The notes beneath the pieces were generated by a model that saw only the letters and a program-made list of their open reading frames with translations, did no database searches and had not been told where the DNA came from. 64,000 bases of DNA from Strigamia acuminata (lineage: Eukaryota > Arthropoda > Chilopoda > Geophilomorpha > Linotaeniidae), in the NCBI GenBank assembly GCA_949358305.1, contig OX442319.1:6880001-6944000 (forward strand), in the 5' to 3' direction. A program made the translations under genes and the position numbers. Each line of letters opens with the position of its first letter. Positions within the stretch are counted from its first letter, which is position 1. Below are positions 1 through 64,000 of this stretch, piece after piece.

Positions 1-423
1 TTTTGCGGTTCCTTTGGGTCTCAGAAGAATATTTCCAAGAAGGATATTCTTGGCAGAATTTGTGGGATCACCTGGTCGTTTTAAGAATGATAGTCGTCCC
101 TTTCGGGGTGAATTCTTCGCCATTCTTGTTGTGCGCTGTCATCCGCGCGCAAGGGCGATTGTATTTGGTGCTTTTCCCCAAAGAGGCAGACGCCCTCGAT
201 AAGGGCATCTACATGGACGACTTGACGTCCGGGGCCGATGGAACCCAAGAGACAGTTACGCACTGTGTCAATCTACGCAGGATCCTTGACGAGGGAAAGA
301 TGCCTCTCGTCAAGTGGGCATCATCAAAGGCAGATGTCTTTGACGCACTCAAAGACAAGGATTTCCACATGCGTGCAGACAAGTTTGAAGATCTAGGAGT
401 TGTCAAGATGCTGGGCATCCTTT
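1..423 (+). pseudogene. pol: BEL-A copy 1 pol, RT segment (5' half of an interrupted gene)
   Basis: This is part of the reverse transcriptase domain of a BEL/Pao polyprotein, entered at the window edge in frame 3. It contains the RT catalytic YMDDL motif (near base 213) and matches the RT of BEL-A copy 2 (about 18470-18890) with few substitutions. The upstream gag and protease lie outside the window. At 420-423 the reading frame meets a CTTT target duplication and the end of a nested LTR element, and the continuation resumes at 9326. Apart from that insertion no frameshift or stop is visible in this piece. An ORF runs on to 545 only by reading into the nested LTR. Family assignment is secure; the copy cannot make a whole Pol as it stands. 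Confidence 0.93.
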
Positions 424-2172
424 TGTTGCCAGCAAGCAGTGATTGCTGCAAGAACCGGCAACTCACGCACCTCGTAATAAACATTCGAGCGATCAAATCT
501 TCGCACAGCACTTTTAACTACTCGACTCGATTGAAACCATTCTGACATCTGATAACGCATCTCATGTTTTCTGACTTGGCCCTCATTGTCCTCTCCATGT
601 CGACCGAAACTCGAGAACCTGGCTTTTGCTCTAAACATGACGGTTGGCGGATATTCGGGCTCGAATATCAATATCGTCTTTCGCAAATCAAAGATGGCGT
701 AGATTCGAATCTCGCGCTCGTGTGAAAACGAAAAGAAACACTCGTTCTTATTTGCGAACAAAAATAAAACGATGTTTAATCGTTCAAATCAAAACTATAA
801 CTACTTGTACAATCGCTTAGCTCGTGTCACAGCCTTTTATTACAATAGAAAAAGACACGAGCGCATTATTGACACAATAAAGGGATAATATCTCAACCAA
901 CACTGTCTCCTACAGGCTTCCGTACTTCAAGATCACAACAGCCGTTGAGACCTAAGACTTAAACTTAAAACCTAATCTAACATTGAAGATACACTGCCAA
1001 TAAACACATCTGAACTCAAAGAATATTTAAAGACAGTAACATAAATTAGAGTGAGGTGTAAACCTCAAAAAAAACCCGCAATTAACATTCTCAACGAACA
1101 CAGAGGAGAATCTATAAAACCCGAAAATGCGCAACTTTGCCGCGAGGCGGCATTGTATGCAATCGCCGTAAAATTAAGCCTCAAGAAAACCTCGGCCACA
1201 CACACACGATTACGCTTTTAATTACGAATAAAAACTCAATAACAATTCTAATTGTTCGATGTGTTCCTGCAATTATTCATTTGGGTGCCACGGAACTATA
1301 TTCTCATCACCCGAACTAAATTTGAAGATATCCGAGTGTTTCCCAAAACCCGAACCTGAACGAAATGACAAAAACTCTGTGAAATCACGTGACCTCTATT
1401 TTATCCCGTGAATCTAAATCGGAACCAAAATCAACGAATAAATAAGCAACCAAATAATTCTAAATCTCAATAAACTCTCATAACAAGAACCGAACACGAA
1501 AGAATCTTTTTACTAAATCAACATGAATCTCGGTCGATAACGAGGCTCGTTGCACCAACTGTCTCCTAATGGCGGATCCAACCGACCAACGCTCCTTGGT
1601 GACCAACGGAACTTCTCCTCTGCCCCACGCCGACTCATCGGATCTAATTCTGCGGTAAACCACATCCAAAGCTATTTATTTAATCGACTAAAAAGTTTCT
1701 GACCTAATATATTTAAATCTACAGCTTCAAAACAACATCTTTCCGAGTGCGCTCCGACCAGACCAAACCGCTCGATAATCAACAACGACTTCGCTTTTCG
1801 CTTTGAAACCCATCCTCGCCGTTATCGCCTTCAATCAGCGACCCAATGCCTGCCTGTACCGTGTCAGATAAGTTCTCGAAAACTATTCAAACTAACCGGA
1901 ACCGAAATTAAAAACCTTGACTTTTCCTTTGTAGATAAACCCGATGCCCGAACTTAACACAAGATGGCGCGACACGCTCACCTCTCAATTCTAACGTTGC
2001 GAACTCTTCGAGAAATTGAGACTTTTAAAGAAACGAAATGACCGAAACGATTCAGCTAACCCCGACAACTCACAAGGTAAACATTCCACGAATGGTAACT
2101 CGAATCATGCAAATGAACCAAAGTTTCTCTCCCTTTTCTGAATATTATTTTGTTGCGTATCTGCTCGCAACA
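424..2172 (-). repeat. 3' LTR of the nested element
   Basis: This LTR is 1749 bp long and is repeated at 7577-9325. On the plus strand it runs from TGTTGCCAGC to GCTCGCAACA. On the element's own strand it starts TGTTGCG, eight bases, CGCAACA. It contains AAGATGGCG motifs near 690 and 1962. Short ORFs inside it (for example 393-761 minus, 1137-1319 plus, 1478-1669 minus) recur in the other LTR and do not look like genes. Confidence 0.93.
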
Positions 2173-2200
2173 TCGCTCCCACCAAAAAAGAAAGACGATA
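2173..2200 (-). promoter_or_regulatory. Putative polypurine-tract region next to the nested 3' LTR
   Basis: On the minus strand the bases just before the 3' LTR read TTTTTTGGTGGGAGCGA and then TGTTGC. The GCGA immediately before the LTR is shared with BEL-A (GGCAGCGA before TGTTGC at 21241). This is where plus-strand DNA synthesis would be primed. The assignment is positional. Confidence 0.5.
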
Positions 2201-3244
2201 GCGGGGGGAAATTTATACCTAATAAATTCACATCTTCTCTTTACTCGGACAGCCCATCTAACCTCGCTAATTACCACAAGTGACGTTGTGGAGACGCTTA
2301 GTATGAACAACCGTCTCTCTTATCTGTACCCCGCAACCCATCCCCTCTCTCAGGCTCCCATCTCGGACTTATCTCTTCCTTCCAAGAGACCGAGTGTAAG
2401 GACCTAAGAGGGAGGGGAATAGGAAATACAGACACTCTCTATTATTTATGCAAACAAAACTATTTTCGATTCACAGCTTTTAATCGAAGGACGCCAATGA
2501 GATTCGGGAATTCTCTATCTTCTTCCAGAGAAGGAACCTTTTCAAAAAATGATGCTCTCGTGGAGAAGGAGAAACCACCTAACTTCCATAATCTCGATTG
2601 TCTACGCCTTTTGCTAATCTCAACCGGTAGCTTCATAATGTCCCGTATCGAGCGAAGTAACATTGCATCAATTTAAATAGACCTCGCTCCTCTTGAGCAA
2701 ATCTGTTCACCCTTTTAAATTCCAGACTCTAACTCAATTCAACGGACGTCGTAACCTTACGACTCATGACTCTCGACACGGCTCAAAATTCACTTTACGT
2801 GCCGATGTTCTTTGACTATTTTATTTTCTTTTTCGGAGACAACGACTTCCGGACCACTTAAAATTCCTTTTACAAACCGGAATCGTCTTCTGTTAACTCT
2901 CGAATGTCTTACTAAATTCTCTTAAATTCTTAAAAGAGGAAGTCAAGATTGCCGAACCCGTAGACTCAGAAACGGCGGACTTCTCTTTTTTGCTAATCCA
3001 CTTCACTTGTCTTAGGCAACAACCTTTACTATCAGCTCTGTAAATCTCTAATATTTTCCTATCTTAATTCTGCCTTGGAAAACTCCATCAACTTTGTTTG
3101 AAAAAGAAAAACCTTATCAAGACCGGATTTTAATAACAGAATGAGTGAAGAGTAAAAACCACATGCTACTATTTTCTAATGAATGGGTTAGTTTCTTGTT
3201 GTTGGGCTTAGATTAAGCACCCTGTATATTATTTCCCGTGTTAA

Positions 3245-3803
3245 TTGTTTGAGGTAAGAGTGAGGGAGGCTATGAGGACTCTTCTATCTGTTATTTTTCC
3301 ACAATATAAAATCTTAGGATTAGGAAAACAGGAAATTGATCAAAAAGGTTTAGTGACCGTTCCTCTTCGGCGACCGACGGCGTGCACTCCGCCGGTGGCC
3401 GGCAGGACTTTTCCGGACACATTTTGTCGTTTCCAATCCCAATTTTATTTTATATATTCATATAATTCCCTCCCGACTCAAAAAAAAAACAAGAAAGGAA
3501 GCTCTATTGCTATTCGGGTCCCTACTCCTGCTAACTCCGGCTGGAGGTCTCTAAGGGATGCAGTTGGTTTGGAGCTTGTTTGTGAAGTAGTTCATAAAAA
3601 AATACGTATTCCTGAAGTTGAATCCGATGAGATGGCGGATACTCGTTTCCGTACTTTGCCGCTGAAATCGACTAGTGTGAGCGCTTCTCTATGGAAATGT
3701 TAATGAATTAAAACATGCAATCAGTTGTAAACATCAGCAGTACTGTATAGTTTACATTGCGATTAAATATCAATAAAGTTTGCACATCTAAAAAAAAAAA
3801 AAA
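3245..3803 (+). other. Possible retroposed transcript 3' end (ORF, AATAAA, A-tract)
   Basis: On the plus strand, antisense to the nested element, an open frame (3245-3703, 152 codons, TTG first codon) is followed by a ~70-base tail. The tail holds AATAAA at 3772-3777 and, 12 bases later, 14 consecutive A residues (3790-3803). This is the layout of a polyadenylated mRNA copied back into DNA. I do not recognise the encoded peptide, the 5' limit is undefined, and I found no flanking duplication. It may instead be a chance A-run, so confidence is low. Confidence 0.3.
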
Positions 3804-5514
3804 CGATGTTGCATGTCGAAGAATCGAACATTCAAACGAAAAACCATTAGAACCATAAAGAGAGAAGGGGTGTAGAGGGACTTTATATCTGATTGTGTGC
3901 ATGAAAGCACTGTCCTTGTAACATTAGCTAAGCTGACATGAACAGGTCCCGATATATCCCGCATTCGTTTTAACTCTAAACAACTACATCAAATAGGAGA
4001 GCTTTCCATTTTCGTCTAATCCCGAGGGGAAAAGCGATTTATTCATCTAAATGGCTTGAAACTCCCATTATCTAGTTCAACTGTTATGAAGGTCTAAGAG
4101 GTCAAGGTTTTCTATTCTATTTACTTCTTTATGTATTTTCTAACCCTAAAAGGACAACGTAACCCATAAGTGAACGCCGCAATGCGAAGGACTTATTTGC
4201 TAACTTCCAAACAGAAAGTCTTACAAAGCCATTACTTCACAAATTGAATCGTTTTTTCTGAAAATGTCCAGAACTCTCAAGATTCCCAGTGTTCAAAGGC
4301 GATTTCCGTTGGCTGCCTCTGAAGTAGAGCTTTCCGGAGGAAAAAGGAAAAAGGAAGTACTTATAACAGGAAAACTAATCTATCTCTTCTAGAGGAGAAC
4401 TTATTGAAAAACTTTCTCGTTCTGTTATTCTTATGTTAGATGCAAAGGATTTTTCTATTCAGTCAGGATTTAAGTATGGTATGGATTGATATTTAGGAAG
4501 CGACAGCATGTATTTTGGCACGCTCGGCGCCAAGGAGTAGATCCACTTTTCAGGAAATCTCCCGAAATAAAGTGGCGAACTTTTCTAATACTGAAACTGT
4601 CAGGAAAAAACACAACTAAAGGTTAGATAAGGAGGAAGGCTTTATTTTCTAAGATGCACCCAGCAGCAATGAATGTCTCAACAGATCGGCTCCTGTGGTT
4701 TTGACTAATGCCATAAATACTAACACCGACTGCGATATTTGACCAACACCTGAATTCGAATGTAATAGAAATTATAAATTCTTACGTCCAAACCTAATCT
4801 GCCCCCGATTTATTAAACTTGTTCTAACTGTAATATCCTGGAGAATAAGTATTTCTACTGTGAAGATCTTCTATGCTTTCAAAGAAATCGATCAGGAAAC
4901 TTCCGAAACTTGAAATCACTAAATTCTCGAGAGGAATTGTCTGTATTTTCTTTAATAAAGAGCTGTATATAAGGACTGGAAGAATAAACTAAACCATTTT
5001 CTATTTTCCTAAGTGACGAGAAAATCGGGTTCTTTTCTGTTGGTTCTGGGGTCTTTAATTCTCAATAAACTGGGATTCGCTCCTTTTCTCTACTGAACCT
5101 TTTTACTGTCACCTTGTTTCTTCGGCTGACTTTACACGGCTCTTCCCAAATTAACAACCTCTTCGGACCAACTTGCACCGGACTAATTCTCTAATTGATT
5201 GCTCTAAAAAATCCTTTCAGTTTAACTTTATGATCCCTTTTTATTCTATTAGCTGAGAGCTGATGATTGTTGCCTTTTCCTATTCTACAAGGAGGAAGAT
5301 GGATCTCTATCTTTAGGTTTGATGGACCGCTGTTAACCAACTAAAACCTTTTCTAAATTCTGTCTTCTGTATAGGGGGGAATTTTCTTCTTTAAAACTTT
5401 ATTATGCAACCTCGAGACTTTCCCGAGTTTCTCCCCTTTTTTTCTATCTCTCATTTTTTGAGGAGTGAATTCAGCGCGAAAGTTTCACGCGTCAATTATC
5501 CTCGCATTCTGCTA

Positions 5515-5609
5515 GTGAAACTCGACGGACCAACTGTTAACCGACTGAACCTCTTCTCACTTTTTCCGGTGAAGCTCGACGGACCAACTGTTAACCGACT
5601 GGACTTCTA
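5515..5609. repeat. Two-copy 54-bp tandem repeat in the nested internal region
   Basis: Starting at 5515 and 5569, the same unit occurs twice, including CTCGACGGACCAACTG followed by TTAACCGACTG. Degenerate relatives with CTGTTAACC or CTGTTAAC occur near 5330 and 5642, so the area may once have held a longer array. No function is apparent. Confidence 0.7.
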
Positions 5610-7553
5610 AATTGCAAGCTTTCTAAATTAGACTGACCGTGCTGTTAACAGCTCAAAAGAGAAAGTTTCTTGCTACTAAAAGAACTTCCAAAAACCAATG
5701 TAATATTTTCTTCTTGTAGCTTGTTGCTTCGAAAATAAAGACAAAGGATCACGGAAAATTCCTGACGAACAACTTCTATTCCAAAATGGCCCTTTGCCAG
5801 AAAGGAAAACAATGTAAAGTTTTTACGTTCGTCTTTCTTATTCTGTACAATAAGATTTATCTCTCTTTGGTTTGATTTATTGCGAATCAACACCAACGGA
5901 ACTTATTGCGCTCTTTTTCTGCCTGAGGAAGTATCAATTTCGATCCAAGTGACCAATTGGGACCTCCCGCTAAGGCGATGCTGCATTTACAGACAATGAC
6001 AAACTCTCTCGTTCCTTCATTAATCTGAAATTATTCTTGCGCGTGGCGAATCATTTTCTTCAACTAGCTTTCGACCCCCTTCAAAGCGCTTGGATACTTT
6101 AATAAAAGTAAAACCTCTTGAAGTCGACCATAGTTTTCTATTGCCACGGATGATGAAACCCAAAACTCCTTCTTTTATTCGGCGTCCCGAAAACTGAATA
6201 GAGAATCGAAATTCCACGCGTCATCTCTTATTTCTTGCTAGCTAAATTTCCTCAAAATCCAGTGATTTATTCAACGTATAAACTTAGCTTGCACTACAAC
6301 TTCTTATGCTATTCACGAGTTGGACCCTTAACCTGGGGTGTGCTAATTCTCTTTTCTGGTCCTTTAAAAGGCTGTCCAGCTTCTTATTTCTGCATAATCC
6401 CAAATGGATACCAACCGCGTTCAAACTTAAGAGACTCGAAATTTTCTTTTCTATTAAAACTCACATCAATCTCAAAATTGTCGATTGGGGGAACCCACGT
6501 CTTTATCTATAAAGGGAATTTATCTTTCTGCCCCTGTTCTATTTATCGTGGACATGTTCATACTTAAATGCAACTTTCATAAACGTCGGAAATTAATTTC
6601 TAAACTCGTAATTGGAACTCAAATTTATCTCAAAGCTTTTTACCTTTAATTCATCAACGTGACAAAAAAAAGGACTGACTAGAAACTTCAATCTCCTAAG
6701 AAAATCTAGTTCACAATAAAAAAAACCGACTAATTATGCATAAGCAATTGAAAATCAATCCCCCCAAAAGGACACACTTCGAACTTTGAATGTGATTCGC
6801 AAAACTCAACACTTAAAAGTTAAGATCGTAACGGAAATACTCCATATCGAACGGCGCTCACGAAATTGTCAGGTCGGAAACAACTCGAAAATATGCTAGT
6901 CTGAAAATCATACACACTAAAGTAAACTTTACAAGGCGTTTTTTCAATGACTCGTTTCATTAGGCAAGAGTGTCTTACGACCCTCGTTGAGCCCTGAAAC
7001 AGAGCACGCCCCACAAATTAAGACTACCAATATACCGCACACCAAATCGAATCCGACATAACAACCTCGCAATACACATACACTAGCCGAACGAGACAAA
7101 ACCCCCAAAAACAATCCTAAAACAACTCTAAGCTAACTTAAAACAAATAAACAATTCGAAAAAAAAGAAAACACAAGACTCTTCTCTTCTAGTGTCATTG
7201 CGTTGTGTATAACTTCTAGGCTCGCCCGAGATTCAGGGTTCCGATCGTTCCTCCTTCTTTGTACGCCGACTGCTTAATTTCCGCAACCTTCTTCATTCCG
7301 GCCCCGCGACGCCATTGTCCCTTCCGACGGCTCGACCGACGCTTTCGGACCAACCGACCTCCCGCGACGTATTTTTCCCAAATCTCCTTCGACTTGATTA
7401 CCGCCCGACGAGAGACCGCTTGCCGCTTCGCCCTCAACCCATCAGTGCGGGCACTTCTCTGTTGACGCCGGCTGCTTCCTTTTGCGACCCTGGGACTTCT
7501 ATTCTCATCTGGTTGCTGGCTCTCTCCTCGTCTACCCGACGAATCCCGGTCAT

Positions 7554-7564
7554 CCACGGCACCA
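7554..7564 (-). promoter_or_regulatory. Primer-binding site of the nested element
   Basis: On the minus strand TGGTGCCGTGG lies 12 bases inside the 5' LTR edge. Ten of its eleven bases match the TGGTGCCGTGA site of BEL-A. From memory of animal tRNA-His, whose 3' end is ...CACGGCACCA, this would pair with that tRNA; the primer identity is an inference. Confidence 0.65.
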
Positions 7565-7576
7565 CAAAAAGGGCTA

Positions 7577-9325
7577 TGTTGCCAGCAAGCAGTGATTGCT
7601 GCAAGAACCGGCAACTCACGCACCTCGTAATAAACATTCGAGCGATCAAATCTTCGCACAGCACTTTTAACTACTCGACTCGATTGAAACCATTCTGACA
7701 TCTGATAACGCATCTCATGTTTTCTGACTTGGCCCTCATTGTCCTCTCCATGTCGACCGAAACTCGAGAACCTGGCTTTTGCTCTAAACATGACGGTTGG
7801 CGGATATTCGGGCTCGAATATCAATATCGTCTTTCGCAAATCAAAGATGGCGTAGATTCGAATCTCGCGCTCGTGTGAAAACGAAAAGAAACACTCGTTC
7901 TTATTTGCGAACAAAAATAAAACGATGTTTAATCGTTCAAATCAAAACTATAACTACTTGTACAATCGCTTAGCTCGTGTCACAGCCTTTTATTACAATA
8001 GAAAAAGACACGAGCGCATTATTGACACAATAAAGGGATAATATCTCAACCAACACTGTCTCCTACAGGCTTCCGTACTTCAAGATCACAACAGCCGTTG
8101 AGACCTAAGACTTAAACTTAAAACCTAATCTAACATTGAAGATACACTGCCAATAAACACATCTGAACTCAAAGAATATTTAAAGACAGTAACATAAATT
8201 AGAGTGAGGTGTAAACCTCAAAAAAAACCCGCAATTAACATTCTCAACGAACACAGAGGAGAATCTATAAAACCCGAAAATGCGCAACTTTGCCGCGAGG
8301 CGGCATTGTATGCAATCGCCGTAAAATTAAGCCTCAAGAAAACCTCGGCCACACACACACGATTACGCTTTTAATTACGAATAAAAACTCAATAACAATT
8401 CTAATTGTTCGATGTGTTCCTGCAATTATTCATTTGGGTGCCACGGAACTATATTCTCATCACCCGAACTAAATTTGAAGATATCCGAGTGTTTCCCAAA
8501 ACCCGAACCTGAACGAAATGACAAAAACTCTGTGAAATCACGTGACCTCTATTTTATCCCGTGAATCTAAATCGGAACCAAAATCAACGAATAAATAAGC
8601 AACCAAATAATTCTAAATCTCAATAAACTCTCATAACAAGAACCGAACACGAAAGAATCTTTTTACTAAATCAACATGAATCTCGGTCGATAACGAGGCT
8701 CGTTGCACCAACTGTCTCCTAATGGCGGATCCAACCGACCAACGCTCCTTGGTGACCAACGGAACTTCTCCTCTGCCCCACGCCGACTCATCGGATCTAA
8801 TTCTGCGGTAAACCACATCCAAAGCTATTTATTTAATCGACTAAAAAGTTTCTGACCTAATATATTTAAATCTACAGCTTCAAAACAACATCTTTCCGAG
8901 TGCGCTCCGACCAGACCAAACCGCTCGATAATCAACAACGACTTCGCTTTTCGCTTTGAAACCCATCCTCGCCGTTATCGCCTTCAATCAGCGACCCAAT
9001 GCCTGCCTGTACCGTGTCAGATAAGTTCTCGAAAACTATTCAAACTAACCGGAACCGAAATTAAAAACCTTGACTTTTCCTTTGTAGATAAACCCGATGC
9101 CCGAACTTAACACAAGATGGCGCGACACGCTCACCTCTCAATTCTAACGTTGCGAACTCTTCGAGAAATTGAGACTTTTAAAGAAACGAAATGACCGAAA
9201 CGATTCAGCTAACCCCGACAACTCACAAGGTAAACATTCCACGAATGGTAACTCGAATCATGCAAATGAACCAAAGTTTCTCTCCCTTTTCTGAATATTA
9301 TTTTGTTGCGTATCTGCTCGCAACA
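7577..9325 (-). repeat. 5' LTR of the nested element
   Basis: Second copy of the 1749-bp LTR, upstream in the element's own (minus) orientation. It abuts the CTTT duplication at 9326-9329. By chance its plus-strand sequence contains an ATG at 9191 with a frame that stays open into the interrupted BEL-A pol. Confidence 0.93.
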
Positions 9326-11629
9326 CTTTGGAGCGTCCAAGATGATACGCTAATGTTCAGGATCCCAACCGGTGTTGAGATTCCCCAGTCAAGGAGGGGC
9401 ATTCTGTCATTATTGGCATCAGTCTTCGACCCCTTGGGGTTGATAGCTCCAGTCATTTTGCGGATGAAGCTACTTTTACAGAGTATGTGGGGTCGCGACA
9501 TCAAATGGGATGACATAATCTCAGAAGAGAACCGAGAGATAGTGGTCAAATGGTACGCCGATCTTCAGCGCCTCACCGAAGCCCGGGTGAAGCGTTGGAT
9601 GGGGACGTACTCGGGCCAAGAAATGGACATTGACGTCTTTTGCGACGCAAGTCCACAGGCGTACGGGTGCGCAATCTACGTTCGAGCTGCGTCAGGCGCG
9701 ACCCAACTGCTCTTGAGCAAAAGCAGAATTGCCCCCACCACCAAGTTGACTTTGCCACGCCTAGAATTGACCGCAACTGTTGTTGGAGTCCGGATGGTGG
9801 AGTACATCCTAGAGGATTTCCTACCAGGTTATCCAGTTGGGAAGATAAGGTATTACTCGGACTCAATGGTTGCGCTCGGGTGGTTGAAGTCTGATAAGAA
9901 CAGGTGGAAGCCATATGTCTCCAACAGAGTGGCAGAAGTTCTTGAAAAGTCAAGTCCGAGTCAGTGGGCATACGTCCCGACGGACAGGAATCCAGCGGAC
10001 GTATTGACACGCCCATGCGAGGCAAAGAACCTTTTGGCCAACCGTCTCTGGTGGGACGGGCCCGGTCAGTTGGAAGACCTCGCGGACGAACCTGAGGACG
10101 TTGACCTCCCAATGGAAGAGGCAAAAAAGGAAAAGGTAGCTTTGGTTGCGTCAGATGGAGAAGCGCATATGTGCGAGGTTTTCAAGCGATTTAGTAGTTT
10201 TAATCGCCTCGTGCGAGTTTTCGCGCTCATGCGGCGCTGGCTTCCTTTTTTCGCCCGCGGGAGGGACCTCGAGGTTCTCGAGATAGAAGTTGCCGAAGAA
10301 AGAGTCATCCGCTTGGCCCAGGTCTTGAGTTTTCCAGACGAAAGACAAGCCGCAATGTTGAAAGAGAAAGTGGCAAAGGGCTCTATCCTGAAAAATTTCG
10401 ACGTTTTTCTGGATGAGAGAGATTTACTAAGACTAAGGAGCCGTCTAGGGAAGTCAGCGCTTCCCTTCGACGAGGCATTTCCCATCATTTTACACCCGGA
10501 TAGTTGGGTAACAAGACTGATCATCAAGAAGGTCCACTTACAGCTCCTGCATGGTGAGCTGAGTGAGACGTTTTACCGGTTGAGAGACAAGTATTGGATT
10601 GTAAGAGGACGCCGAACGGTCAAGGCTGTGATCCGGAGTTGCTTGGTCTGCAAACGAGAGCGGTTGGAACGCAATAACCCAGCCACTGGTGACCCTCCTA
10701 TGGAGCGCGTCACGCCGGCAGCCCCGTTCCAGCATACAGGAATTGACCACCTCGGCCCTCTCACAGTCAAGCATAAGGAGAAAGGAAGAAAAGTCTATAT
10801 TCTGTTGTTTACCTGCCTAGTAACACGAGCGATCCATTTGGAAGTCTCTGAGAACCTTTCGGTGGAAAAGTTCCTTCTGGCCTTCCGTCGTTTCGGCGCC
10901 AGATTTGGGTACCCGGCGAAAGTGTTCTCCGACAACTCCAAAACTTTCGAGCGAGGAAGCCAGGAGATACAGTCGTGGGGTAAATTGCTGACCAAGGATG
11001 GGATCCGGACGTTCCTTTCGGAGAAGAGAGTGGTTTGGTCGTTCATCCCACCATTGTCACCTTGGGCTGGAGGAGCCTGGGAGAGACTTGTGCGTTCGGT
11101 AAAAGATAAACTACGTAAGATGCTGCTGCGTAGGACTGTAGACTTGGAGACGCTTCAGACGCTAGCCGTCGAGATAAGCTCCGTGCTTAACTCAAGGCCC
11201 CTGTCTTACGTGCATGAGGAGGTTGACGGCGGGAGAATTCTCAGCCCTGAGAACTTTCTCACTGGAGGAATGCCCAAGTGGGTTATCAACCGTCCACTGC
11301 ACGCGATACAGAAGAAAGACCTACGGAGATTGGATAGAAAAAGACGACTTTTCGTTTGGGAGTTCTGGCGGATTTGGCGCGAGAGTTACCTGAAACAGCT
11401 AAGAAATTTTCATGAAGTCAAGGGTGACTCCCGTTTCAAGAATCCGGAAGTCGACCAGATAGTATTGCTGGAAAAAGTCGGCTGCAATCCGTACTTCTGG
11501 CCGCTGGCACGGGTCATCGAAGTCCTACCAGGCGAAGATGGTTTTGTGCGCGTCGTGAGAGTGGTTACAGCCAATGGAAAGGAATATCGACGCTCGGTCA
11601 AACACGTAAGGGCTTTGGAGCTGGACTAG
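9326..11629 (+). pseudogene. pol: BEL-A copy 1 pol, end of RT, RNase H and integrase (3' half of an interrupted gene)
   Basis: This continues the polyprotein interrupted at 423. In order it holds the RT connection region, RNase H with FCDAS (about 9645), PRLELTA, SDSMVAL and RNPAD, the integrase zinc region (VHLQLLHGE and SCLVCKRE, about 10535-10655), the integrase core D, D, E (GIDHLGPL, FSDNSKTF, GAWERLVR) and the C-terminal DUF5641-like domain. The stop is TAG at 11627-11629. The frame is undamaged. An open frame begins at an ATG inside the nested LTR (9191) and gives an 812-codon chimera whose first 46 residues are LTR-derived. Sequence is close to copy 2 throughout. The gene is inactivated by the insertion unless the chimeric frame is expressed. 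Confidence 0.93.
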
Positions 11630-11681
11630 CGTGGTCGAGTCGCTTAGGCCGGCTGTCCGCTTCTTTTTCGGCTGGCAGCGA
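11630..11681 (+). promoter_or_regulatory. Region before the 3' LTR of BEL-A copy 1 (polypurine-tract position)
   Basis: Fifty-two bases separate the pol stop from the LTR and end TTCTTTTTCGGCTGGCAGCGA (one base trimmed from the run: TCTTTTTCGGCTGGCAGCGA). The TTTTCGGC, spacer, GGCA core recurs before the 3' LTR of the thymidine-kinase elements, so it is probably a conserved plus-strand priming or packaging signal. There is no room for an env gene. Confidence 0.5.
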
Positions 11682-13253
11682 TGTTGCGAGCAAGAACGCA
11701 ACAAAAAGATCTGGAGATTTCACGTTGTTTATTTTCTGAAAGAGAGAAAAGGCTTTTTAATTTTGTTGTCAAGTTTGAATAGATTTGCAACTCTTATCTG
11801 ACATGTCCAGTTGGTTTGCTGCCTTGTTGTCACGATCCTGGAAGTTCAAGGGGGTTGTCACTTCGCTTGCCACACCTGGAATGTTTGGAAGTTGTGTTTT
11901 TAGTCTTTTGGCATTGTTTTATGTGTCTTTTTCACTTGTTTGTGTTATTTCTAGTATTTATAAGTTTTCTCCTGTTTCCAGTTCACTTGTGAGAGAGATA
12001 GGCGTGCATCGGCAAGATGGCCGCCATAGCATAAGTGAGCTGGGAAACAGGAGAACTTGAAATAAGCACAATTGCAGTTTTAGTGCTTGTTTCACTGGTA
12101 ATTTAATTTATACTAACTTGTATTGGTGTTTAAGGTAGTCCACAGGTGTCTTGGGTCGCTGGATGGACGTTGGACATCGTTTGTGAGCGTTTGCGAGCGT
12201 CGGGCGTGAGCGCACGCCTTGCGACGCCTCTCGTGGTCGTATGGGTCCTGCAAATGAGTTGAATCGGTCGGGTTTCAATGTCCAAGCACTGGGAAAGTTG
12301 TACTGACCGTTCTAGGACGCAGATCCATCGTTGAGAAGGCCTGTGAGTCGCTCGCGACCTTGTCTGGCTCCATTCACGTCATTTTAGCAGTTGCATGGTC
12401 GCCATCTTAGATTTGGTGCTGCACTGGTGCCCTGTCATTGTTTCTTTTGGGGTTTTAATGGAACCTGGACATAGGGAATATTTACTAGTTATTGTTTGTA
12501 TATTTACCAATATTAGTTGATGTTAATCTAAGCTTTTACTTTTGTTATTGCATGGTTGTTAAGGGGTTAAAACTGTGACACGTTGCGCCCTCTTTTGGTG
12601 GTGATTGGGTTTGGGCTCAGCATTGTGTTTTGAGTGTAACTAATGTTAGTTTTAGCCTTTGAATTATTTGTTAAGTTTAAGTGAAGTGCTGTTTGCACAG
12701 GTCATACTGTTATCAAGGTGTTAGGTTAAGTTTTGTCTTTATTTATGTTAAGTTTGACATCTGTTGTAGATATACGGAAACCTTGTCGGCACTATTGTTA
12801 TTATTCAAATCTGTATTGTTTGGTCACTGACATTTATTGTAATCAGGTGACCAGTTGTTAAGAGTAGGTTGCTAAAGAAGCAACAGTTGTTATCAGTTGT
12901 TAAGTATTAAAACCAGTTGTTATTTTTCCTCCTTCTTTGGATAATTTATTCCTGGGTTTCTTTTACTTCAACATTCATGATGACTTGTGAGTAGAGAGCT
13001 TTGCCTGCTCTCCTCCTCCCTGGGAGCACGGAATTTTTACCCAGTAGCTAAAGAGGTTTTGCCAATCACTTCATCTAAATGCAGTCAGGCCTAGTTTCAT
13101 GCAGTCAGGCCTAACCCTTCTTCAAGTTAGGCTTATGCTCAGAGAGAGGATTCCAACTTGTCTCTTCAACCACTATACAGTCTCGGGCGGTTTCCAGAGT
13201 TTGGTGACCAATTCGCCAGTTTTTTCCTGTGAGATCCAAGGTTGTTTGCTACA
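11682..13253 (+). repeat. 3' LTR of BEL-A copy 1
   Basis: This 1572-bp LTR starts TGTTGCGAGC and ends TTTGCTACA. It is homologous to the 1554-bp LTRs of copy 2 but clearly diverged, so copy 1 is older or from a sister lineage. It contains a long stem-loop (11970-12052), GATGGCCGCCAT, a CGCCATCTTAG motif, and an ATTAAA signal near 12906. The right edge abuts satellite at ACCACAAG; the expected 4-bp duplication would be ACCA, but the left flank is outside the window. Confidence 0.9.
11970..12052 (+). promoter_or_regulatory. Stem-loop in the BEL-A copy 1 LTR
   Basis: The left arm TCCTGTTTCCAGTTCACTTG pairs with the right arm, which contains AAGTGAGCTGGGAAACAGGA. One base bulges and a few pairs are non-canonical. 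The ~38-base loop carries GGCAAGATGGCCGCCAT. The same structure is in copy 2 with a paired substitution (T-A here, C-G there). Confidence 0.7.
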
Positions 13254-13680
13254 ACCACAAGACCAATGTCTCTGAATGTTCAGAAATAGTGTTTAAACCT
13301 TAGTAGAAGGCTCCAATGTAAGTTTTAGAAACATTTAACCGATGATTTGGGAGAATAGACTTTTGATCTCATCACAGTTGACTTAGCACAAACACCACAA
13401 GACCAATGTCTCTGAATGTTCAGAAATAGTGTTTAAACCTTAGTAGAAGGCTCCAATGTAAGTTTTAGAAACATCCAACCAATGATTTGGGAGAATAGAC
13501 TTTTGATCTCATCACAGTTGACTTAGCACAAACACCACAAGACCAATGTCTCTGAATGTTCAGAAATAGTGTTTAAACCTTAGTAGAAGGCTCCAATGTA
13601 AGTTTTAGAAACATTTAACCGATGATTTGGGAGAATAGACTTTTGATCTCATCACAGTTGACTTAGCACAAACACCACAA
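13254..13680 (+). repeat. 140-bp satellite, three monomers
   Basis: Three forward monomers lie between the two BEL-A copies. Their variant order, judged by the bases before 'GATG' or 'AATG' (TTTAACC, CCAACCA, TTTAACC), fits the higher-order pattern seen at 31-32 kb. The last four bases, ACAA (13677-13680), are the left copy of the target duplication of BEL-A copy 2. Confidence 0.95.
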
Positions 13681-15234
13681 TGTTGCGAGCAAGAACGCAA
13701 CAAAAAGATCTGGAGATTTCACGTTGTTTATCTTCTGAAAGGAAGAAAAGGCTTTTTTAATTTTGTTGTCAAGTTTGAATAGATTTTTAACACATATCTG
13801 ACATGTCCAGTTGGTTTGCTGCTTTGTTGACACGATCCTGGAAGTTCAAGGGGGTTGCCACTTCGCCTGCCACACCTGGAATGTTTGAAAGTTGTGTTTT
13901 TAGTCTTTTGTAATTGTTTTATGTGTCTTTTTCACTTTTAGGTGTTGTTTCTAGTATTTGTAAGTTCTCTCCCGTTTCCAGTTCACTTGCGAGGGAGATA
14001 GTCGTGCACCGGCAAGATGGCCGCCATAGCGCAAGTGAACTGGGAGACGGGAAGAACCTGAAATAAGCACAATTGCAGTTTTAGTGCTTGTTTTGCTTGT
14101 GATTTAATTTATACTAACTTGTATTGGTGTTTAAGGAACTCCCCAGGTGTCCTGGGTCGCTGGATGAACGTTGGACATCGTTTGTGAGCGTTCGGGAGCG
14201 TCGGGCGTGAGCGCACGCCTTGCGACGCCTCTCGTGGTCGTGTGGGTCCTGCAAATGAGTTGAATTGGTCGGGTTTCAATGTCCAAGCACTGGGAAAGTT
14301 GTACTGACCGTTCTAGGACGCAGATCCATCGTTGAGAAGGCCTGTGAGTCGCTTGCGACCTTGTTTGGCTCCATTCACGTCATTTTAGCAGTTGCATGGT
14401 CGCCATCTTGGATTTGGTGCTGCACTGGTGCCCTGTTATTATTTAGTTTGGGGTTTTAATGAAACCTGGACATAGGGAATATATACTAGTTATTGTTTGT
14501 ATAAATTACCAATATTAAGAGTTATTAATCTAAGCCTTTACCTTTGTTATTGCATGGTTGTAAAGGGGTTAAAACTGTGACACGTTGCGCCCTCTGTTGG
14601 TGGTGATTGGGTTTGGGCTAAGCATTGTGTTTTGAGTGTAATTAATGTTAGTTTTAGCCTTTGAATTATCTGTTAAGTTTAAGTGAAGTGCTGTTTGCAC
14701 AGGTCATAATGTTATCAAGGTGTTAGGTTAAGTTTTGCCTTTACTTATGTTAAGTTTGACATCTGTTGTAGGAATACGGAAACCTTGTTGGCACTATTGT
14801 TATTATGCAAATCTGTATTGTTTGGTCACTGATATTTATTGTAAGCAGGTGACCAGTTGTTGTGTGGTTGCTAAAGAAGCAATCAGTTGTTACTTGTTGT
14901 TAAGATTAAAAAGTTGATGTGTTTTCACTCCTGCTTTGAACATTCTTTTCTGATCTTATTTCCTACTCAGGGAAATATGCAAATGAGTGAGTAGAAAGCT
15001 TTGCATGCTCTCCTCCTCACTGGAGGCACAAGGTTTTCCCCAGTATCCAGAGAGCTTCCTTTATCATTTTCAACTGAATGCAGTTAGGCCTGATTTCTCA
15101 TGATGCAGTTAGGCCTAGAGTTTGGGCTGAGAGGTCAACTTGTTTCATCAACCACTATACAGTCTCGGGCGGTCTCCAGAGTTTACAGACCAATTCGCCA
15201 GTATTCCTTGTGAGAGCCAAGGTTGTTTGCTACA
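13681..15234 (+). repeat. 5' LTR of BEL-A copy 2
   Basis: This 1554-bp LTR starts TGTTGCGAGC and ends TTTGCTACA. The first 22 bases form the inverted repeat TGTTGCG, eight bases, CGCAACA. Inside are a stem-loop (13970-14052), a CGCCATCTTGG motif near 14401, an ATTAAA signal near 14905, and a duplicated ATGCAGTTAGGCCT near 15077 and 15102. Short ORFs at 14265, 14735 and 15078 recur in the 3' LTR and are not convincing genes. Confidence 0.95.
13970..14052 (+). promoter_or_regulatory. Stem-loop in the BEL-A copy 2 5' LTR
   Basis: TCCCGTTTCCAGTTCACTTG and the right arm containing CAAGTGAACTGGGAGACGGGA form a stem of about 22 pairs with one bulge. The right arm is quoted without its first G. The loop contains GGCAAGATGGCCGCCAT. 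The same hairpin is at 21530-21612 in the 3' LTR. Its place within R or U5 is unknown. Confidence 0.7.
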
Positions 15235-15248
15235 GGGAGCTGAGTTTT

Positions 15249-15259
15249 TGGTGCCGTGA
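15249..15259 (+). promoter_or_regulatory. Primer-binding site of BEL-A copy 2
   Basis: TGGTGCCGTGA lies 14 bases after the LTR end, preceded by a T-run. This motif is usual for BEL elements. It is complementary to the 3' end I recall for tRNA-His (CACGGCACCA). Confidence 0.75.
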
Positions 15260-15914
15260 TTCCAGGATTTCGTGCACGTTTGCGCAGCGTGTGCGTTTCA
15301 GTGGTCATTTGGGCGTTCAGCAAGTGGCTCAAGTGGTTTGGTGCGCGCCAGTTGGTTCGTCTTGTGCGGCTGGTTCCGCGAGCGTCCGGCATCAAGTGCG
15401 CACGCCAGAGAGTCACGTGAGAGCGGCCATGGACATCCTGAGTCTGCCAAGTAAATCACAACGCAATGTGCAAGTTGATCAGTTGCTGCCACCTGAAAGA
15501 AGAAGATTATTTAGTTGATTAAAGTGGTTTTGGTTGGGTTTTTATTGGGATTACTTGATGTGCCCTCTCAGGGGGGAGGGGAAGTGTGTTTTTTTGCATT
15601 TAAGTAGCAATTTAAGTTTGTCTCGCTCTAGATAACTGCACAAGCAGGAGAGCACAGTTTAGAAGTAGTTAACAGGAAATAGTCTACTTTAGAGTTCAGG
15701 GAATTTTTGGGTGTTGCATCACTCAATTTCCTCAGCATAGAAAAGTTTAGCACCAGTTAAGAGAATTTTTGAGTGTTGTGTCACTCAGTTCTTTAGTTTA
15801 GCAGTTAGTGTATTTGGTCACTGTTTGGCCAACTGGTACTTGTGTTTTGTCTGGTGTGTGTCTTTGGTTTTTGGCTGATTGATTGTCTTCACTTTCTGCC
15901 ATTCCAGGTCTGAC
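15260..15914 (+). other. Untranslated leader of BEL-A copy 2
   Basis: About 650 bp lie between the primer-binding site and the gag ATG. A 29-codon frame (ATG at 15429) is present, and a pyrimidine-rich TTCTGCCATTCCAG just before the gag start looks like a splice acceptor. A splice from AAGTAAAT near 15451 would not join the small frame to gag in phase, so I give it no coding role. The leader may hold packaging signals. Confidence 0.6.
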
Positions 15915-18900
15915 ATGGCTACAGGAGGTGGATCAAGGTCAGGATCAGGGAGAACGACGCCAACAACGGTTGAGCAACAACCGCCAGAAGAAATGGACGT
16001 GTTGGCTGGTAGATTCACGACGATTGGAATCTCCTTGGATGCGGTTTTGAGAAGGTCTTTGACCTTAAAAGACACAGGAGAGTTGGAAGCCATAGAAATG
16101 GTCGCCGATGAAAAGATCATGAAAATGATTAACGACCTGAACACTATGCAGCCAAAGCTGACAAGGGAGCAGTATTTAGGATATCTAAGGGAAATCGAAG
16201 AGTTAGAGACACCGATTTCAGTTCTTAAAAGCAGAACACAGATGTCCAAGAAGCACGTGACTCATTGGTCAGCTAACCCGGCAAATGCTTCAGCGTCAAT
16301 GACCAATACGTCCCAGGGTTCGATTTTGAACCAGACCTTGTCACAGTCGACAAGAAGGCATAATAATGCAAAGCTTCCTAAGTTGGAAATGCAGAAATTT
16401 AATGGAGATGTGACGACATTCCGTCCCTTCCTAAGCAGCTTTGACTCGGCGGTCCACAGCAACCCTGATTTATCAGAAATTGAGAAGTTGCAATACTTGC
16501 AGTCGCTGTGTACAGGAGAAGCCGCCATGCTGATCTCTGCATTCCCTTTAGTGGATGGTAATTACAATTTAGCAAGAGAAGAGTTGGTCCGTTCCTATGG
16601 GGACGATGAAGCCCAGAGAGTGGCTCTGGTCAAGTCCATAAGGGACATGAGACAGGTTGCTGAGTTGCATCCGGTCAAAGCTGTCAGGACACAATTGACC
16701 AAGGTGTCCACTGCTATCCGCTTGCTGGAACAGTTGAGCGTTCCAGTACAGACTGCTGGTCTGCTTCTGGCACCAGACGTGCTGAGAAAATTTCCACCTG
16801 CCATGGTAATGAGGTTTTACCAGCAGCAAGGAGCTAAGACCTCAAATTTAGTGACAATTTTGAATTTCTTTGCGGCTGAAGTTCAGCTCTTAGAGCAAAT
16901 GGAAGACGTCATGGGAACAGGAGGTCTCGCAACAAAGAAAGACAAGTCTGGAAGTTCCGACAAGGATAAAGATCAACGCAAGGGCACAATGTCTACATGC
17001 GCTACATCCAAAAGAGCCAAAGAGTCTTCTAGCCCAAAGCTGACCGTGGAAAGCGCAATTTGCATTTTTTGCAAAGAAGGCCATGCCAACACCTTCTGTA
17101 AAAAAGAAATGAGCGTGGCAGAGAAGTCCACCATAGCCCAACAAAACAGACTTTGCTTCAATTGCCTGCAAGAAGGACACAGAGCAATGCGATGTCAGGT
17201 TAAAACCAGCTGCAGGACTTGCGGCGGACGACATCACTCGTCCATCTGCAGGAAATTGAATGCCCAGAGTAGAGGTGGTGTAGAGAAGCCCAAGGACGTG
17301 AGTGCAAACGTCTCCTTGGCGATCTCATCAACGCTTCAGTTGATGATATTCACAGCGGAGTTAAAAACAAAGTCTGGAGGTTCGCACACGATACGTGGCA
17401 TGTTAGATCCGGGCAGCCATCGGTCCTACATTTTAAAGAGTGTAGCCGACCGGATACGGTTGAAGAGTTGTGGGTCGATCGAAGCCACCGCACAACGCCT
17501 CAATGAGGAGAAAGCTGGATCGGCGTCTTATGACGTTTATAGGATACTCCTTCAGTCTAGACACGGAGCCAGAGAGCTCAAGGTGACGGCTTTAAGTGCA
17601 AGAAGCCTACCGCATGTGTATGGGATAGCCAGCCCTGATACCATTCAGAAGGTTAAAGATTTGGGGTTCGAATTGGCTGAAGACTTACCTTCGACTGCAG
17701 GCAATGTTGATATCTTGCTTGGGGTTGATGTTTGGTGGGAAATCTGCCTTGACGGACGGAAGCGATTGGATAACCGCTTGGGTTTGGTCAATACCATTTT
17801 TGGGTGGGTGTTGTCAGGAGCCGCTGGGTCGACAGATGTCTTCTCCGAGAGCTCGCGTGACGTTTCTTGCTGCAACACCTGTGAGATTAAGACTGACCGT
17901 GACTTGGAAAAGCTTTGGAGTCTGGAGGCTGTTGGAATTACAGCAGGCGAACGCGATTCAGATTTTGTTCGAGATCGCTTTGAGAAGTCGCACAAGCGAA
18001 TGGAGGATGGTCGCTACCAGGTTTGCTTGCCCTTCAACGATAAGATTGGGGCTTTGGAGTCGAACTGGGAGTTGGCTCTGAATCAACTATCACATACGCT
18101 TAGGCGAATTGATAGTAACAGCGACCACAAGGAACGTTATAACAAAGCCATGTGGGACTACGTCAAAGAAGAGCACGCGGAAGTAGTACCTCTGGCAGAG
18201 AGATACAAGAAGACTAGCGTTTATGTTATTCCGCACCATCCAGTGATCAAGGAGGACCGGGAAACGACCAAGTTCCGTGTCGTTTTCAACGCGTCGTCGG
18301 CGAAGAAGGGGCTACCTTCGCTGAACGACTGCCTGTATCCTGGCCCCTCTTTAAATCCGGATATTGTCCCAGTTATGATCCGTTTTCGCCTTTTCTGTGT
18401 AGTGGCGATAGCAGACATTAAGCAGGCTTTCCTGCAAGTGCTGATTAATCCGGACCATTGCGATTTTTTGCGATTCCTTTGGGTTTCAGAAGAATACTTC
18501 CAAGAAGGATATTCTTGGCAGAATTTGTGGGATCATCTGGTCGTTTTAAGAATGATAGTCGTACCATTCGGGGTGAATTCGTCGCCATTCTTGTTGTGCG
18601 CTGTGATCCGCGCGCAAGGGCGATTGTATTTGGTGCTTTTCCCCAAAGAGGCAGATGCCCTAGACAAGGGCATCTACATGGACGACTTGACGTCCGGTGC
18701 CGATGGAACCAAAGAGACAGTAAAACACTGTGTCAATCTACGCAGAATCCTTGACGAGGGAAAGCTGCCTCTCGTCAAGTGGGCAACATCAAAGGCAGAG
18801 GTCTTTGACGCACTCAAAGACAAAGATTTCCACATGCGTGCAGACAAGTTTGAAGATTTAGGCATTGTCAAAATGCTGGGCATCCTTTGGAGTGTCCAAG

Positions 18901-21188
18901 ACGACACGCTTATGTTCAGGATCCCCACCGGTGTTGAGATCCCCCGGTCCAGGAGGGGCATTCTGTCATTATTGGCATCAGTCTTCGACCCCTTGGGGTT
19001 GATAGCTCCAGTCATTTTGAGGATGAAGATACTCTTGCAGAGTATGTGGGGTCACGACATCAGATGGGACGACATTATCTCAGAAGAGAACCGAGAGATA
19101 GTGGCCAAATGGTACGCCGATCTTCAGCGCCTCACCGAAGCCCGGGTGAAGCGTTGGATGGGGACGTACTCGGGCCAAGAGATGGACATTGACGTTTTTT
19201 GCGACGCAAGTCCACAGGCGTACGGGTGCGCAATCTACGTTCGAGCTGCGTCAGGCGCAACCCAACTGCTCTTGAGCAAAAGCAGAATTGCCCCCACCAC
19301 TAAGTTGACTTTACCTCGCCTTGAGTTGACAGCAACGGTTGTTGGAGTCCGGATGGTGGAGTACATCTTAGAAGATTTCTTACCGGGTTATCCGATTGGG
19401 AAGATAAGGTATTACTCGGACTCAATGGTCGCGCTCGGGTGGTTGAAGTCTAATAAGAACAGGTGGAAGCCATATGTCTCCAACAGAGTGGCAGAAGTTC
19501 TTGAGAAGTCAAGTCCGAGTCAGTGGGCATACGTCCCGACGGATCGAAATCCGGCGGACGTATTGACACGCCCATGCGAGGCAAAGAGCCTTTTGGCCAA
19601 CCGTCTCTGGTGGGACGGGCCTGGTCAGTTGGAAGACCTCGTGGACGAACCCGAAGACGTTGACCTCCCAATGGAAGAGGCAAAGAAGGAAAAGGTAGCT
19701 TTAGTTGCGTCAGATGGAGAAGCGCATATATGCGAGGTTTTCAAGCGGTTTAGCAGTTTTAATCGCCTCGTACGAGTTTTCGCATTCATGCGGCGCTGGC
19801 TTCCTTTTTCCGCCCGCGGGAGGGACCTCGAGGTTCTCGAGATAGAAGTTGCCGAGGAAAGAGTCATCCGCTTGGCTCAGGTCTTGAGTTTTCCAGACGA
19901 AAGACAAGCCGCGATGGTGAAGGAGAAGGTGGCAAAGGGCTCCATCCTGAAAAATTTCGACATATTTCTGGATGAGAGAGATTTACTACGACTAAGGAGC
20001 CGTCTAGGGAAGTCAGAGCTTCCCTTCGACGAGACGTTTCCCATCTTGTTACACCCGGATAGTTGGGTAACAAGGCTAATCATCAAGAAGGTTCACTTGC
20101 AGCTCCTGCATGGTGAGCTGAGGGAGACGTTTTATCGGTTGAGAGACAAGTATTGGATTGTAAGAGGACGCCGAACGGTCAAGGCTGTGATCCGGAGTTG
20201 CTTGGTCTGCAAACGAGAACGGTTGGACCGCAATAACCCATCCACTGGTGACCCGCCGATGGAGCGCGTCACGCCGGCAGCCCCGTTCCAGCATACAGGA
20301 ATTGACCACCTCGGTCCTCTCACAGTCAGGCATAAGGAGAAAGGAAGGAAAGTCTATATTCTATTATTTACTTGCCTAGTAACGCGAGCGATACATTTGG
20401 AAGTTTCCGAGAATCTTTCAGTGGAAAAGTTTCTTCTGGCCTTCCGTCGTTTCGGCGCAAGATTTGGGTATCCGGCGAAAGTGTTCTCCGATAACTCCAA
20501 AACTTTCGAGCGAGGAAGCCAGGAGATACAGTCGTGGGGTAAATTGCTGACCAAGGATGGGATCCGGACGTTCCTTTCGGAGAAGCGAGTGGTTTGGTCG
20601 TTCATTCCACCATTGTCACCATGGGCCGGAGGAGCCTGGGAGAGGCTTGTGCGGTCGGTGAAAGATAAATTGCGTAAGATGCTGCTGCGCAGGACCGTAG
20701 ATTTGGAGACGCTACAGACGCTAGCCGCCGAGATAGGTTCCGTGCTTAACTCAAGGCCACTGTCCTACGTGCATGAGGAGGTTGACGGCGGGAGAATTCT
20801 CAGCCCTGAGAATTTCCTCACTGGAGGAATGCCCAAGTGGGTAATCAACCGTCCGCTGCACGCGATACAGAAAAAAGACCTACGGCGATTGGATAGAAAG
20901 AGACGACTTTTCATTTGGGAGTTCTGGCGGATTTGGCGCGAGAGTTACCTGAAACAACTAAGAAATTTTCATGAAGTTAAGGGCGACTCACGTTTCAAGA
21001 ATCCGGAGGTCAACCAGATAGTATTGCTGGAAAAGGTCGGCTGCAATCCGTACTTCTGGCCGCTGGCACGGGTCATCGAGGTCCTACCCGGCGAAGATGG
21101 GTTTGTGCGCGTCGTGAGAGTAGTTACAGCCAATGGAAAGGAATACCGCCGCTCGGTCAAACACGTGAGGGCCTTGGAGCTGGATTAG
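15915..21188 (+). CDS. gag-pol: BEL/Pao Gag-Pol polyprotein
   Basis: A single ORF of 1757 codons starts at ATG 15915 (MATGGG); the open frame extends a further 12 codons upstream but only from TTG. In order: a helical N-terminus; DUF1759-type Gag (about residues 150-330); CCHC-like zinc knuckles ending CRTCGGRHHSSIC (about 382-446); an aspartic protease with LDPGSHRS (about 495); RT (about 775-990) with the YMDDL active site near 921; RNase H (about 1090-1230) with FCDAS, RLELTA, SDSMVAL and NPAD; integrase with its zinc region (about 1393-1440) and D, D, E near 1463, 1524 and 1574; and a C-terminal DUF5641-like domain (about 1680-1757). Products would form the particle, mature it, copy the RNA and integrate the cDNA. 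No frameshift separates gag from pol, as in many BEL elements. All key residues are present, so the gene looks functional. Confidence 0.97.
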   Translation: MATGGGSRSGSGRTTPTTVEQQPPEEMDVLAGRFTTIGISLDAVLRRSLTLKDTGELEAIEMVADEKIMKMINDLNTMQPKLTREQYLGYLREIEELETPISVLKSRTQMSKKHVTHWSANPANASASMTNTSQGSILNQTLSQSTRRHNNAKLPKLEMQKFNGDVTTFRPFLSSFDSAVHSNPDLSEIEKLQYLQSLCTGEAAMLISAFPLVDGNYNLAREELVRSYGDDEAQRVALVKSIRDMRQVAELHPVKAVRTQLTKVSTAIRLLEQLSVPVQTAGLLLAPDVLRKFPPAMVMRFYQQQGAKTSNLVTILNFFAAEVQLLEQMEDVMGTGGLATKKDKSGSSDKDKDQRKGTMSTCATSKRAKESSSPKLTVESAICIFCKEGHANTFCKKEMSVAEKSTIAQQNRLCFNCLQEGHRAMRCQVKTSCRTCGGRHHSSICRKLNAQSRGGVEKPKDVSANVSLAISSTLQLMIFTAELKTKSGGSHTIRGMLDPGSHRSYILKSVADRIRLKSCGSIEATAQRLNEEKAGSASYDVYRILLQSRHGARELKVTALSARSLPHVYGIASPDTIQKVKDLGFELAEDLPSTAGNVDILLGVDVWWEICLDGRKRLDNRLGLVNTIFGWVLSGAAGSTDVFSESSRDVSCCNTCEIKTDRDLEKLWSLEAVGITAGERDSDFVRDRFEKSHKRMEDGRYQVCLPFNDKIGALESNWELALNQLSHTLRRIDSNSDHKERYNKAMWDYVKEEHAEVVPLAERYKKTSVYVIPHHPVIKEDRETTKFRVVFNASSAKKGLPSLNDCLYPGPSLNPDIVPVMIRFRLFCVVAIADIKQAFLQVLINPDHCDFLRFLWVSEEYFQEGYSWQNLWDHLVVLRMIVVPFGVNSSPFLLCAVIRAQGRLYLVLFPKEADALDKGIYMDDLTSGADGTKETVKHCVNLRRILDEGKLPLVKWATSKAEVFDALKDKDFHMRADKFEDLGIVKMLGILWSVQDDTLMFRIPTGVEIPRSRRGILSLLASVFDPLGLIAPVILRMKILLQSMWGHDIRWDDIISEENREIVAKWYADLQRLTEARVKRWMGTYSGQEMDIDVFCDASPQAYGCAIYVRAASGATQLLLSKSRIAPTTKLTLPRLELTATVVGVRMVEYILEDFLPGYPIGKIRYYSDSMVALGWLKSNKNRWKPYVSNRVAEVLEKSSPSQWAYVPTDRNPADVLTRPCEAKSLLANRLWWDGPGQLEDLVDEPEDVDLPMEEAKKEKVALVASDGEAHICEVFKRFSSFNRLVRVFAFMRRWLPFSARGRDLEVLEIEVAEERVIRLAQVLSFPDERQAAMVKEKVAKGSILKNFDIFLDERDLLRLRSRLGKSELPFDETFPILLHPDSWVTRLIIKKVHLQLLHGELRETFYRLRDKYWIVRGRRTVKAVIRSCLVCKRERLDRNNPSTGDPPMERVTPAAPFQHTGIDHLGPLTVRHKEKGRKVYILLFTCLVTRAIHLEVSENLSVEKFLLAFRRFGARFGYPAKVFSDNSKTFERGSQEIQSWGKLLTKDGIRTFLSEKRVVWSFIPPLSPWAGGAWERLVRSVKDKLRKMLLRRTVDLETLQTLAAEIGSVLNSRPLSYVHEEVDGGRILSPENFLTGGMPKWVINRPLHAIQKKDLRRLDRKRRLFIWEFWRIWRESYLKQLRNFHEVKGDSRFKNPEVNQIVLLEKVGCNPYFWPLARVIEVLPGEDGFVRVVRVVTANGKEYRRSVKHVRALELD

Positions 21189-21240
21189 CGTGGTCGATTT
21201 GTTTGAGCCGGCTGTCTGCTTCTTTTTCGGCTGGCAGCGA
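21189..21240 (+). promoter_or_regulatory. Region before the 3' LTR of BEL-A copy 2 (polypurine-tract position)
   Basis: Fifty-two bases from the stop codon to the LTR end in TTTTTCGGCTGGCAGCGA. This is pyrimidine-rich rather than a classic purine tract, but it is conserved in copy 1 and resembles the equivalent position in the thymidine-kinase elements. Confidence 0.5.
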
Positions 21241-22794
21241 TGTTGCGAGCAAGAACGCAACAAAAAGATCTGGAGATTTCACGTTGTTTATCTTCTGAAA
21301 GGAAGAAAAGGCTTTTTTAATTTTGTTGTCAAGTTTGAATAGATTTTTAACACATATCTGACATGTCCAGTTGGTTTGCTGCTTTGTTGACACGATCCTG
21401 GAAGTTCAAGGGGGTTGCCACTTCGCCTGCCACACCTGGAATGTTTGAAAGTTGTGTTTTTAGTCTTTTGTAATTGTTTTATGTGTCTTTTTCACTTTTA
21501 GGTGTTGTTTCTAGTATTTGTAAGTTCTCTCCCGTTTCCAGTTCACTTGCGAGGGAGATAGTCGTGCACCGGCAAGATGGCCGCCATAGCGCAAGTGAAC
21601 TGGGAGACGGGAAGAACCTGAAATAAGCACAATTGCAGTTTTAGTGCTTGTTTTGCTTGTGATTTAATTTATACTAACTTGTATTGGTGTTTAAGGAACT
21701 CCCCAGGTGTCCTGGGTCGCTGGATGAACGTTGGACATCGTTTGTGAGCGTTCGGGAGCGTCGGGCGTGAGCGCACGCCTTGCGACGCCTCTCGTGGTCG
21801 TGTGGGTCCTGCAAATGAGTTGAATTGGTCGGGTTTCAATGTCCAAGCACTGGGAAAGTTGTACTGACCGTTCTAGGACGCAGATCCATCGTTGAGAAGG
21901 CCTGTGAGTCGCTTGCGACCTTGTTTGGCTCCATTCACGTCATTTTAGCAGTTGCATGGTCGCCATCTTGGATTTGGTGCTGCACTGGTGCCCTGTTATT
22001 ATTTAGTTTGGGGTTTTAATGAAACCTGGACATAGGGAATATATACTAGTTATTGTTTGTATAAATTACCAATATTAAGAGTTATTAATCTAAGCCTTTA
22101 CCTTTGTTATTGCATGGTTGTAAAGGGGTTAAAACTGTGACACGTTGCGCCCTCTGTTGGTGGTGATTGGGTTTGGGCTAAGCATTGTGTTTTGAGTGTA
22201 ATTAATGTTAGTTTTAGCCTTTGAATTATCTGTTAAGTTTAAGTGAAGTGCTGTTTGCACAGGTCATAATGTTATCAAGGTGTTAGGTTAAGTTTTGCCT
22301 TTACTTATGTTAAGTTTGACATCTGTTGTAGGAATACGGAAACCTTGTTGGCACTATTGTTATTATGCAAATCTGTATTGTTTGGTCACTGATATTTATT
22401 GTAAGCAGGTGACCAGTTGTTGTGTGGTTGCTAAAGAAGCAATCAGTTGTTACTTGTTGTTAAGATTAAAAAGTTGATGTGTTTTCACTCCTGCTTTGAA
22501 CATTCTTTTCTGATCTTATTTCCTACTCAGGGAAATATGCAAATGAGTGAGTAGAAAGCTTTGCATGCTCTCCTCCTCACTGGAGGCACAAGGTTTTCCC
22601 CAGTATCCAGAGAGCTTCCTTTATCATTTTCAACTGAATGCAGTTAGGCCTGATTTCTCATGATGCAGTTAGGCCTAGAGTTTGGGCTGAGAGGTCAACT
22701 TGTTTCATCAACCACTATACAGTCTCGGGCGGTCTCCAGAGTTTACAGACCAATTCGCCAGTATTCCTTGTGAGAGCCAAGGTTGTTTGCTACA
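21241..22794 (+). repeat. 3' LTR of BEL-A copy 2
   Basis: This has the same 1554 bp as the 5' LTR, offset by 7560, with no difference noticed by eye. It is followed by the ACAA target duplication and then satellite. The stem-loop lies at 21530-21612. Confidence 0.95.
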
Positions 22795-23486
22795 ACAAGA
22801 CCAATGTCTCTGAATGTTCAGAAATAGTGTTTAAACCTTAGTAGAAGGCTCCAATGTAAGTTTTAGAAACATCCAACCAATGATTTGGGAGAATAGACTT
22901 TTGATCTCATCACAGTTGACTTAGCACAAACACCACAAGACCAATGTCTCTGAATGTTCAGAAATAGTGTTTAAACCTTAGTAGAAGGCTCCAATGTAAG
23001 TTTTAGAAACATCCAATTGATGATTTAGGAGAATAGACTTTTGATCTCATCACAGTTGACTTAGCACAAACACCACAAGACCAATGTCTCTGAATGTTCA
23101 GAAATAGTGTTTAAACCTTAGTAGAAGGCTCCAATGTAAGTTTTATAACATTTAACCGATGATTTGGGAGAATAGACTTTTGATCTCATCACAGTTGACT
23201 TAGCACAAACACCACAAGACCAATGTCTCTGAATGTTCAGAAATAGTGTTTAAACCTTAGTAGAAGGCTCCAATGTAAGTTTTAGAAACATTCAACCGAT
23301 GATTTGGGAGAATAGACTTTTGATCTCATCACAGTTGACTTAGCACAAACACCACAAGACCAATGTCTCTGAATGTTCAGAAATAGTGTTTAAACCTTAG
23401 TAGAAGGCTCCAATGTAAGTTTTAGAAACATCCAACCAATGATTTGGGAGAATAGACTTTTGATCTCATCACAGTTGACTTAGCAC
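22795..23486 (+). repeat. 140-bp satellite, about five monomers
   Basis: Forward monomers in the order CCAACCAATG, CCAATTGATG, TTATAACATT (139 bp), TTCAACCGATG, CCAACCAATG. This order recurs at 31.7-32.3 kb, so the array continues through the inserted elements. The last bases, GCAC (23483-23486), are the left target duplication of TK-A. An apparent minus ORF (23422-23655) only reads from the LTR into the satellite. Confidence 0.95.
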
Positions 23487-24843
23487 TGTTTCTGGCAAGG
23501 TCGCAGGCGACAACCAGGCCAGAAGGAGGGGCGGCAATACTTGACTGCTGCTTGGCACAAATTGATACACAGAAGTTGGCCAAAGACTTGAAGAAATGCA
23601 AACACTGGACTTGCACTTGCTGCTTCACATGATGATCTGCCACTGGTGAGTTCAAGGAGGAGGAAGGAGGATTTTTCTACTCACTGCACATTGCTTTCTG
23701 GTTGTATAGAGAAATGAGACTTGGAGAGAAATAAAAAGCAACCATTTTATTCTCTAAATTCTTAACAACACTACTACAATTGAATCACGAGGATTTTACA
23801 AAGAAGTCACACTTTAACAATAATAAGAAACAACAAGTGTAACTATCTCCACATTGTATAAGGACACTTGCACTTAAAGTTACAGAGGTCTCTAAGTGCT
23901 TGTAAAGAGAAATAAGTACTGCTGGCACAACAAAACTACCGTAGAAGTTAATAGTTGAAAACACATAAGCCGAACAGCAAGTATTTGGCATTAAATGCAA
24001 AAGTATACATTAACAACAGTCTCTAAACACAATGCTCATTGAGAACTAAATTATTCACTCTAAAACACACTGAACAACTCATAAAATAGAGAAAAGAATA
24101 AGTAAAGACATTTTAGACCAATGAGCTGGCAACTTTACAGTAAGTGCAGAAGTTAAGTTATAAATCAACACAGATAAATCTCAAACTTAACACTTTTACA
24201 TTGCATAATAATTAAGTGATTAATTATTAATCAGAACCCACAAAAACTCTTTGGGATTAAACATTATCTCCTCTCTTTACAGATACAAGTAGACCACTCC
24301 CACAGTAATGGCCGACAATGTAAACAAAGATCACTTGCAGGAGGATAAAAAGGCTTGAAATTAGCTCACTAGACAGGCTACACACAATCTAAGTTAACAA
24401 AACGCTTAATTGGTTAGTAATATACAGAAAACTCACAGAAATTGATTGAAACAGCTTAAAACTGATAATAACATACATTTCTCATTCTAGTACACTTTTG
24501 CTGTCTGAAAGCATCACTACACCTTGTCACTACATTGACAGTAGTGGACTGGAAACAGGAAAACACTTGGAAACATCAAAACATGTATAACACAGGTAAA
24601 CAAGATAGAAAATAAATTCTAAGTGGAAAAATAACTAATGTAAAACTCTTTTCTTCCCAGATTTATCCGGTCAGATCAACCAGTACTGAGAAATTCACTC
24701 AAACTAACTCAAAGAAGACTTATATTCAGATAAGTGCCTAATTAAATTCCCAATCTAAGATAAATATTAAAAACCCTTTTTAATAATTCCAGATGACTAA
24801 TTTTTAAGACGTTTAGCAACTTTCCTTTATGTTGCTAGCAACA
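23487..24843 (-). repeat. 3' LTR of TK-A
   Basis: This 1357-bp LTR starts on the element's strand with the perfect 14-bp palindrome TGTTGCTAGCAACA and ends GCCAGAAACA. A minus-strand AATAAA lies at 23746-23751 and may be the polyadenylation signal. Near 24543 the minus strand reads TCCTGTTTCCAGTCCACT, which matches the left arm of the BEL-A LTR stem-loop. Confidence 0.95.
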
Positions 24844-24878
24844 TAGATTGCCGGCGAAAAGAAAGTGCGAACAACCCA
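24844..24878 (-). promoter_or_regulatory. Pre-LTR motif of TK-A (polypurine-tract position)
   Basis: On the minus strand, between the stop codon and the LTR, it reads CTTTCTTTTCGCCGGCAATC then TA and the LTR. The counterpart at 60580-60606, TTTTCGGCGGCAATCTC, and that of BEL-A, TTTTCGGCTGGCAGCGA, show one shared signal across three families. Confidence 0.55.
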
Positions 24879-27800
24879 TCATTTAGTTTGATTACTTCTG
24901 GTCTTTGATGATAATATTTGGGAGACCTCTTTCACCTTTTTGTATTTCACTCTGGATGGCAAGATTCTTTGACGGATCAAATATGGTATCCACGGAGGTA
25001 TTCTTCGGTTGACAATCATACAACTAAGTCGAATAATTCCGTTGATGATTTTCCTTTTTGTCTCTACTGACTCCATGGGCTTTGAGAAACATACTCGACA
25101 GGTTGGTTTGTATTTGTCGATCCCTCCTATCACCTTGACTCTGGTTTCGTGCGAAATTCGTCTTGAAAATTCAGCTTTATCTCCGCAAAAATAACATTTT
25201 GCTTGTAGTTTCACAACAGACTCGGCTAGTGGAACTAACTTGGATATCTGATCAAATGGCTTCCTCTTGAAATCGACGTCTAATGCGGCGACTATTACCT
25301 TTTTCTTTTGCTCAGCCATTTCATTTGAAAAAGTAAAAATGTCGGGAAAAAACTGTCCTTCATCAATTCCGATTGTCTTCATTAATTTCGTTTTTTCCAC
25401 AGCATTGATTAGGTTACTGGTCGCGATTGCTTCTCGTCGATGACCATCGTGGGTCACGACTTCGGATTTACTGTAACGTTCGTCATTGGAGTGCTTAATG
25501 AGCAAGGACGACGTCTTCTCTTCTTTTTCTAAGATCTTCAATAACTTGGTCGTTTTCCCGGCATACATTGGACCAAGGATAAGGTGAATTCCTCTTTGAT
25601 TGTTCGATAAGACATTTTTCTTTTTCCAGAAATTGAAAATCAATTCTCCGGTCCATCTCAAGATTGCACACAATTTGGGTAAACTGGGCACTTGGTTTGC
25701 TTTCTTTCTCAGTGACTCCGACTGATTTCGCCCTCGTAATTCCGGCTTCATGTCCGAGCTTGGAGTTCTGTTGGCCAATCCTCCATCCTTGAACGACTTT
25801 TTCGTTTTTTGGAGGGTGGTGTCCAGTTCCTCTTTCTCCAGACCACTGGAGAGGCTCGCGGCAAAACAAGAAGGTGTGACGTCTGTCTGTTTATTCACAC
25901 CGGGTTCGCCATTCATGTCGGACGGTGATTTCGGAATTAATTGGACTATTTTGTTTTCGTCATTTTCAGGTTGATTTGAGATCACTTCTTCTTTGGACTC
26001 GACCGCCATGCAAGAAATGTTGCATGCTGCCATGTTTTCTTCAAGCGGGTTGTTTGGTTTCAGTCGACCGTTTAGAATCCACCCAAAAATTGTCTGCATT
26101 AATCCCAACTCGTCGTTGATTTTTCGGCTTCCACCTTGACAAATCTTCCACCATGCGTTGCTTCCTAATAAGACGTCAATGTCTTCCGATTCTGACGGAT
26201 GTATCTCAGCCATCTCAAGTCCGAGTGATTGGACCTGCTTTATGGCTTCTGCTCCAATTATCCCTTTGACTTTCGGGAGCGTGTCGGTTTCTAATGCAAG
26301 GATTGATGTCTTTTCCGTTCCGTGTCTTGATTGCAGTTCGAATCTAAAGACATCATGTGTCGTCGGAACTGGCTTTTTGTTGAGCAGACACTGTGTCATC
26401 GTGTGTAGTGTCTCGATCTTTTGCATCCGGAATTTATTTACTAGTCTCTTCGTGACGTAGGAGCGATGGCTTCCTGGATCTAGTAATCCGCGGACGGGGT
26501 ACATGTCTCCATTTTTCTTCACAAAAAGAGCAGTGAAGACCATCAGTTGAATCTCCACCGACTCGGTAAGCGATACATTAGTAGACACGTTTTCTTCTTT
26601 TGGTGTAATCGCTTTTTCTTTGTTGTTTTTGTTGCAGATCGATGTGTGATGTCTTCCACCACACAAGCGACAACAAAACTTCACGGTACATTCTTTGGCT
26701 GTGTGGTTATATCTCAAGCAGTTGAAACAAAGTCGTTTCTTCTTCACTATTTCGATCCTCGCTGGTACATCGAGATCCGCATCACAATTTGCGTGTGCGT
26801 GATCACCATCACAATAAGCGCAGGCGGGTTTGCGGTTTGGATTTGACTTGGAATTCATACTCAATTTTCCATTCTCGGAAGTCACGAATGAGGACATGGT
26901 TCCAGTTGGTCTTTCTCTTGTTTCCTTTGAAGTTTTCTCAAATTTTTCTGACTTCTTCAGATGAGCGCGCTTAAGGAGAACGCTTTCTTCCGACAATTCA
27001 GCCAGTTGTATCTCGGTTGCTACGAAGTCCAGAAAAACGTTAACATCATCAACTTTTCCTTGATGCTTTCGGTAAAAACGTTGGGAGATCTCCGGTGGAA
27101 ATTTTCTAAGTAGTTCTGGAATAAGGTACGTTCCAGTAGTGTCAACTGACACAGACAGTTGCGCCATGGTCCGGACAGCAGATGCCAATGACGTGAATAG
27201 AGCTTTAAGTGGCTCGATTGGGTAGAGATCGAAAACGGGTTTCGACTCCCTAATCATCTTTGAAATCGCATTTCTCTGCGTGTTTTCAGATCCGAATAGA
27301 CTCTCCAATGTATTTTTCGCTAATGGGTAGGCGTCATCAGTTATTGGGTACGACTTGATTGCGGATTCTGCAGCCCCAGTGCAGCATGACCTCAGATATA
27401 TAAGCTTTTCCACGTTCGAAAGCTCCGTGTTCTGATCAACTGCTGATTCGAATAAATTCGCAAAGCCTCTATATTCAGTTGCATCGCCACTAAATTTGGC
27501 AATGTCGGTTTTCGGCAATCTCGTGTTTCTCCTAGATGAAGCGGACGTCTGGTTTAAACTGGAATTCTGTCCCGGATGGGAACCAAATTGCCCTGCCGTT
27601 TTTCCAGACACTTTGGCTCTTTGTTTCAATAAATTAACTCTGGTTCTAATGTCTTCAATTCGTTGAAGCCCTGCTAAATAGTCCTCTCTTTTTGACTCGT
27701 CTTTAAGAGCTTTCAATTCGTCGGCGAGATCACTCAATTGCTGGTCAACCGTTATTTGCATGGCTTCCAGCTCTCCTCCGTCTAGAATGTTGACTGAAGA

Positions 27801-27884
27801 TCCCAGCAGATCCTCGGCTCCTTGAGCCTTTGCTTTCCAAATGACCTCCTTTTCCTCGAGATCAGCAGCGGATAATGTAGCCAT
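24879..27884 (-). CDS. Gag-aspartic protease-thymidine kinase fusion polyprotein (TK-A)
   Basis: The 1001-codon ORF starts at the ATG at 27884 (MATLSAADLEEK); three upstream codons begin only at GTG. In order: a helical N-terminus; DUF1759-type Gag (about 125-310), similar to but clearly diverged from BEL-A; zinc knuckles (about 352-415) ending CRLCGGRHHTSIC; a protease with LDPGSHRS (about 470); a charged ~120-residue linker; and a TK1-type thymidine kinase (about 765-955). The kinase has the P-loop GPMYAGKTT, DERYS, THDGHRREA, IGIDEGQFFPDI, VIVAALDVDFKRKPF, LVPLAESVVKL, and paired CYFC and CRVC zinc cysteines around VIGGIDKYKPTC. A ~50-residue tail contains NRRIPPW. TK1 enzymes phosphorylate thymidine to dTMP with ATP. 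Here the kinase occupies the place of Pol. All expected catalytic motifs are present; activity is inferred. Confidence 0.93.
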   Translation of the reverse strand: MATLSAADLEEKEVIWKAKAQGAEDLLGSSVNILDGGELEAMQITVDQQLSDLADELKALKDESKREDYLAGLQRIEDIRTRVNLLKQRAKVSGKTAGQFGSHPGQNSSLNQTSASSRRNTRLPKTDIAKFSGDATEYRGFANLFESAVDQNTELSNVEKLIYLRSCCTGAAESAIKSYPITDDAYPLAKNTLESLFGSENTQRNAISKMIRESKPVFDLYPIEPLKALFTSLASAVRTMAQLSVSVDTTGTYLIPELLRKFPPEISQRFYRKHQGKVDDVNVFLDFVATEIQLAELSEESVLLKRAHLKKSEKFEKTSKETRERPTGTMSSFVTSENGKLSMNSKSNPNRKPACAYCDGDHAHANCDADLDVPARIEIVKKKRLCFNCLRYNHTAKECTVKFCCRLCGGRHHTSICNKNNKEKAITPKEENVSTNVSLTESVEIQLMVFTALFVKKNGDMYPVRGLLDPGSHRSYVTKRLVNKFRMQKIETLHTMTQCLLNKKPVPTTHDVFRFELQSRHGTEKTSILALETDTLPKVKGIIGAEAIKQVQSLGLEMAEIHPSESEDIDVLLGSNAWWKICQGGSRKINDELGLMQTIFGWILNGRLKPNNPLEENMAACNISCMAVESKEEVISNQPENDENKIVQLIPKSPSDMNGEPGVNKQTDVTPSCFAASLSSGLEKEELDTTLQKTKKSFKDGGLANRTPSSDMKPELRGRNQSESLRKKANQVPSLPKLCAILRWTGELIFNFWKKKNVLSNNQRGIHLILGPMYAGKTTKLLKILEKEEKTSSLLIKHSNDERYSKSEVVTHDGHRREAIATSNLINAVEKTKLMKTIGIDEGQFFPDIFTFSNEMAEQKKKVIVAALDVDFKRKPFDQISKLVPLAESVVKLQAKCYFCGDKAEFSRRISHETRVKVIGGIDKYKPTCRVCFSKPMESVETKRKIINGIIRLSCMIVNRRIPPWIPYLIRQRILPSRVKYKKVKEVSQILSSKTRSNQTK

Positions 27885-28705
27885 AATCCTCACCGAGAAA
27901 TGAAGAATTCAAGGATCAGTTCAGGATTCAAACTCAACTTAACTGACTAAATTGGTTAACAAGAATTTGTCTAATTCTTTTACACTCTAGGATTTACTGA
28001 ACACACAAAAACAGGATGGATATCCACAAGCTGTTAACAGGATTGAAACACACGAGATGTTAAAAGGATTGGCAAATTAACCCCCAAAATTCAATAATTA
28101 AAGGTAATTGACAATTCTCTTATTTTCACAATTGAGTTTCTGACTAGATACTCGTTTTAAATTGGGATACCAACACTAAAGCTTGGTATTATTCACTAAT
28201 TCACTGGATATTCTCTAAATTCCACAAACTGGAATCGAGAATTTATTCAAACTGTTAAGACTTAAACTTCTTCTCCCCCCAACTACACCAGTTTCTAATC
28301 AAAAACTCTTTTTGAAATAATTACAGCAGCAAATTCGGATATTATTCTATTTAAATAATAATTCTTAATAATTATTTCTTCAAATCTTCTTGTAGGATGT
28401 ACATTGCGTTGTGTTTGGGTTTGATTGTCGTGCAGGATCGCTCGTACTCTCGAAGCTTTGCTTGATCCAAGTTGAAAAACCTCTTGACCATCTTGACAAT
28501 TTGAGAATCCAACTTGAAAAACCCACTTTTTTGCCTGTGAAAGGCGGACGAGAGCATACACTTCACTGTAGTGGCACAGCTTCAATGGCACTTTACACAT
28601 AAAAGCTTTGCACAGCTTGAGAACAAAACCTACTGATGAATTTTGCAGCACACATGAAGGTCCACTGAGATAACTGGAAGAAATCCTTGGTTCACGGTAC
28701 CAAAT
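27885..28705 (-). other. Untranslated leader of TK-A
   Basis: Between the primer-binding site and the ATG lie about 820 AT-rich bases without a convincing gene. The minus frame at 28295-28789 crosses from the LTR and starts inside it, so it is unlikely to be translated as a protein of its own. The leader probably carries packaging signals, as in BEL-A. Confidence 0.6.
28692..28702 (-). promoter_or_regulatory. Primer-binding site of TK-A
   Basis: On the minus strand TGGTACCGTGA lies three bases after the 5' LTR end. It differs from the BEL-A site TGGTGCCGTGA by one base (G to A at the fifth base) and is much closer to the LTR. All full TK copies share the change. Confidence 0.7.
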
Positions 28706-30062
28706 TGTTTCTGGCAAGGTCGCAGGCGACAACCAGGCCAGAAGGAGGGGCGGCAATACTTGACTGCTGCTTGGCACAAATTGATACACAGAAGTTGGCC
28801 AAAGACTTGAAGAAATGCAAACACTGGACTTGCACTTGCTGCTTCACATGATGATCTGCCACTGGTGAGTTCAAGGAGGAGGAAGGAGGATTTTTCTACT
28901 CACTGCACATTGCTTTCTGGTTGTATAGAGAAATGAGACTTGGAGAGAAATAAAAAGCAACCATTTTATTCTCTAAATTCTTAACAACACTACTACAATT
29001 GAATCACGAGGATTTTACAAAGAAGTCACACTTTAACAATAATAAGAAACAACAAGTGTAACTATCTCCACATTGTATAAGGACACTTGCACTTAAAGTT
29101 ACAGAGGTCTCTAAGTGCTTGTAAAGAGAAATAAGTACTGCTGGCACAACAAAACTACCGTAGAAGTTAATAGTTGAAAACACATAAGCCGAACAGCAAG
29201 TATTTGGCATTAAATGCAAAAGTATACATTAACAACAGTCTCTAAACACAATGCTCATTGAGAACTAAATTATTCACTCTAAAACACACTGAACAACTCA
29301 TAAAATAGAGAAAAGAATAAGTAAAGACATTTTAGACCAATGAGCTGGCAACTTTACAGTAAGTGCAGAAGTTAAGTTATAAATCAACACAGATAAATCT
29401 CAAACTTAACACTTTTACATTGCATAATAATTAAGTGATTAATTATTAATCAGAACCCACAAAAACTCTTTGGGATTAAACATTATCTCCTCTCTTTACA
29501 GATACAAGTAGACCACTCCCACAGTAATGGCCGACAATGTAAACAAAGATCACTTGCAGGAGGATAAAAAGGCTTGAAATTAGCTCACTAGACAGGCTAC
29601 ACACAATCTAAGTTAACAAAACGCTTAATTGGTTAGTAATATACAGAAAACTCACAGAAATTGATTGAAACAGCTTAAAACTGATAATAACATACATTTC
29701 TCATTCTAGTACACTTTTGCTGTCTGAAAGCATCACTACACCTTGTCACTACATTGACAGTAGTGGACTGGAAACAGGAAAACACTTGGAAACATCAAAA
29801 CATGTATAACACAGGTAAACAAGATAGAAAATAAATTCTAAGTGGAAAAATAACTAATGTAAAACTCTTTTCTTCCCAGATTTATCCGGTCAGATCAACC
29901 AGTACTGAGAAATTCACTCAAACTAACTCAAAGAAGACTTATATTCAGATAAGTGCCTAATTAAATTCCCAATCTAAGATAAATATTAAAAACCCTTTTT
30001 AATAATTCCAGATGACTAATTTTTAAGACGTTTAGCAACTTTCCTTTATGTTGCTAGCAACA
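28706..30062 (-). repeat. 5' LTR of TK-A
   Basis: This 1357-bp copy corresponds to 23487-24843 with an offset of 5219 and no difference noticed by eye. It abuts the GCAC duplication and satellite at 30063. Confidence 0.95.
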
Positions 30063-33000
30063 GCACAAACACCACAAGACCAATGTCTCTGAATGTTCAG
30101 AAATAGTGTTTAAACCTTAGTAGAAGGCTCCAATGTAAGTTTTAGAAACATTTAACCGATGATTTGGGAGAATAGACTTTTGATCTCATCACAGTTGACT
30201 TAGCACAAACACCACAAGGCCAATGTCTCTGAATGTTCAGAAATAGTGTTTAAACCTTAGTAGAAGGCTCCAATGTAAGTTTTAGAAACATTCAACCGAT
30301 GATTTGGGAGAATAGACTTTTGATCTCATCATAGTTGACTTAGCACAAACACCATAAGACCAATGTCTCTGAATGTTCAGAAATAGTGTTTAAACCTTAG
30401 TAGAAGGCTCCAATGTAAGTTTTAGAAACATCCAACCGATGATTTGGGAGAATAGACTTTTGATCTCATCACAGTTGACTTAGCACAAACACCACAAGAC
30501 TAATGTCTCTGAATGTTCAGAAATAGTGTTTAAACCTTAGTAGAAGCCTTCAATGTAAGTTTTAGAAACATCCAACTGATGATTTGGGAGAATAGACTTT
30601 TGATCTCATCACAGTTGACTTAGCACAAACACCACAAGACTAATGTCTCTGAATGTTCAGAAATAGTGTTTAAACCTTAGTAGAAGCCTTCAATGTAAGT
30701 TTTAGCAACATCCAAGCAATGATTTGGGAGAATAGACTTTTGATCTCATCACAGTTACTTAGCACAAACACCACAAGTCCAATGTCTCTGTATGTTCAGA
30801 AATAGTGTTTAAACCTTAGTAGAAGCCTTCAATATAAGTTTTAGCAACACCCAAGCATTAAATTTTGAAGAAAAAAATTTTGAGCTCATTTCACATCGCA
30901 GTTGACTTAGCACAAACACCACAAGACCAATGTCTCTGAATGTTCAGAAATAGTGTTTAAACCTTAGTAGAAGCCTTCAATCTAAGTTTTAGCAACACCC
31001 AAGCAATAAATTTTGAAAAAAAAATTTTGAGCTCATTTCACATCGCAGTTGACTTAGCACAAACACCACAAGTCCAATGTCTCTGAATGTTCAGAAATAG
31101 TGTTTAAACCTTAGTAGAAGGCTCCAATGTAAGTTTTAGAAACATCCAACCGATGATTTGGGAGAATAGACTTTTGATCTCATCACAGTTGACTTAGCAC
31201 AAACACCACAAGACCAATGTCTCTGAATGTTCAGAAATAGTGTTTAAACCTTAGTAGAAGGCTCCAATGTAAGTTTTAGAAACATTTAACCGATGATTTG
31301 GGAGAATAGACTTTTGATCTCATCACAGTTGACTTAGCACAAACACCACAAGACCAATGTCTCTGAATGTTCAGAAATAGTGTTTAAACCTTAGTAGAAG
31401 GCTCCAATGTAAGTTTTAGAAACATCCAACCAATGATTTGGGAGAATAGACTTTTGATCTCATCACAGTTGACTTAGCACAAACACCACAAGACCAATGT
31501 CTCTGAATGTTCAGAAATAGTGTTTAAACCTTAGTAGAAGGCTCCAATGTAAGTTTTAGAAACATTTAACCGATGATTTGGGAGAATAGACTTTTGATCT
31601 CATCACAGTTGACTTAGCACAAACACCACAAGACCAATGTCTCTGAATGTTCAGAAATAGTGTTTAAACCTTAGTAGAAGGCTCCAATGTAAGTTTTAGA
31701 AACATCCAACCAATGATTTGGGAGAATAGACTTTTGATCTCATCACAGTTGACTTAGCACAAACACCACAAGACCAATGTCTCTGAATGTTCAGAAATAG
31801 TGTTTAAACCTTAGTAGAAGGCTCCAATGTAAGTTTTAGAAACATCCAATTGATGATTTAGGAGAATAGACTTTTGATCTCATCACAGTTGACTTAGCAC
31901 AAACACCACAAGACCAATGTCTCTGAATGTTCAGAAATAGTGTTTAAACCTTAGTAGAAGGCTCCAATGTAAGTTTTATAACATTTAACCGATGATTTGG
32001 GAGAATAGACTTTTGATCTCATCACAGTTGACTTAGCACAAACACCACAAGACCAATGTCTCTGAATGTTCAGAAATAGTGTTTAAACCTTAGTAGAAGG
32101 CTCCAATGTAAGTTTTAGAAACATTCAACCGATGATTTGGGAGAATAGACTTTTGATCTCATCACAGTTGACTTAGCACAAACACCACAAGACCAATGTC
32201 TCTGAATGTTCAGAAATAGTGTTTAAACCTTAGTAGAAGGCTCCAATGTAAGTTTTAGAAACATCCAACCAATGATTTGGGAGAATAGACTTTTGATCTC
32301 ATCACAGTTGACTTAGCACAAACACCACAAGACCAATGTCTCTGAATGTTCAGAAATAGTGTTTAAACCTTAGTAGAAGGCTCCAATGTAAGTTTTAGAA
32401 ACATTTAACCGATGATTTGGGAGAATAGACTTTTGATCTCATCACAGTTGACTTAGCACAAACACCACAAGGCCAATGTCTCTGAATGTTCAGAAATAGT
32501 GTTTAAACCTTAGTAGAAGGCTCCAATGTAAGTTTTAGAAACATTCAACCGATGATTTGGGAGAATAGACTTTTGATCTCATCATAGTTGACTTAGCACA
32601 AACACCATAAGACCAATGTCTCTGAATGTTCAGAAATAGTGTTTAAACCTTAGTAGAAGGCTCCAATGTAAGTTTTAGAAACATCCAACCGATGATTTGG
32701 GAGAATAGACTTTTGATCTCATCACAGTTGACTTAGCACAAACACCACAAGACTAATGTCTCTGAATGTTCAGAAATAGTGTTTAAACCTTAGTAGAAGC
32801 CTTCAATGTAAGTTTTAGCAACATCCAAGCAATGATTTGGGAGAATAGACTTTTGATCTCATCACAGTTACTTAGCACAAACACCACAAGTCCAATGTCT
32901 CTGTATGTTCAGAAATAGTGTTTAAACCTTAGTAGAAGCCTTCAATATAAGTTTTAGCAACACCCAAGCATTAAATTTTGAAGAAAAAAATTTTGAGCTC

Positions 33001-36000
33001 ATTTCACATTGCAGTTGACTTAGCACAAACACCACAAGACCAATGTCTCTGAATGTTCAGAAATAGTGTTTAAACCTTAGTAGAAGCCTTCAATCTAAGT
33101 TTTAGCAACACCCAAGCAATAAATTTTGAAAAAAAAATTTTGAGCTCATTTCACATCGCAGTTGACTTAGCACAAACACCACAAGACCAATGTCTCTGAA
33201 TGTTCAGAAATAGTGTTTAAACCTTAGTAGAAGCCTTCAATCTAAGTTTTAGCAACACCCAAGCAATAAATTTTGAAAAAAAAATTTTGAGCTCATTTCA
33301 CATCGCAGTTGACTTAGCACAAACACCACAAGTCCAATGTCTCTGAATGTTCAGAAATAGTGTTTAAACCTTAGTAGAAGGCTCCAATGTAAGTTTTAGA
33401 AACATCCAACCGATGATTTGGGAGAATAGACTTTTGATCTCATCACAGTTGACTTAGCACAAACACCACAAGACCAATGTCTCTGAATGTTCAGAAATAG
33501 TGTTTAAACCTTAGTAGAAGGCTCCAATGTAAGTTTTAGAAACATTTAACCGATGATTTGGGAGAATAGACTTTTGATCTCATCACAGTTGACTTAGCAC
33601 AAACACCACAAGACCAATGTCTCTGAATGTTCAGAAATAGTGTTTAAACCTTAGTAGAAGGCTCCAATGTAAGTTTTAGAAACATCCAACCGATGATTTG
33701 GGAGAATAGACTTTTGATCTCATCACAGTTGACTTAGCACAAACACCACAAGACCAATGTCTCTGAATGTTCAGAAATAGTGTTTAAACCTTAGTAGAAG
33801 GCTCCAATGTAAGTTTTAGAAACATTTAACCGATGATTTGGGAGAATAGACTTTTGATCTCATCACAGTTGACTTAGCACAAACACCACAAGACCAATGT
33901 CTCTGAATGTTCAGAAATAGTGTTTAAACCTTAGTAGAAGGCTCCAATGTAAGTTTTAGAAACATCCAATTGATGATTTGGGAGAATAGACTTTTGATCT
34001 CATCACAGTTGACTTAGCACAAACACCACAAGACCAATGTCTCTGAATGTTCAGAAATAGTGTTTAAACCTTAGTAGAAGGCTCCAATGTAAGTTTTATA
34101 ACATTTAACCGATGATTTGGGAGAATAGACTTTTGATCTCATCACAGTTGACTTAGCACAAACACCACAAGACCAATGTCTCTGAATGTTCAGAAATAGT
34201 GTTTAAACCTTAGTAGAAGGCTCCAATGTAAGTTTTAGAAACATTCAACCGATGATTTGGGAGAATAGACTTTTGATCTCATCACAGTTGACTTAGCACA
34301 AACACCACAAGACCAATGTCTCTGAATGTTCAGAAATAGTGTTTAAACCTTAGTAGAAGGCTCCAATGTAAGTTTTAGAAACATCCAACCAATGATTTGG
34401 AAGAATAGACTTTTGATCTCATCACAGTTGACTTAGCACAAACACCACAAGACCAATGTCTCTGAATGTTCAGAAATAGTGTTTAAACCTTAGTAGAAGG
34501 CTCCAATGTAAGTTTTAGAAACATTTAACCGATGATTTGGGAGAATAGACTTTTGATCTCATCACAGTTGACTTAGCACAAACACCACAAGGCCAATGTC
34601 TCTGAATGTTCAGAAATAGTGTTTAAACCTTAGTAGAAGGCTCCAATGTAAGTTTTAGAAACATTCAACCGATGATTTGGGAGAATAGACTTTTGATCTC
34701 ATCATAGTTGACTTAGCACAAACACCATAAGACCAATGTCTCTGAATGTTCAGAAATAGTGTTTAAACCTTAGTAGAAGGCTCCAATGTAAGTTTTAGAA
34801 ACATCCAACCGATGATTTGGGAGAATAGACTTTTGATCTCATCACAGTTGACTTAGCACAAACACCACAAGACTAATGTCTCTGAATGTTCAGAAATAGT
34901 GTTTAAACCTTAGTAGAAGCCTTCAATGTAAGTTTTAGCAACATCCAAGCAATGATTTGGGAGAATAGACTTTTGATCTCATCACAGTTACTTAGCACAA
35001 ACACCACAAGTCCAATGTCTCTGTATGTTCAGAAATAGTGTTTAAACCTTAGTAGAAGCCTTCAATATAAGTTTTAGCAACACCCAAGCATTAAATTTTG
35101 AAGAAAAAAATTTTGAGCTCATTTCACATCGCAGTTGACTTAGCACAAACACCACAAGACCAATGTCTCTGAATGTTCAGAAATAGTGTTTAAACCTTAG
35201 TAGAAGCCTTCAATCTAAGTTTTAGCAACACCCAAGCAATAAATTTTGAAAAAAAAATTTTGAGCTCATTTCACATCGCAGTTGACTTAGCACAAACACC
35301 ACAAGTCCAATGTCTCTGAATGTTCAGAAATAGTGTTTAAACCTTAGTAGAAGGCTCCAATGTAAGTTTTAGAAACATCCAACCGATGATTTGGGAGAAT
35401 AGACTTTTGATCTCATCACAGTTGACTTAGCACAAACACCACAAGACCAATGTCTCTGAATGTTCAGAAATAGTGTTTAAACCTTAGTAGAAGGCTCCAA
35501 TGTAAGTTTTAGAAACATTTAACCGATGATTTGGGAGAATAGACTTTTGATCTCATCACAGTTGACTTAGCACAAACACCACAAGACCAATGTCTCTGAA
35601 TGTTCAGAAATAGTGTTTAAACCTTAGTAGAAGGCTCCAATGTAAGTTTTAGAAACATCCAACCAATGATTTGGGAGAATAGACTTTTGATCTCATCACA
35701 GTTGACTTAGCACAAACACCACAAGACCAATGTCTCTGAATGTTCAGAAATAGTGTTTAAACCTTAGTAGAAGGCTCCAATGTAAGTTTTAGAAACATTT
35801 AACCGATGATTTGGGAGAATAGACTTTTGATCTCATCACAGTTGACTTAGCACAAACACCACAAGACCAATGTCTCTGAATGTTCAGAAATAGTGTTTAA
35901 ACCTTAGTAGAAGGCTCCAATGTAAGTTTTAGAAACATCCAACCAATGATTTGGGAGAATAGACTTTTGATCTCATCACAGTTGACTTAGCACAAACACC

Positions 36001-38243
36001 ACAAGACCAATGTCTCTGAATGTTCAGAAATAGTGTTTAAACCTTAGTAGAAGGCTCCAATGTAAGTTTTAGAAACATCCAATTGATGATTTGGGAGAAT
36101 AGACTTTTGATCTCATCACAGTTGACTTAGCACAAACACCACAAGACCAATGTCTCTGAATGTTCAGAAATAGTGTTTAAACCTTAGTAGAAGGCTCCAA
36201 TGTAAGTTTTATAACATTTAACCGATGATTTGGGAGAATAGACTTTTGATCTCATCACAGTTGACTTAGCACAAACACCACAAGACCAATGTCTCTGAAT
36301 GTTCAGAAATAGTGTTTAAACCTTAGTAGAAGGCTCCAATGTAAGTTTTAGAAACATTCAACCGATGATTTGGGAGAATAGACTTTTGATCTCATCACAG
36401 TTGACTTAGCACAAACACCACAAGACCAATGTCTCTGAATGTTCAGAAATAGTGTTTAAACCTTAGTAGAAGGCTCCAATGTAAGTTTTAGAAACATCCA
36501 ACCAATGATTTGGGAGAATAGACTTTTGATCTCATCACAGTTGACTTAGCACAAACACCACAAGACCAATGTCTCTGAATGTTCAGAAATAGTGTTTAAA
36601 CCTTAGTAGAAGGCTCCAATGTAAGTTTTAGAAACATTTAACCGATGATTTGGGAGAATAGACTTTTGATCTCATCACAGTTGACTTAGCACAAACACCA
36701 CAAGGCCAATGTCTCTGAATGTTCAGAAATAGTGTTTAAACCTTAGTAGAAGACTCCAATGTAAGTTTTATAACATTTAACCGATGATTTGGGAGAATAG
36801 ACTTTTGATCTCATCACAGTTGACTTAGCACAAACACCACAAGACCAATGTCTCTGAATGTTCAGAAATAGTGTTTAAACCTTAGTAGAAGGCTCCAATG
36901 TAAGTTTTAGAAACATTCAACCGATGATTTGGGAGAATAGACTTTTGATCTCATCACAGTTGACTTAGCACAAACACCACAAGACCAATGTCTCTGAATG
37001 TTCAGAAATAGTGTTTAAACCTTAGTAGAAGGCTCCAATGTAAGTTTTAGAAACATCCAACCAATGATTTGGGAGAATAGACTTTTGATCTCATCACAGT
37101 TGACTTAGCACAAACACCACAAGACCAATGTCTCTGAATGTTCAGAAATAGTGTTTAAACCTTAGTAGAAGGCTCCAATGTAAGTTTTAGAAACATTTAA
37201 CCGATGATTTGGGAGAATAGACTTTTGATCTCATCACAGTTGACTTAGCACAAACACCACAAGGCCAATGTCTCTGAATGTTCAGAAATAGTGTTTAAAC
37301 CTTAGTAGAAGGCTCCAATGTAAGTTTTAGAAACATTCAACCGATGATTTGGGAGAATAGACTTTTGATCTCATCATAGTTGACTTAGCACAAACACCAT
37401 AAGACCAATGTCTCTGAATGTTCAGAAATAGTGTTTAAACCTTAGTAGAAGGCTCCAATGTAAGTTTTAGAAACATCCAACCGATGATTTGGGAGAATAG
37501 ACTTTTGATCTCATCACAGTTGACTTAGCACAAACACCACAAGACTAATGTCTCTGAATGTTCAGAAATAGTGTTTAAACCTTAGTAGAAGCCTTCAATG
37601 TAAGTTTTAGCAACATCCAAGCAATGATTTGGGAGAATAGACTTTTGATCTCATCACAGTTACTTAGCACAAACACCACAAGTCCAATGTCTCTGTATGT
37701 TCAGAAATAGTGTTTAAACCTTAGTAGAAGCCTTCAATATAAGTTTTAGCAACACCCAAGCATTAAATTTTGAAGAAAAAAATTTTGAGCTCATTTCACA
37801 TTGCAGTTGACTTAGCACAAACACCACAAGACCAATGTCTCTGAATGTTCAGAAATAGTGTTTAAACCTTAGTAGAAGCCTTCAATCTAAGTTTTAGCAA
37901 CACCCAAGCAATAAATTTTGAAAAAAAAATTTTGAGCTCATTTCACATCGCAGTTGACTTAGCACAAACACCACAAGACCAATGTCTCTGAATGTTCAGA
38001 AATAGTGTTTAAACCTTAGTAGAAGCCTTCAATCTAAGTTTTAGCAACACCCAAGCAATAAATTTTGAAAAAAAAATTTTGAGCTCATTTCACATCGCAG
38101 TTGACTTAGCACAAACACCACAAGTCCAATGTCTCTGAATGTTCAGAAATAGTGTTTAAACCTTAGTAGAAGGCTCCAATGTAAGTTTTAGAAACATCCA
38201 ACCGATGATTTGGGAGAATAGACTTTTGATCTCATCACAGTTG
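30063..38243 (+). repeat. Satellite array, about 58 monomers in higher-order repeats
   Basis: Monomers are mostly 140 bp, with 139-bp (ATAACATTT) and 147-148-bp variants that carry AAATTTTGA and A-runs. Named variants recur in a fixed order: GGCC/TTCAACC, CATAAGACC, GACTAATG with AGCAACATCC, CTGTATG, then one or two ...TCAATCTAAG units, then a run of TTTAACC and CCAACCA types. The diagnostic CTGTATG monomer occurs at 30777, 32890, 35010 and 37682, giving higher-order periods of 2113, 2120 and 2672 bp. Nearly every monomer has the dyad TCTGAATGTTCAGA. No gene is present. The last four bases, GTTG, duplicate at TK-B. Confidence 0.97.
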
Positions 38244-39601
38244 TGTTTCTGGCAAGGTCGCAGGCGACAACCAGGCCAGAAGGAGGGGCGGCAATACTTG
38301 ACTGCTGCTTGGCTAAAATTGATACACAGAAGTTGGCCAAAGACTTGAAGAAATGCAAACACTGGAATTGAACTTGCTGCTTCACCTGTTGATCTGCCAC
38401 TGGTGAGTTCAAGGAGGAGGAAGGAGGATTTTTCTACTCACTGCACATTGCTTTCTGGTTGTATAGAGAAATGAGACTTGGAGAGAAATAAAAAGCAACC
38501 ATTTTATTCTCTAAATTCTTAACAAGACTACTACAATTGAATCACGAGGATTTTACAAAGAAGTCACACTTTAACAATAATAAGAAACAACAAGTGTAAC
38601 TATCTCCACATTGTATAAGGACACTTGCACTTAAAGTTACAGAGGTCTCTAAGTGCTTGTAAAGAGAAATAAGTACTGCTGGCACAACAAAACTACCGTA
38701 GAAGTTAATAGTTGAAAACACATAAGCCTAACAGCAAGTATTTGACATTAAATGCAAAAGTATACATTAACAACAGTCTCTAAACACAATGCTCATTGAG
38801 AACTAAATTATTCACTCTAAAACACACTGAACAACTCATAAAATAGAGAAAAGAATAAGTAAAGACATTTTAGACCAATGAGCTGGCAACTTTACAGTAA
38901 GTGCAGAAGTTAAGTTATAAATCAACACAGATAAATCTTAAACTTAACACTTTTACATTGCATAATAATTAAGTGATTAATTATTAATCAGAACCCACAA
39001 AAACTCTTTGGGATTAAACATTTTCTCCTCTCTTTACAGATACAAGTAGACCACTCCCACAGTAATGGCCGACAATGTAAACAGAGATCACTTGCAGGAA
39101 GATAAAAAGGCTTGAAATTAGCTCACTAGACAGGCTACACACAATCTAAGTTAACAAAACGCTTAATTGGTTAGTAATATACAGAAAACAAACAGAAATT
39201 GATTGAAACAGCTTAAAACTGATAATAACATACATTTCTCATTCTAGTACCCTTTTGCTGTCTGAGAGCATCATTACACCTTGTCACTACATTGACAGTA
39301 GTGGACTGGAAACAGGAAAACACTTGGAAACATCAAAACATGCATAACACAGGTAAACAAGATAGAAAATAAATTCTAAGTGGATAAATAACTAATGTAA
39401 GAACTCTTTTCTTCCCAGATTTATCCGGTCAGATCAACCAGTACTGAGAAATTCACTCAAACTAACTCAAAGAAGACTTATATTCAAATAAGTGTCTAAT
39501 TAAATTCCCAATCTAAGATAAATATTAAAAACCCTTTTTAATAATTCCAGATGACTAATTTTTAAGACGTTTAGCAGCTTTCCTTTATGTTGCTAGCAAC
39601 A
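38244..39601 (-). repeat. 3' LTR of TK-B
   Basis: This 1358-bp LTR has the palindromic terminus TGTTGCTAGCAACA on the element's strand. It is one base longer than the TK-A LTR. Confidence 0.95.
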
Positions 39602-39636
39602 TAGATTGCCGGCGAAAAGAAAGTGCGAACAACCCA

Positions 39637-42600
39637 TCATTTAGTTTGATTACTTCTGGTCTTTGATGATAATATTTGGGAGACTTCTTTCACCTTTTTG
39701 TATTTCACTCTGGGTGGCATGATTCTTTGACGGATCAAATTTGGTATCCACGGAGGTATTCTTCGGTTGACAATCATACAACTAAGTCGAATAATTCCGT
39801 TGATGATTTTCCTTTTCGTCTCTAGAGACTTCATGGGCTTTGAGAAACATACTCGACAGGTTGGTTTGTATTTGTCGATCCCTCCTATCATCTTGACTCT
39901 GGTTTCGTGCGAAATTCGTCTTGAAAATTCAGCTTTATCTCCGCAAAAATAACATTTTGCTTGTAGTTTCACAACAGACTCGGCTAGTGGAACTAACTCG
40001 GATATCTGATCAAATGGCTTCCTCTTGAAGTCGACGTCTAATGCGGCGACTATTACCTTTTTCTTTTGCTCAGCCATTTCATTTGAAAAAGTAAAAATGT
40101 CGGGAAAAAACTGTCCTTCGTCAATTCTGATTGTCTTCACTAATTTCGTTTTTTCCACAGCATTGGTTAGGCTACTGGTAGCAATTGCTTCTCGTCGATG
40201 ACCGTCGTGGGTCACGACTTCGGTTTTACTGTAACGATCGTCATTGGAGTGTTTAATTAGCAGGGACGACGTCTTCTCTTCCTTTTCTAAAAGCTTCAAT
40301 AACTTGGTCGTTTTTCCCGCATACATTGGACCAATGATGAGATGAATTCCCTTTTGATTGGTTGACAAATCAATTTTCTTTTTCCAGAAATTCAGAATCA
40401 CGTTTCCACTCCATCTCACGATTGCACACAATTTGGGTAAACTGGGCACTTGGTTTGTAAGTAATTCGACGTTCTTTCTCCCTGACTCTAACTGATTTCG
40501 CCCTCGTAATTCCGGCTTCATGTCCGAGCTTGGAGTTCTGTTGACCAATCCTCCATCCTTAAACGACTTTTTCGTTTTTTGGAGGGTGGTGTCCAGTTCC
40601 TCTTTCTCCAGACCACTGGAGAGGCTCGCGGCAAAACAAGAAGGTGTGACGTCTGTCTGTTTATTCACACCGGGTTCGCCATTCATGTTGGGCAGTGATT
40701 TCGGAATTAATTGGACTATTTTGTTTTCGTCATTTTCAGGTTGATTTGAGATCACTTCTTCTTTGGACTCGACCGCCATGCAAGAAATGTTGCACGCTGC
40801 CATGTTTTCTTCAAGCGGGTTGTTTGGTTTCAGTCGACCGTTTAGAATCCACCCAAAAATTGTCTCCATTAATCCCAACTCGTCGTTGATTTTTCGGCTT
40901 CCACCTTGACAAATCTTCCACCATGCGTTGCTTCCTAATAAGACGTCAATGTCTTCCGATTCTGACGGATGTATCTCAGCCATCTCAAGTCCGAGTGATT
41001 GGACTTGCTTTATGGCTTCTGCTCCAATTATCCCTTTGACTTTCGGGAGTGTGTCGGTTTCTAATGCAAGGATTGATGTCTTTTTTGTTCCGTGTCTTGA
41101 TTGTAGTTCGAATCTAAAGACATCATGTGTCGTCGGAACTGGCTTTTTGTTGAGCAGACACTGTGTCATCGTGTGTAGTGTCTCGATCTTTTGCATCCGG
41201 AATTTATTTACTAGTCTCTTCGTGACGTAGGAGCGATGGCTTCCTGGATCTAATAATCCGCGGACGGGGTACATGTCTCCATTTTTCTTCACAAAAAGAG
41301 CAGTGAAGACCATCAGTTGAATCTCCACCGACTCGGTAAGCGATACATTAGTAGACACGTTTTCTTCTTTTGGTGTAATCGCTTTTTCTTTGTTGTTTTT
41401 GTTGCAGATCGATGTGTGATGTCTTCCACCACACAAGCGACAACAAAACTTCACGGTACATTCTTTGGCTGTGTGGTTATATCTCAAGCAGTTGAAACAA
41501 AGTCGTTTCTTCTTCACTATTTCGATCCTCGCTGGTACATCGAGATCCGCATCACAATTTGCGTGTGCGTGATCACCATCACAATAAGCGCAGGCGGGTT
41601 TGCGGTTTGGATTTGACTTGGAATTCATACTCAATTTTCCATTCTCGGAAGTCACGAATGAGGACATGGTTCCAGTTGGTCTTTCTCTTGTTTCCTTTGA
41701 AGTTTTCTCAAATTTTTCTGACTTCTTCAGATGAGCGCGCTTAAGGAGAACGCTTTCTTCCGACAATTCAGCCAGTTGTATCTCGGTTGCTACGAAGTCC
41801 AGAAAAACGTTAACATCATCAACTTTTCCTTGATGCTTTCGGTAAAAACGTTGGGAGATCTCCGGTGGAAATTTTCTAAGTAGTTCTGGAATAAGGTACG
41901 TTCCAGTAGTGTCAACTGACACAGACAGTTGCGCCATGGTCCGGACAGCAGATGCCAATGACGTGAATAGAGCTTTGAGTGGCTCGATTGGGTAGAGATC
42001 GAAAACGGGTTTCGACTCCCTAATCATCTTTGAAATAGCATTTCTCTGCGTGTTTTCAGAACCGAATAGACTCTCCAATGTATTTTTCGCTAATGGGTAG
42101 GCGTCATCAGTTATTGGGTACGACTTGATTGCGGATTCTGCAGCCCCAGTGCAGCATGACCTCAGATATATAAGCTTTTCCACGTTCGAAAGCTCCGTGT
42201 TCTGATCAACTGCTGATTCGAATAAATTCGCAAAGCCTCTATATTCAGTTGCATCGCCACTAAATTTGGCAATGTCGGTTTTCGGCAATCTCGTGTTTCT
42301 CCTAGATGAAGCGGACGTCTGGTTTAAACTGGAATTCTGTCCCGGATGGGAACCAAATTGCCCTGCCATTTTTCCAGACACTTTTGCTCTTTGCTTCAAT
42401 AAATTTACTCTGGTTCTAATGTCTTCAATTCGTTGAAGCCCCGCTAAATAGTCCTCTCTTTTTGACTCGTCTTTAAGAGCTTTCAATTCGTCGGCGAGAT
42501 CACTCAATTGCTGGTCAACCGTTATTTGCATGGCTTCCAGCTCTCCTCCGTCTAGAATGTTGACTGAAGATCCCAGCAGATCCTCGGCTCCTTGAGCCTT

Positions 42601-42654
42601 TGCTTTCCAAATGACCTCCTTTTCCTCGAGATCAGCAGCGGATAATGTAGCCAT
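39637..42654 (-). CDS. Gag-aspartic protease-thymidine kinase fusion polyprotein (TK-B)
   Basis: The 1005-codon ORF starts at the ATG at 42654 and is uninterrupted. Domain order is as in TK-A: Gag, zinc knuckles, LDPGSHRS protease, linker, TK1-type kinase with GPMYAGKTT, THDGHRREA, DEGQFFPDI, DFKRKPF and the CYFC/CRVC zinc cysteines. By eye the first ~640 residues differ from TK-A at about three positions, but the linker and kinase differ at more than twenty, plus a four-residue insertion (GRKNVELLTNQ here). One change, IRIDEGQFF in place of IGIDEGQFF, sits just before the conserved DEGQ and could matter for activity. Both reading frames staying open despite this divergence argues for selection on the protein. 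Confidence 0.92.
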   Translation of the reverse strand: MATLSAADLEEKEVIWKAKAQGAEDLLGSSVNILDGGELEAMQITVDQQLSDLADELKALKDESKREDYLAGLQRIEDIRTRVNLLKQRAKVSGKMAGQFGSHPGQNSSLNQTSASSRRNTRLPKTDIAKFSGDATEYRGFANLFESAVDQNTELSNVEKLIYLRSCCTGAAESAIKSYPITDDAYPLAKNTLESLFGSENTQRNAISKMIRESKPVFDLYPIEPLKALFTSLASAVRTMAQLSVSVDTTGTYLIPELLRKFPPEISQRFYRKHQGKVDDVNVFLDFVATEIQLAELSEESVLLKRAHLKKSEKFEKTSKETRERPTGTMSSFVTSENGKLSMNSKSNPNRKPACAYCDGDHAHANCDADLDVPARIEIVKKKRLCFNCLRYNHTAKECTVKFCCRLCGGRHHTSICNKNNKEKAITPKEENVSTNVSLTESVEIQLMVFTALFVKKNGDMYPVRGLLDPGSHRSYVTKRLVNKFRMQKIETLHTMTQCLLNKKPVPTTHDVFRFELQSRHGTKKTSILALETDTLPKVKGIIGAEAIKQVQSLGLEMAEIHPSESEDIDVLLGSNAWWKICQGGSRKINDELGLMETIFGWILNGRLKPNNPLEENMAACNISCMAVESKEEVISNQPENDENKIVQLIPKSLPNMNGEPGVNKQTDVTPSCFAASLSSGLEKEELDTTLQKTKKSFKDGGLVNRTPSSDMKPELRGRNQLESGRKNVELLTNQVPSLPKLCAIVRWSGNVILNFWKKKIDLSTNQKGIHLIIGPMYAGKTTKLLKLLEKEEKTSSLLIKHSNDDRYSKTEVVTHDGHRREAIATSSLTNAVEKTKLVKTIRIDEGQFFPDIFTFSNEMAEQKKKVIVAALDVDFKRKPFDQISELVPLAESVVKLQAKCYFCGDKAEFSRRISHETRVKMIGGIDKYKPTCRVCFSKPMKSLETKRKIINGIIRLSCMIVNRRIPPWIPNLIRQRIMPPRVKYKKVKEVSQILSSKTRSNQTK

Positions 42655-43475
42655 AATCCTCACCGAGAAATGAAGAATTCAAGGATCAGTTCAGGATTCA
42701 AACTCAACTTAACTGACTAAATTGGTTAACAAGAAATTGTCTAATTCTTTTACACTCTAGGATTTACTGAACACACAAAAACGGGATGGATATCCACAAG
42801 CTGTTAACAGGATTGAAACACACGGGATGTTAACAGGATTGGCAAATTAACCCCCAAAATTCAATAATTAAAGGTAATTGACAATTCTCTTATTTTCACA
42901 ATTGAGTTTCTGACTAGATACTCGTTTTAAATTGGGATACCAACACTAAAGCTTAGTATTATTCACTAATTCACTGGATATTCTCTAAATTCCACAAACT
43001 GGAATCGAGAATTTTATCAAATGGTTAAGACTTAAACTTCTTCTCCCCCCAACTACACCAGTTTCTAATCAAAAACTCTTTTTGAAATAATTACAGCAGC
43101 AAATTCGGATATTATTCTATTTAAATAATAATTCTTAATAATTATTTCTTCAAATCTTCTTGTAGGATGTACATTGCGTTGTGTTTGGAATTGATTGTCG
43201 TGCAGGATCGCTCGTACTCTCGAAGCCTTGCTTGATCCAAGTTGAAAAACATCTTGACCATCTTGACAATTTGAGAATCCAACTTGAAAAACCCACTTTT
43301 TTGCCTGTGAAAGGCTGACGAGAGCATACACTTCACTGTAGTGGCACAGCTTCAATGGCACTTTACACATAAAAGCTTTGCACAGCTTGAGAACAAAACC
43401 CACTGATGAATTTTGCAGCACACATGAAGGTCCACTGAGATAACTGGAAGAAATCCTTGGTTCACGGTACCAAAT
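42655..43475 (-). other. Untranslated leader of TK-B, with primer-binding site
   Basis: The leader is equivalent to 27885-28705. The primer-binding site TGGTACCGTGA (minus) is at 43462-43472. No coding potential of its own is apparent; the minus frame at 43065-43526 overlaps the LTR and is shared with TK-A only as part of the leader. Confidence 0.6.
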
Positions 43476-44833
43476 TGTTTCTGGCAAGGTCGCAGGCGAC
43501 AACCAGGCCAGAAGGAGGGGCGGCAATACTTGACTGCTGCTTGGCTAAAATTGATACACAGAAGTTGGCCAAAGACTTGAAGAAATGCAAACACTGGAAT
43601 TGAACTTGCTGCTTCACCTGTTGATCTGCCACTGGTGAGTTCAAGGAGGAGGAAGGAGGATTTTTCTACTCACTGCACATTGCTTTCTGGTTGTATAGAG
43701 AAATGAGACTTGGAGAGAAATAAAAAGCAACCATTTTATTCTCTAAATTCTTAACAAGACTACTACAATTGAATCACGAGGATTTTACAAAGAAGTCACA
43801 CTTTAACAATAATAAGAAACAACAAGTGTAACTATCTCCACATTGTATAAGGACACTTGCACTTAAAGTTACAGAGGTCTCTAAGTGCTTGTAAAGAGAA
43901 ATAAGTACTGCTGGCACAACAAAACTACCGTAGAAGTTAATAGTTGAAAACACATAAGCCTAACAGCAAGTATTTGACATTAAATGCAAAAGTATACATT
44001 AACAACAGTCTCTAAACACAATGCTCATTGAGAACTAAATTATTCACTCTAAAACACACTGAACAACTCATAAAATAGAGAAAAGAATAAGTAAAGACAT
44101 TTTAGACCAATGAGCTGGCAACTTTACAGTAAGTGCAGAAGTTAAGTTATAAATCAACACAGATAAATCTTAAACTTAACACTTTTACATTGCATAATAA
44201 TTAAGTGATTAATTATTAATCAGAACCCACAAAAACTCTTTGGGATTAAACATTTTCTCCTCTCTTTACAGATACAAGTAGACCACTCCCACAGTAATGG
44301 CCGACAATGTAAACAGAGATCACTTGCAGGAAGATAAAAAGGCTTGAAATTAGCTCACTAGACAGGCTACACACAATCTAAGTTAACAAAACGCTTAATT
44401 GGTTAGTAATATACAGAAAACAAACAGAAATTGATTGAAACAGCTTAAAACTGATAATAACATACATTTCTCATTCTAGTACCCTTTTGCTGTCTGAGAG
44501 CATCATTACACCTTGTCACTACATTGACAGTAGTGGACTGGAAACAGGAAAACACTTGGAAACATCAAAACATGCATAACACAGGTAAACAAGATAGAAA
44601 ATAAATTCTAAGTGGATAAATAACTAATGTAAGAACTCTTTTCTTCCCAGATTTATCCGGTCAGATCAACCAGTACTGAGAAATTCACTCAAACTAACTC
44701 AAAGAAGACTTATATTCAAATAAGTGTCTAATTAAATTCCCAATCTAAGATAAATATTAAAAACCCTTTTTAATAATTCCAGATGACTAATTTTTAAGAC
44801 GTTTAGCAGCTTTCCTTTATGTTGCTAGCAACA
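43476..44833 (-). repeat. 5' LTR of TK-B
   Basis: This 1358-bp LTR looks identical to 38244-39601. It is followed by the GTTG duplication and satellite. Confidence 0.95.
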
Positions 44834-47800
44834 GTTGACTTAGCACAAACACCACAAGACCAATGTCTCTGAATGTTCAGAAATAGTGTTTAAACCTTAG
44901 TAGAAGGCTCCAATGTAAGTTTTAGAAACATTTAACCGATGATTTGGGAGAATAGACTTTTGATCTCATCACAGTTGACTTAGCACAAACACCACAAGAC
45001 CAATGTCTCTGAATGTTCAGAAATAGTGTTTAAACCTTAGTAGAAGGCTCCAATGTAAGTTTTAGAAACATCCAACCGATGATTTGGGAGAATAGACTTT
45101 TGATCTCATCACAGTTGACTTAGCACAAACACCACAAGACCAATGTCTCTGAATGTTCAGAAATAGTGTTTAAACCTTAGTAGAAGGCTCCAATGTAAGT
45201 TTTAGAAACATTTAACCGATGATTTGGGAGAATAGACTTTTGATCTCATCACAGTTGACTTAGCACAAACACCACAAGACCAATGTCTCTGAATGTTCAG
45301 AAATAGTGTTTAAACCTTAGTAGAAGGCTCCAATTTAAGTTTTAGAAACATCCAATTGATGATTTGGGAGAATAGACTTTTGATCTCATCACAGTTGACT
45401 TAGCACAAACACCACAAGACCAATGTCTCTGAATGTTCAGAAATAGTGTTTAAACCTTAGTAGAAGGCTCCAATGTAAGTTTTATAACATTTAACCGATG
45501 ATTTGGGAGAATAGACTTTTGATCTCATCACAGTTGACTTAGCACAAACACCACAAGACCAATGTCTCTGAATGTTCAGAAATAGTGTTTAAACCTTAGT
45601 AGAAGGCTCCAATGTAAGTTTTAGAAACATTCAACCAATGATTTGGGAGAATAGACTTTTGATCTCATCACAGTTGACTTAGCACAAACACCACAAGACC
45701 AATGTCTCTGAATGTTCAGAAATAGTGTTTAAACCTTAGTAGAAGGCTCCAATGTAAGTTTTAGAAACATCCAACCAATGATTTGGAAGAATAGACTTTT
45801 GATCTCATCACAGTTGACTTAGCACAAACACCACAAGACCAATGTCTCTGAATGTTCAGAAATAGTGTTTAAACCTTAGTAGAAGGCTCCAATGTAAGTT
45901 TTAGAAACATTTAACCGATGATTTGGGAGAATAGACTTTTGATCTCATCACAGTTGACTTAGCACAAACACCACAAGGCCAATGTCTCTGAATGTTCAGA
46001 AATAGTGTTTAAACCTTAGTAGAAGGCTCCAATGTAAGTTTTAGAAACATTCAACCGATGATTTGGGAGAATAGACTTTTGATCTCATCATAGTTGACTT
46101 AGCACAAACACCATAAGACCAATGTCTCTGAATGTTCAGAAATAGTGTTTAAACCTTAGTAGAAGGCTCCAATGTAAGTTTTAGAAACATCCAACCGATG
46201 ATTTGGGAGAATAGACTTTTGATCTCATCACAGTTGACTTAGCACAAACACCACAAGACTAATGTCTCTGAATGTTCAGAAATAGTGTTTAAACCTTAGT
46301 AGAAGCCTTCAATGTAAGTTTTAGCAACATCCAAGCAATGATTTGGGAGAATAGACTTTTGATCTCATCACAGTTACTTAGCACAAACACCACAAGTCCA
46401 ATGTCTCTGTATGTTCAGAAATAGTGTTTAAACCTTAGTAGAAGCCTTCAATATAAGTTTTAGCAACACCCAAGCATTAAATTTTGAAGAAAAAAATTTT
46501 GAGCTCATTTCACATCGCAGTTGACTTAGCACAAACACCACAAGACCAATGTCTCTGAATGTTCAGAAATAGTGTTTAAACCTTAGTAGAAGCCTTCAAT
46601 CTAAGTTTTAGCAACACCCAAGCAATAAATTTTGAAAAAAAAATTTTGAGCTCATTTCACATCACAGTTGACTTAGCACAAACACCACAAGACCAATGTC
46701 TCTGAATGTTCAGAAATAGTGTTTAAACCTTAGTAGAAGGCTCCAATGTAAGTTTTATAACATTTAACCGATGATTTGGGAGAATAGACTTTTGATCTCA
46801 TCACAGTTGACTTAGCACAAACACCACAAGACCAATGTCTCTGAATGTTCAGAAATAGTGTTTAAACCTTAGTAGAAGGCTCCAATGTAAGTTTTAGAAA
46901 CATTTAACCGATGATTTGGGAGAATAGACTTTTGATCTCATCACAGTTGACTTAGCACAAACACCACAAGACCAATGTCTCTGAATGTTCAGAAATAGTG
47001 TTTAAACCTTAGTAGAAGGCTCCAATGTAAGTTTTAGAAACATCCAACCAATGATTTGGGAGAATAGACTTTTGATCTCATCACAGTTGACTTAGCACAA
47101 ACACCACAAGACCAATGTCTCTGAATGTTCAGAAATAGTGTTTAAACCTTAGTAGAAGGCTCCAATGTAAGTTTTAGAAACATTTAACCGATGATTTGGG
47201 AGAATAGACTTTTGATCTCATCACAGTTGACTTAGCACAAACACCACAAGACCAATGTCTCTGAATGTTCAGAAATAGTGTTTAAACCTTAGTAGAAGGC
47301 TCCAATGTAAGTTTTAGAAACATCCAACCAATGATTTGGGAGAATAGACTTTTGATCTCATCACAGTTGACTTAGCACAAACACCACAAGACCAATGTCT
47401 CTGAATGTTCAGAAATAGTGTTTAAACCTTAGTAGAAGGCTCCAATGTAAGTTTTAGAAACATCCAATTGATGATTTGGGAGAATAGACTTTTGATCTCA
47501 TCACAGTTGACTTAGCACAAACACCACAAGACCAATGTCTCTGAATGTTCAGAAATAGTGTTTAAACCTTAGTAGAAGGCTCCAATGTAAGTTTTATAAC
47601 ATTTAACCGATGATTTGGGAGAATAGACTTTTGATCTCATCACAGTTGACTTAGCACAAACACCACAAGACCAATGTCTCTGAATGTTCAGAAATAGTGT
47701 TTAAACCTTAGTAGAAGGCTCCAATGTAAGTTTTAGAAACATTCAACCGATGATTTGGGAGAATAGACTTTTGATCTCATCACAGTTGACTTAGCACAAA

Positions 47801-50800
47801 CACCACAAGACCAATGTCTCTGAATGTTCAGAAATAGTGTTTAAACCTTAGTAGAAGGCTCCAATGTAAGTTTTAGAAACATCCAACCAATGATTTGGGA
47901 GAATAGACTTTTGATCTCATCACAGTTGACTTAGCACAAACACCACAAGACCAATGTCTCTGAATGTTCAGAAATAGTGTTTAAACCTTAGTAGAAGGCT
48001 CCAATGTAAGTTTTAGAAACATTTAACCGATGATTTGGGAGAATAGACTTTTGATCTCATCACAGTTGACTTAGCACAAACACCACAAGGCCAATGTCTC
48101 TGAATGTTCAGAAATAGTGTTTAAACCTTAGTAGAAGACTCCAATGTAAGTTTTATAACATTTAACCGATGATTTGGGAGAATAGACTTTTGATCTCATC
48201 ACAGTTGACTTAGCACAAACACCACAAGACCAATGTCTCTGAATGTTCAGAAATAGTGTTTAAACCTTAGTAGAAGGCTCCAATGTAAGTTTTAGAAACA
48301 TTCAACCGATGATTTGGGAGAATAGACTTTTGATCTCATCACAGTTGACTTAGCACAAACACCACAAGACCAATGTCTCTGAATGTTCAGAAATAGTGTT
48401 TAAACCTTAGTAGAAGGCTCCAATGTAAGTTTTAGAAACATCCAACCAATGATTTGGGAGAATAGACTTTTGATCTCATCACAGTTGACTTAGCACAAAC
48501 ACCACAAGACCAATGTCTCTGAATGTTCAGAAATAGTGTTTAAACCTTAGTAGAAGGCTCCAATGTAAGTTTTAGAAACATTTAACCGATGATTTGGGAG
48601 AATAGACTTTTGATCTCATCACAGTTGACTTAGCACAAACACCACAAGGCCAATGTCTCTGAATGTTCAGAAATAGTGTTTAAACCTTAGTAGAAGGCTC
48701 CAATGTAAGTTTTAGAAACATTCAACCGATGATTTGGGAGAATAGACTTTTGATCTCATCATAGTTGACTTAGCACAAACACCATAAGACCAATGTCTCT
48801 GAATGTTCAGAAATAGTGTTTAAACCTTAGTAGAAGGCTCCAATGTAAGTTTTAGAAACATCCAACCGATGATTTGGGAGAATAGACTTTTGATCTCATC
48901 ACAGTTGACTTAGCACAAACACCACAAGACTAATGTCTCTGAATGTTCAGAAATAGTGTTTAAACCTTAGTAGAAGCCTTCAATGTAAGTTTTAGCAACA
49001 TCCAAGCAATGATTTGGGAGAATAGACTTTTGATCTCATCACAGTTACTTAGCACAAACACCACAAGTCCAATGTCTCTGTATGTTCAGAAATAGTGTTT
49101 AAACCTTAGTAGAAGCCTTCAATATAAGTTTTAGCAACACCCAAGCATTAAATTTTGAAGAAAAAAATTTTGAGCTCATTTCACATTGCAGTTGACTTAG
49201 CACAAACACCACAAGACCAATGTCTCTGAATGTTCAGAAATAGTGTTTAAACCTTAGTAGAAGCCTTCAATCTAAGTTTTAGCAACACCCAAGCAATAAA
49301 TTTTGAAAAAAAAATTTTGAGCTCATTTCACATCGCAGTTGACTTAGCACAAACACCACAAGACCAATGTCTCTGAATGTTCAGAAATAGTGTTTAAACC
49401 TTAGTAGAAGCCTTCAATCTAAGTTTTAGCAACACCCAAGCAATAAATTTTGAAAAAAAAATTTTGAGCTCATTTCACATCGCAGTTGACTTAGCACAAA
49501 CACCACAAGTCCAATGTCTCTGAATGTTCAGAAATAGTGTTTAAACCTTAGTAGAAGGCTCCAATGTAAGTTTTAGAAACATCCAACCGATGATTTGGGA
49601 GAATAGACTTTTGATCTCATCACAGTTGACTTAGCACAAACACCACAAGACCAATGTCTCTGAATGTTCAGAAATAGTGTTTAAACCTTAGTAGAAGGCT
49701 CCAATGTAAGTTTTAGAAACATTTAACCGATGATTTGGGAGAATAGACTTTTGATCTCATCACAGTTGACTTAGCACAAACACCACAAGACCAATGTCTC
49801 TGAATGTTCAGAAATAGTGTTTAAACCTTAGTAGAAGGCTCCAATGTAAGTTTTAGAAACATCCAACCGATGATTTGGGAGAATAGACTTTTGATCTCAT
49901 CACAGTTGACTTAGCACAAACACCACAAGACCAATGTCTCTGAATGTTCAGAAATAGTGTTTAAACCTTAGTAGAAGGCTCCAATGTAAGTTTTAGAAAC
50001 ATTTAACCGATGATTTGGGAGAATAGACTTTTGATCTCATCACAGTTGACTTAGCACAAACACCACAAGACCAATGTCTCTGAATGTTCAGAAATAGTGT
50101 TTAAACCTTAGTAGAAGGCTCCAATTTAAGTTTTAGAAACATCCAATTGATGATTTGGGAGAATAGACTTTTGATCTCATCACAGTTGACTTAGCACAAA
50201 CACCACAAGACCAATGTCTCTGAATGTTCAGAAATAGTGTTTAAACCTTAGTAGAAGGCTCCAATGTAAGTTTTATAACATTTAACCGATGATTTGGGAG
50301 AATAGACTTTTGATCTCATCACAGTTGACTTAGCACAAACACCACAAGACCAATGTCTCTGAATGTTCAGAAATAGTGTTTAAACCTTAGTAGAAGGCTC
50401 CAATGTAAGTTTTAGAAACATTCAACCAATGATTTGGGAGAATAGACTTTTGATCTCATCACAGTTGACTTAGCACAAACACCACAAGACCAATGTCTCT
50501 GAATGTTCAGAAATAGTGTTTAAACCTTAGTAGAAGGCTCCAATGTAAGTTTTAGAAACATCCAACCAATGATTTGGAAGAATAGACTTTTGATCTCATC
50601 ACAGTTGACTTAGCACAAACACCACAAGACCAATGTCTCTGAATGTTCAGAAATAGTGTTTAAACCTTAGTAGAAGGCTCCAATGTAAGTTTTAGAAACA
50701 TTTAACCGATGATTTGGGAGAATAGACTTTTGATCTCATCACAGTTGACTTAGCACAAACACCACAAGGCCAATGTCTCTGAATGTTCAGAAATAGTGTT

Positions 50801-53800
50801 TAAACCTTAGTAGAAGGCTCCAATGTAAGTTTTAGAAACATTCAACCGATGATTTGGGAGAATAGACTTTTGATCTCATCATAGTTGACTTAGCACAAAC
50901 ACCATAAGACCAATGTCTCTGAATGTTCAGAAATAGTGTTTAAACCTTAGTAGAAGGCTCCAATGTAAGTTTTAGAAACATCCAACCGATGATTTGGGAG
51001 AATAGACTTTTGATCTCATCACAGTTGACTTAGCACAAACACCACAAGACTAATGTCTCTGAATGTTCAGAAATAGTGTTTAAACCTTAGTAGAAGCCTT
51101 CAATGTAAGTTTTAGCAACATCCAAGCAATGATTTGGGAGAATAGACTTTTGATCTCATCACAGTTACTTAGCACAAACACCACAAGTCCAATGTCTCTG
51201 TATGTTCAGAAATAGTGTTTAAACCTTAGTAGAAGCCTTCAATATAAGTTTTAGCAACACCCAAGCATTAAATTTTGAAGAAAAAAATTTTGAGCTCATT
51301 TCACATCGCAGTTGACTTAGCACAAACACCACAAGACCAATGTCTCTGAATGTTCAGAAATAGTGTTTAAACCTTAGTAGAAGCCTTCAATCTAAGTTTT
51401 AGCAACACCCAAGCAATAAATTTTGAAAAAAAAATTTTGAGCTCATTTCACATCACAGTTGACTTAGCACAAACACCACAAGACCAATGTCTCTGAATGT
51501 TCAGAAATAGTGTTTAAACCTTAGTAGAAGGCTCCAATGTAAGTTTTATAACATTTAACCGATGATTTGGGAGAATAGACTTTTGATCTCATCACAGTTG
51601 ACTTAGCACAAACACCACAAGACCAATGTCTCTGAATGTTCAGAAATAGTGTTTAAACCTTAGTAGAAGGCTCCAATGTAAGTTTTAGAAACATTTAACC
51701 GATGATTTGGGAGAATAGACTTTTGATCTCATCACAGTTGACTTAGCACAAACACCACAAGACCAATGTCTCTGAATGTTCAGAAATAGTGTTTAAACCT
51801 TAGTAGAAGGCTCCAATGTAAGTTTTAGAAACATCCAACCAATGATTTGGGAGAATAGACTTTTGATCTCATCACAGTTGACTTAGCACAAACACCACAA
51901 GACCAATGTCTCTGAATGTTCAGAAATAGTGTTTAAACCTTAGTAGAAGGCTCCAATGTAAGTTTTAGAAACATTTAACCGATGATTTGGGAGAATAGAC
52001 TTTTGATCTCATCACAGTTGACTTAGCACAAACACCACAAGACCAATGTCTCTGAATGTTCAGAAATAGTGTTTAAACCTTAGTAGAAGGCTCCAATGTA
52101 AGTTTTAGAAACATCCAACCAATGATTTGGGAGAATAGACTTTTGATCTCATCACAGTTGACTTAGCACAAACACCACAAGACCAATGTCTCTGAATGTT
52201 CAGAAATAGTGTTTAAACCTTAGTAGAAGGCTCCAATGTAAGTTTTAGAAACATCCAATTGATGATTTGGGAGAATAGACTTTTGATCTCATCACAGTTG
52301 ACTTAGCACAAACACCACAAGACCAATGTCTCTGAATGTTCAGAAATAGTGTTTAAACCTTAGTAGAAGGCTCCAATGTAAGTTTTATAACATTTAACCG
52401 ATGATTTGGGAGAATAGACTTTTGATCTCATCACAGTTGACTTAGCACAAACACCACAAGACCAATGTCTCTGAATGTTCAGAAATAGTGTTTAAACCTT
52501 AGTAGAAGGCTCCAATGTAAGTTTTAGAAACATTCAACCGATGATTTGGGAGAATAGACTTTTGATCTCATCACAGTTGACTTAGCACAAACACCACAAG
52601 ACCAATGTCTCTGAATGTTCAGAAATAGTGTTTAAACCTTAGTAGAAGGCTCCAATGTAAGTTTTAGAAACATCCAACCAATGATTTGGGAGAATAGACT
52701 TTTGATCTCATCACAGTTGACTTAGCACAAACACCACAAGACCAATGTCTCTGAATGTTCAGAAATAGTGTTTAAACCTTAGTAGAAGGCTCCAATGTAA
52801 GTTTTAGAAACATTTAACCGATGATTTGGGAGAATAGACTTTTGATCTCATCACAGTTGACTTAGCACAAACACCACAAGGCCAATGTCTCTGAATGTTC
52901 AGAAATAGTGTTTAAACCTTAGTAGAAGACTCCAATGTAAGTTTTATAACATTTAACCGATGATTTGGGAGAATAGACTTTTGATCTCATCACAGTTGAC
53001 TTAGCACAAACACCACAAGACCAATGTCTCTGAATGTTCAGAAATAGTGTTTAAACCTTAGTAGAAGGCTCCAATGTAAGTTTTAGAAACATTCAACCGA
53101 TGATTTGGGAGAATAGACTTTTGATCTCATCACAGTTGACTTAGCACAAACACCACAAGACCAATGTCTCTGAATGTTCAGAAATAGTGTTTAAACCTTA
53201 GTAGAAGGCTCCAATGTAAGTTTTAGAAACATCCAACCAATGATTTGGGAGAATAGACTTTTGATCTCATCACAGTTGACTTAGCACAAACACCACAAGA
53301 CCAATGTCTCTGAATGTTCAGAAATAGTGTTTAAACCTTAGTAGAAGGCTCCAATGTAAGTTTTAGAAACATTTAACCGATGATTTGGGAGAATAGACTT
53401 TTGATCTCATCACAGTTGACTTAGCACAAACACCACAAGGCCAATGTCTCTGAATGTTCAGAAATAGTGTTTAAACCTTAGTAGAAGGCTCCAATGTAAG
53501 TTTTAGAAACATTCAACCGATGATTTGGGAGAATAGACTTTTGATCTCATCATAGTTGACTTAGCACAAACACCATAAGACCAATGTCTCTGAATGTTCA
53601 GAAATAGTGTTTAAACCTTAGTAGAAGGCTCCAATGTAAGTTTTAGAAACATCCAACCGATGATTTGGGAGAATAGACTTTTGATCTCATCACAGTTGAC
53701 TTAGCACAAACACCACAAGACTAATGTCTCTGAATGTTCAGAAATAGTGTTTAAACCTTAGTAGAAGCCTTCAATGTAAGTTTTAGCAACATCCAAGCAA

Positions 53801-56800
53801 TGATTTGGGAGAATAGACTTTTGATCTCATCACAGTTACTTAGCACAAACACCACAAGTCCAATGTCTCTGTATGTTCAGAAATAGTGTTTAAACCTTAG
53901 TAGAAGCCTTCAATATAAGTTTTAGCAACACCCAAGCATTAAATTTTGAAGAAAAAAATTTTGAGCTCATTTCACATTGCAGTTGACTTAGCACAAACAC
54001 CACAAGACCAATGTCTCTGAATGTTCAGAAATAGTGTTTAAACCTTAGTAGAAGCCTTCAATCTAAGTTTTAGCAACACCCAAGCAATAAATTTTGAAAA
54101 AAAAATTTTGAGCTCATTTCACATCGCAGTTGACTTAGCACAAACACCACAAGACCAATGTCTCTGAATGTTCAGAAATAGTGTTTAAACCTTAGTAGAA
54201 GCCTTCAATCTAAGTTTTAGCAACACCCAAGCAATAAATTTTGAAAAAAAAATTTTGAGCTCATTTCACATCGCAGTTGACTTAGCACAAACACCACAAG
54301 TCCAATGTCTCTGAATGTTCAGAAATAGTGTTTAAACCTTAGTAGAAGGCTCCAATGTAAGTTTTAGAAACATCCAACCGATGATTTGGGAGAATAGACT
54401 TTTGATCTCATCACAGTTGACTTAGCACAAACACCACAAGACCAATGTCTCTGAATGTTCAGAAATAGTGTTTAAACCTTAGTAGAAGGCTCCAATGTAA
54501 GTTTTAGAAACATTTAACCGATGATTTGGGAGAATAGACTTTTGATCTCATCACAGTTGACTTAGCACAAACACCACAAGACCAATGTCTCTGAATGTTC
54601 AGAAATAGTGTTTAAACCTTAGTAGAAGGCTCCAATGTAAGTTTTAGAAACATCCAACCGATGATTTGGGAGAATAGACTTTTGATCTCATCACAGTTGA
54701 CTTAGCACAAACACCACAAGACCAATGTCTCTGAATGTTCAGAAATAGTGTTTAAACCTTAGTAGAAGGCTCCAATTTAAGTTTTAGAAACATCCAATTG
54801 ATGATTTGGGAGAATAGACTTTTGATCTCATCACAGTTGACTTAGCACAAACACCACAAGACCAATGTCTCTGAATGTTCAGAAATAGTGTTTAAACCTT
54901 AGTAGAAGGCTCCAATGTAAGTTTTATAACATTTAACCGATGATTTGGGAGAATAGACTTTTGATCTCATCACAGTTGACTTAGCACAAACACCACAAGA
55001 CCAATGTCTCTGAATGTTCAGAAATAGTGTTTAAACCTTAGTAGAAGGCTCCAATGTAAGTTTTAGAAACATTCAACCGATGATTTGGGAGAATAGACTT
55101 TTGATCTCATCACAGTTGACTTAGCACAAACACCACAAGACCAATGTCTCTGAATGTTCAGAAATAGTGTTTAAACCTTAGTAGAAGGCTCCAATGTAAG
55201 TTTTAGAAACATCCAACCAATGATTTGGAAGAATAGACTTTTGATCTCATCACAGTTGACTTAGCACAAACACCACAAGACCAATGTCTCTGAATGTTCA
55301 GAAATAGTGTTTAAACCTTAGTAGAAGGCTCCAATGTAAGTTTTAGAAACATTTAACCGATGATTTGGGAGAATAGACTTTTGATCTCATCACAGTTGAC
55401 TTAGCACAAACACCACAAGGCCAATGTCTCTGAATGTTCAGAAATAGTGTTTAAACCTTAGTAGAAGGCTCCAATGTAAGTTTTAGAAACATTCAACCGA
55501 TGATTTGGGAGAATAGACTTTTGATCTCATCATAGTTGACTTAGCACAAACACCATAAGACCAATGTCTCTGAATGTTCAGAAATAGTGTTTAAACCTTA
55601 GTAGAAGGCTCCAATGTAAGTTTTAGAAACATCCAACCGATGATTTGGGAGAATAGACTTTTGATCTCATCACAGTTGACTTAGCACAAACACCACAAGA
55701 CTAATGTCTCTGAATGTTCAGAAATAGTGTTTAAACCTTAGTAGAAGCCTTCAATGTAAGTTTTAGCAACATCCAAGCAATGATTTGGGAGAATAGACTT
55801 TTGATCTCATCACAGTTACTTAGCACAAACACCACAAGTCCAATGTCTCTGTATGTTCAGAAATAGTGTTTAAACCTTAGTAGAAGCCTTCAATATAAGT
55901 TTTAGCAACACCCAAGCATTAAATTTTGAAGAAAAAAATTTTGAGCTCATTTCACATCGCAGTTGACTTAGCACAAACACCACAAGACCAATGTCTCTGA
56001 ATGTTCAGAAATAGTGTTTAAACCTTAGTAGAAGCCTTCAATCTAAGTTTTAGCAACACCCAAGCAATAAATTTTGAAAATAAAATTTTGAGCTCATTTC
56101 ACATCACAGTTGACTTAGCACAAACACCACAAGACCAATGTCTCTGAATGTTCAGAAATAGTGTTTAAACCTTAGTAGAAGGCTCCAATGTAAGTTTTAT
56201 AACATTTAACCGATGATTTGGGAGAATAGACTTTTGATCTCATCACAGTTGACTTAGCACAAACACCACAAGACCAATGTCTCTGAATGTTCAGAAATAG
56301 TGTTTAAACCTTAGTAGAAGGCTCCAATGTAAGTTTTAGAAACATTCAACCGATGATTTGGGAGAATAGACTTTTGATCTCATCACAGTTGACTTAGCAC
56401 AAACACCACAAGACCAATGTCTCTGAATGTTCAGAAATAGTGTTTAAACCTTAGTAGAAGGCTCCAATGTAAGTTTTAGAAACATCCAACCAATGATTTG
56501 GAAGAATAGACTTTTGATCTCATCACAGTTGACTTAGCACAAACACCACAAGACCAATGTCTCTGAATGTTCAGAAATAGTGTTTAAACCTTAGTAGAAG
56601 GCTCCAATGTAAGTTTTAGAAACATTTAACCGATGATTTGGGAGAATAGACTTTTGATCTCATCACAGTTGACTTAGCACAAACACCACAAGGCCAATGT
56701 CTCTGAATGTTCAGAAATAGTGTTTAAACCTTAGTAGAAGGCTCCAATGTAAGTTTTAGAAACATTCAACCGATGATTTGGGAGAATAGACTTTTGATCT

Positions 56801-59516
56801 CATCATAGTTGACTTAGCACAAACACCATAAGACCAATGTCTCTGAATGTTCAGAAATAGTGTTTAAACCTTAGTAGAAGGCTCCAATGTAAGTTTTAGA
56901 AACATCCAACCGATGATTTGGGAGAATAGACTTTTGATCTCATCACAGTTGACTTAGCACAAACACCACAAGACTAATGTCTCTGAATGTTCAGAAATAG
57001 TGTTTAAACCTTAGTAGAAGCCTTCAATGTAAGTTTTAGCAACATCCAAGCAATGATTTGGGAGAATAGACTTTTGATCTCATCACAGTTACTTAGCACA
57101 AACACCACAAGTCCAATGTCTCTGTATGTTCAGAAATAGTGTTTAAACCTTAGTAGAAGCCTTCAATATAAGTTTTAGCAACACCCAAGCATTAAATTTT
57201 GAAGAAAAAAATTTTGAGCTCATTTCACATCGCAGTTGACTTAGCACAAACACCACAAGACCAATGTCTCTGAATGTTCAGAAATAGTGTTTAAACCTTA
57301 GTAGAAGCCTTCAATCTAAGTTTTAGCAACACCCAAGCAATAAATTTTGAAAAAAAAATTTTGAGCTCATTTCACATCGCAGTTGACTTAGCACAAACAC
57401 CACAAGTCCAATGTCTCTGAATGTTCAGAAATAGTGTTTAAACCTTAGTAGAAGGCTCCAATGTAAGTTTTAGAAACATCCAACCGATGATTTGGGAGAA
57501 TAGACTTTTGATCTCATCACAGTTGACTTAGCACAAACACCACAAGACCAATGTCTCTGAATGTTCAGAAATAGTGTTTAAACCTTAGTAGAAGGCTCCA
57601 ATGTAAGTTTTAGAAACATTTAACCGATGATTTGGGAGAATAGACTTTTGATCTCATCACAGTTGACTTAGCACAAACACCACAAGACCAATGTCTCTGA
57701 ATGTTCAGAAATAGTGTTTAAACCTTAGTAGAAGGCTCCAATGTAAGTTTTAGAAACATCCAACCAATGATTTGGGAGAATAGACTTTTGATCTCATCAC
57801 AGTTGACTTAGCACAAACACCACAAGACCAATGTCTCTGAATGTTCAGAAATAGTGTTTAAACCTTAGTAGAAGGCTCCAATGTAAGTTTTAGAAACATC
57901 CAACCAATGATTTGGGAGAATAGACTTTTGATCTCATCACAGTTGACTTAGCACAAACACCACAAGACCAATGTCTCTGAATGTTCAGAAATAGTGTTTA
58001 AACCTTAGTAGAAGGCTCCAATGTAAGTTTTAGAAACATCCAATTGATGATTTGGGAGAATAGACTTTTGATCTCATCACAGTTGACTTAGCACAAACAC
58101 CACAAGACCAATGTCTCTGAATGTTCAGAAATAGTGTTTAAACCTTAGTAGAAGGCTCCAATGTAAGTTTTATAACATTTAACCGATGATTTGGGAGAAT
58201 AGACTTTTGATCTCATCACAGTTGACTTAGCACAAACACCACAAGACCAATGTCTCTGAATGTTCAGAAATAGTGTTTAAACCTTAGTAGAAGGCTCCAA
58301 TGTAAGTTTTAGAAACATTCAACCGATGATTTGGGAGAATAGACTTTTGATCTCATCACAGTTGACTTAGCACAAACACCACAAGACCAATGTCTCTGAA
58401 TGTTCAGAAATAGTGTTTAAACCTTAGTAGAAGGCTCCAATGTAAGTTTTAGAAACATCCAACCAATGATTTGGGAGAATAGACTTTTGATCTCATCACA
58501 GTTGACTTAGCACAAACACCACAAGACCAATGTCTCTGAATGTTCAGAAATAGTGTTTAAACCTTAGTAGAAGGCTCCAATGTAAGTTTTAGAAACATTT
58601 AACCGATGATTTGGGAGAATAGACTTTTGATCTCATCACAGTTGACTTAGCACAAACACCACAAGGCCAATGTCTCTGAATGTTCAGAAATAGTGTTTAA
58701 ACCTTAGTAGAAGACTCCAATGTAAGTTTTAGAAACATTCAACCGATGATTTGGGAGAATAGACTTTTGATCTCATCACAGTTGACTTAGCACAAACACC
58801 ACAAGACCAATGTCTCTGAATGTTCAGAAATAGTGTTTAAACCTTAGTAGAAGGCTCCAATGTAAGTTTTAGAAACATCCAACCGATGATTTGGGAGAAT
58901 AGACTTTTGATCTCATCACAGTTGACTTAGCACAAACACCACAAGACTAATGTCTCTGAATGTTCAGAAATAGTGTTTAAACCTTAGTAGAAGCCTTCAA
59001 TGTAAGTTTTAGCAACATCCAAGCAATGATTTGGGAGAATAGACTTTTGATCTCATCACAGTTACTTAGCACAAACACCACAAGTCCAATGTCTCTGTAT
59101 GTTCAGAAATAGTGTTTAAACCTTAGTAGAAGCCTTCAATATAAGTTTTAGCAACACCCAAGCATTAAATTTTGAAGAAAAAAATTTTGAGCTCATTTCA
59201 CATTGCAGTTGACTTAGCACAAACACCACAAGACCAATGTCTCTGAATGTTCAGAAATAGTGTTTAAACCTTAGTAGAAGCCTTCAATCTAAGTTTTAGC
59301 AACACCCAAGCAATAAATTTTGAAAAAAAAATTTTGAGCTCATTTCACATCGCAGTTGACTTAGCACAAACACCACAAGACCAATGTCTCTGAATGTTCA
59401 GAAATAGTGTTTAAACCTTAGTAGAAGCCTTCAATCTAAGTTTTAGCAACACCCAAGCAATAAATTTTGAAAAAAAAATTTTGAGCTCATTTCACATCGC
59501 AGTTGACTTAGCACAC
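44834..59516 (+). repeat. Satellite array, about 104 monomers in higher-order repeats
   Basis: This is the same satellite and variant order as at 30063-38243. CTGTATG-type monomers at 46396, 49077, 51187, 53858, 55838, 57111 and 59084 give periods of 2681, 2110, 2671, 1980, 1273 and 1973 bp. Long blocks are near-identical, so the array was homogenised recently. The array ends abruptly at TTAGCACA (59509-59516), next to the kinase fragment. I see no gene in it. Confidence 0.97.
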
Positions 59517-59526
59517 TTCCACATCA

Positions 59527-60513
59527 ATGCCCGACGAGAAAAGCGAAAAGGGTGGAGTACGAGCAAAAGGCGTCATCGCTTCTCGTTTTGCCGCGAGCCG
59601 CTCTAGCGAGCTGGAGGTACGGCATCCTGACGTCCCCATCGAATTGGAAATGGATGGAAAGCGGACGTTTAAAGGGATAAGGTCGGGCAAGATGGCGATT
59701 TCTCAGAGTCCTGACACACTGGAGTCTACGGAAAAGAAAGGAGAATTTCCGAAAAATTTCAAAAAAGATGAAGAAAAGGGTTTAAGTAAATGGAGGAAGA
59801 TATTGAAATGGAGTCGCAAGAAACTCACCAATTCGCACAGAAGATCAAATGCAGTCACAAAGGCCACGGGAAATATACATTTAGTAATTGGCCCAATGTT
59901 TTCTGGAAAAACTACTGCTTTACTTAATGTAATCCGAAATGAAGAAGAAAACTCTTGCCTGCTTGTTAAGCATTTGACAGACGTTAGATATAGTAAAGAT
60001 GAAATGGTTAGCCACACCGGACAACGACGTCCAGCGGTTCGGGTCGCGTCGTTACAGGAAATCAAGAAAATTGCGGAGTCGGTCAAGACGATAGGTATCG
60101 ACGAAGGGCAATTTTTCGGAGACATCGATTCGTTTTCCGACAAAATGGCGAACGAAGGAAAGAATGTAATAATTGCCGCTTTAAATGGTGATTTTAAGAG
60201 ACAGGAATTCAAGGCAGTATCTAATCTCATTCCACTAGCGGAAACTATTGTCAAACTTCATGCCAAATGCCACTTTTGTGGAAACCAAGCGTCATTCACC
60301 AAACGAATATCGGGCGAAACGCAAGTTCAGGTTGTAGGAGGAGAGGAGAAATACAAGCCGACATGTCGTACCTGTTTTCAGAAATCAATCAATTCTATAG
60401 AAGTCAAGAGAAAGCTAATTAATGGAGCGGCACATTTAAGTTTAGCGATTTTGAATCGAAGATTACCTCCATGGGTGGCCAGTTTGATCCGCAAAAAATT
60501 GCGCTTACCTTAA
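59527..60513 (+). CDS. TK1-type thymidine kinase ORF, 3' remnant of a gag-pro-TK gene
   Basis: A 328-codon ORF begins at an ATG 11 bases after the satellite edge. The N-terminal ~110 residues are charged and include ASRFAASRSSELE, comparable to SCFAASLSSGLEKEE in the TK-A linker. The kinase domain follows: P-loop GPMFSGKTT (122-130), DVRYSKDE, SHTGQRRPA, IGIDEGQFFGDI (DEGQ near 192), VIIAALNGDFKRQEF, LIPLAETIVKL, CHFC (248-251), VVGGEEKYKPTC and CRTC (280-283). The tail has NRRLPPW, as in TK-A. An in-frame TAG lies in the satellite at 59509-59511. All kinase motifs are intact, although the element is truncated. It may be a free-standing kinase gene now, or simply a recent remnant. The ATG may not be a natural start. 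Confidence 0.82.
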   Translation: MPDEKSEKGGVRAKGVIASRFAASRSSELEVRHPDVPIELEMDGKRTFKGIRSGKMAISQSPDTLESTEKKGEFPKNFKKDEEKGLSKWRKILKWSRKKLTNSHRRSNAVTKATGNIHLVIGPMFSGKTTALLNVIRNEEENSCLLVKHLTDVRYSKDEMVSHTGQRRPAVRVASLQEIKKIAESVKTIGIDEGQFFGDIDSFSDKMANEGKNVIIAALNGDFKRQEFKAVSNLIPLAETIVKLHAKCHFCGNQASFTKRISGETQVQVVGGEEKYKPTCRTCFQKSINSIEVKRKLINGAAHLSLAILNRRLPPWVASLIRKKLRLP

Positions 60514-60579
60514 GGAGTCATTAGGGAGCTGATCCTAGGTGGATGAGAAGTTTTCAGATTGCTAAGAGGTTCTTCTTCA

Positions 60580-60606
60580 CCTTCTTTTCTTTTCGGCGGC
60601 AATCTC
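60580..60606 (+). promoter_or_regulatory. Pre-LTR motif of the kinase fragment
   Basis: CTTTTCGGCGGCAATCTC-like sequence immediately precedes the LTR start TGTTTCGAGC. It nearly matches the pre-LTR motif of TK-A/B (CTTTTCGCCGGCAATCTA), which supports the LTR boundary and the family relationship. Confidence 0.6.
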
Positions 60607-61564
60607 TGTTTCGAGCAACAGAAAGGAGGAAAGAGAGACCACAACTGCTCGTCAATTTGATAGTAGTTTGATTTTATGTGTTCGAAAATGTAAAGAAGAG
60701 TTACTAATTTCGGTCTTATAATTGTATTATTTATTTAGCAAATATCTAATCTTTTTCTGTTGTAATAGGAATTTTACATGTCTTTTTTGTGTGCCAATTT
60801 TCAGTAAAGACAATGTTTGTTAGGTATTTTATCTCTTAGAATGACAAGGTCAAGGTTTAGGAATTTTTAGTCTTGTTTTCCAATGTTTTCATGCTATGTT
60901 TACCTATTTCTAAGTCTTGTCCTGTTCCCAGTTCAGTTGTGAAGGCGGAATGACGGGTTTGAAGCATCTGAGTTGCTTTAAAGGTGCATTGGAAAAGAAG
61001 GAATTGTTAATTTTGTAATGGATTGCAATTAATGCATTTTTACAGTGTATTTGACTTGCTTTAGATGCGTTATTTGCATATTTAGTTAAGTTTATTCCTA
61101 TTCTATTTGTTATAATTCTTTCCAATGATTTCTGTTAATTTTAGTTGATTTTATCTCTATTATGAGGCACAATGCAAGCTTTAACTTATGTTATTTATGA
61201 ATTTAGTCACTAGGTGCCTCATGAATTTGTTGTTGCTATAGAATTGTTGTTGTTATGAAGTTGTTACACTCTTGTTATGAAGAATTAGATGTAGTTATGT
61301 TGGATTTTGCCTCCATTTTAATGTTTTAAAAAAGAATAAAAACATTATGTGGAATTTTCAACAACAAGCTTTATTTCCTTCAACACAAAGCATGAGTGAG
61401 TAGGGAGAGTTAACCCCAAACTCCCTGGAGCAGCTCCCCTCAAGATCCAGTGCAGAAACTCAAGTCAACTCATTTCTCCTCTCAGTATAGGCCTATGGGA
61501 AATTTGCCAAGAATTCCCCATCGCGTTACAACTCGTCGCATCACGGCAGAGGCGAGTTGCAACA
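60607..61564 (+). repeat. LTR of the kinase-fragment element
   Basis: The LTR is about 958 bp, from TGTTTCGAGCAACAG to GAGTTGCAACA. AATAAA at 61335-61340 is a likely polyadenylation signal. TCCTGTTCCCAGTTCAGTTG near 60919 resembles the BEL-A stem-loop left arm. Only one copy is in the window, so the boundaries rest on terminal motifs and the satellite junction at 61565. Confidence 0.75.
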
Positions 61565-62431
61565 TATGGTGTTTGTGCTAAGTCAACTATGATGAGATCA
61601 AAAGTCTATTCTCCCAAATCATCGGTTGAATGTTTCTAAAACTTACATTGGAGCCTTCTACTAAGGTTTAAACACTATTTCTGAACATTCAGAGACATTG
61701 GTCTTGTGGTGTTTGTGCTAAGTCAACTGTGATGAGATCAAAAGTCTATTCTCCCAAATCATCGGTTGGATGTTTCTAAAACTTACATTGGAGCCTTCTA
61801 CTAAGGTTTAAACACTATTTCTGAACATTCAGAGACATTGGTCTTGTGGTGTTTGTGCTAAGTCAACTGTGATGAGATCAAAAGTCTATTCTCCCAAATC
61901 ATCGGTTAAATGTTACAAAACTTACATTGGAGCCTTCTACTAAGGTTTAAACACTATTTCTGAACATTCAGAGACATTGGTCTTGTGGTGTTTGTGCTAA
62001 GTCAACTGTGATGAGATCAAAAGTCTATTCTCTCAAATCATCGGTTGGATGTTTCTAAAACTTACATTGGAGCCTTCTACTAAGGTTTAAACACTATTTC
62101 TGAACATTCAGAGACATTGGTCTTGTGGTGTTTGTGCTAAGTCAACTGTGATGAGATCAAAAGTCTATTCTCCCAAATCATTGGTTGGATGTTTCTAAAA
62201 CTTACATTGGAGCCTTCTACTAAGGTTTAAACACTATTTCTGAACATTCAGAGACATTGGTCTTGTGGTGTTTGTGCTAAGTCAACTGTGATGAGATCAA
62301 AAGTCTATTCTCCCAAATCATCGGTTAAATGTTTCTAAAACTTACATTGGAGCCTTCTACTAAAGTTTAAACACTATTTCTGAACATTCAGAGACATTGG
62401 TCTTGTGGTGTTTGTGCTAAGTCAACTGTGT
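61565..62431 (-). repeat. 140-bp satellite in reverse orientation, about six monomers
   Basis: This is the reverse complement of the main satellite, with unit spacing 140, 140, 139, 140, 140, 140. The first unit has the CATAGTTG and CCATA variants of the GGCC/CATAAG monomers. It is flanked on the left by the fragment LTR and on the right by TK-C, and it inverts the orientation of everything from 13 to 59.5 kb. Confidence 0.95.
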
Positions 62432-62447
62432 TGCCAGCAATCTCTGT
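62432..62447. other. Short filler between reverse satellite and TK-C
   Basis: TTGCCAGCAATCTCTG-like bases separate the satellite from the LTR start TGTTTCTGGC at 62448. They match neither satellite nor LTR, but GCAATCTCTGTT also occurs at the pre-LTR/LTR junction at 60600-60611. This may be a trace of an earlier insertion or of repair. Confidence 0.5.
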
Positions 62448-63805
62448 TGTTTCTGGCAAGGTCGCAGGCGACAACCAGGCCAGAAGGAGGGGCGGCAATA
62501 CTTGACTGCTGCTTGGCTAAAATTGATACACAGAAGTTGGCCAAAGACTTGAAGAAATGCAAACACTGGAATTGAACTTGCTGCTTCACCTGTTGATCTG
62601 CCACTGGTGAGTTCAAGGAGGAGGAAGGAGGATTTTTCTACTCACTGCACATTGCTTTCTGGTTGTATAGAGAAATGAGACTTGGAGAGAAATAAAAAGC
62701 AACCATTTTATTCTCTAAATTCTTAACAAGACTACTACAATTGAATCACGAGGATATTACAAAGAAGTCACACTTTAACAATAATAAGAAACAACAAGTG
62801 TAACTATCTCCACATTGTATAAGGACACTTGCACTTAAAGTTACAGAGGTCTCTAAGTGCTTGTAAAGAGAAATAAGTACTGCTGGCACAACAAAACTAC
62901 CGTAGAAGTTAATAGTTGAAAACACATAAGCCTAACAGCAAGTATTTGACATTAAATGCAAAAGTATACATTAACAACAGTCTCTAACCACAATGCTCGT
63001 TGAGAACTAAATTATTCACTCTAAAACACACTGAACAACTCATAAAATAGAGAAAAGAATAAGTAAAGACATTTTAGACCAATGAGCTGGCAACTTTACA
63101 GTAAGTGCAGAAGTTAAGTTATAAATCAACACAGATAAATCTTAAACTTAACACTTTTACATTGCATAATAATTAAGTGATTAATTATTAATCAGAACCC
63201 ACAAAAACTCTTTGGGATTAAACATTTTCTCCTCTCTTTACAGATACAAGTAGACCACTCCCACAGTAATGGCCGACAATGTAAACAGAGATCACTTGCA
63301 GGAAGATAGAAAGGCTTGAAATTAGCTCACTAGACAGGCTACACACAATCTAAGTTAACAAAACGCTTAATTGGTTAGTAATATACAGAAAACAAACAGA
63401 AATTGATTGAAACAGCTTAAAACTGATAATAACATACATTTCTCATTCTAGTACCCTTTTGCTGTCTGAGAGCATCATTACACCTTGTCACTACATTGAC
63501 AATAGTGGACTGGAAACAGGAAAACACTTGGAAACATCAAAACATGCATAACACAGGTAAACAAGATAGAAAATAAATTCTAAGTGGATAAATAACTAAT
63601 GTAAAAACTCTTTTCTTCCCAGATTTATCCGGTCAGATCAACCAGTACTGAGAAATTCACTCAAACTAACTCAAAGAAGACTTATATTCAAATAAGTGTC
63701 TAATTAAATTCCCAATCTAAGATAAATATTAAAAACCCTTTTTAATAATTCCAGATGACTAATTTTTAAGACGTTTAGCAGCTTTCCTTTATGTTGCTAG
63801 CAACA
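62448..63805 (-). repeat. 3' LTR of TK-C
   Basis: The LTR is 1358 bp, the same length as in TK-B, and differs from TK-B at a few sites (for example GAGGATATTAC for GAGGATTTTAC). It ends GCTAGCAACA at 63805. Confidence 0.94.
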
Positions 63806-63840
63806 TAGATTGCCGGCGAAAAGAAAGTGCGAACAACCCA

Positions 63841-64000
63841 TCATTTAGTTCGATTACTTCTGGTCTTTGATGATAATATTTGGGAGACCTCTTTCACCTT
63901 TTCGTATTCCACTCTGGGTGGCATGATTCTTTGACGGATCAAATTTGGTATCCACGGAGGTATTCTTCGGTTGACAATCATACAACTAAGTCGAATAATT
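63841..64000 (-). CDS. C-terminal end of the Gag-protease-thymidine kinase polyprotein (TK-C, partial)
   Basis: The minus-strand frame ends at the stop (TCA on plus at 63841-63843) and runs off the window. It covers the tail after the kinase, including the NRRIPPW segment, with SNRTK at the very end in place of SNQTK in TK-A. No stop or frameshift is seen in the visible ~53 codons. Confidence 0.85.
   Translation of the reverse strand, partial: IIRLSCMIVNRRIPPWIPNLIRQRIMPPRVEYEKVKEVSQILSSKTRSNRTK

Follow-up and report, generated by a model that had tools for sequence, protein, structure and literature searches.

How an LTR retrotransposon can multiply when a nucleotide-metabolism enzyme stands in the place of its polymerase is the question raised by one element in the window, i.e. 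the 64,000-nucleotide stretch of the Strigamia acuminata genome analysed here. An initial annotation of this locus had read a BEL-type Gag, zinc knuckles, a protease and a complete thymidine kinase from one open reading frame between two LTRs, and had suggested that the kinase replaces Pol.

Layout of the element and its single reading frame

The intact element occupies positions 23487-30062 and is read from the minus strand. Its 5' LTR (28706-30062), with the ends TGTTGCTAGCAACA...GCCAGAAACA, and its 3' LTR (23487-24843) are 1357 bp long each and were found identical at 1357 of 1357 positions (100%). As in BEL/Pao elements, the LTR termini are TG...CA and a short target duplication flanks the element; it reads GCAC on the plus strand at both sides (23483-23486 on the left, 30063-30066 on the right), which agrees with the apparently identical LTRs and the 4-bp duplication reported before. 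A putative primer-binding site, TGGTACCGTGA, lies 3 bases past the 5' LTR (28692-28702, minus strand), and the untranslated leader comprises 821 bp (27885-28705). The motif CTTTTCGCCGGCAATCT, which directly precedes the 3' LTR (24844-24867), is nearly unchanged in a second subfamily of the element (B; the present copy belongs to A) and similar in an autonomous BEL element of the window, and it is likely the plus-strand priming region.

The single ORF (24879-27884, minus strand; 1001 codons plus stop) is composed of Gag, a protease-like region, a linker, the thymidine kinase (TK) and a tail; the frame is open over 1009 codons (24879-27908) and its first ATG is situated at 27884. The Gag core at 27069-27494 was recognized as DUF1759 (PF03564; 2e-17, residues 139-280 of 1009; 4.8e-15 in subfamily B), and three zinc-knuckle-like motifs, found by reading, align with those of the autonomous BEL (26631-26825, ends approximate). 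Alignment to the same element placed an aspartic-protease-like region with the motif LLDPGS at 26049-26546 (ends approximate). Since DUF1758 was absent from the subfamily-A ORF at E<=0.1 and reached 16.8 bits in subfamily B, under the 22-bit cut-off, the protease call is based on the 38% identity of the Gag-PR part to its counterpart in the autonomous BEL and on the LDPGS motif. Hence, the single ORF with Gag, knuckles and kinase was confirmed, while the protease holds as a motif and by similarity to BEL but not as a Pfam domain.

The kinase domain (25086-25589) is complete and of the TK1 type, as had been proposed: it matched PF00265 at 1.2e-53 (182 bits, cut-off 20.6) over profile positions 3-176 of 176 and residues 774-941 of 1009, and human TK1 (PDB 2wvj) at 4.8e-42. 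Over 172-174 residues the identity to the human enzyme amounts to 46.5-48.3% in subfamily A and 43.7-44.8% in subfamily B. The alignment with human TK1 revealed the P-loop GPMYAGKTT, the motif IDEGQFF, four zinc cysteines and the lasso VIGGIDKY, all of them preserved in both subfamilies. Different from the cellular enzyme, the TK of the element is fused to Gag-PR, the ALDG motif is changed to ALDV in subfamily A and to ALNG in subfamily B, and a C-terminal tail of 68 residues is added (24882-25085), of which about 40 leading residues can be aligned between A and B and reach past the ends of the TK-only proteins encoded elsewhere in the genome. An AlphaFold model calculated from a three-row alignment was discarded (pLDDT 31).

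TK1 is an oligomer. It might be possible that the TK fold serves another role, as a tetrameric scaffold linking Gag or as a nucleotide sensor, and its position in one frame with Gag, the altered ALDG in both subfamilies and the extra alignable tail would fit such a function. A scaffold, however, would need less than the P-loop, IDEGQFF, zinc cysteines and lasso that are all preserved, and we regard this reading as unlikely.

No Pfam match to reverse transcriptase, RNase H, the Pao peptidase domain or integrase was obtained for the element ORF. A six-frame tblastn search with BEL Pol, which would also notice relics in other frames, gave no meaningful hit (best E 0.9 for A and 4.9 for B), whereas the same query produced an 810-residue match at the control locus, in line with the earlier statement that Pol is replaced by the kinase. 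The element is a non-autonomous BEL/Pao derivative and not a full BEL/Pao member.

Copies, recent multiplication and selection on the kinase

The genome-wide copy count proposed in the initial annotation was done by a search with gag, in which the best 90 of 1261 candidates were scored. The full-length frame is kept in 80 of these 90, so that at least 80 such copies exist, and they lie at separate sites; an assembly join between gag-pro and kinase, which would have undone the initial reading, and adjacent separate genes are thereby ruled out. The longest frame has 1013 aa, and in none of the 90 scored copies was the Gag of the TK element joined to Pol. The scored copies fall into the subfamilies A and B, the ORFs of which are 51.6% identical; despite 48% differing residues a single layout has been retained. 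Broken copies occur as well: 10 of the 90 lack the full frame, L021 contains two copies, and L027 has an in-frame stop.

The window itself holds a second subfamily-A copy (38244-44833, minus strand) with 100% identical LTRs of 1358 bp, a target duplication and an ORF of 1013 aa, a third A copy that ends at the window edge (62447-64000, minus strand), and a subfamily-B fragment with linker and TK in an open frame of 333 aa (59512-60513, plus strand). All seven complete copies that were compared have 100% identical LTRs, and six of them are flanked by matching 4-bp duplications, all six different; the exception is L032. The TK-element family has multiplied recently. The scored copies are clustered at few places, partly inside satellite arrays, and this clustering, the missing match in L032 and two copies with an identical satellite junction might point to local amplification, i.e. 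arrays that grew with insertions inside, instead of retrotransposition. The six different duplications contradict this idea for the copies tested, and the A copies of the window are intermingled with the B fragment, with autonomous BELs and with a noncoding LTR element; amplification of this kind appears highly improbable.

Selection was analysed in nine copies of A and B. Between groups of subfamily A the dN/dS ratio of the TK is 0.14-0.19; the comparison of the copies w24 and w39 gave 15 synonymous and 11 nonsynonymous changes (dN/dS 0.19; P 7e-5 versus neutrality), with 0.59 for the linker of the same pair. The C-terminal tail is weakly constrained, because its ratio is 0.44-1.11 between A groups. 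The TK is under purifying selection in subfamily A, which supports that it has a function. Plant LTR elements are known to hold captured gene sequences (PMC7264820, partial text) and LTR elements without pol can be mobile (PMC8704663, partial text), and the TK could likewise be a passenger that was captured once by chance, with Gag-PR and cis signals sufficing for mobilisation. One A group (w24, L031 and L032) is in accordance with this view, since its 1-4 TK changes are all nonsynonymous and none synonymous. However, the low ratios between A groups and the conservation of the TK over the A/B split weaken the passenger idea, which we consider very unlikely.

The TKs of A and B form one group with 100% bootstrap in an unrooted tree of 14 sequences. 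Scanning viral contigs with six genome TKs yielded 11 loci, 30-35% identical to the subfamily-A TK; four entered the tree, three without the trimming motif were left out, and four further loci were omitted, two being partial at a contig end and two having the match values of L040. A close viral source of the TK was not seen among these loci, their identity being lower than that of human TK1 (48%), and the 14-sequence tree is too small to place the origin.

Candidate helper and the kinases of the host

An autonomous BEL element is located at 13681-22794 on the plus strand, with identical LTRs of 1554 bp and the duplication ACAA. Its ORF of 1769 aa (15879-21188, plus strand) harbours a Pao peptidase, an integrase zinc domain and an RT-like region, for which RVT_1 scored 20.1 bits at a cut-off of 29.6. 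It resembles the TK element in its LTR ends, primer-site core, 4-bp duplication and one-frame strategy as well as in the DUF1759 Gag, zinc knuckles and LDPGS region, but the TK element is devoid of reverse transcriptase, RNase H and integrase and has a TK1-type kinase instead. The family seen here is likely the helper. It has 63 of its 74 scored copies inside TK-element territory, in contrast to 3 of 150 other BELs (the 150 best by the Pao peptidase profile), and it shares with the TK element the LTR start TGTTKCNAGCAA and the core TGGTRCCGTGA. Moreover, its window copy and four TK elements are inserted in the same part of a 140-bp satellite unit, a sample of five insertions with two at the identical unit position; one of six satellite junctions was not clean. 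Trans-mobilisation does occur in this genome, because the noncoding LTR element at 424-9325 has identical LTRs. Regarding the territory, poor removal of insertions could also lead to sharing; the other BELs are without such a pattern.

By its cuticle genes the host is an arthropod: 54 arthropod cuticle hits were obtained, against no SL1 and no nematode cuticle collagen, the controls of the collagen search having given no hit either. The initial annotation had suggested that host TK1 is perhaps low in some cells. This may have been too weak, because dNK-type kinase genes are present in the host genome and a single-copy TK1 was not found by motif searches, in which an intron inside a motif could hide one. 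The degenerate pattern GPMF[S/T]GK[S/T]TE had no genome match, and no positive control for it in the genome. IDEGQFF occurred at 174 places, and among the 100 listed three were outside five repeat families when sorted by eye. As candidates for a host TK1, L035 and L036 were rejected as degraded relatives of B and A, and L037 as a false IDEGQFF match. Hence, the host seems to be without a TK1 of its own; one paper states that insects have only dNK, a statement concerning insects.

The genome contains five multi-copy TK lineages, three of them outside BEL (PF00265 search, best 150 of 205 candidates scored). Nine ORFs around the three TK-only families were compared with Pfam; Copia-type domains and MBD were detected in one (L023), and the remaining ORFs had no match above cut-off. 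The number of these lineages and the missing single-copy TK1 would be in agreement with a benefit for the host, in which an arthropod lacking TK1 gains thymidine salvage and keeps the element partly for it. Yet, the BEL-TK copies keep the TK in frame with Gag and not free, and expression is doubtful in few clusters partly made of satellite arrays, leaving this reading a rather small chance.

Possible role of the kinase and known systems

On balance we favour, with some reserve, the reading as a non-autonomous BEL in which Pol was exchanged for a TK1-type kinase, a helper BEL supplying the enzymes and the kinase raising dTTP. The element RNA would be translated into a Gag-PR-TK polyprotein in the one-frame manner of BEL, and the kinase would therefore be produced at the level of Gag. 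Reverse transcriptase and integrase would act in trans, coming from the autonomous BEL of the same chromosomal clusters, and the kinase would convert thymidine to dTMP, either within the cell that produces it or inside the particle, providing more dTTP for cDNA synthesis. The earlier proposal of a higher dTTP level for reverse transcription, or of kinase packaging in particles, is plausible. Because dNK-type kinases but no single-copy TK1 were found in the host, the element is a probable source of dTMP for reverse transcription. Several observations speak against this explanation: the helper Gag is only 38% identical and co-assembly is assumed, the distance from the LTR to the primer-site core is 3-4 bases in A and B (4 in B) and 15 in the autonomous BEL, ALDG is altered in both subfamilies, the TK changes of w24, L031 and L032 are all nonsynonymous with L032 lacking matching duplications, and some copies are broken.

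A wider version appears possible, albeit doubtful: a helper-dependent, dTTP-supplying element restricted to few satellite-containing clusters, in a genome with TK1-type kinases encoded solely by repeats, that feeds its own and the helper's reverse transcription.

Gag-onc acute transforming retroviruses join a captured gene of cellular type to Gag where Pol would otherwise stand, and they depend on a helper. If Gag-PR-TK is copied in trans and makes dTMP, the element would therefore be much like such a transducing retrovirus with a nucleotide enzyme as cargo, unlike them being genomic, of high copy number and split into two diverged subfamilies. The familiar nucleotide-metabolism enzyme among retroelements is dUTPase, which belongs to the thymidylate pathway; it is a different enzyme, and retroviruses carry it beside a working Pol. 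Retroviral dUTPase is similar in being an enzyme encoded by the element (PMC4531489, partial text). LTR elements of bdelloid rotifers encode a dUTPase and an enzymatic ORF3, comparable as captured nucleotide-metabolism or other enzymes, but they retain pol (PMC5408684, partial text); the words thymidine and kinase are absent from the main text of that paper. Anakin elements of mosquitoes, an arthropod BEL-Pao lineage likewise with a captured foreign gene, carry a chuvirus glycoprotein, and 13 of them are reported to retain all domains (PMC7642597, partial text); their cargo is envelope-like, whereas the TK element is without Pol and has an enzyme fused to Gag-PR. In plants, the gag-only LTR elements called TR-GAG are also non-autonomous and mobile with an intact Gag (PMC8704663), in contrast to the animal BEL lineage, protease-like region and purifying selection on the enzyme in the present case. 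A TK-bearing LTR element was not found in the portions of the literature on TK or nucleoside kinases and retroelements that were covered.

The retention of the TK by two subfamilies that discarded Pol suggests that dTTP supply, beyond the polymerase, is selectable in retroelements. A paper on Teratorn, a transposon-herpesvirus fusion, argues the reverse, namely that after endogenization neither TK nor dUTPase is needed (PMC5601938). Furthermore, the finding makes the limitation of retrotransposition by dNTPs testable, would provide a natural example of elements that divide their labour, and bears on how a TK1-type enzyme arrived where TK1 had possibly been lost. If the wider version were true, it would represent a mutualism of retroelements, with the polymerase coming from one partner and the substrate from the other.

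Architecture of the element and its kinase

The element at 23487-30062 (minus strand) is bounded by LTRs that agree at 1357 of 1357 bases and carries GCAC on both flanks, as expected from the initial annotation, which had described an apparently identical pair with a 4-bp duplication. Its internal region, read on the minus strand, starts with an 821-bp leader between the 5' LTR and the ORF, in which the putative primer site TGGTACCGTGA lies 3 bases after the LTR, and continues with one ORF of 1001 codons whose stop is located 35 bases ahead of the 3' LTR. The proposed linkage of a BEL-type Gag to a complete TK1-type kinase was borne out by Pfam matches of this ORF to DUF1759 (Gag) and to the full TK domain (PF00265, E 1.2e-53). 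Residues 34-630 share 38% identity with the 1769-aa ORF of the window's autonomous BEL (13681-22794, plus strand), and the alignment breaks off about where Pol would begin; the Gag and protease-like part (Gag-PR) is followed by a linker of approximately 140 residues, then by the TK, and finally by a tail of 68 residues. A BEL Pol query found no Pol relic in either TK-element subfamily (best E 0.9 in A and 4.9 in B) and matched 810 residues at the positive control locus L010, hence the suggested replacement of Pol by the kinase holds for both.

Human TK1 (2wvj, 4.8e-42) is among the best four of the kinase's 18 relatives of solved structure. Identity to the 2wvj sequence amounts to 46.5-48.3% in A and 43.7-44.8% in B. 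In the alignment, both subfamilies conserve GPM..GKTT, IDEGQFF, the GG..[KR]Y lasso and the two CxxC pairs. The ALDG motif is altered in each, to ALDV (A) or ALNG (B). In an unrooted tree of 14 sequences the TKs of A and B form one group with 100% support, which fits a single capture preceding the A/B split. The tail motif KRK[IL]ING..[RH]LS..I.NRR.PPW...LIR (part of 24882-25085) is common to A and B and not present in TK-only proteins, and the linker contains a basic/hydrophobic stretch ahead of the TK; both might perhaps serve membrane or Gag contact.

Copies, selection and other kinase lineages

The initial annotation had asked for a genome-wide copy count. In the searched 237.5 Mb (157 contigs), the best 90 of 1261 candidates for the Gag query were scored, giving at least 90 Gag matches, 54 of subfamily A (identity at least 85%; 47 with a frame of 1009 or 1013 aa) plus 36 of B (identity 58%; 33 with a frame of 995 or 1002 aa), thus 80 with a full-length frame. 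Because the longest frame among these best 90 is 1013 aa, no Pol is attached to any scored Gag of this lineage. A and B share 51.6% identity across 996 aligned columns. LTR pairs were surveyed at 12 loci, hand-picked from the TK matches to cover the frame classes and not random; seven held complete copies, whose two LTRs are identical in every case and measure 1357-1358 bp in A and 715, 956 or 965 bp in B. Matching duplications flank six of the seven (GTGC, CAAC, TCAC, ACAG, GTCC and TTTG in element orientation), and the complete copy L032 has unlike flanks (TCTA/CCTT). The count leaves out L031, where the locus end cuts the copy (1211 LTR bases identical), L011 with two adjacent copies, and L010, L021 and L027, where LTR pairs were not detected or frames are broken. 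The single degraded TK copies L035 and L036, kin to B and A, respectively, contain stops and lesions; they are older relatives outside the present TK-element territories.

Two window copies, w24 (23487-30062) and w39 (38244-44833), represent two groups of A. Of the 26 changes between their TK domains, 15 are synonymous and 11 nonsynonymous (dN/dS 0.19; P = 7e-5 for at least 15 synonymous among 26, given 111.7 synonymous sites and 404.3 others), and the ratio is 0.07 in Gag-PR, 0.59 in the linker and 0.44 in the tail. Across the six between-group pairs, which are not independent, the ratio ranges from 0.14 to 0.19 in TK and from 0.44 to 1.11 in the tail. Within groups, the TKs of w39 and L029 differ by 4 synonymous and 2 nonsynonymous changes (0.14); w24, L031 and L032, compared pairwise, show 1-4 nonsynonymous TK changes and no synonymous one. 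Of the six TK pairs in B, five gave 0.04-0.17, and the sixth differs by one nonsynonymous change only. In the comparison of A with B, synonymous sites are saturated in Gag-PR and TK. The w24/w39 differences peak at element positions 4200-4800 (26 and 19 per 300 bp versus 0-9 elsewhere), suggesting copy-choice recombination or a fast linker.

The genome harbors five TK lineages all told, three of them uninterrupted multi-copy families outside BEL, whose reading frames span 190, 216-269 and 221-239 aa, respectively. In the PF00265 search, the best 150 of 205 candidates were scored and all exceed the cut-off; among these the 190-aa class takes at least 40 places, counted by eye. It lies inside long repeats (L022, L023, L024, L033, L034), in which no other conserved ORF was seen around the TK, and three compared copies show 2-5 differences per 570 bases in the ORF and 0-28 per 350 in the 5' flanks. 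The 216-269-aa family (L015-L020, L025, L026) also occupies long repeats, unlike those of the 221-239-aa family (L013, L014, L028). Positions 1184-3949 of L023 hold a Copia-type ORF that encodes, in addition to RVT_2, a methyl-CpG-binding domain (PF01429, 6.5e-11). The nucleoside kinase dNK (PF01712), the only thymidine kinase of insects according to an excerpt of PMC10652518, is present in pieces (7 matches). The arthropod-type cuticle domain has 54 matches in the genome, and neither nematode collagen nor SL1 was found there.

A candidate helper and the insertion environment

The Pao peptidase profile gave 1068 candidates, of which the best 150 were scored; they are dispersed along the chromosomes, 110 in frames of 1737-1816 aa. 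For the candidate helper family, the query was everything downstream of the Pao peptidase domain in the window's autonomous BEL, integrase included (best 74 of 3862 candidates scored; 48 in frames of 1768-1770 aa). TK-element territory, defined as the clusters plus 200 kb, covers 12.5 Mb of large contigs and eleven small contigs. It includes 63 of the 74 candidate-helper matches versus 3 of the 150 Pao peptidase matches, or 53/60 versus 2/145 on contigs C1-C13 only (Fisher P 1e-38), a contrast between BEL families and not against chance, because the territory was drawn around the TK places, which necessarily all fall within it, and the 150 Pao peptidase matches have the highest profile scores. 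Target preference is usually set by the integrase, and since the TK element is devoid of one, the shared territory points to the window's autonomous BEL family as its likely helper. A, B and the autonomous BEL have in common the LTR start TGTTKCNAGCAA, a motif of similar sequence ahead of the 3' LTR, and the primer-site core TGGTRCCGTGA, which follows the LTR by 3, 4 and 15 bases, respectively.

Nested in BEL pol, the noncoding LTR element at 424-9325 has identical 1749-bp LTRs and the duplication CTTT. Its LTR start resembles the TGTTKCNAGCAA type, it carries a TGGTGCCGTG site, and no coding match to BEL or the TK element was found inside it; it is evidence of recent trans-mobilisation.

Arrays of a 140-bp satellite (30062-38243, 44831-59456 and 61567-62430) adjoin the elements. 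Clean satellite junctions exist in five of 11 mapped insertions, on both sides of w24, w39, L012 and the autonomous BEL and on one side of L031, all at unit positions 93-116, within 24 bases, w39 and L031 at the same position. At the third window copy, w62 (62447-64000), 16 other bases separate array and LTR, and five insertions lie outside satellite (L009, L029, L030, L032 and 424-9325). Hence the TK-element clusters consist of satellite in part.

Proposed working and novelty

The Gag-PR-TK frame is continuous in the DNA of the element. LTR-driven RNA would be translated as Gag-PR-TK, and particles would assemble together with helper Gag-Pol, with reverse transcriptase and integrase being borrowed. 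The kinase would then provide more dTMP, hence dTTP, either in the cell that makes the particles or, should the fusion protein be packaged, inside them. The first version is the simpler one, because a packaged TK would also depend on a supply of thymidine, ATP and additional kinases. Excerpts of earlier reports describe Gag-only LTR elements (PMC8704663), dUTPase in retroelements (PMC4531489, PMC5408684), captured enzymes in rotifer LTR elements (PMC5408684) and BEL-Pao elements with a captured envelope-like gene (PMC7642597). Among the papers listed by literature searches on TK or nucleoside kinases with retroelements, none had a TK in place of Pol; it is this TK, standing where Pol should be, that sets the element apart from the known cargo-bearing or Gag-only LTR elements. 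If the TK raises dTTP, the helper would gain too, making the two a mutualistic pair.
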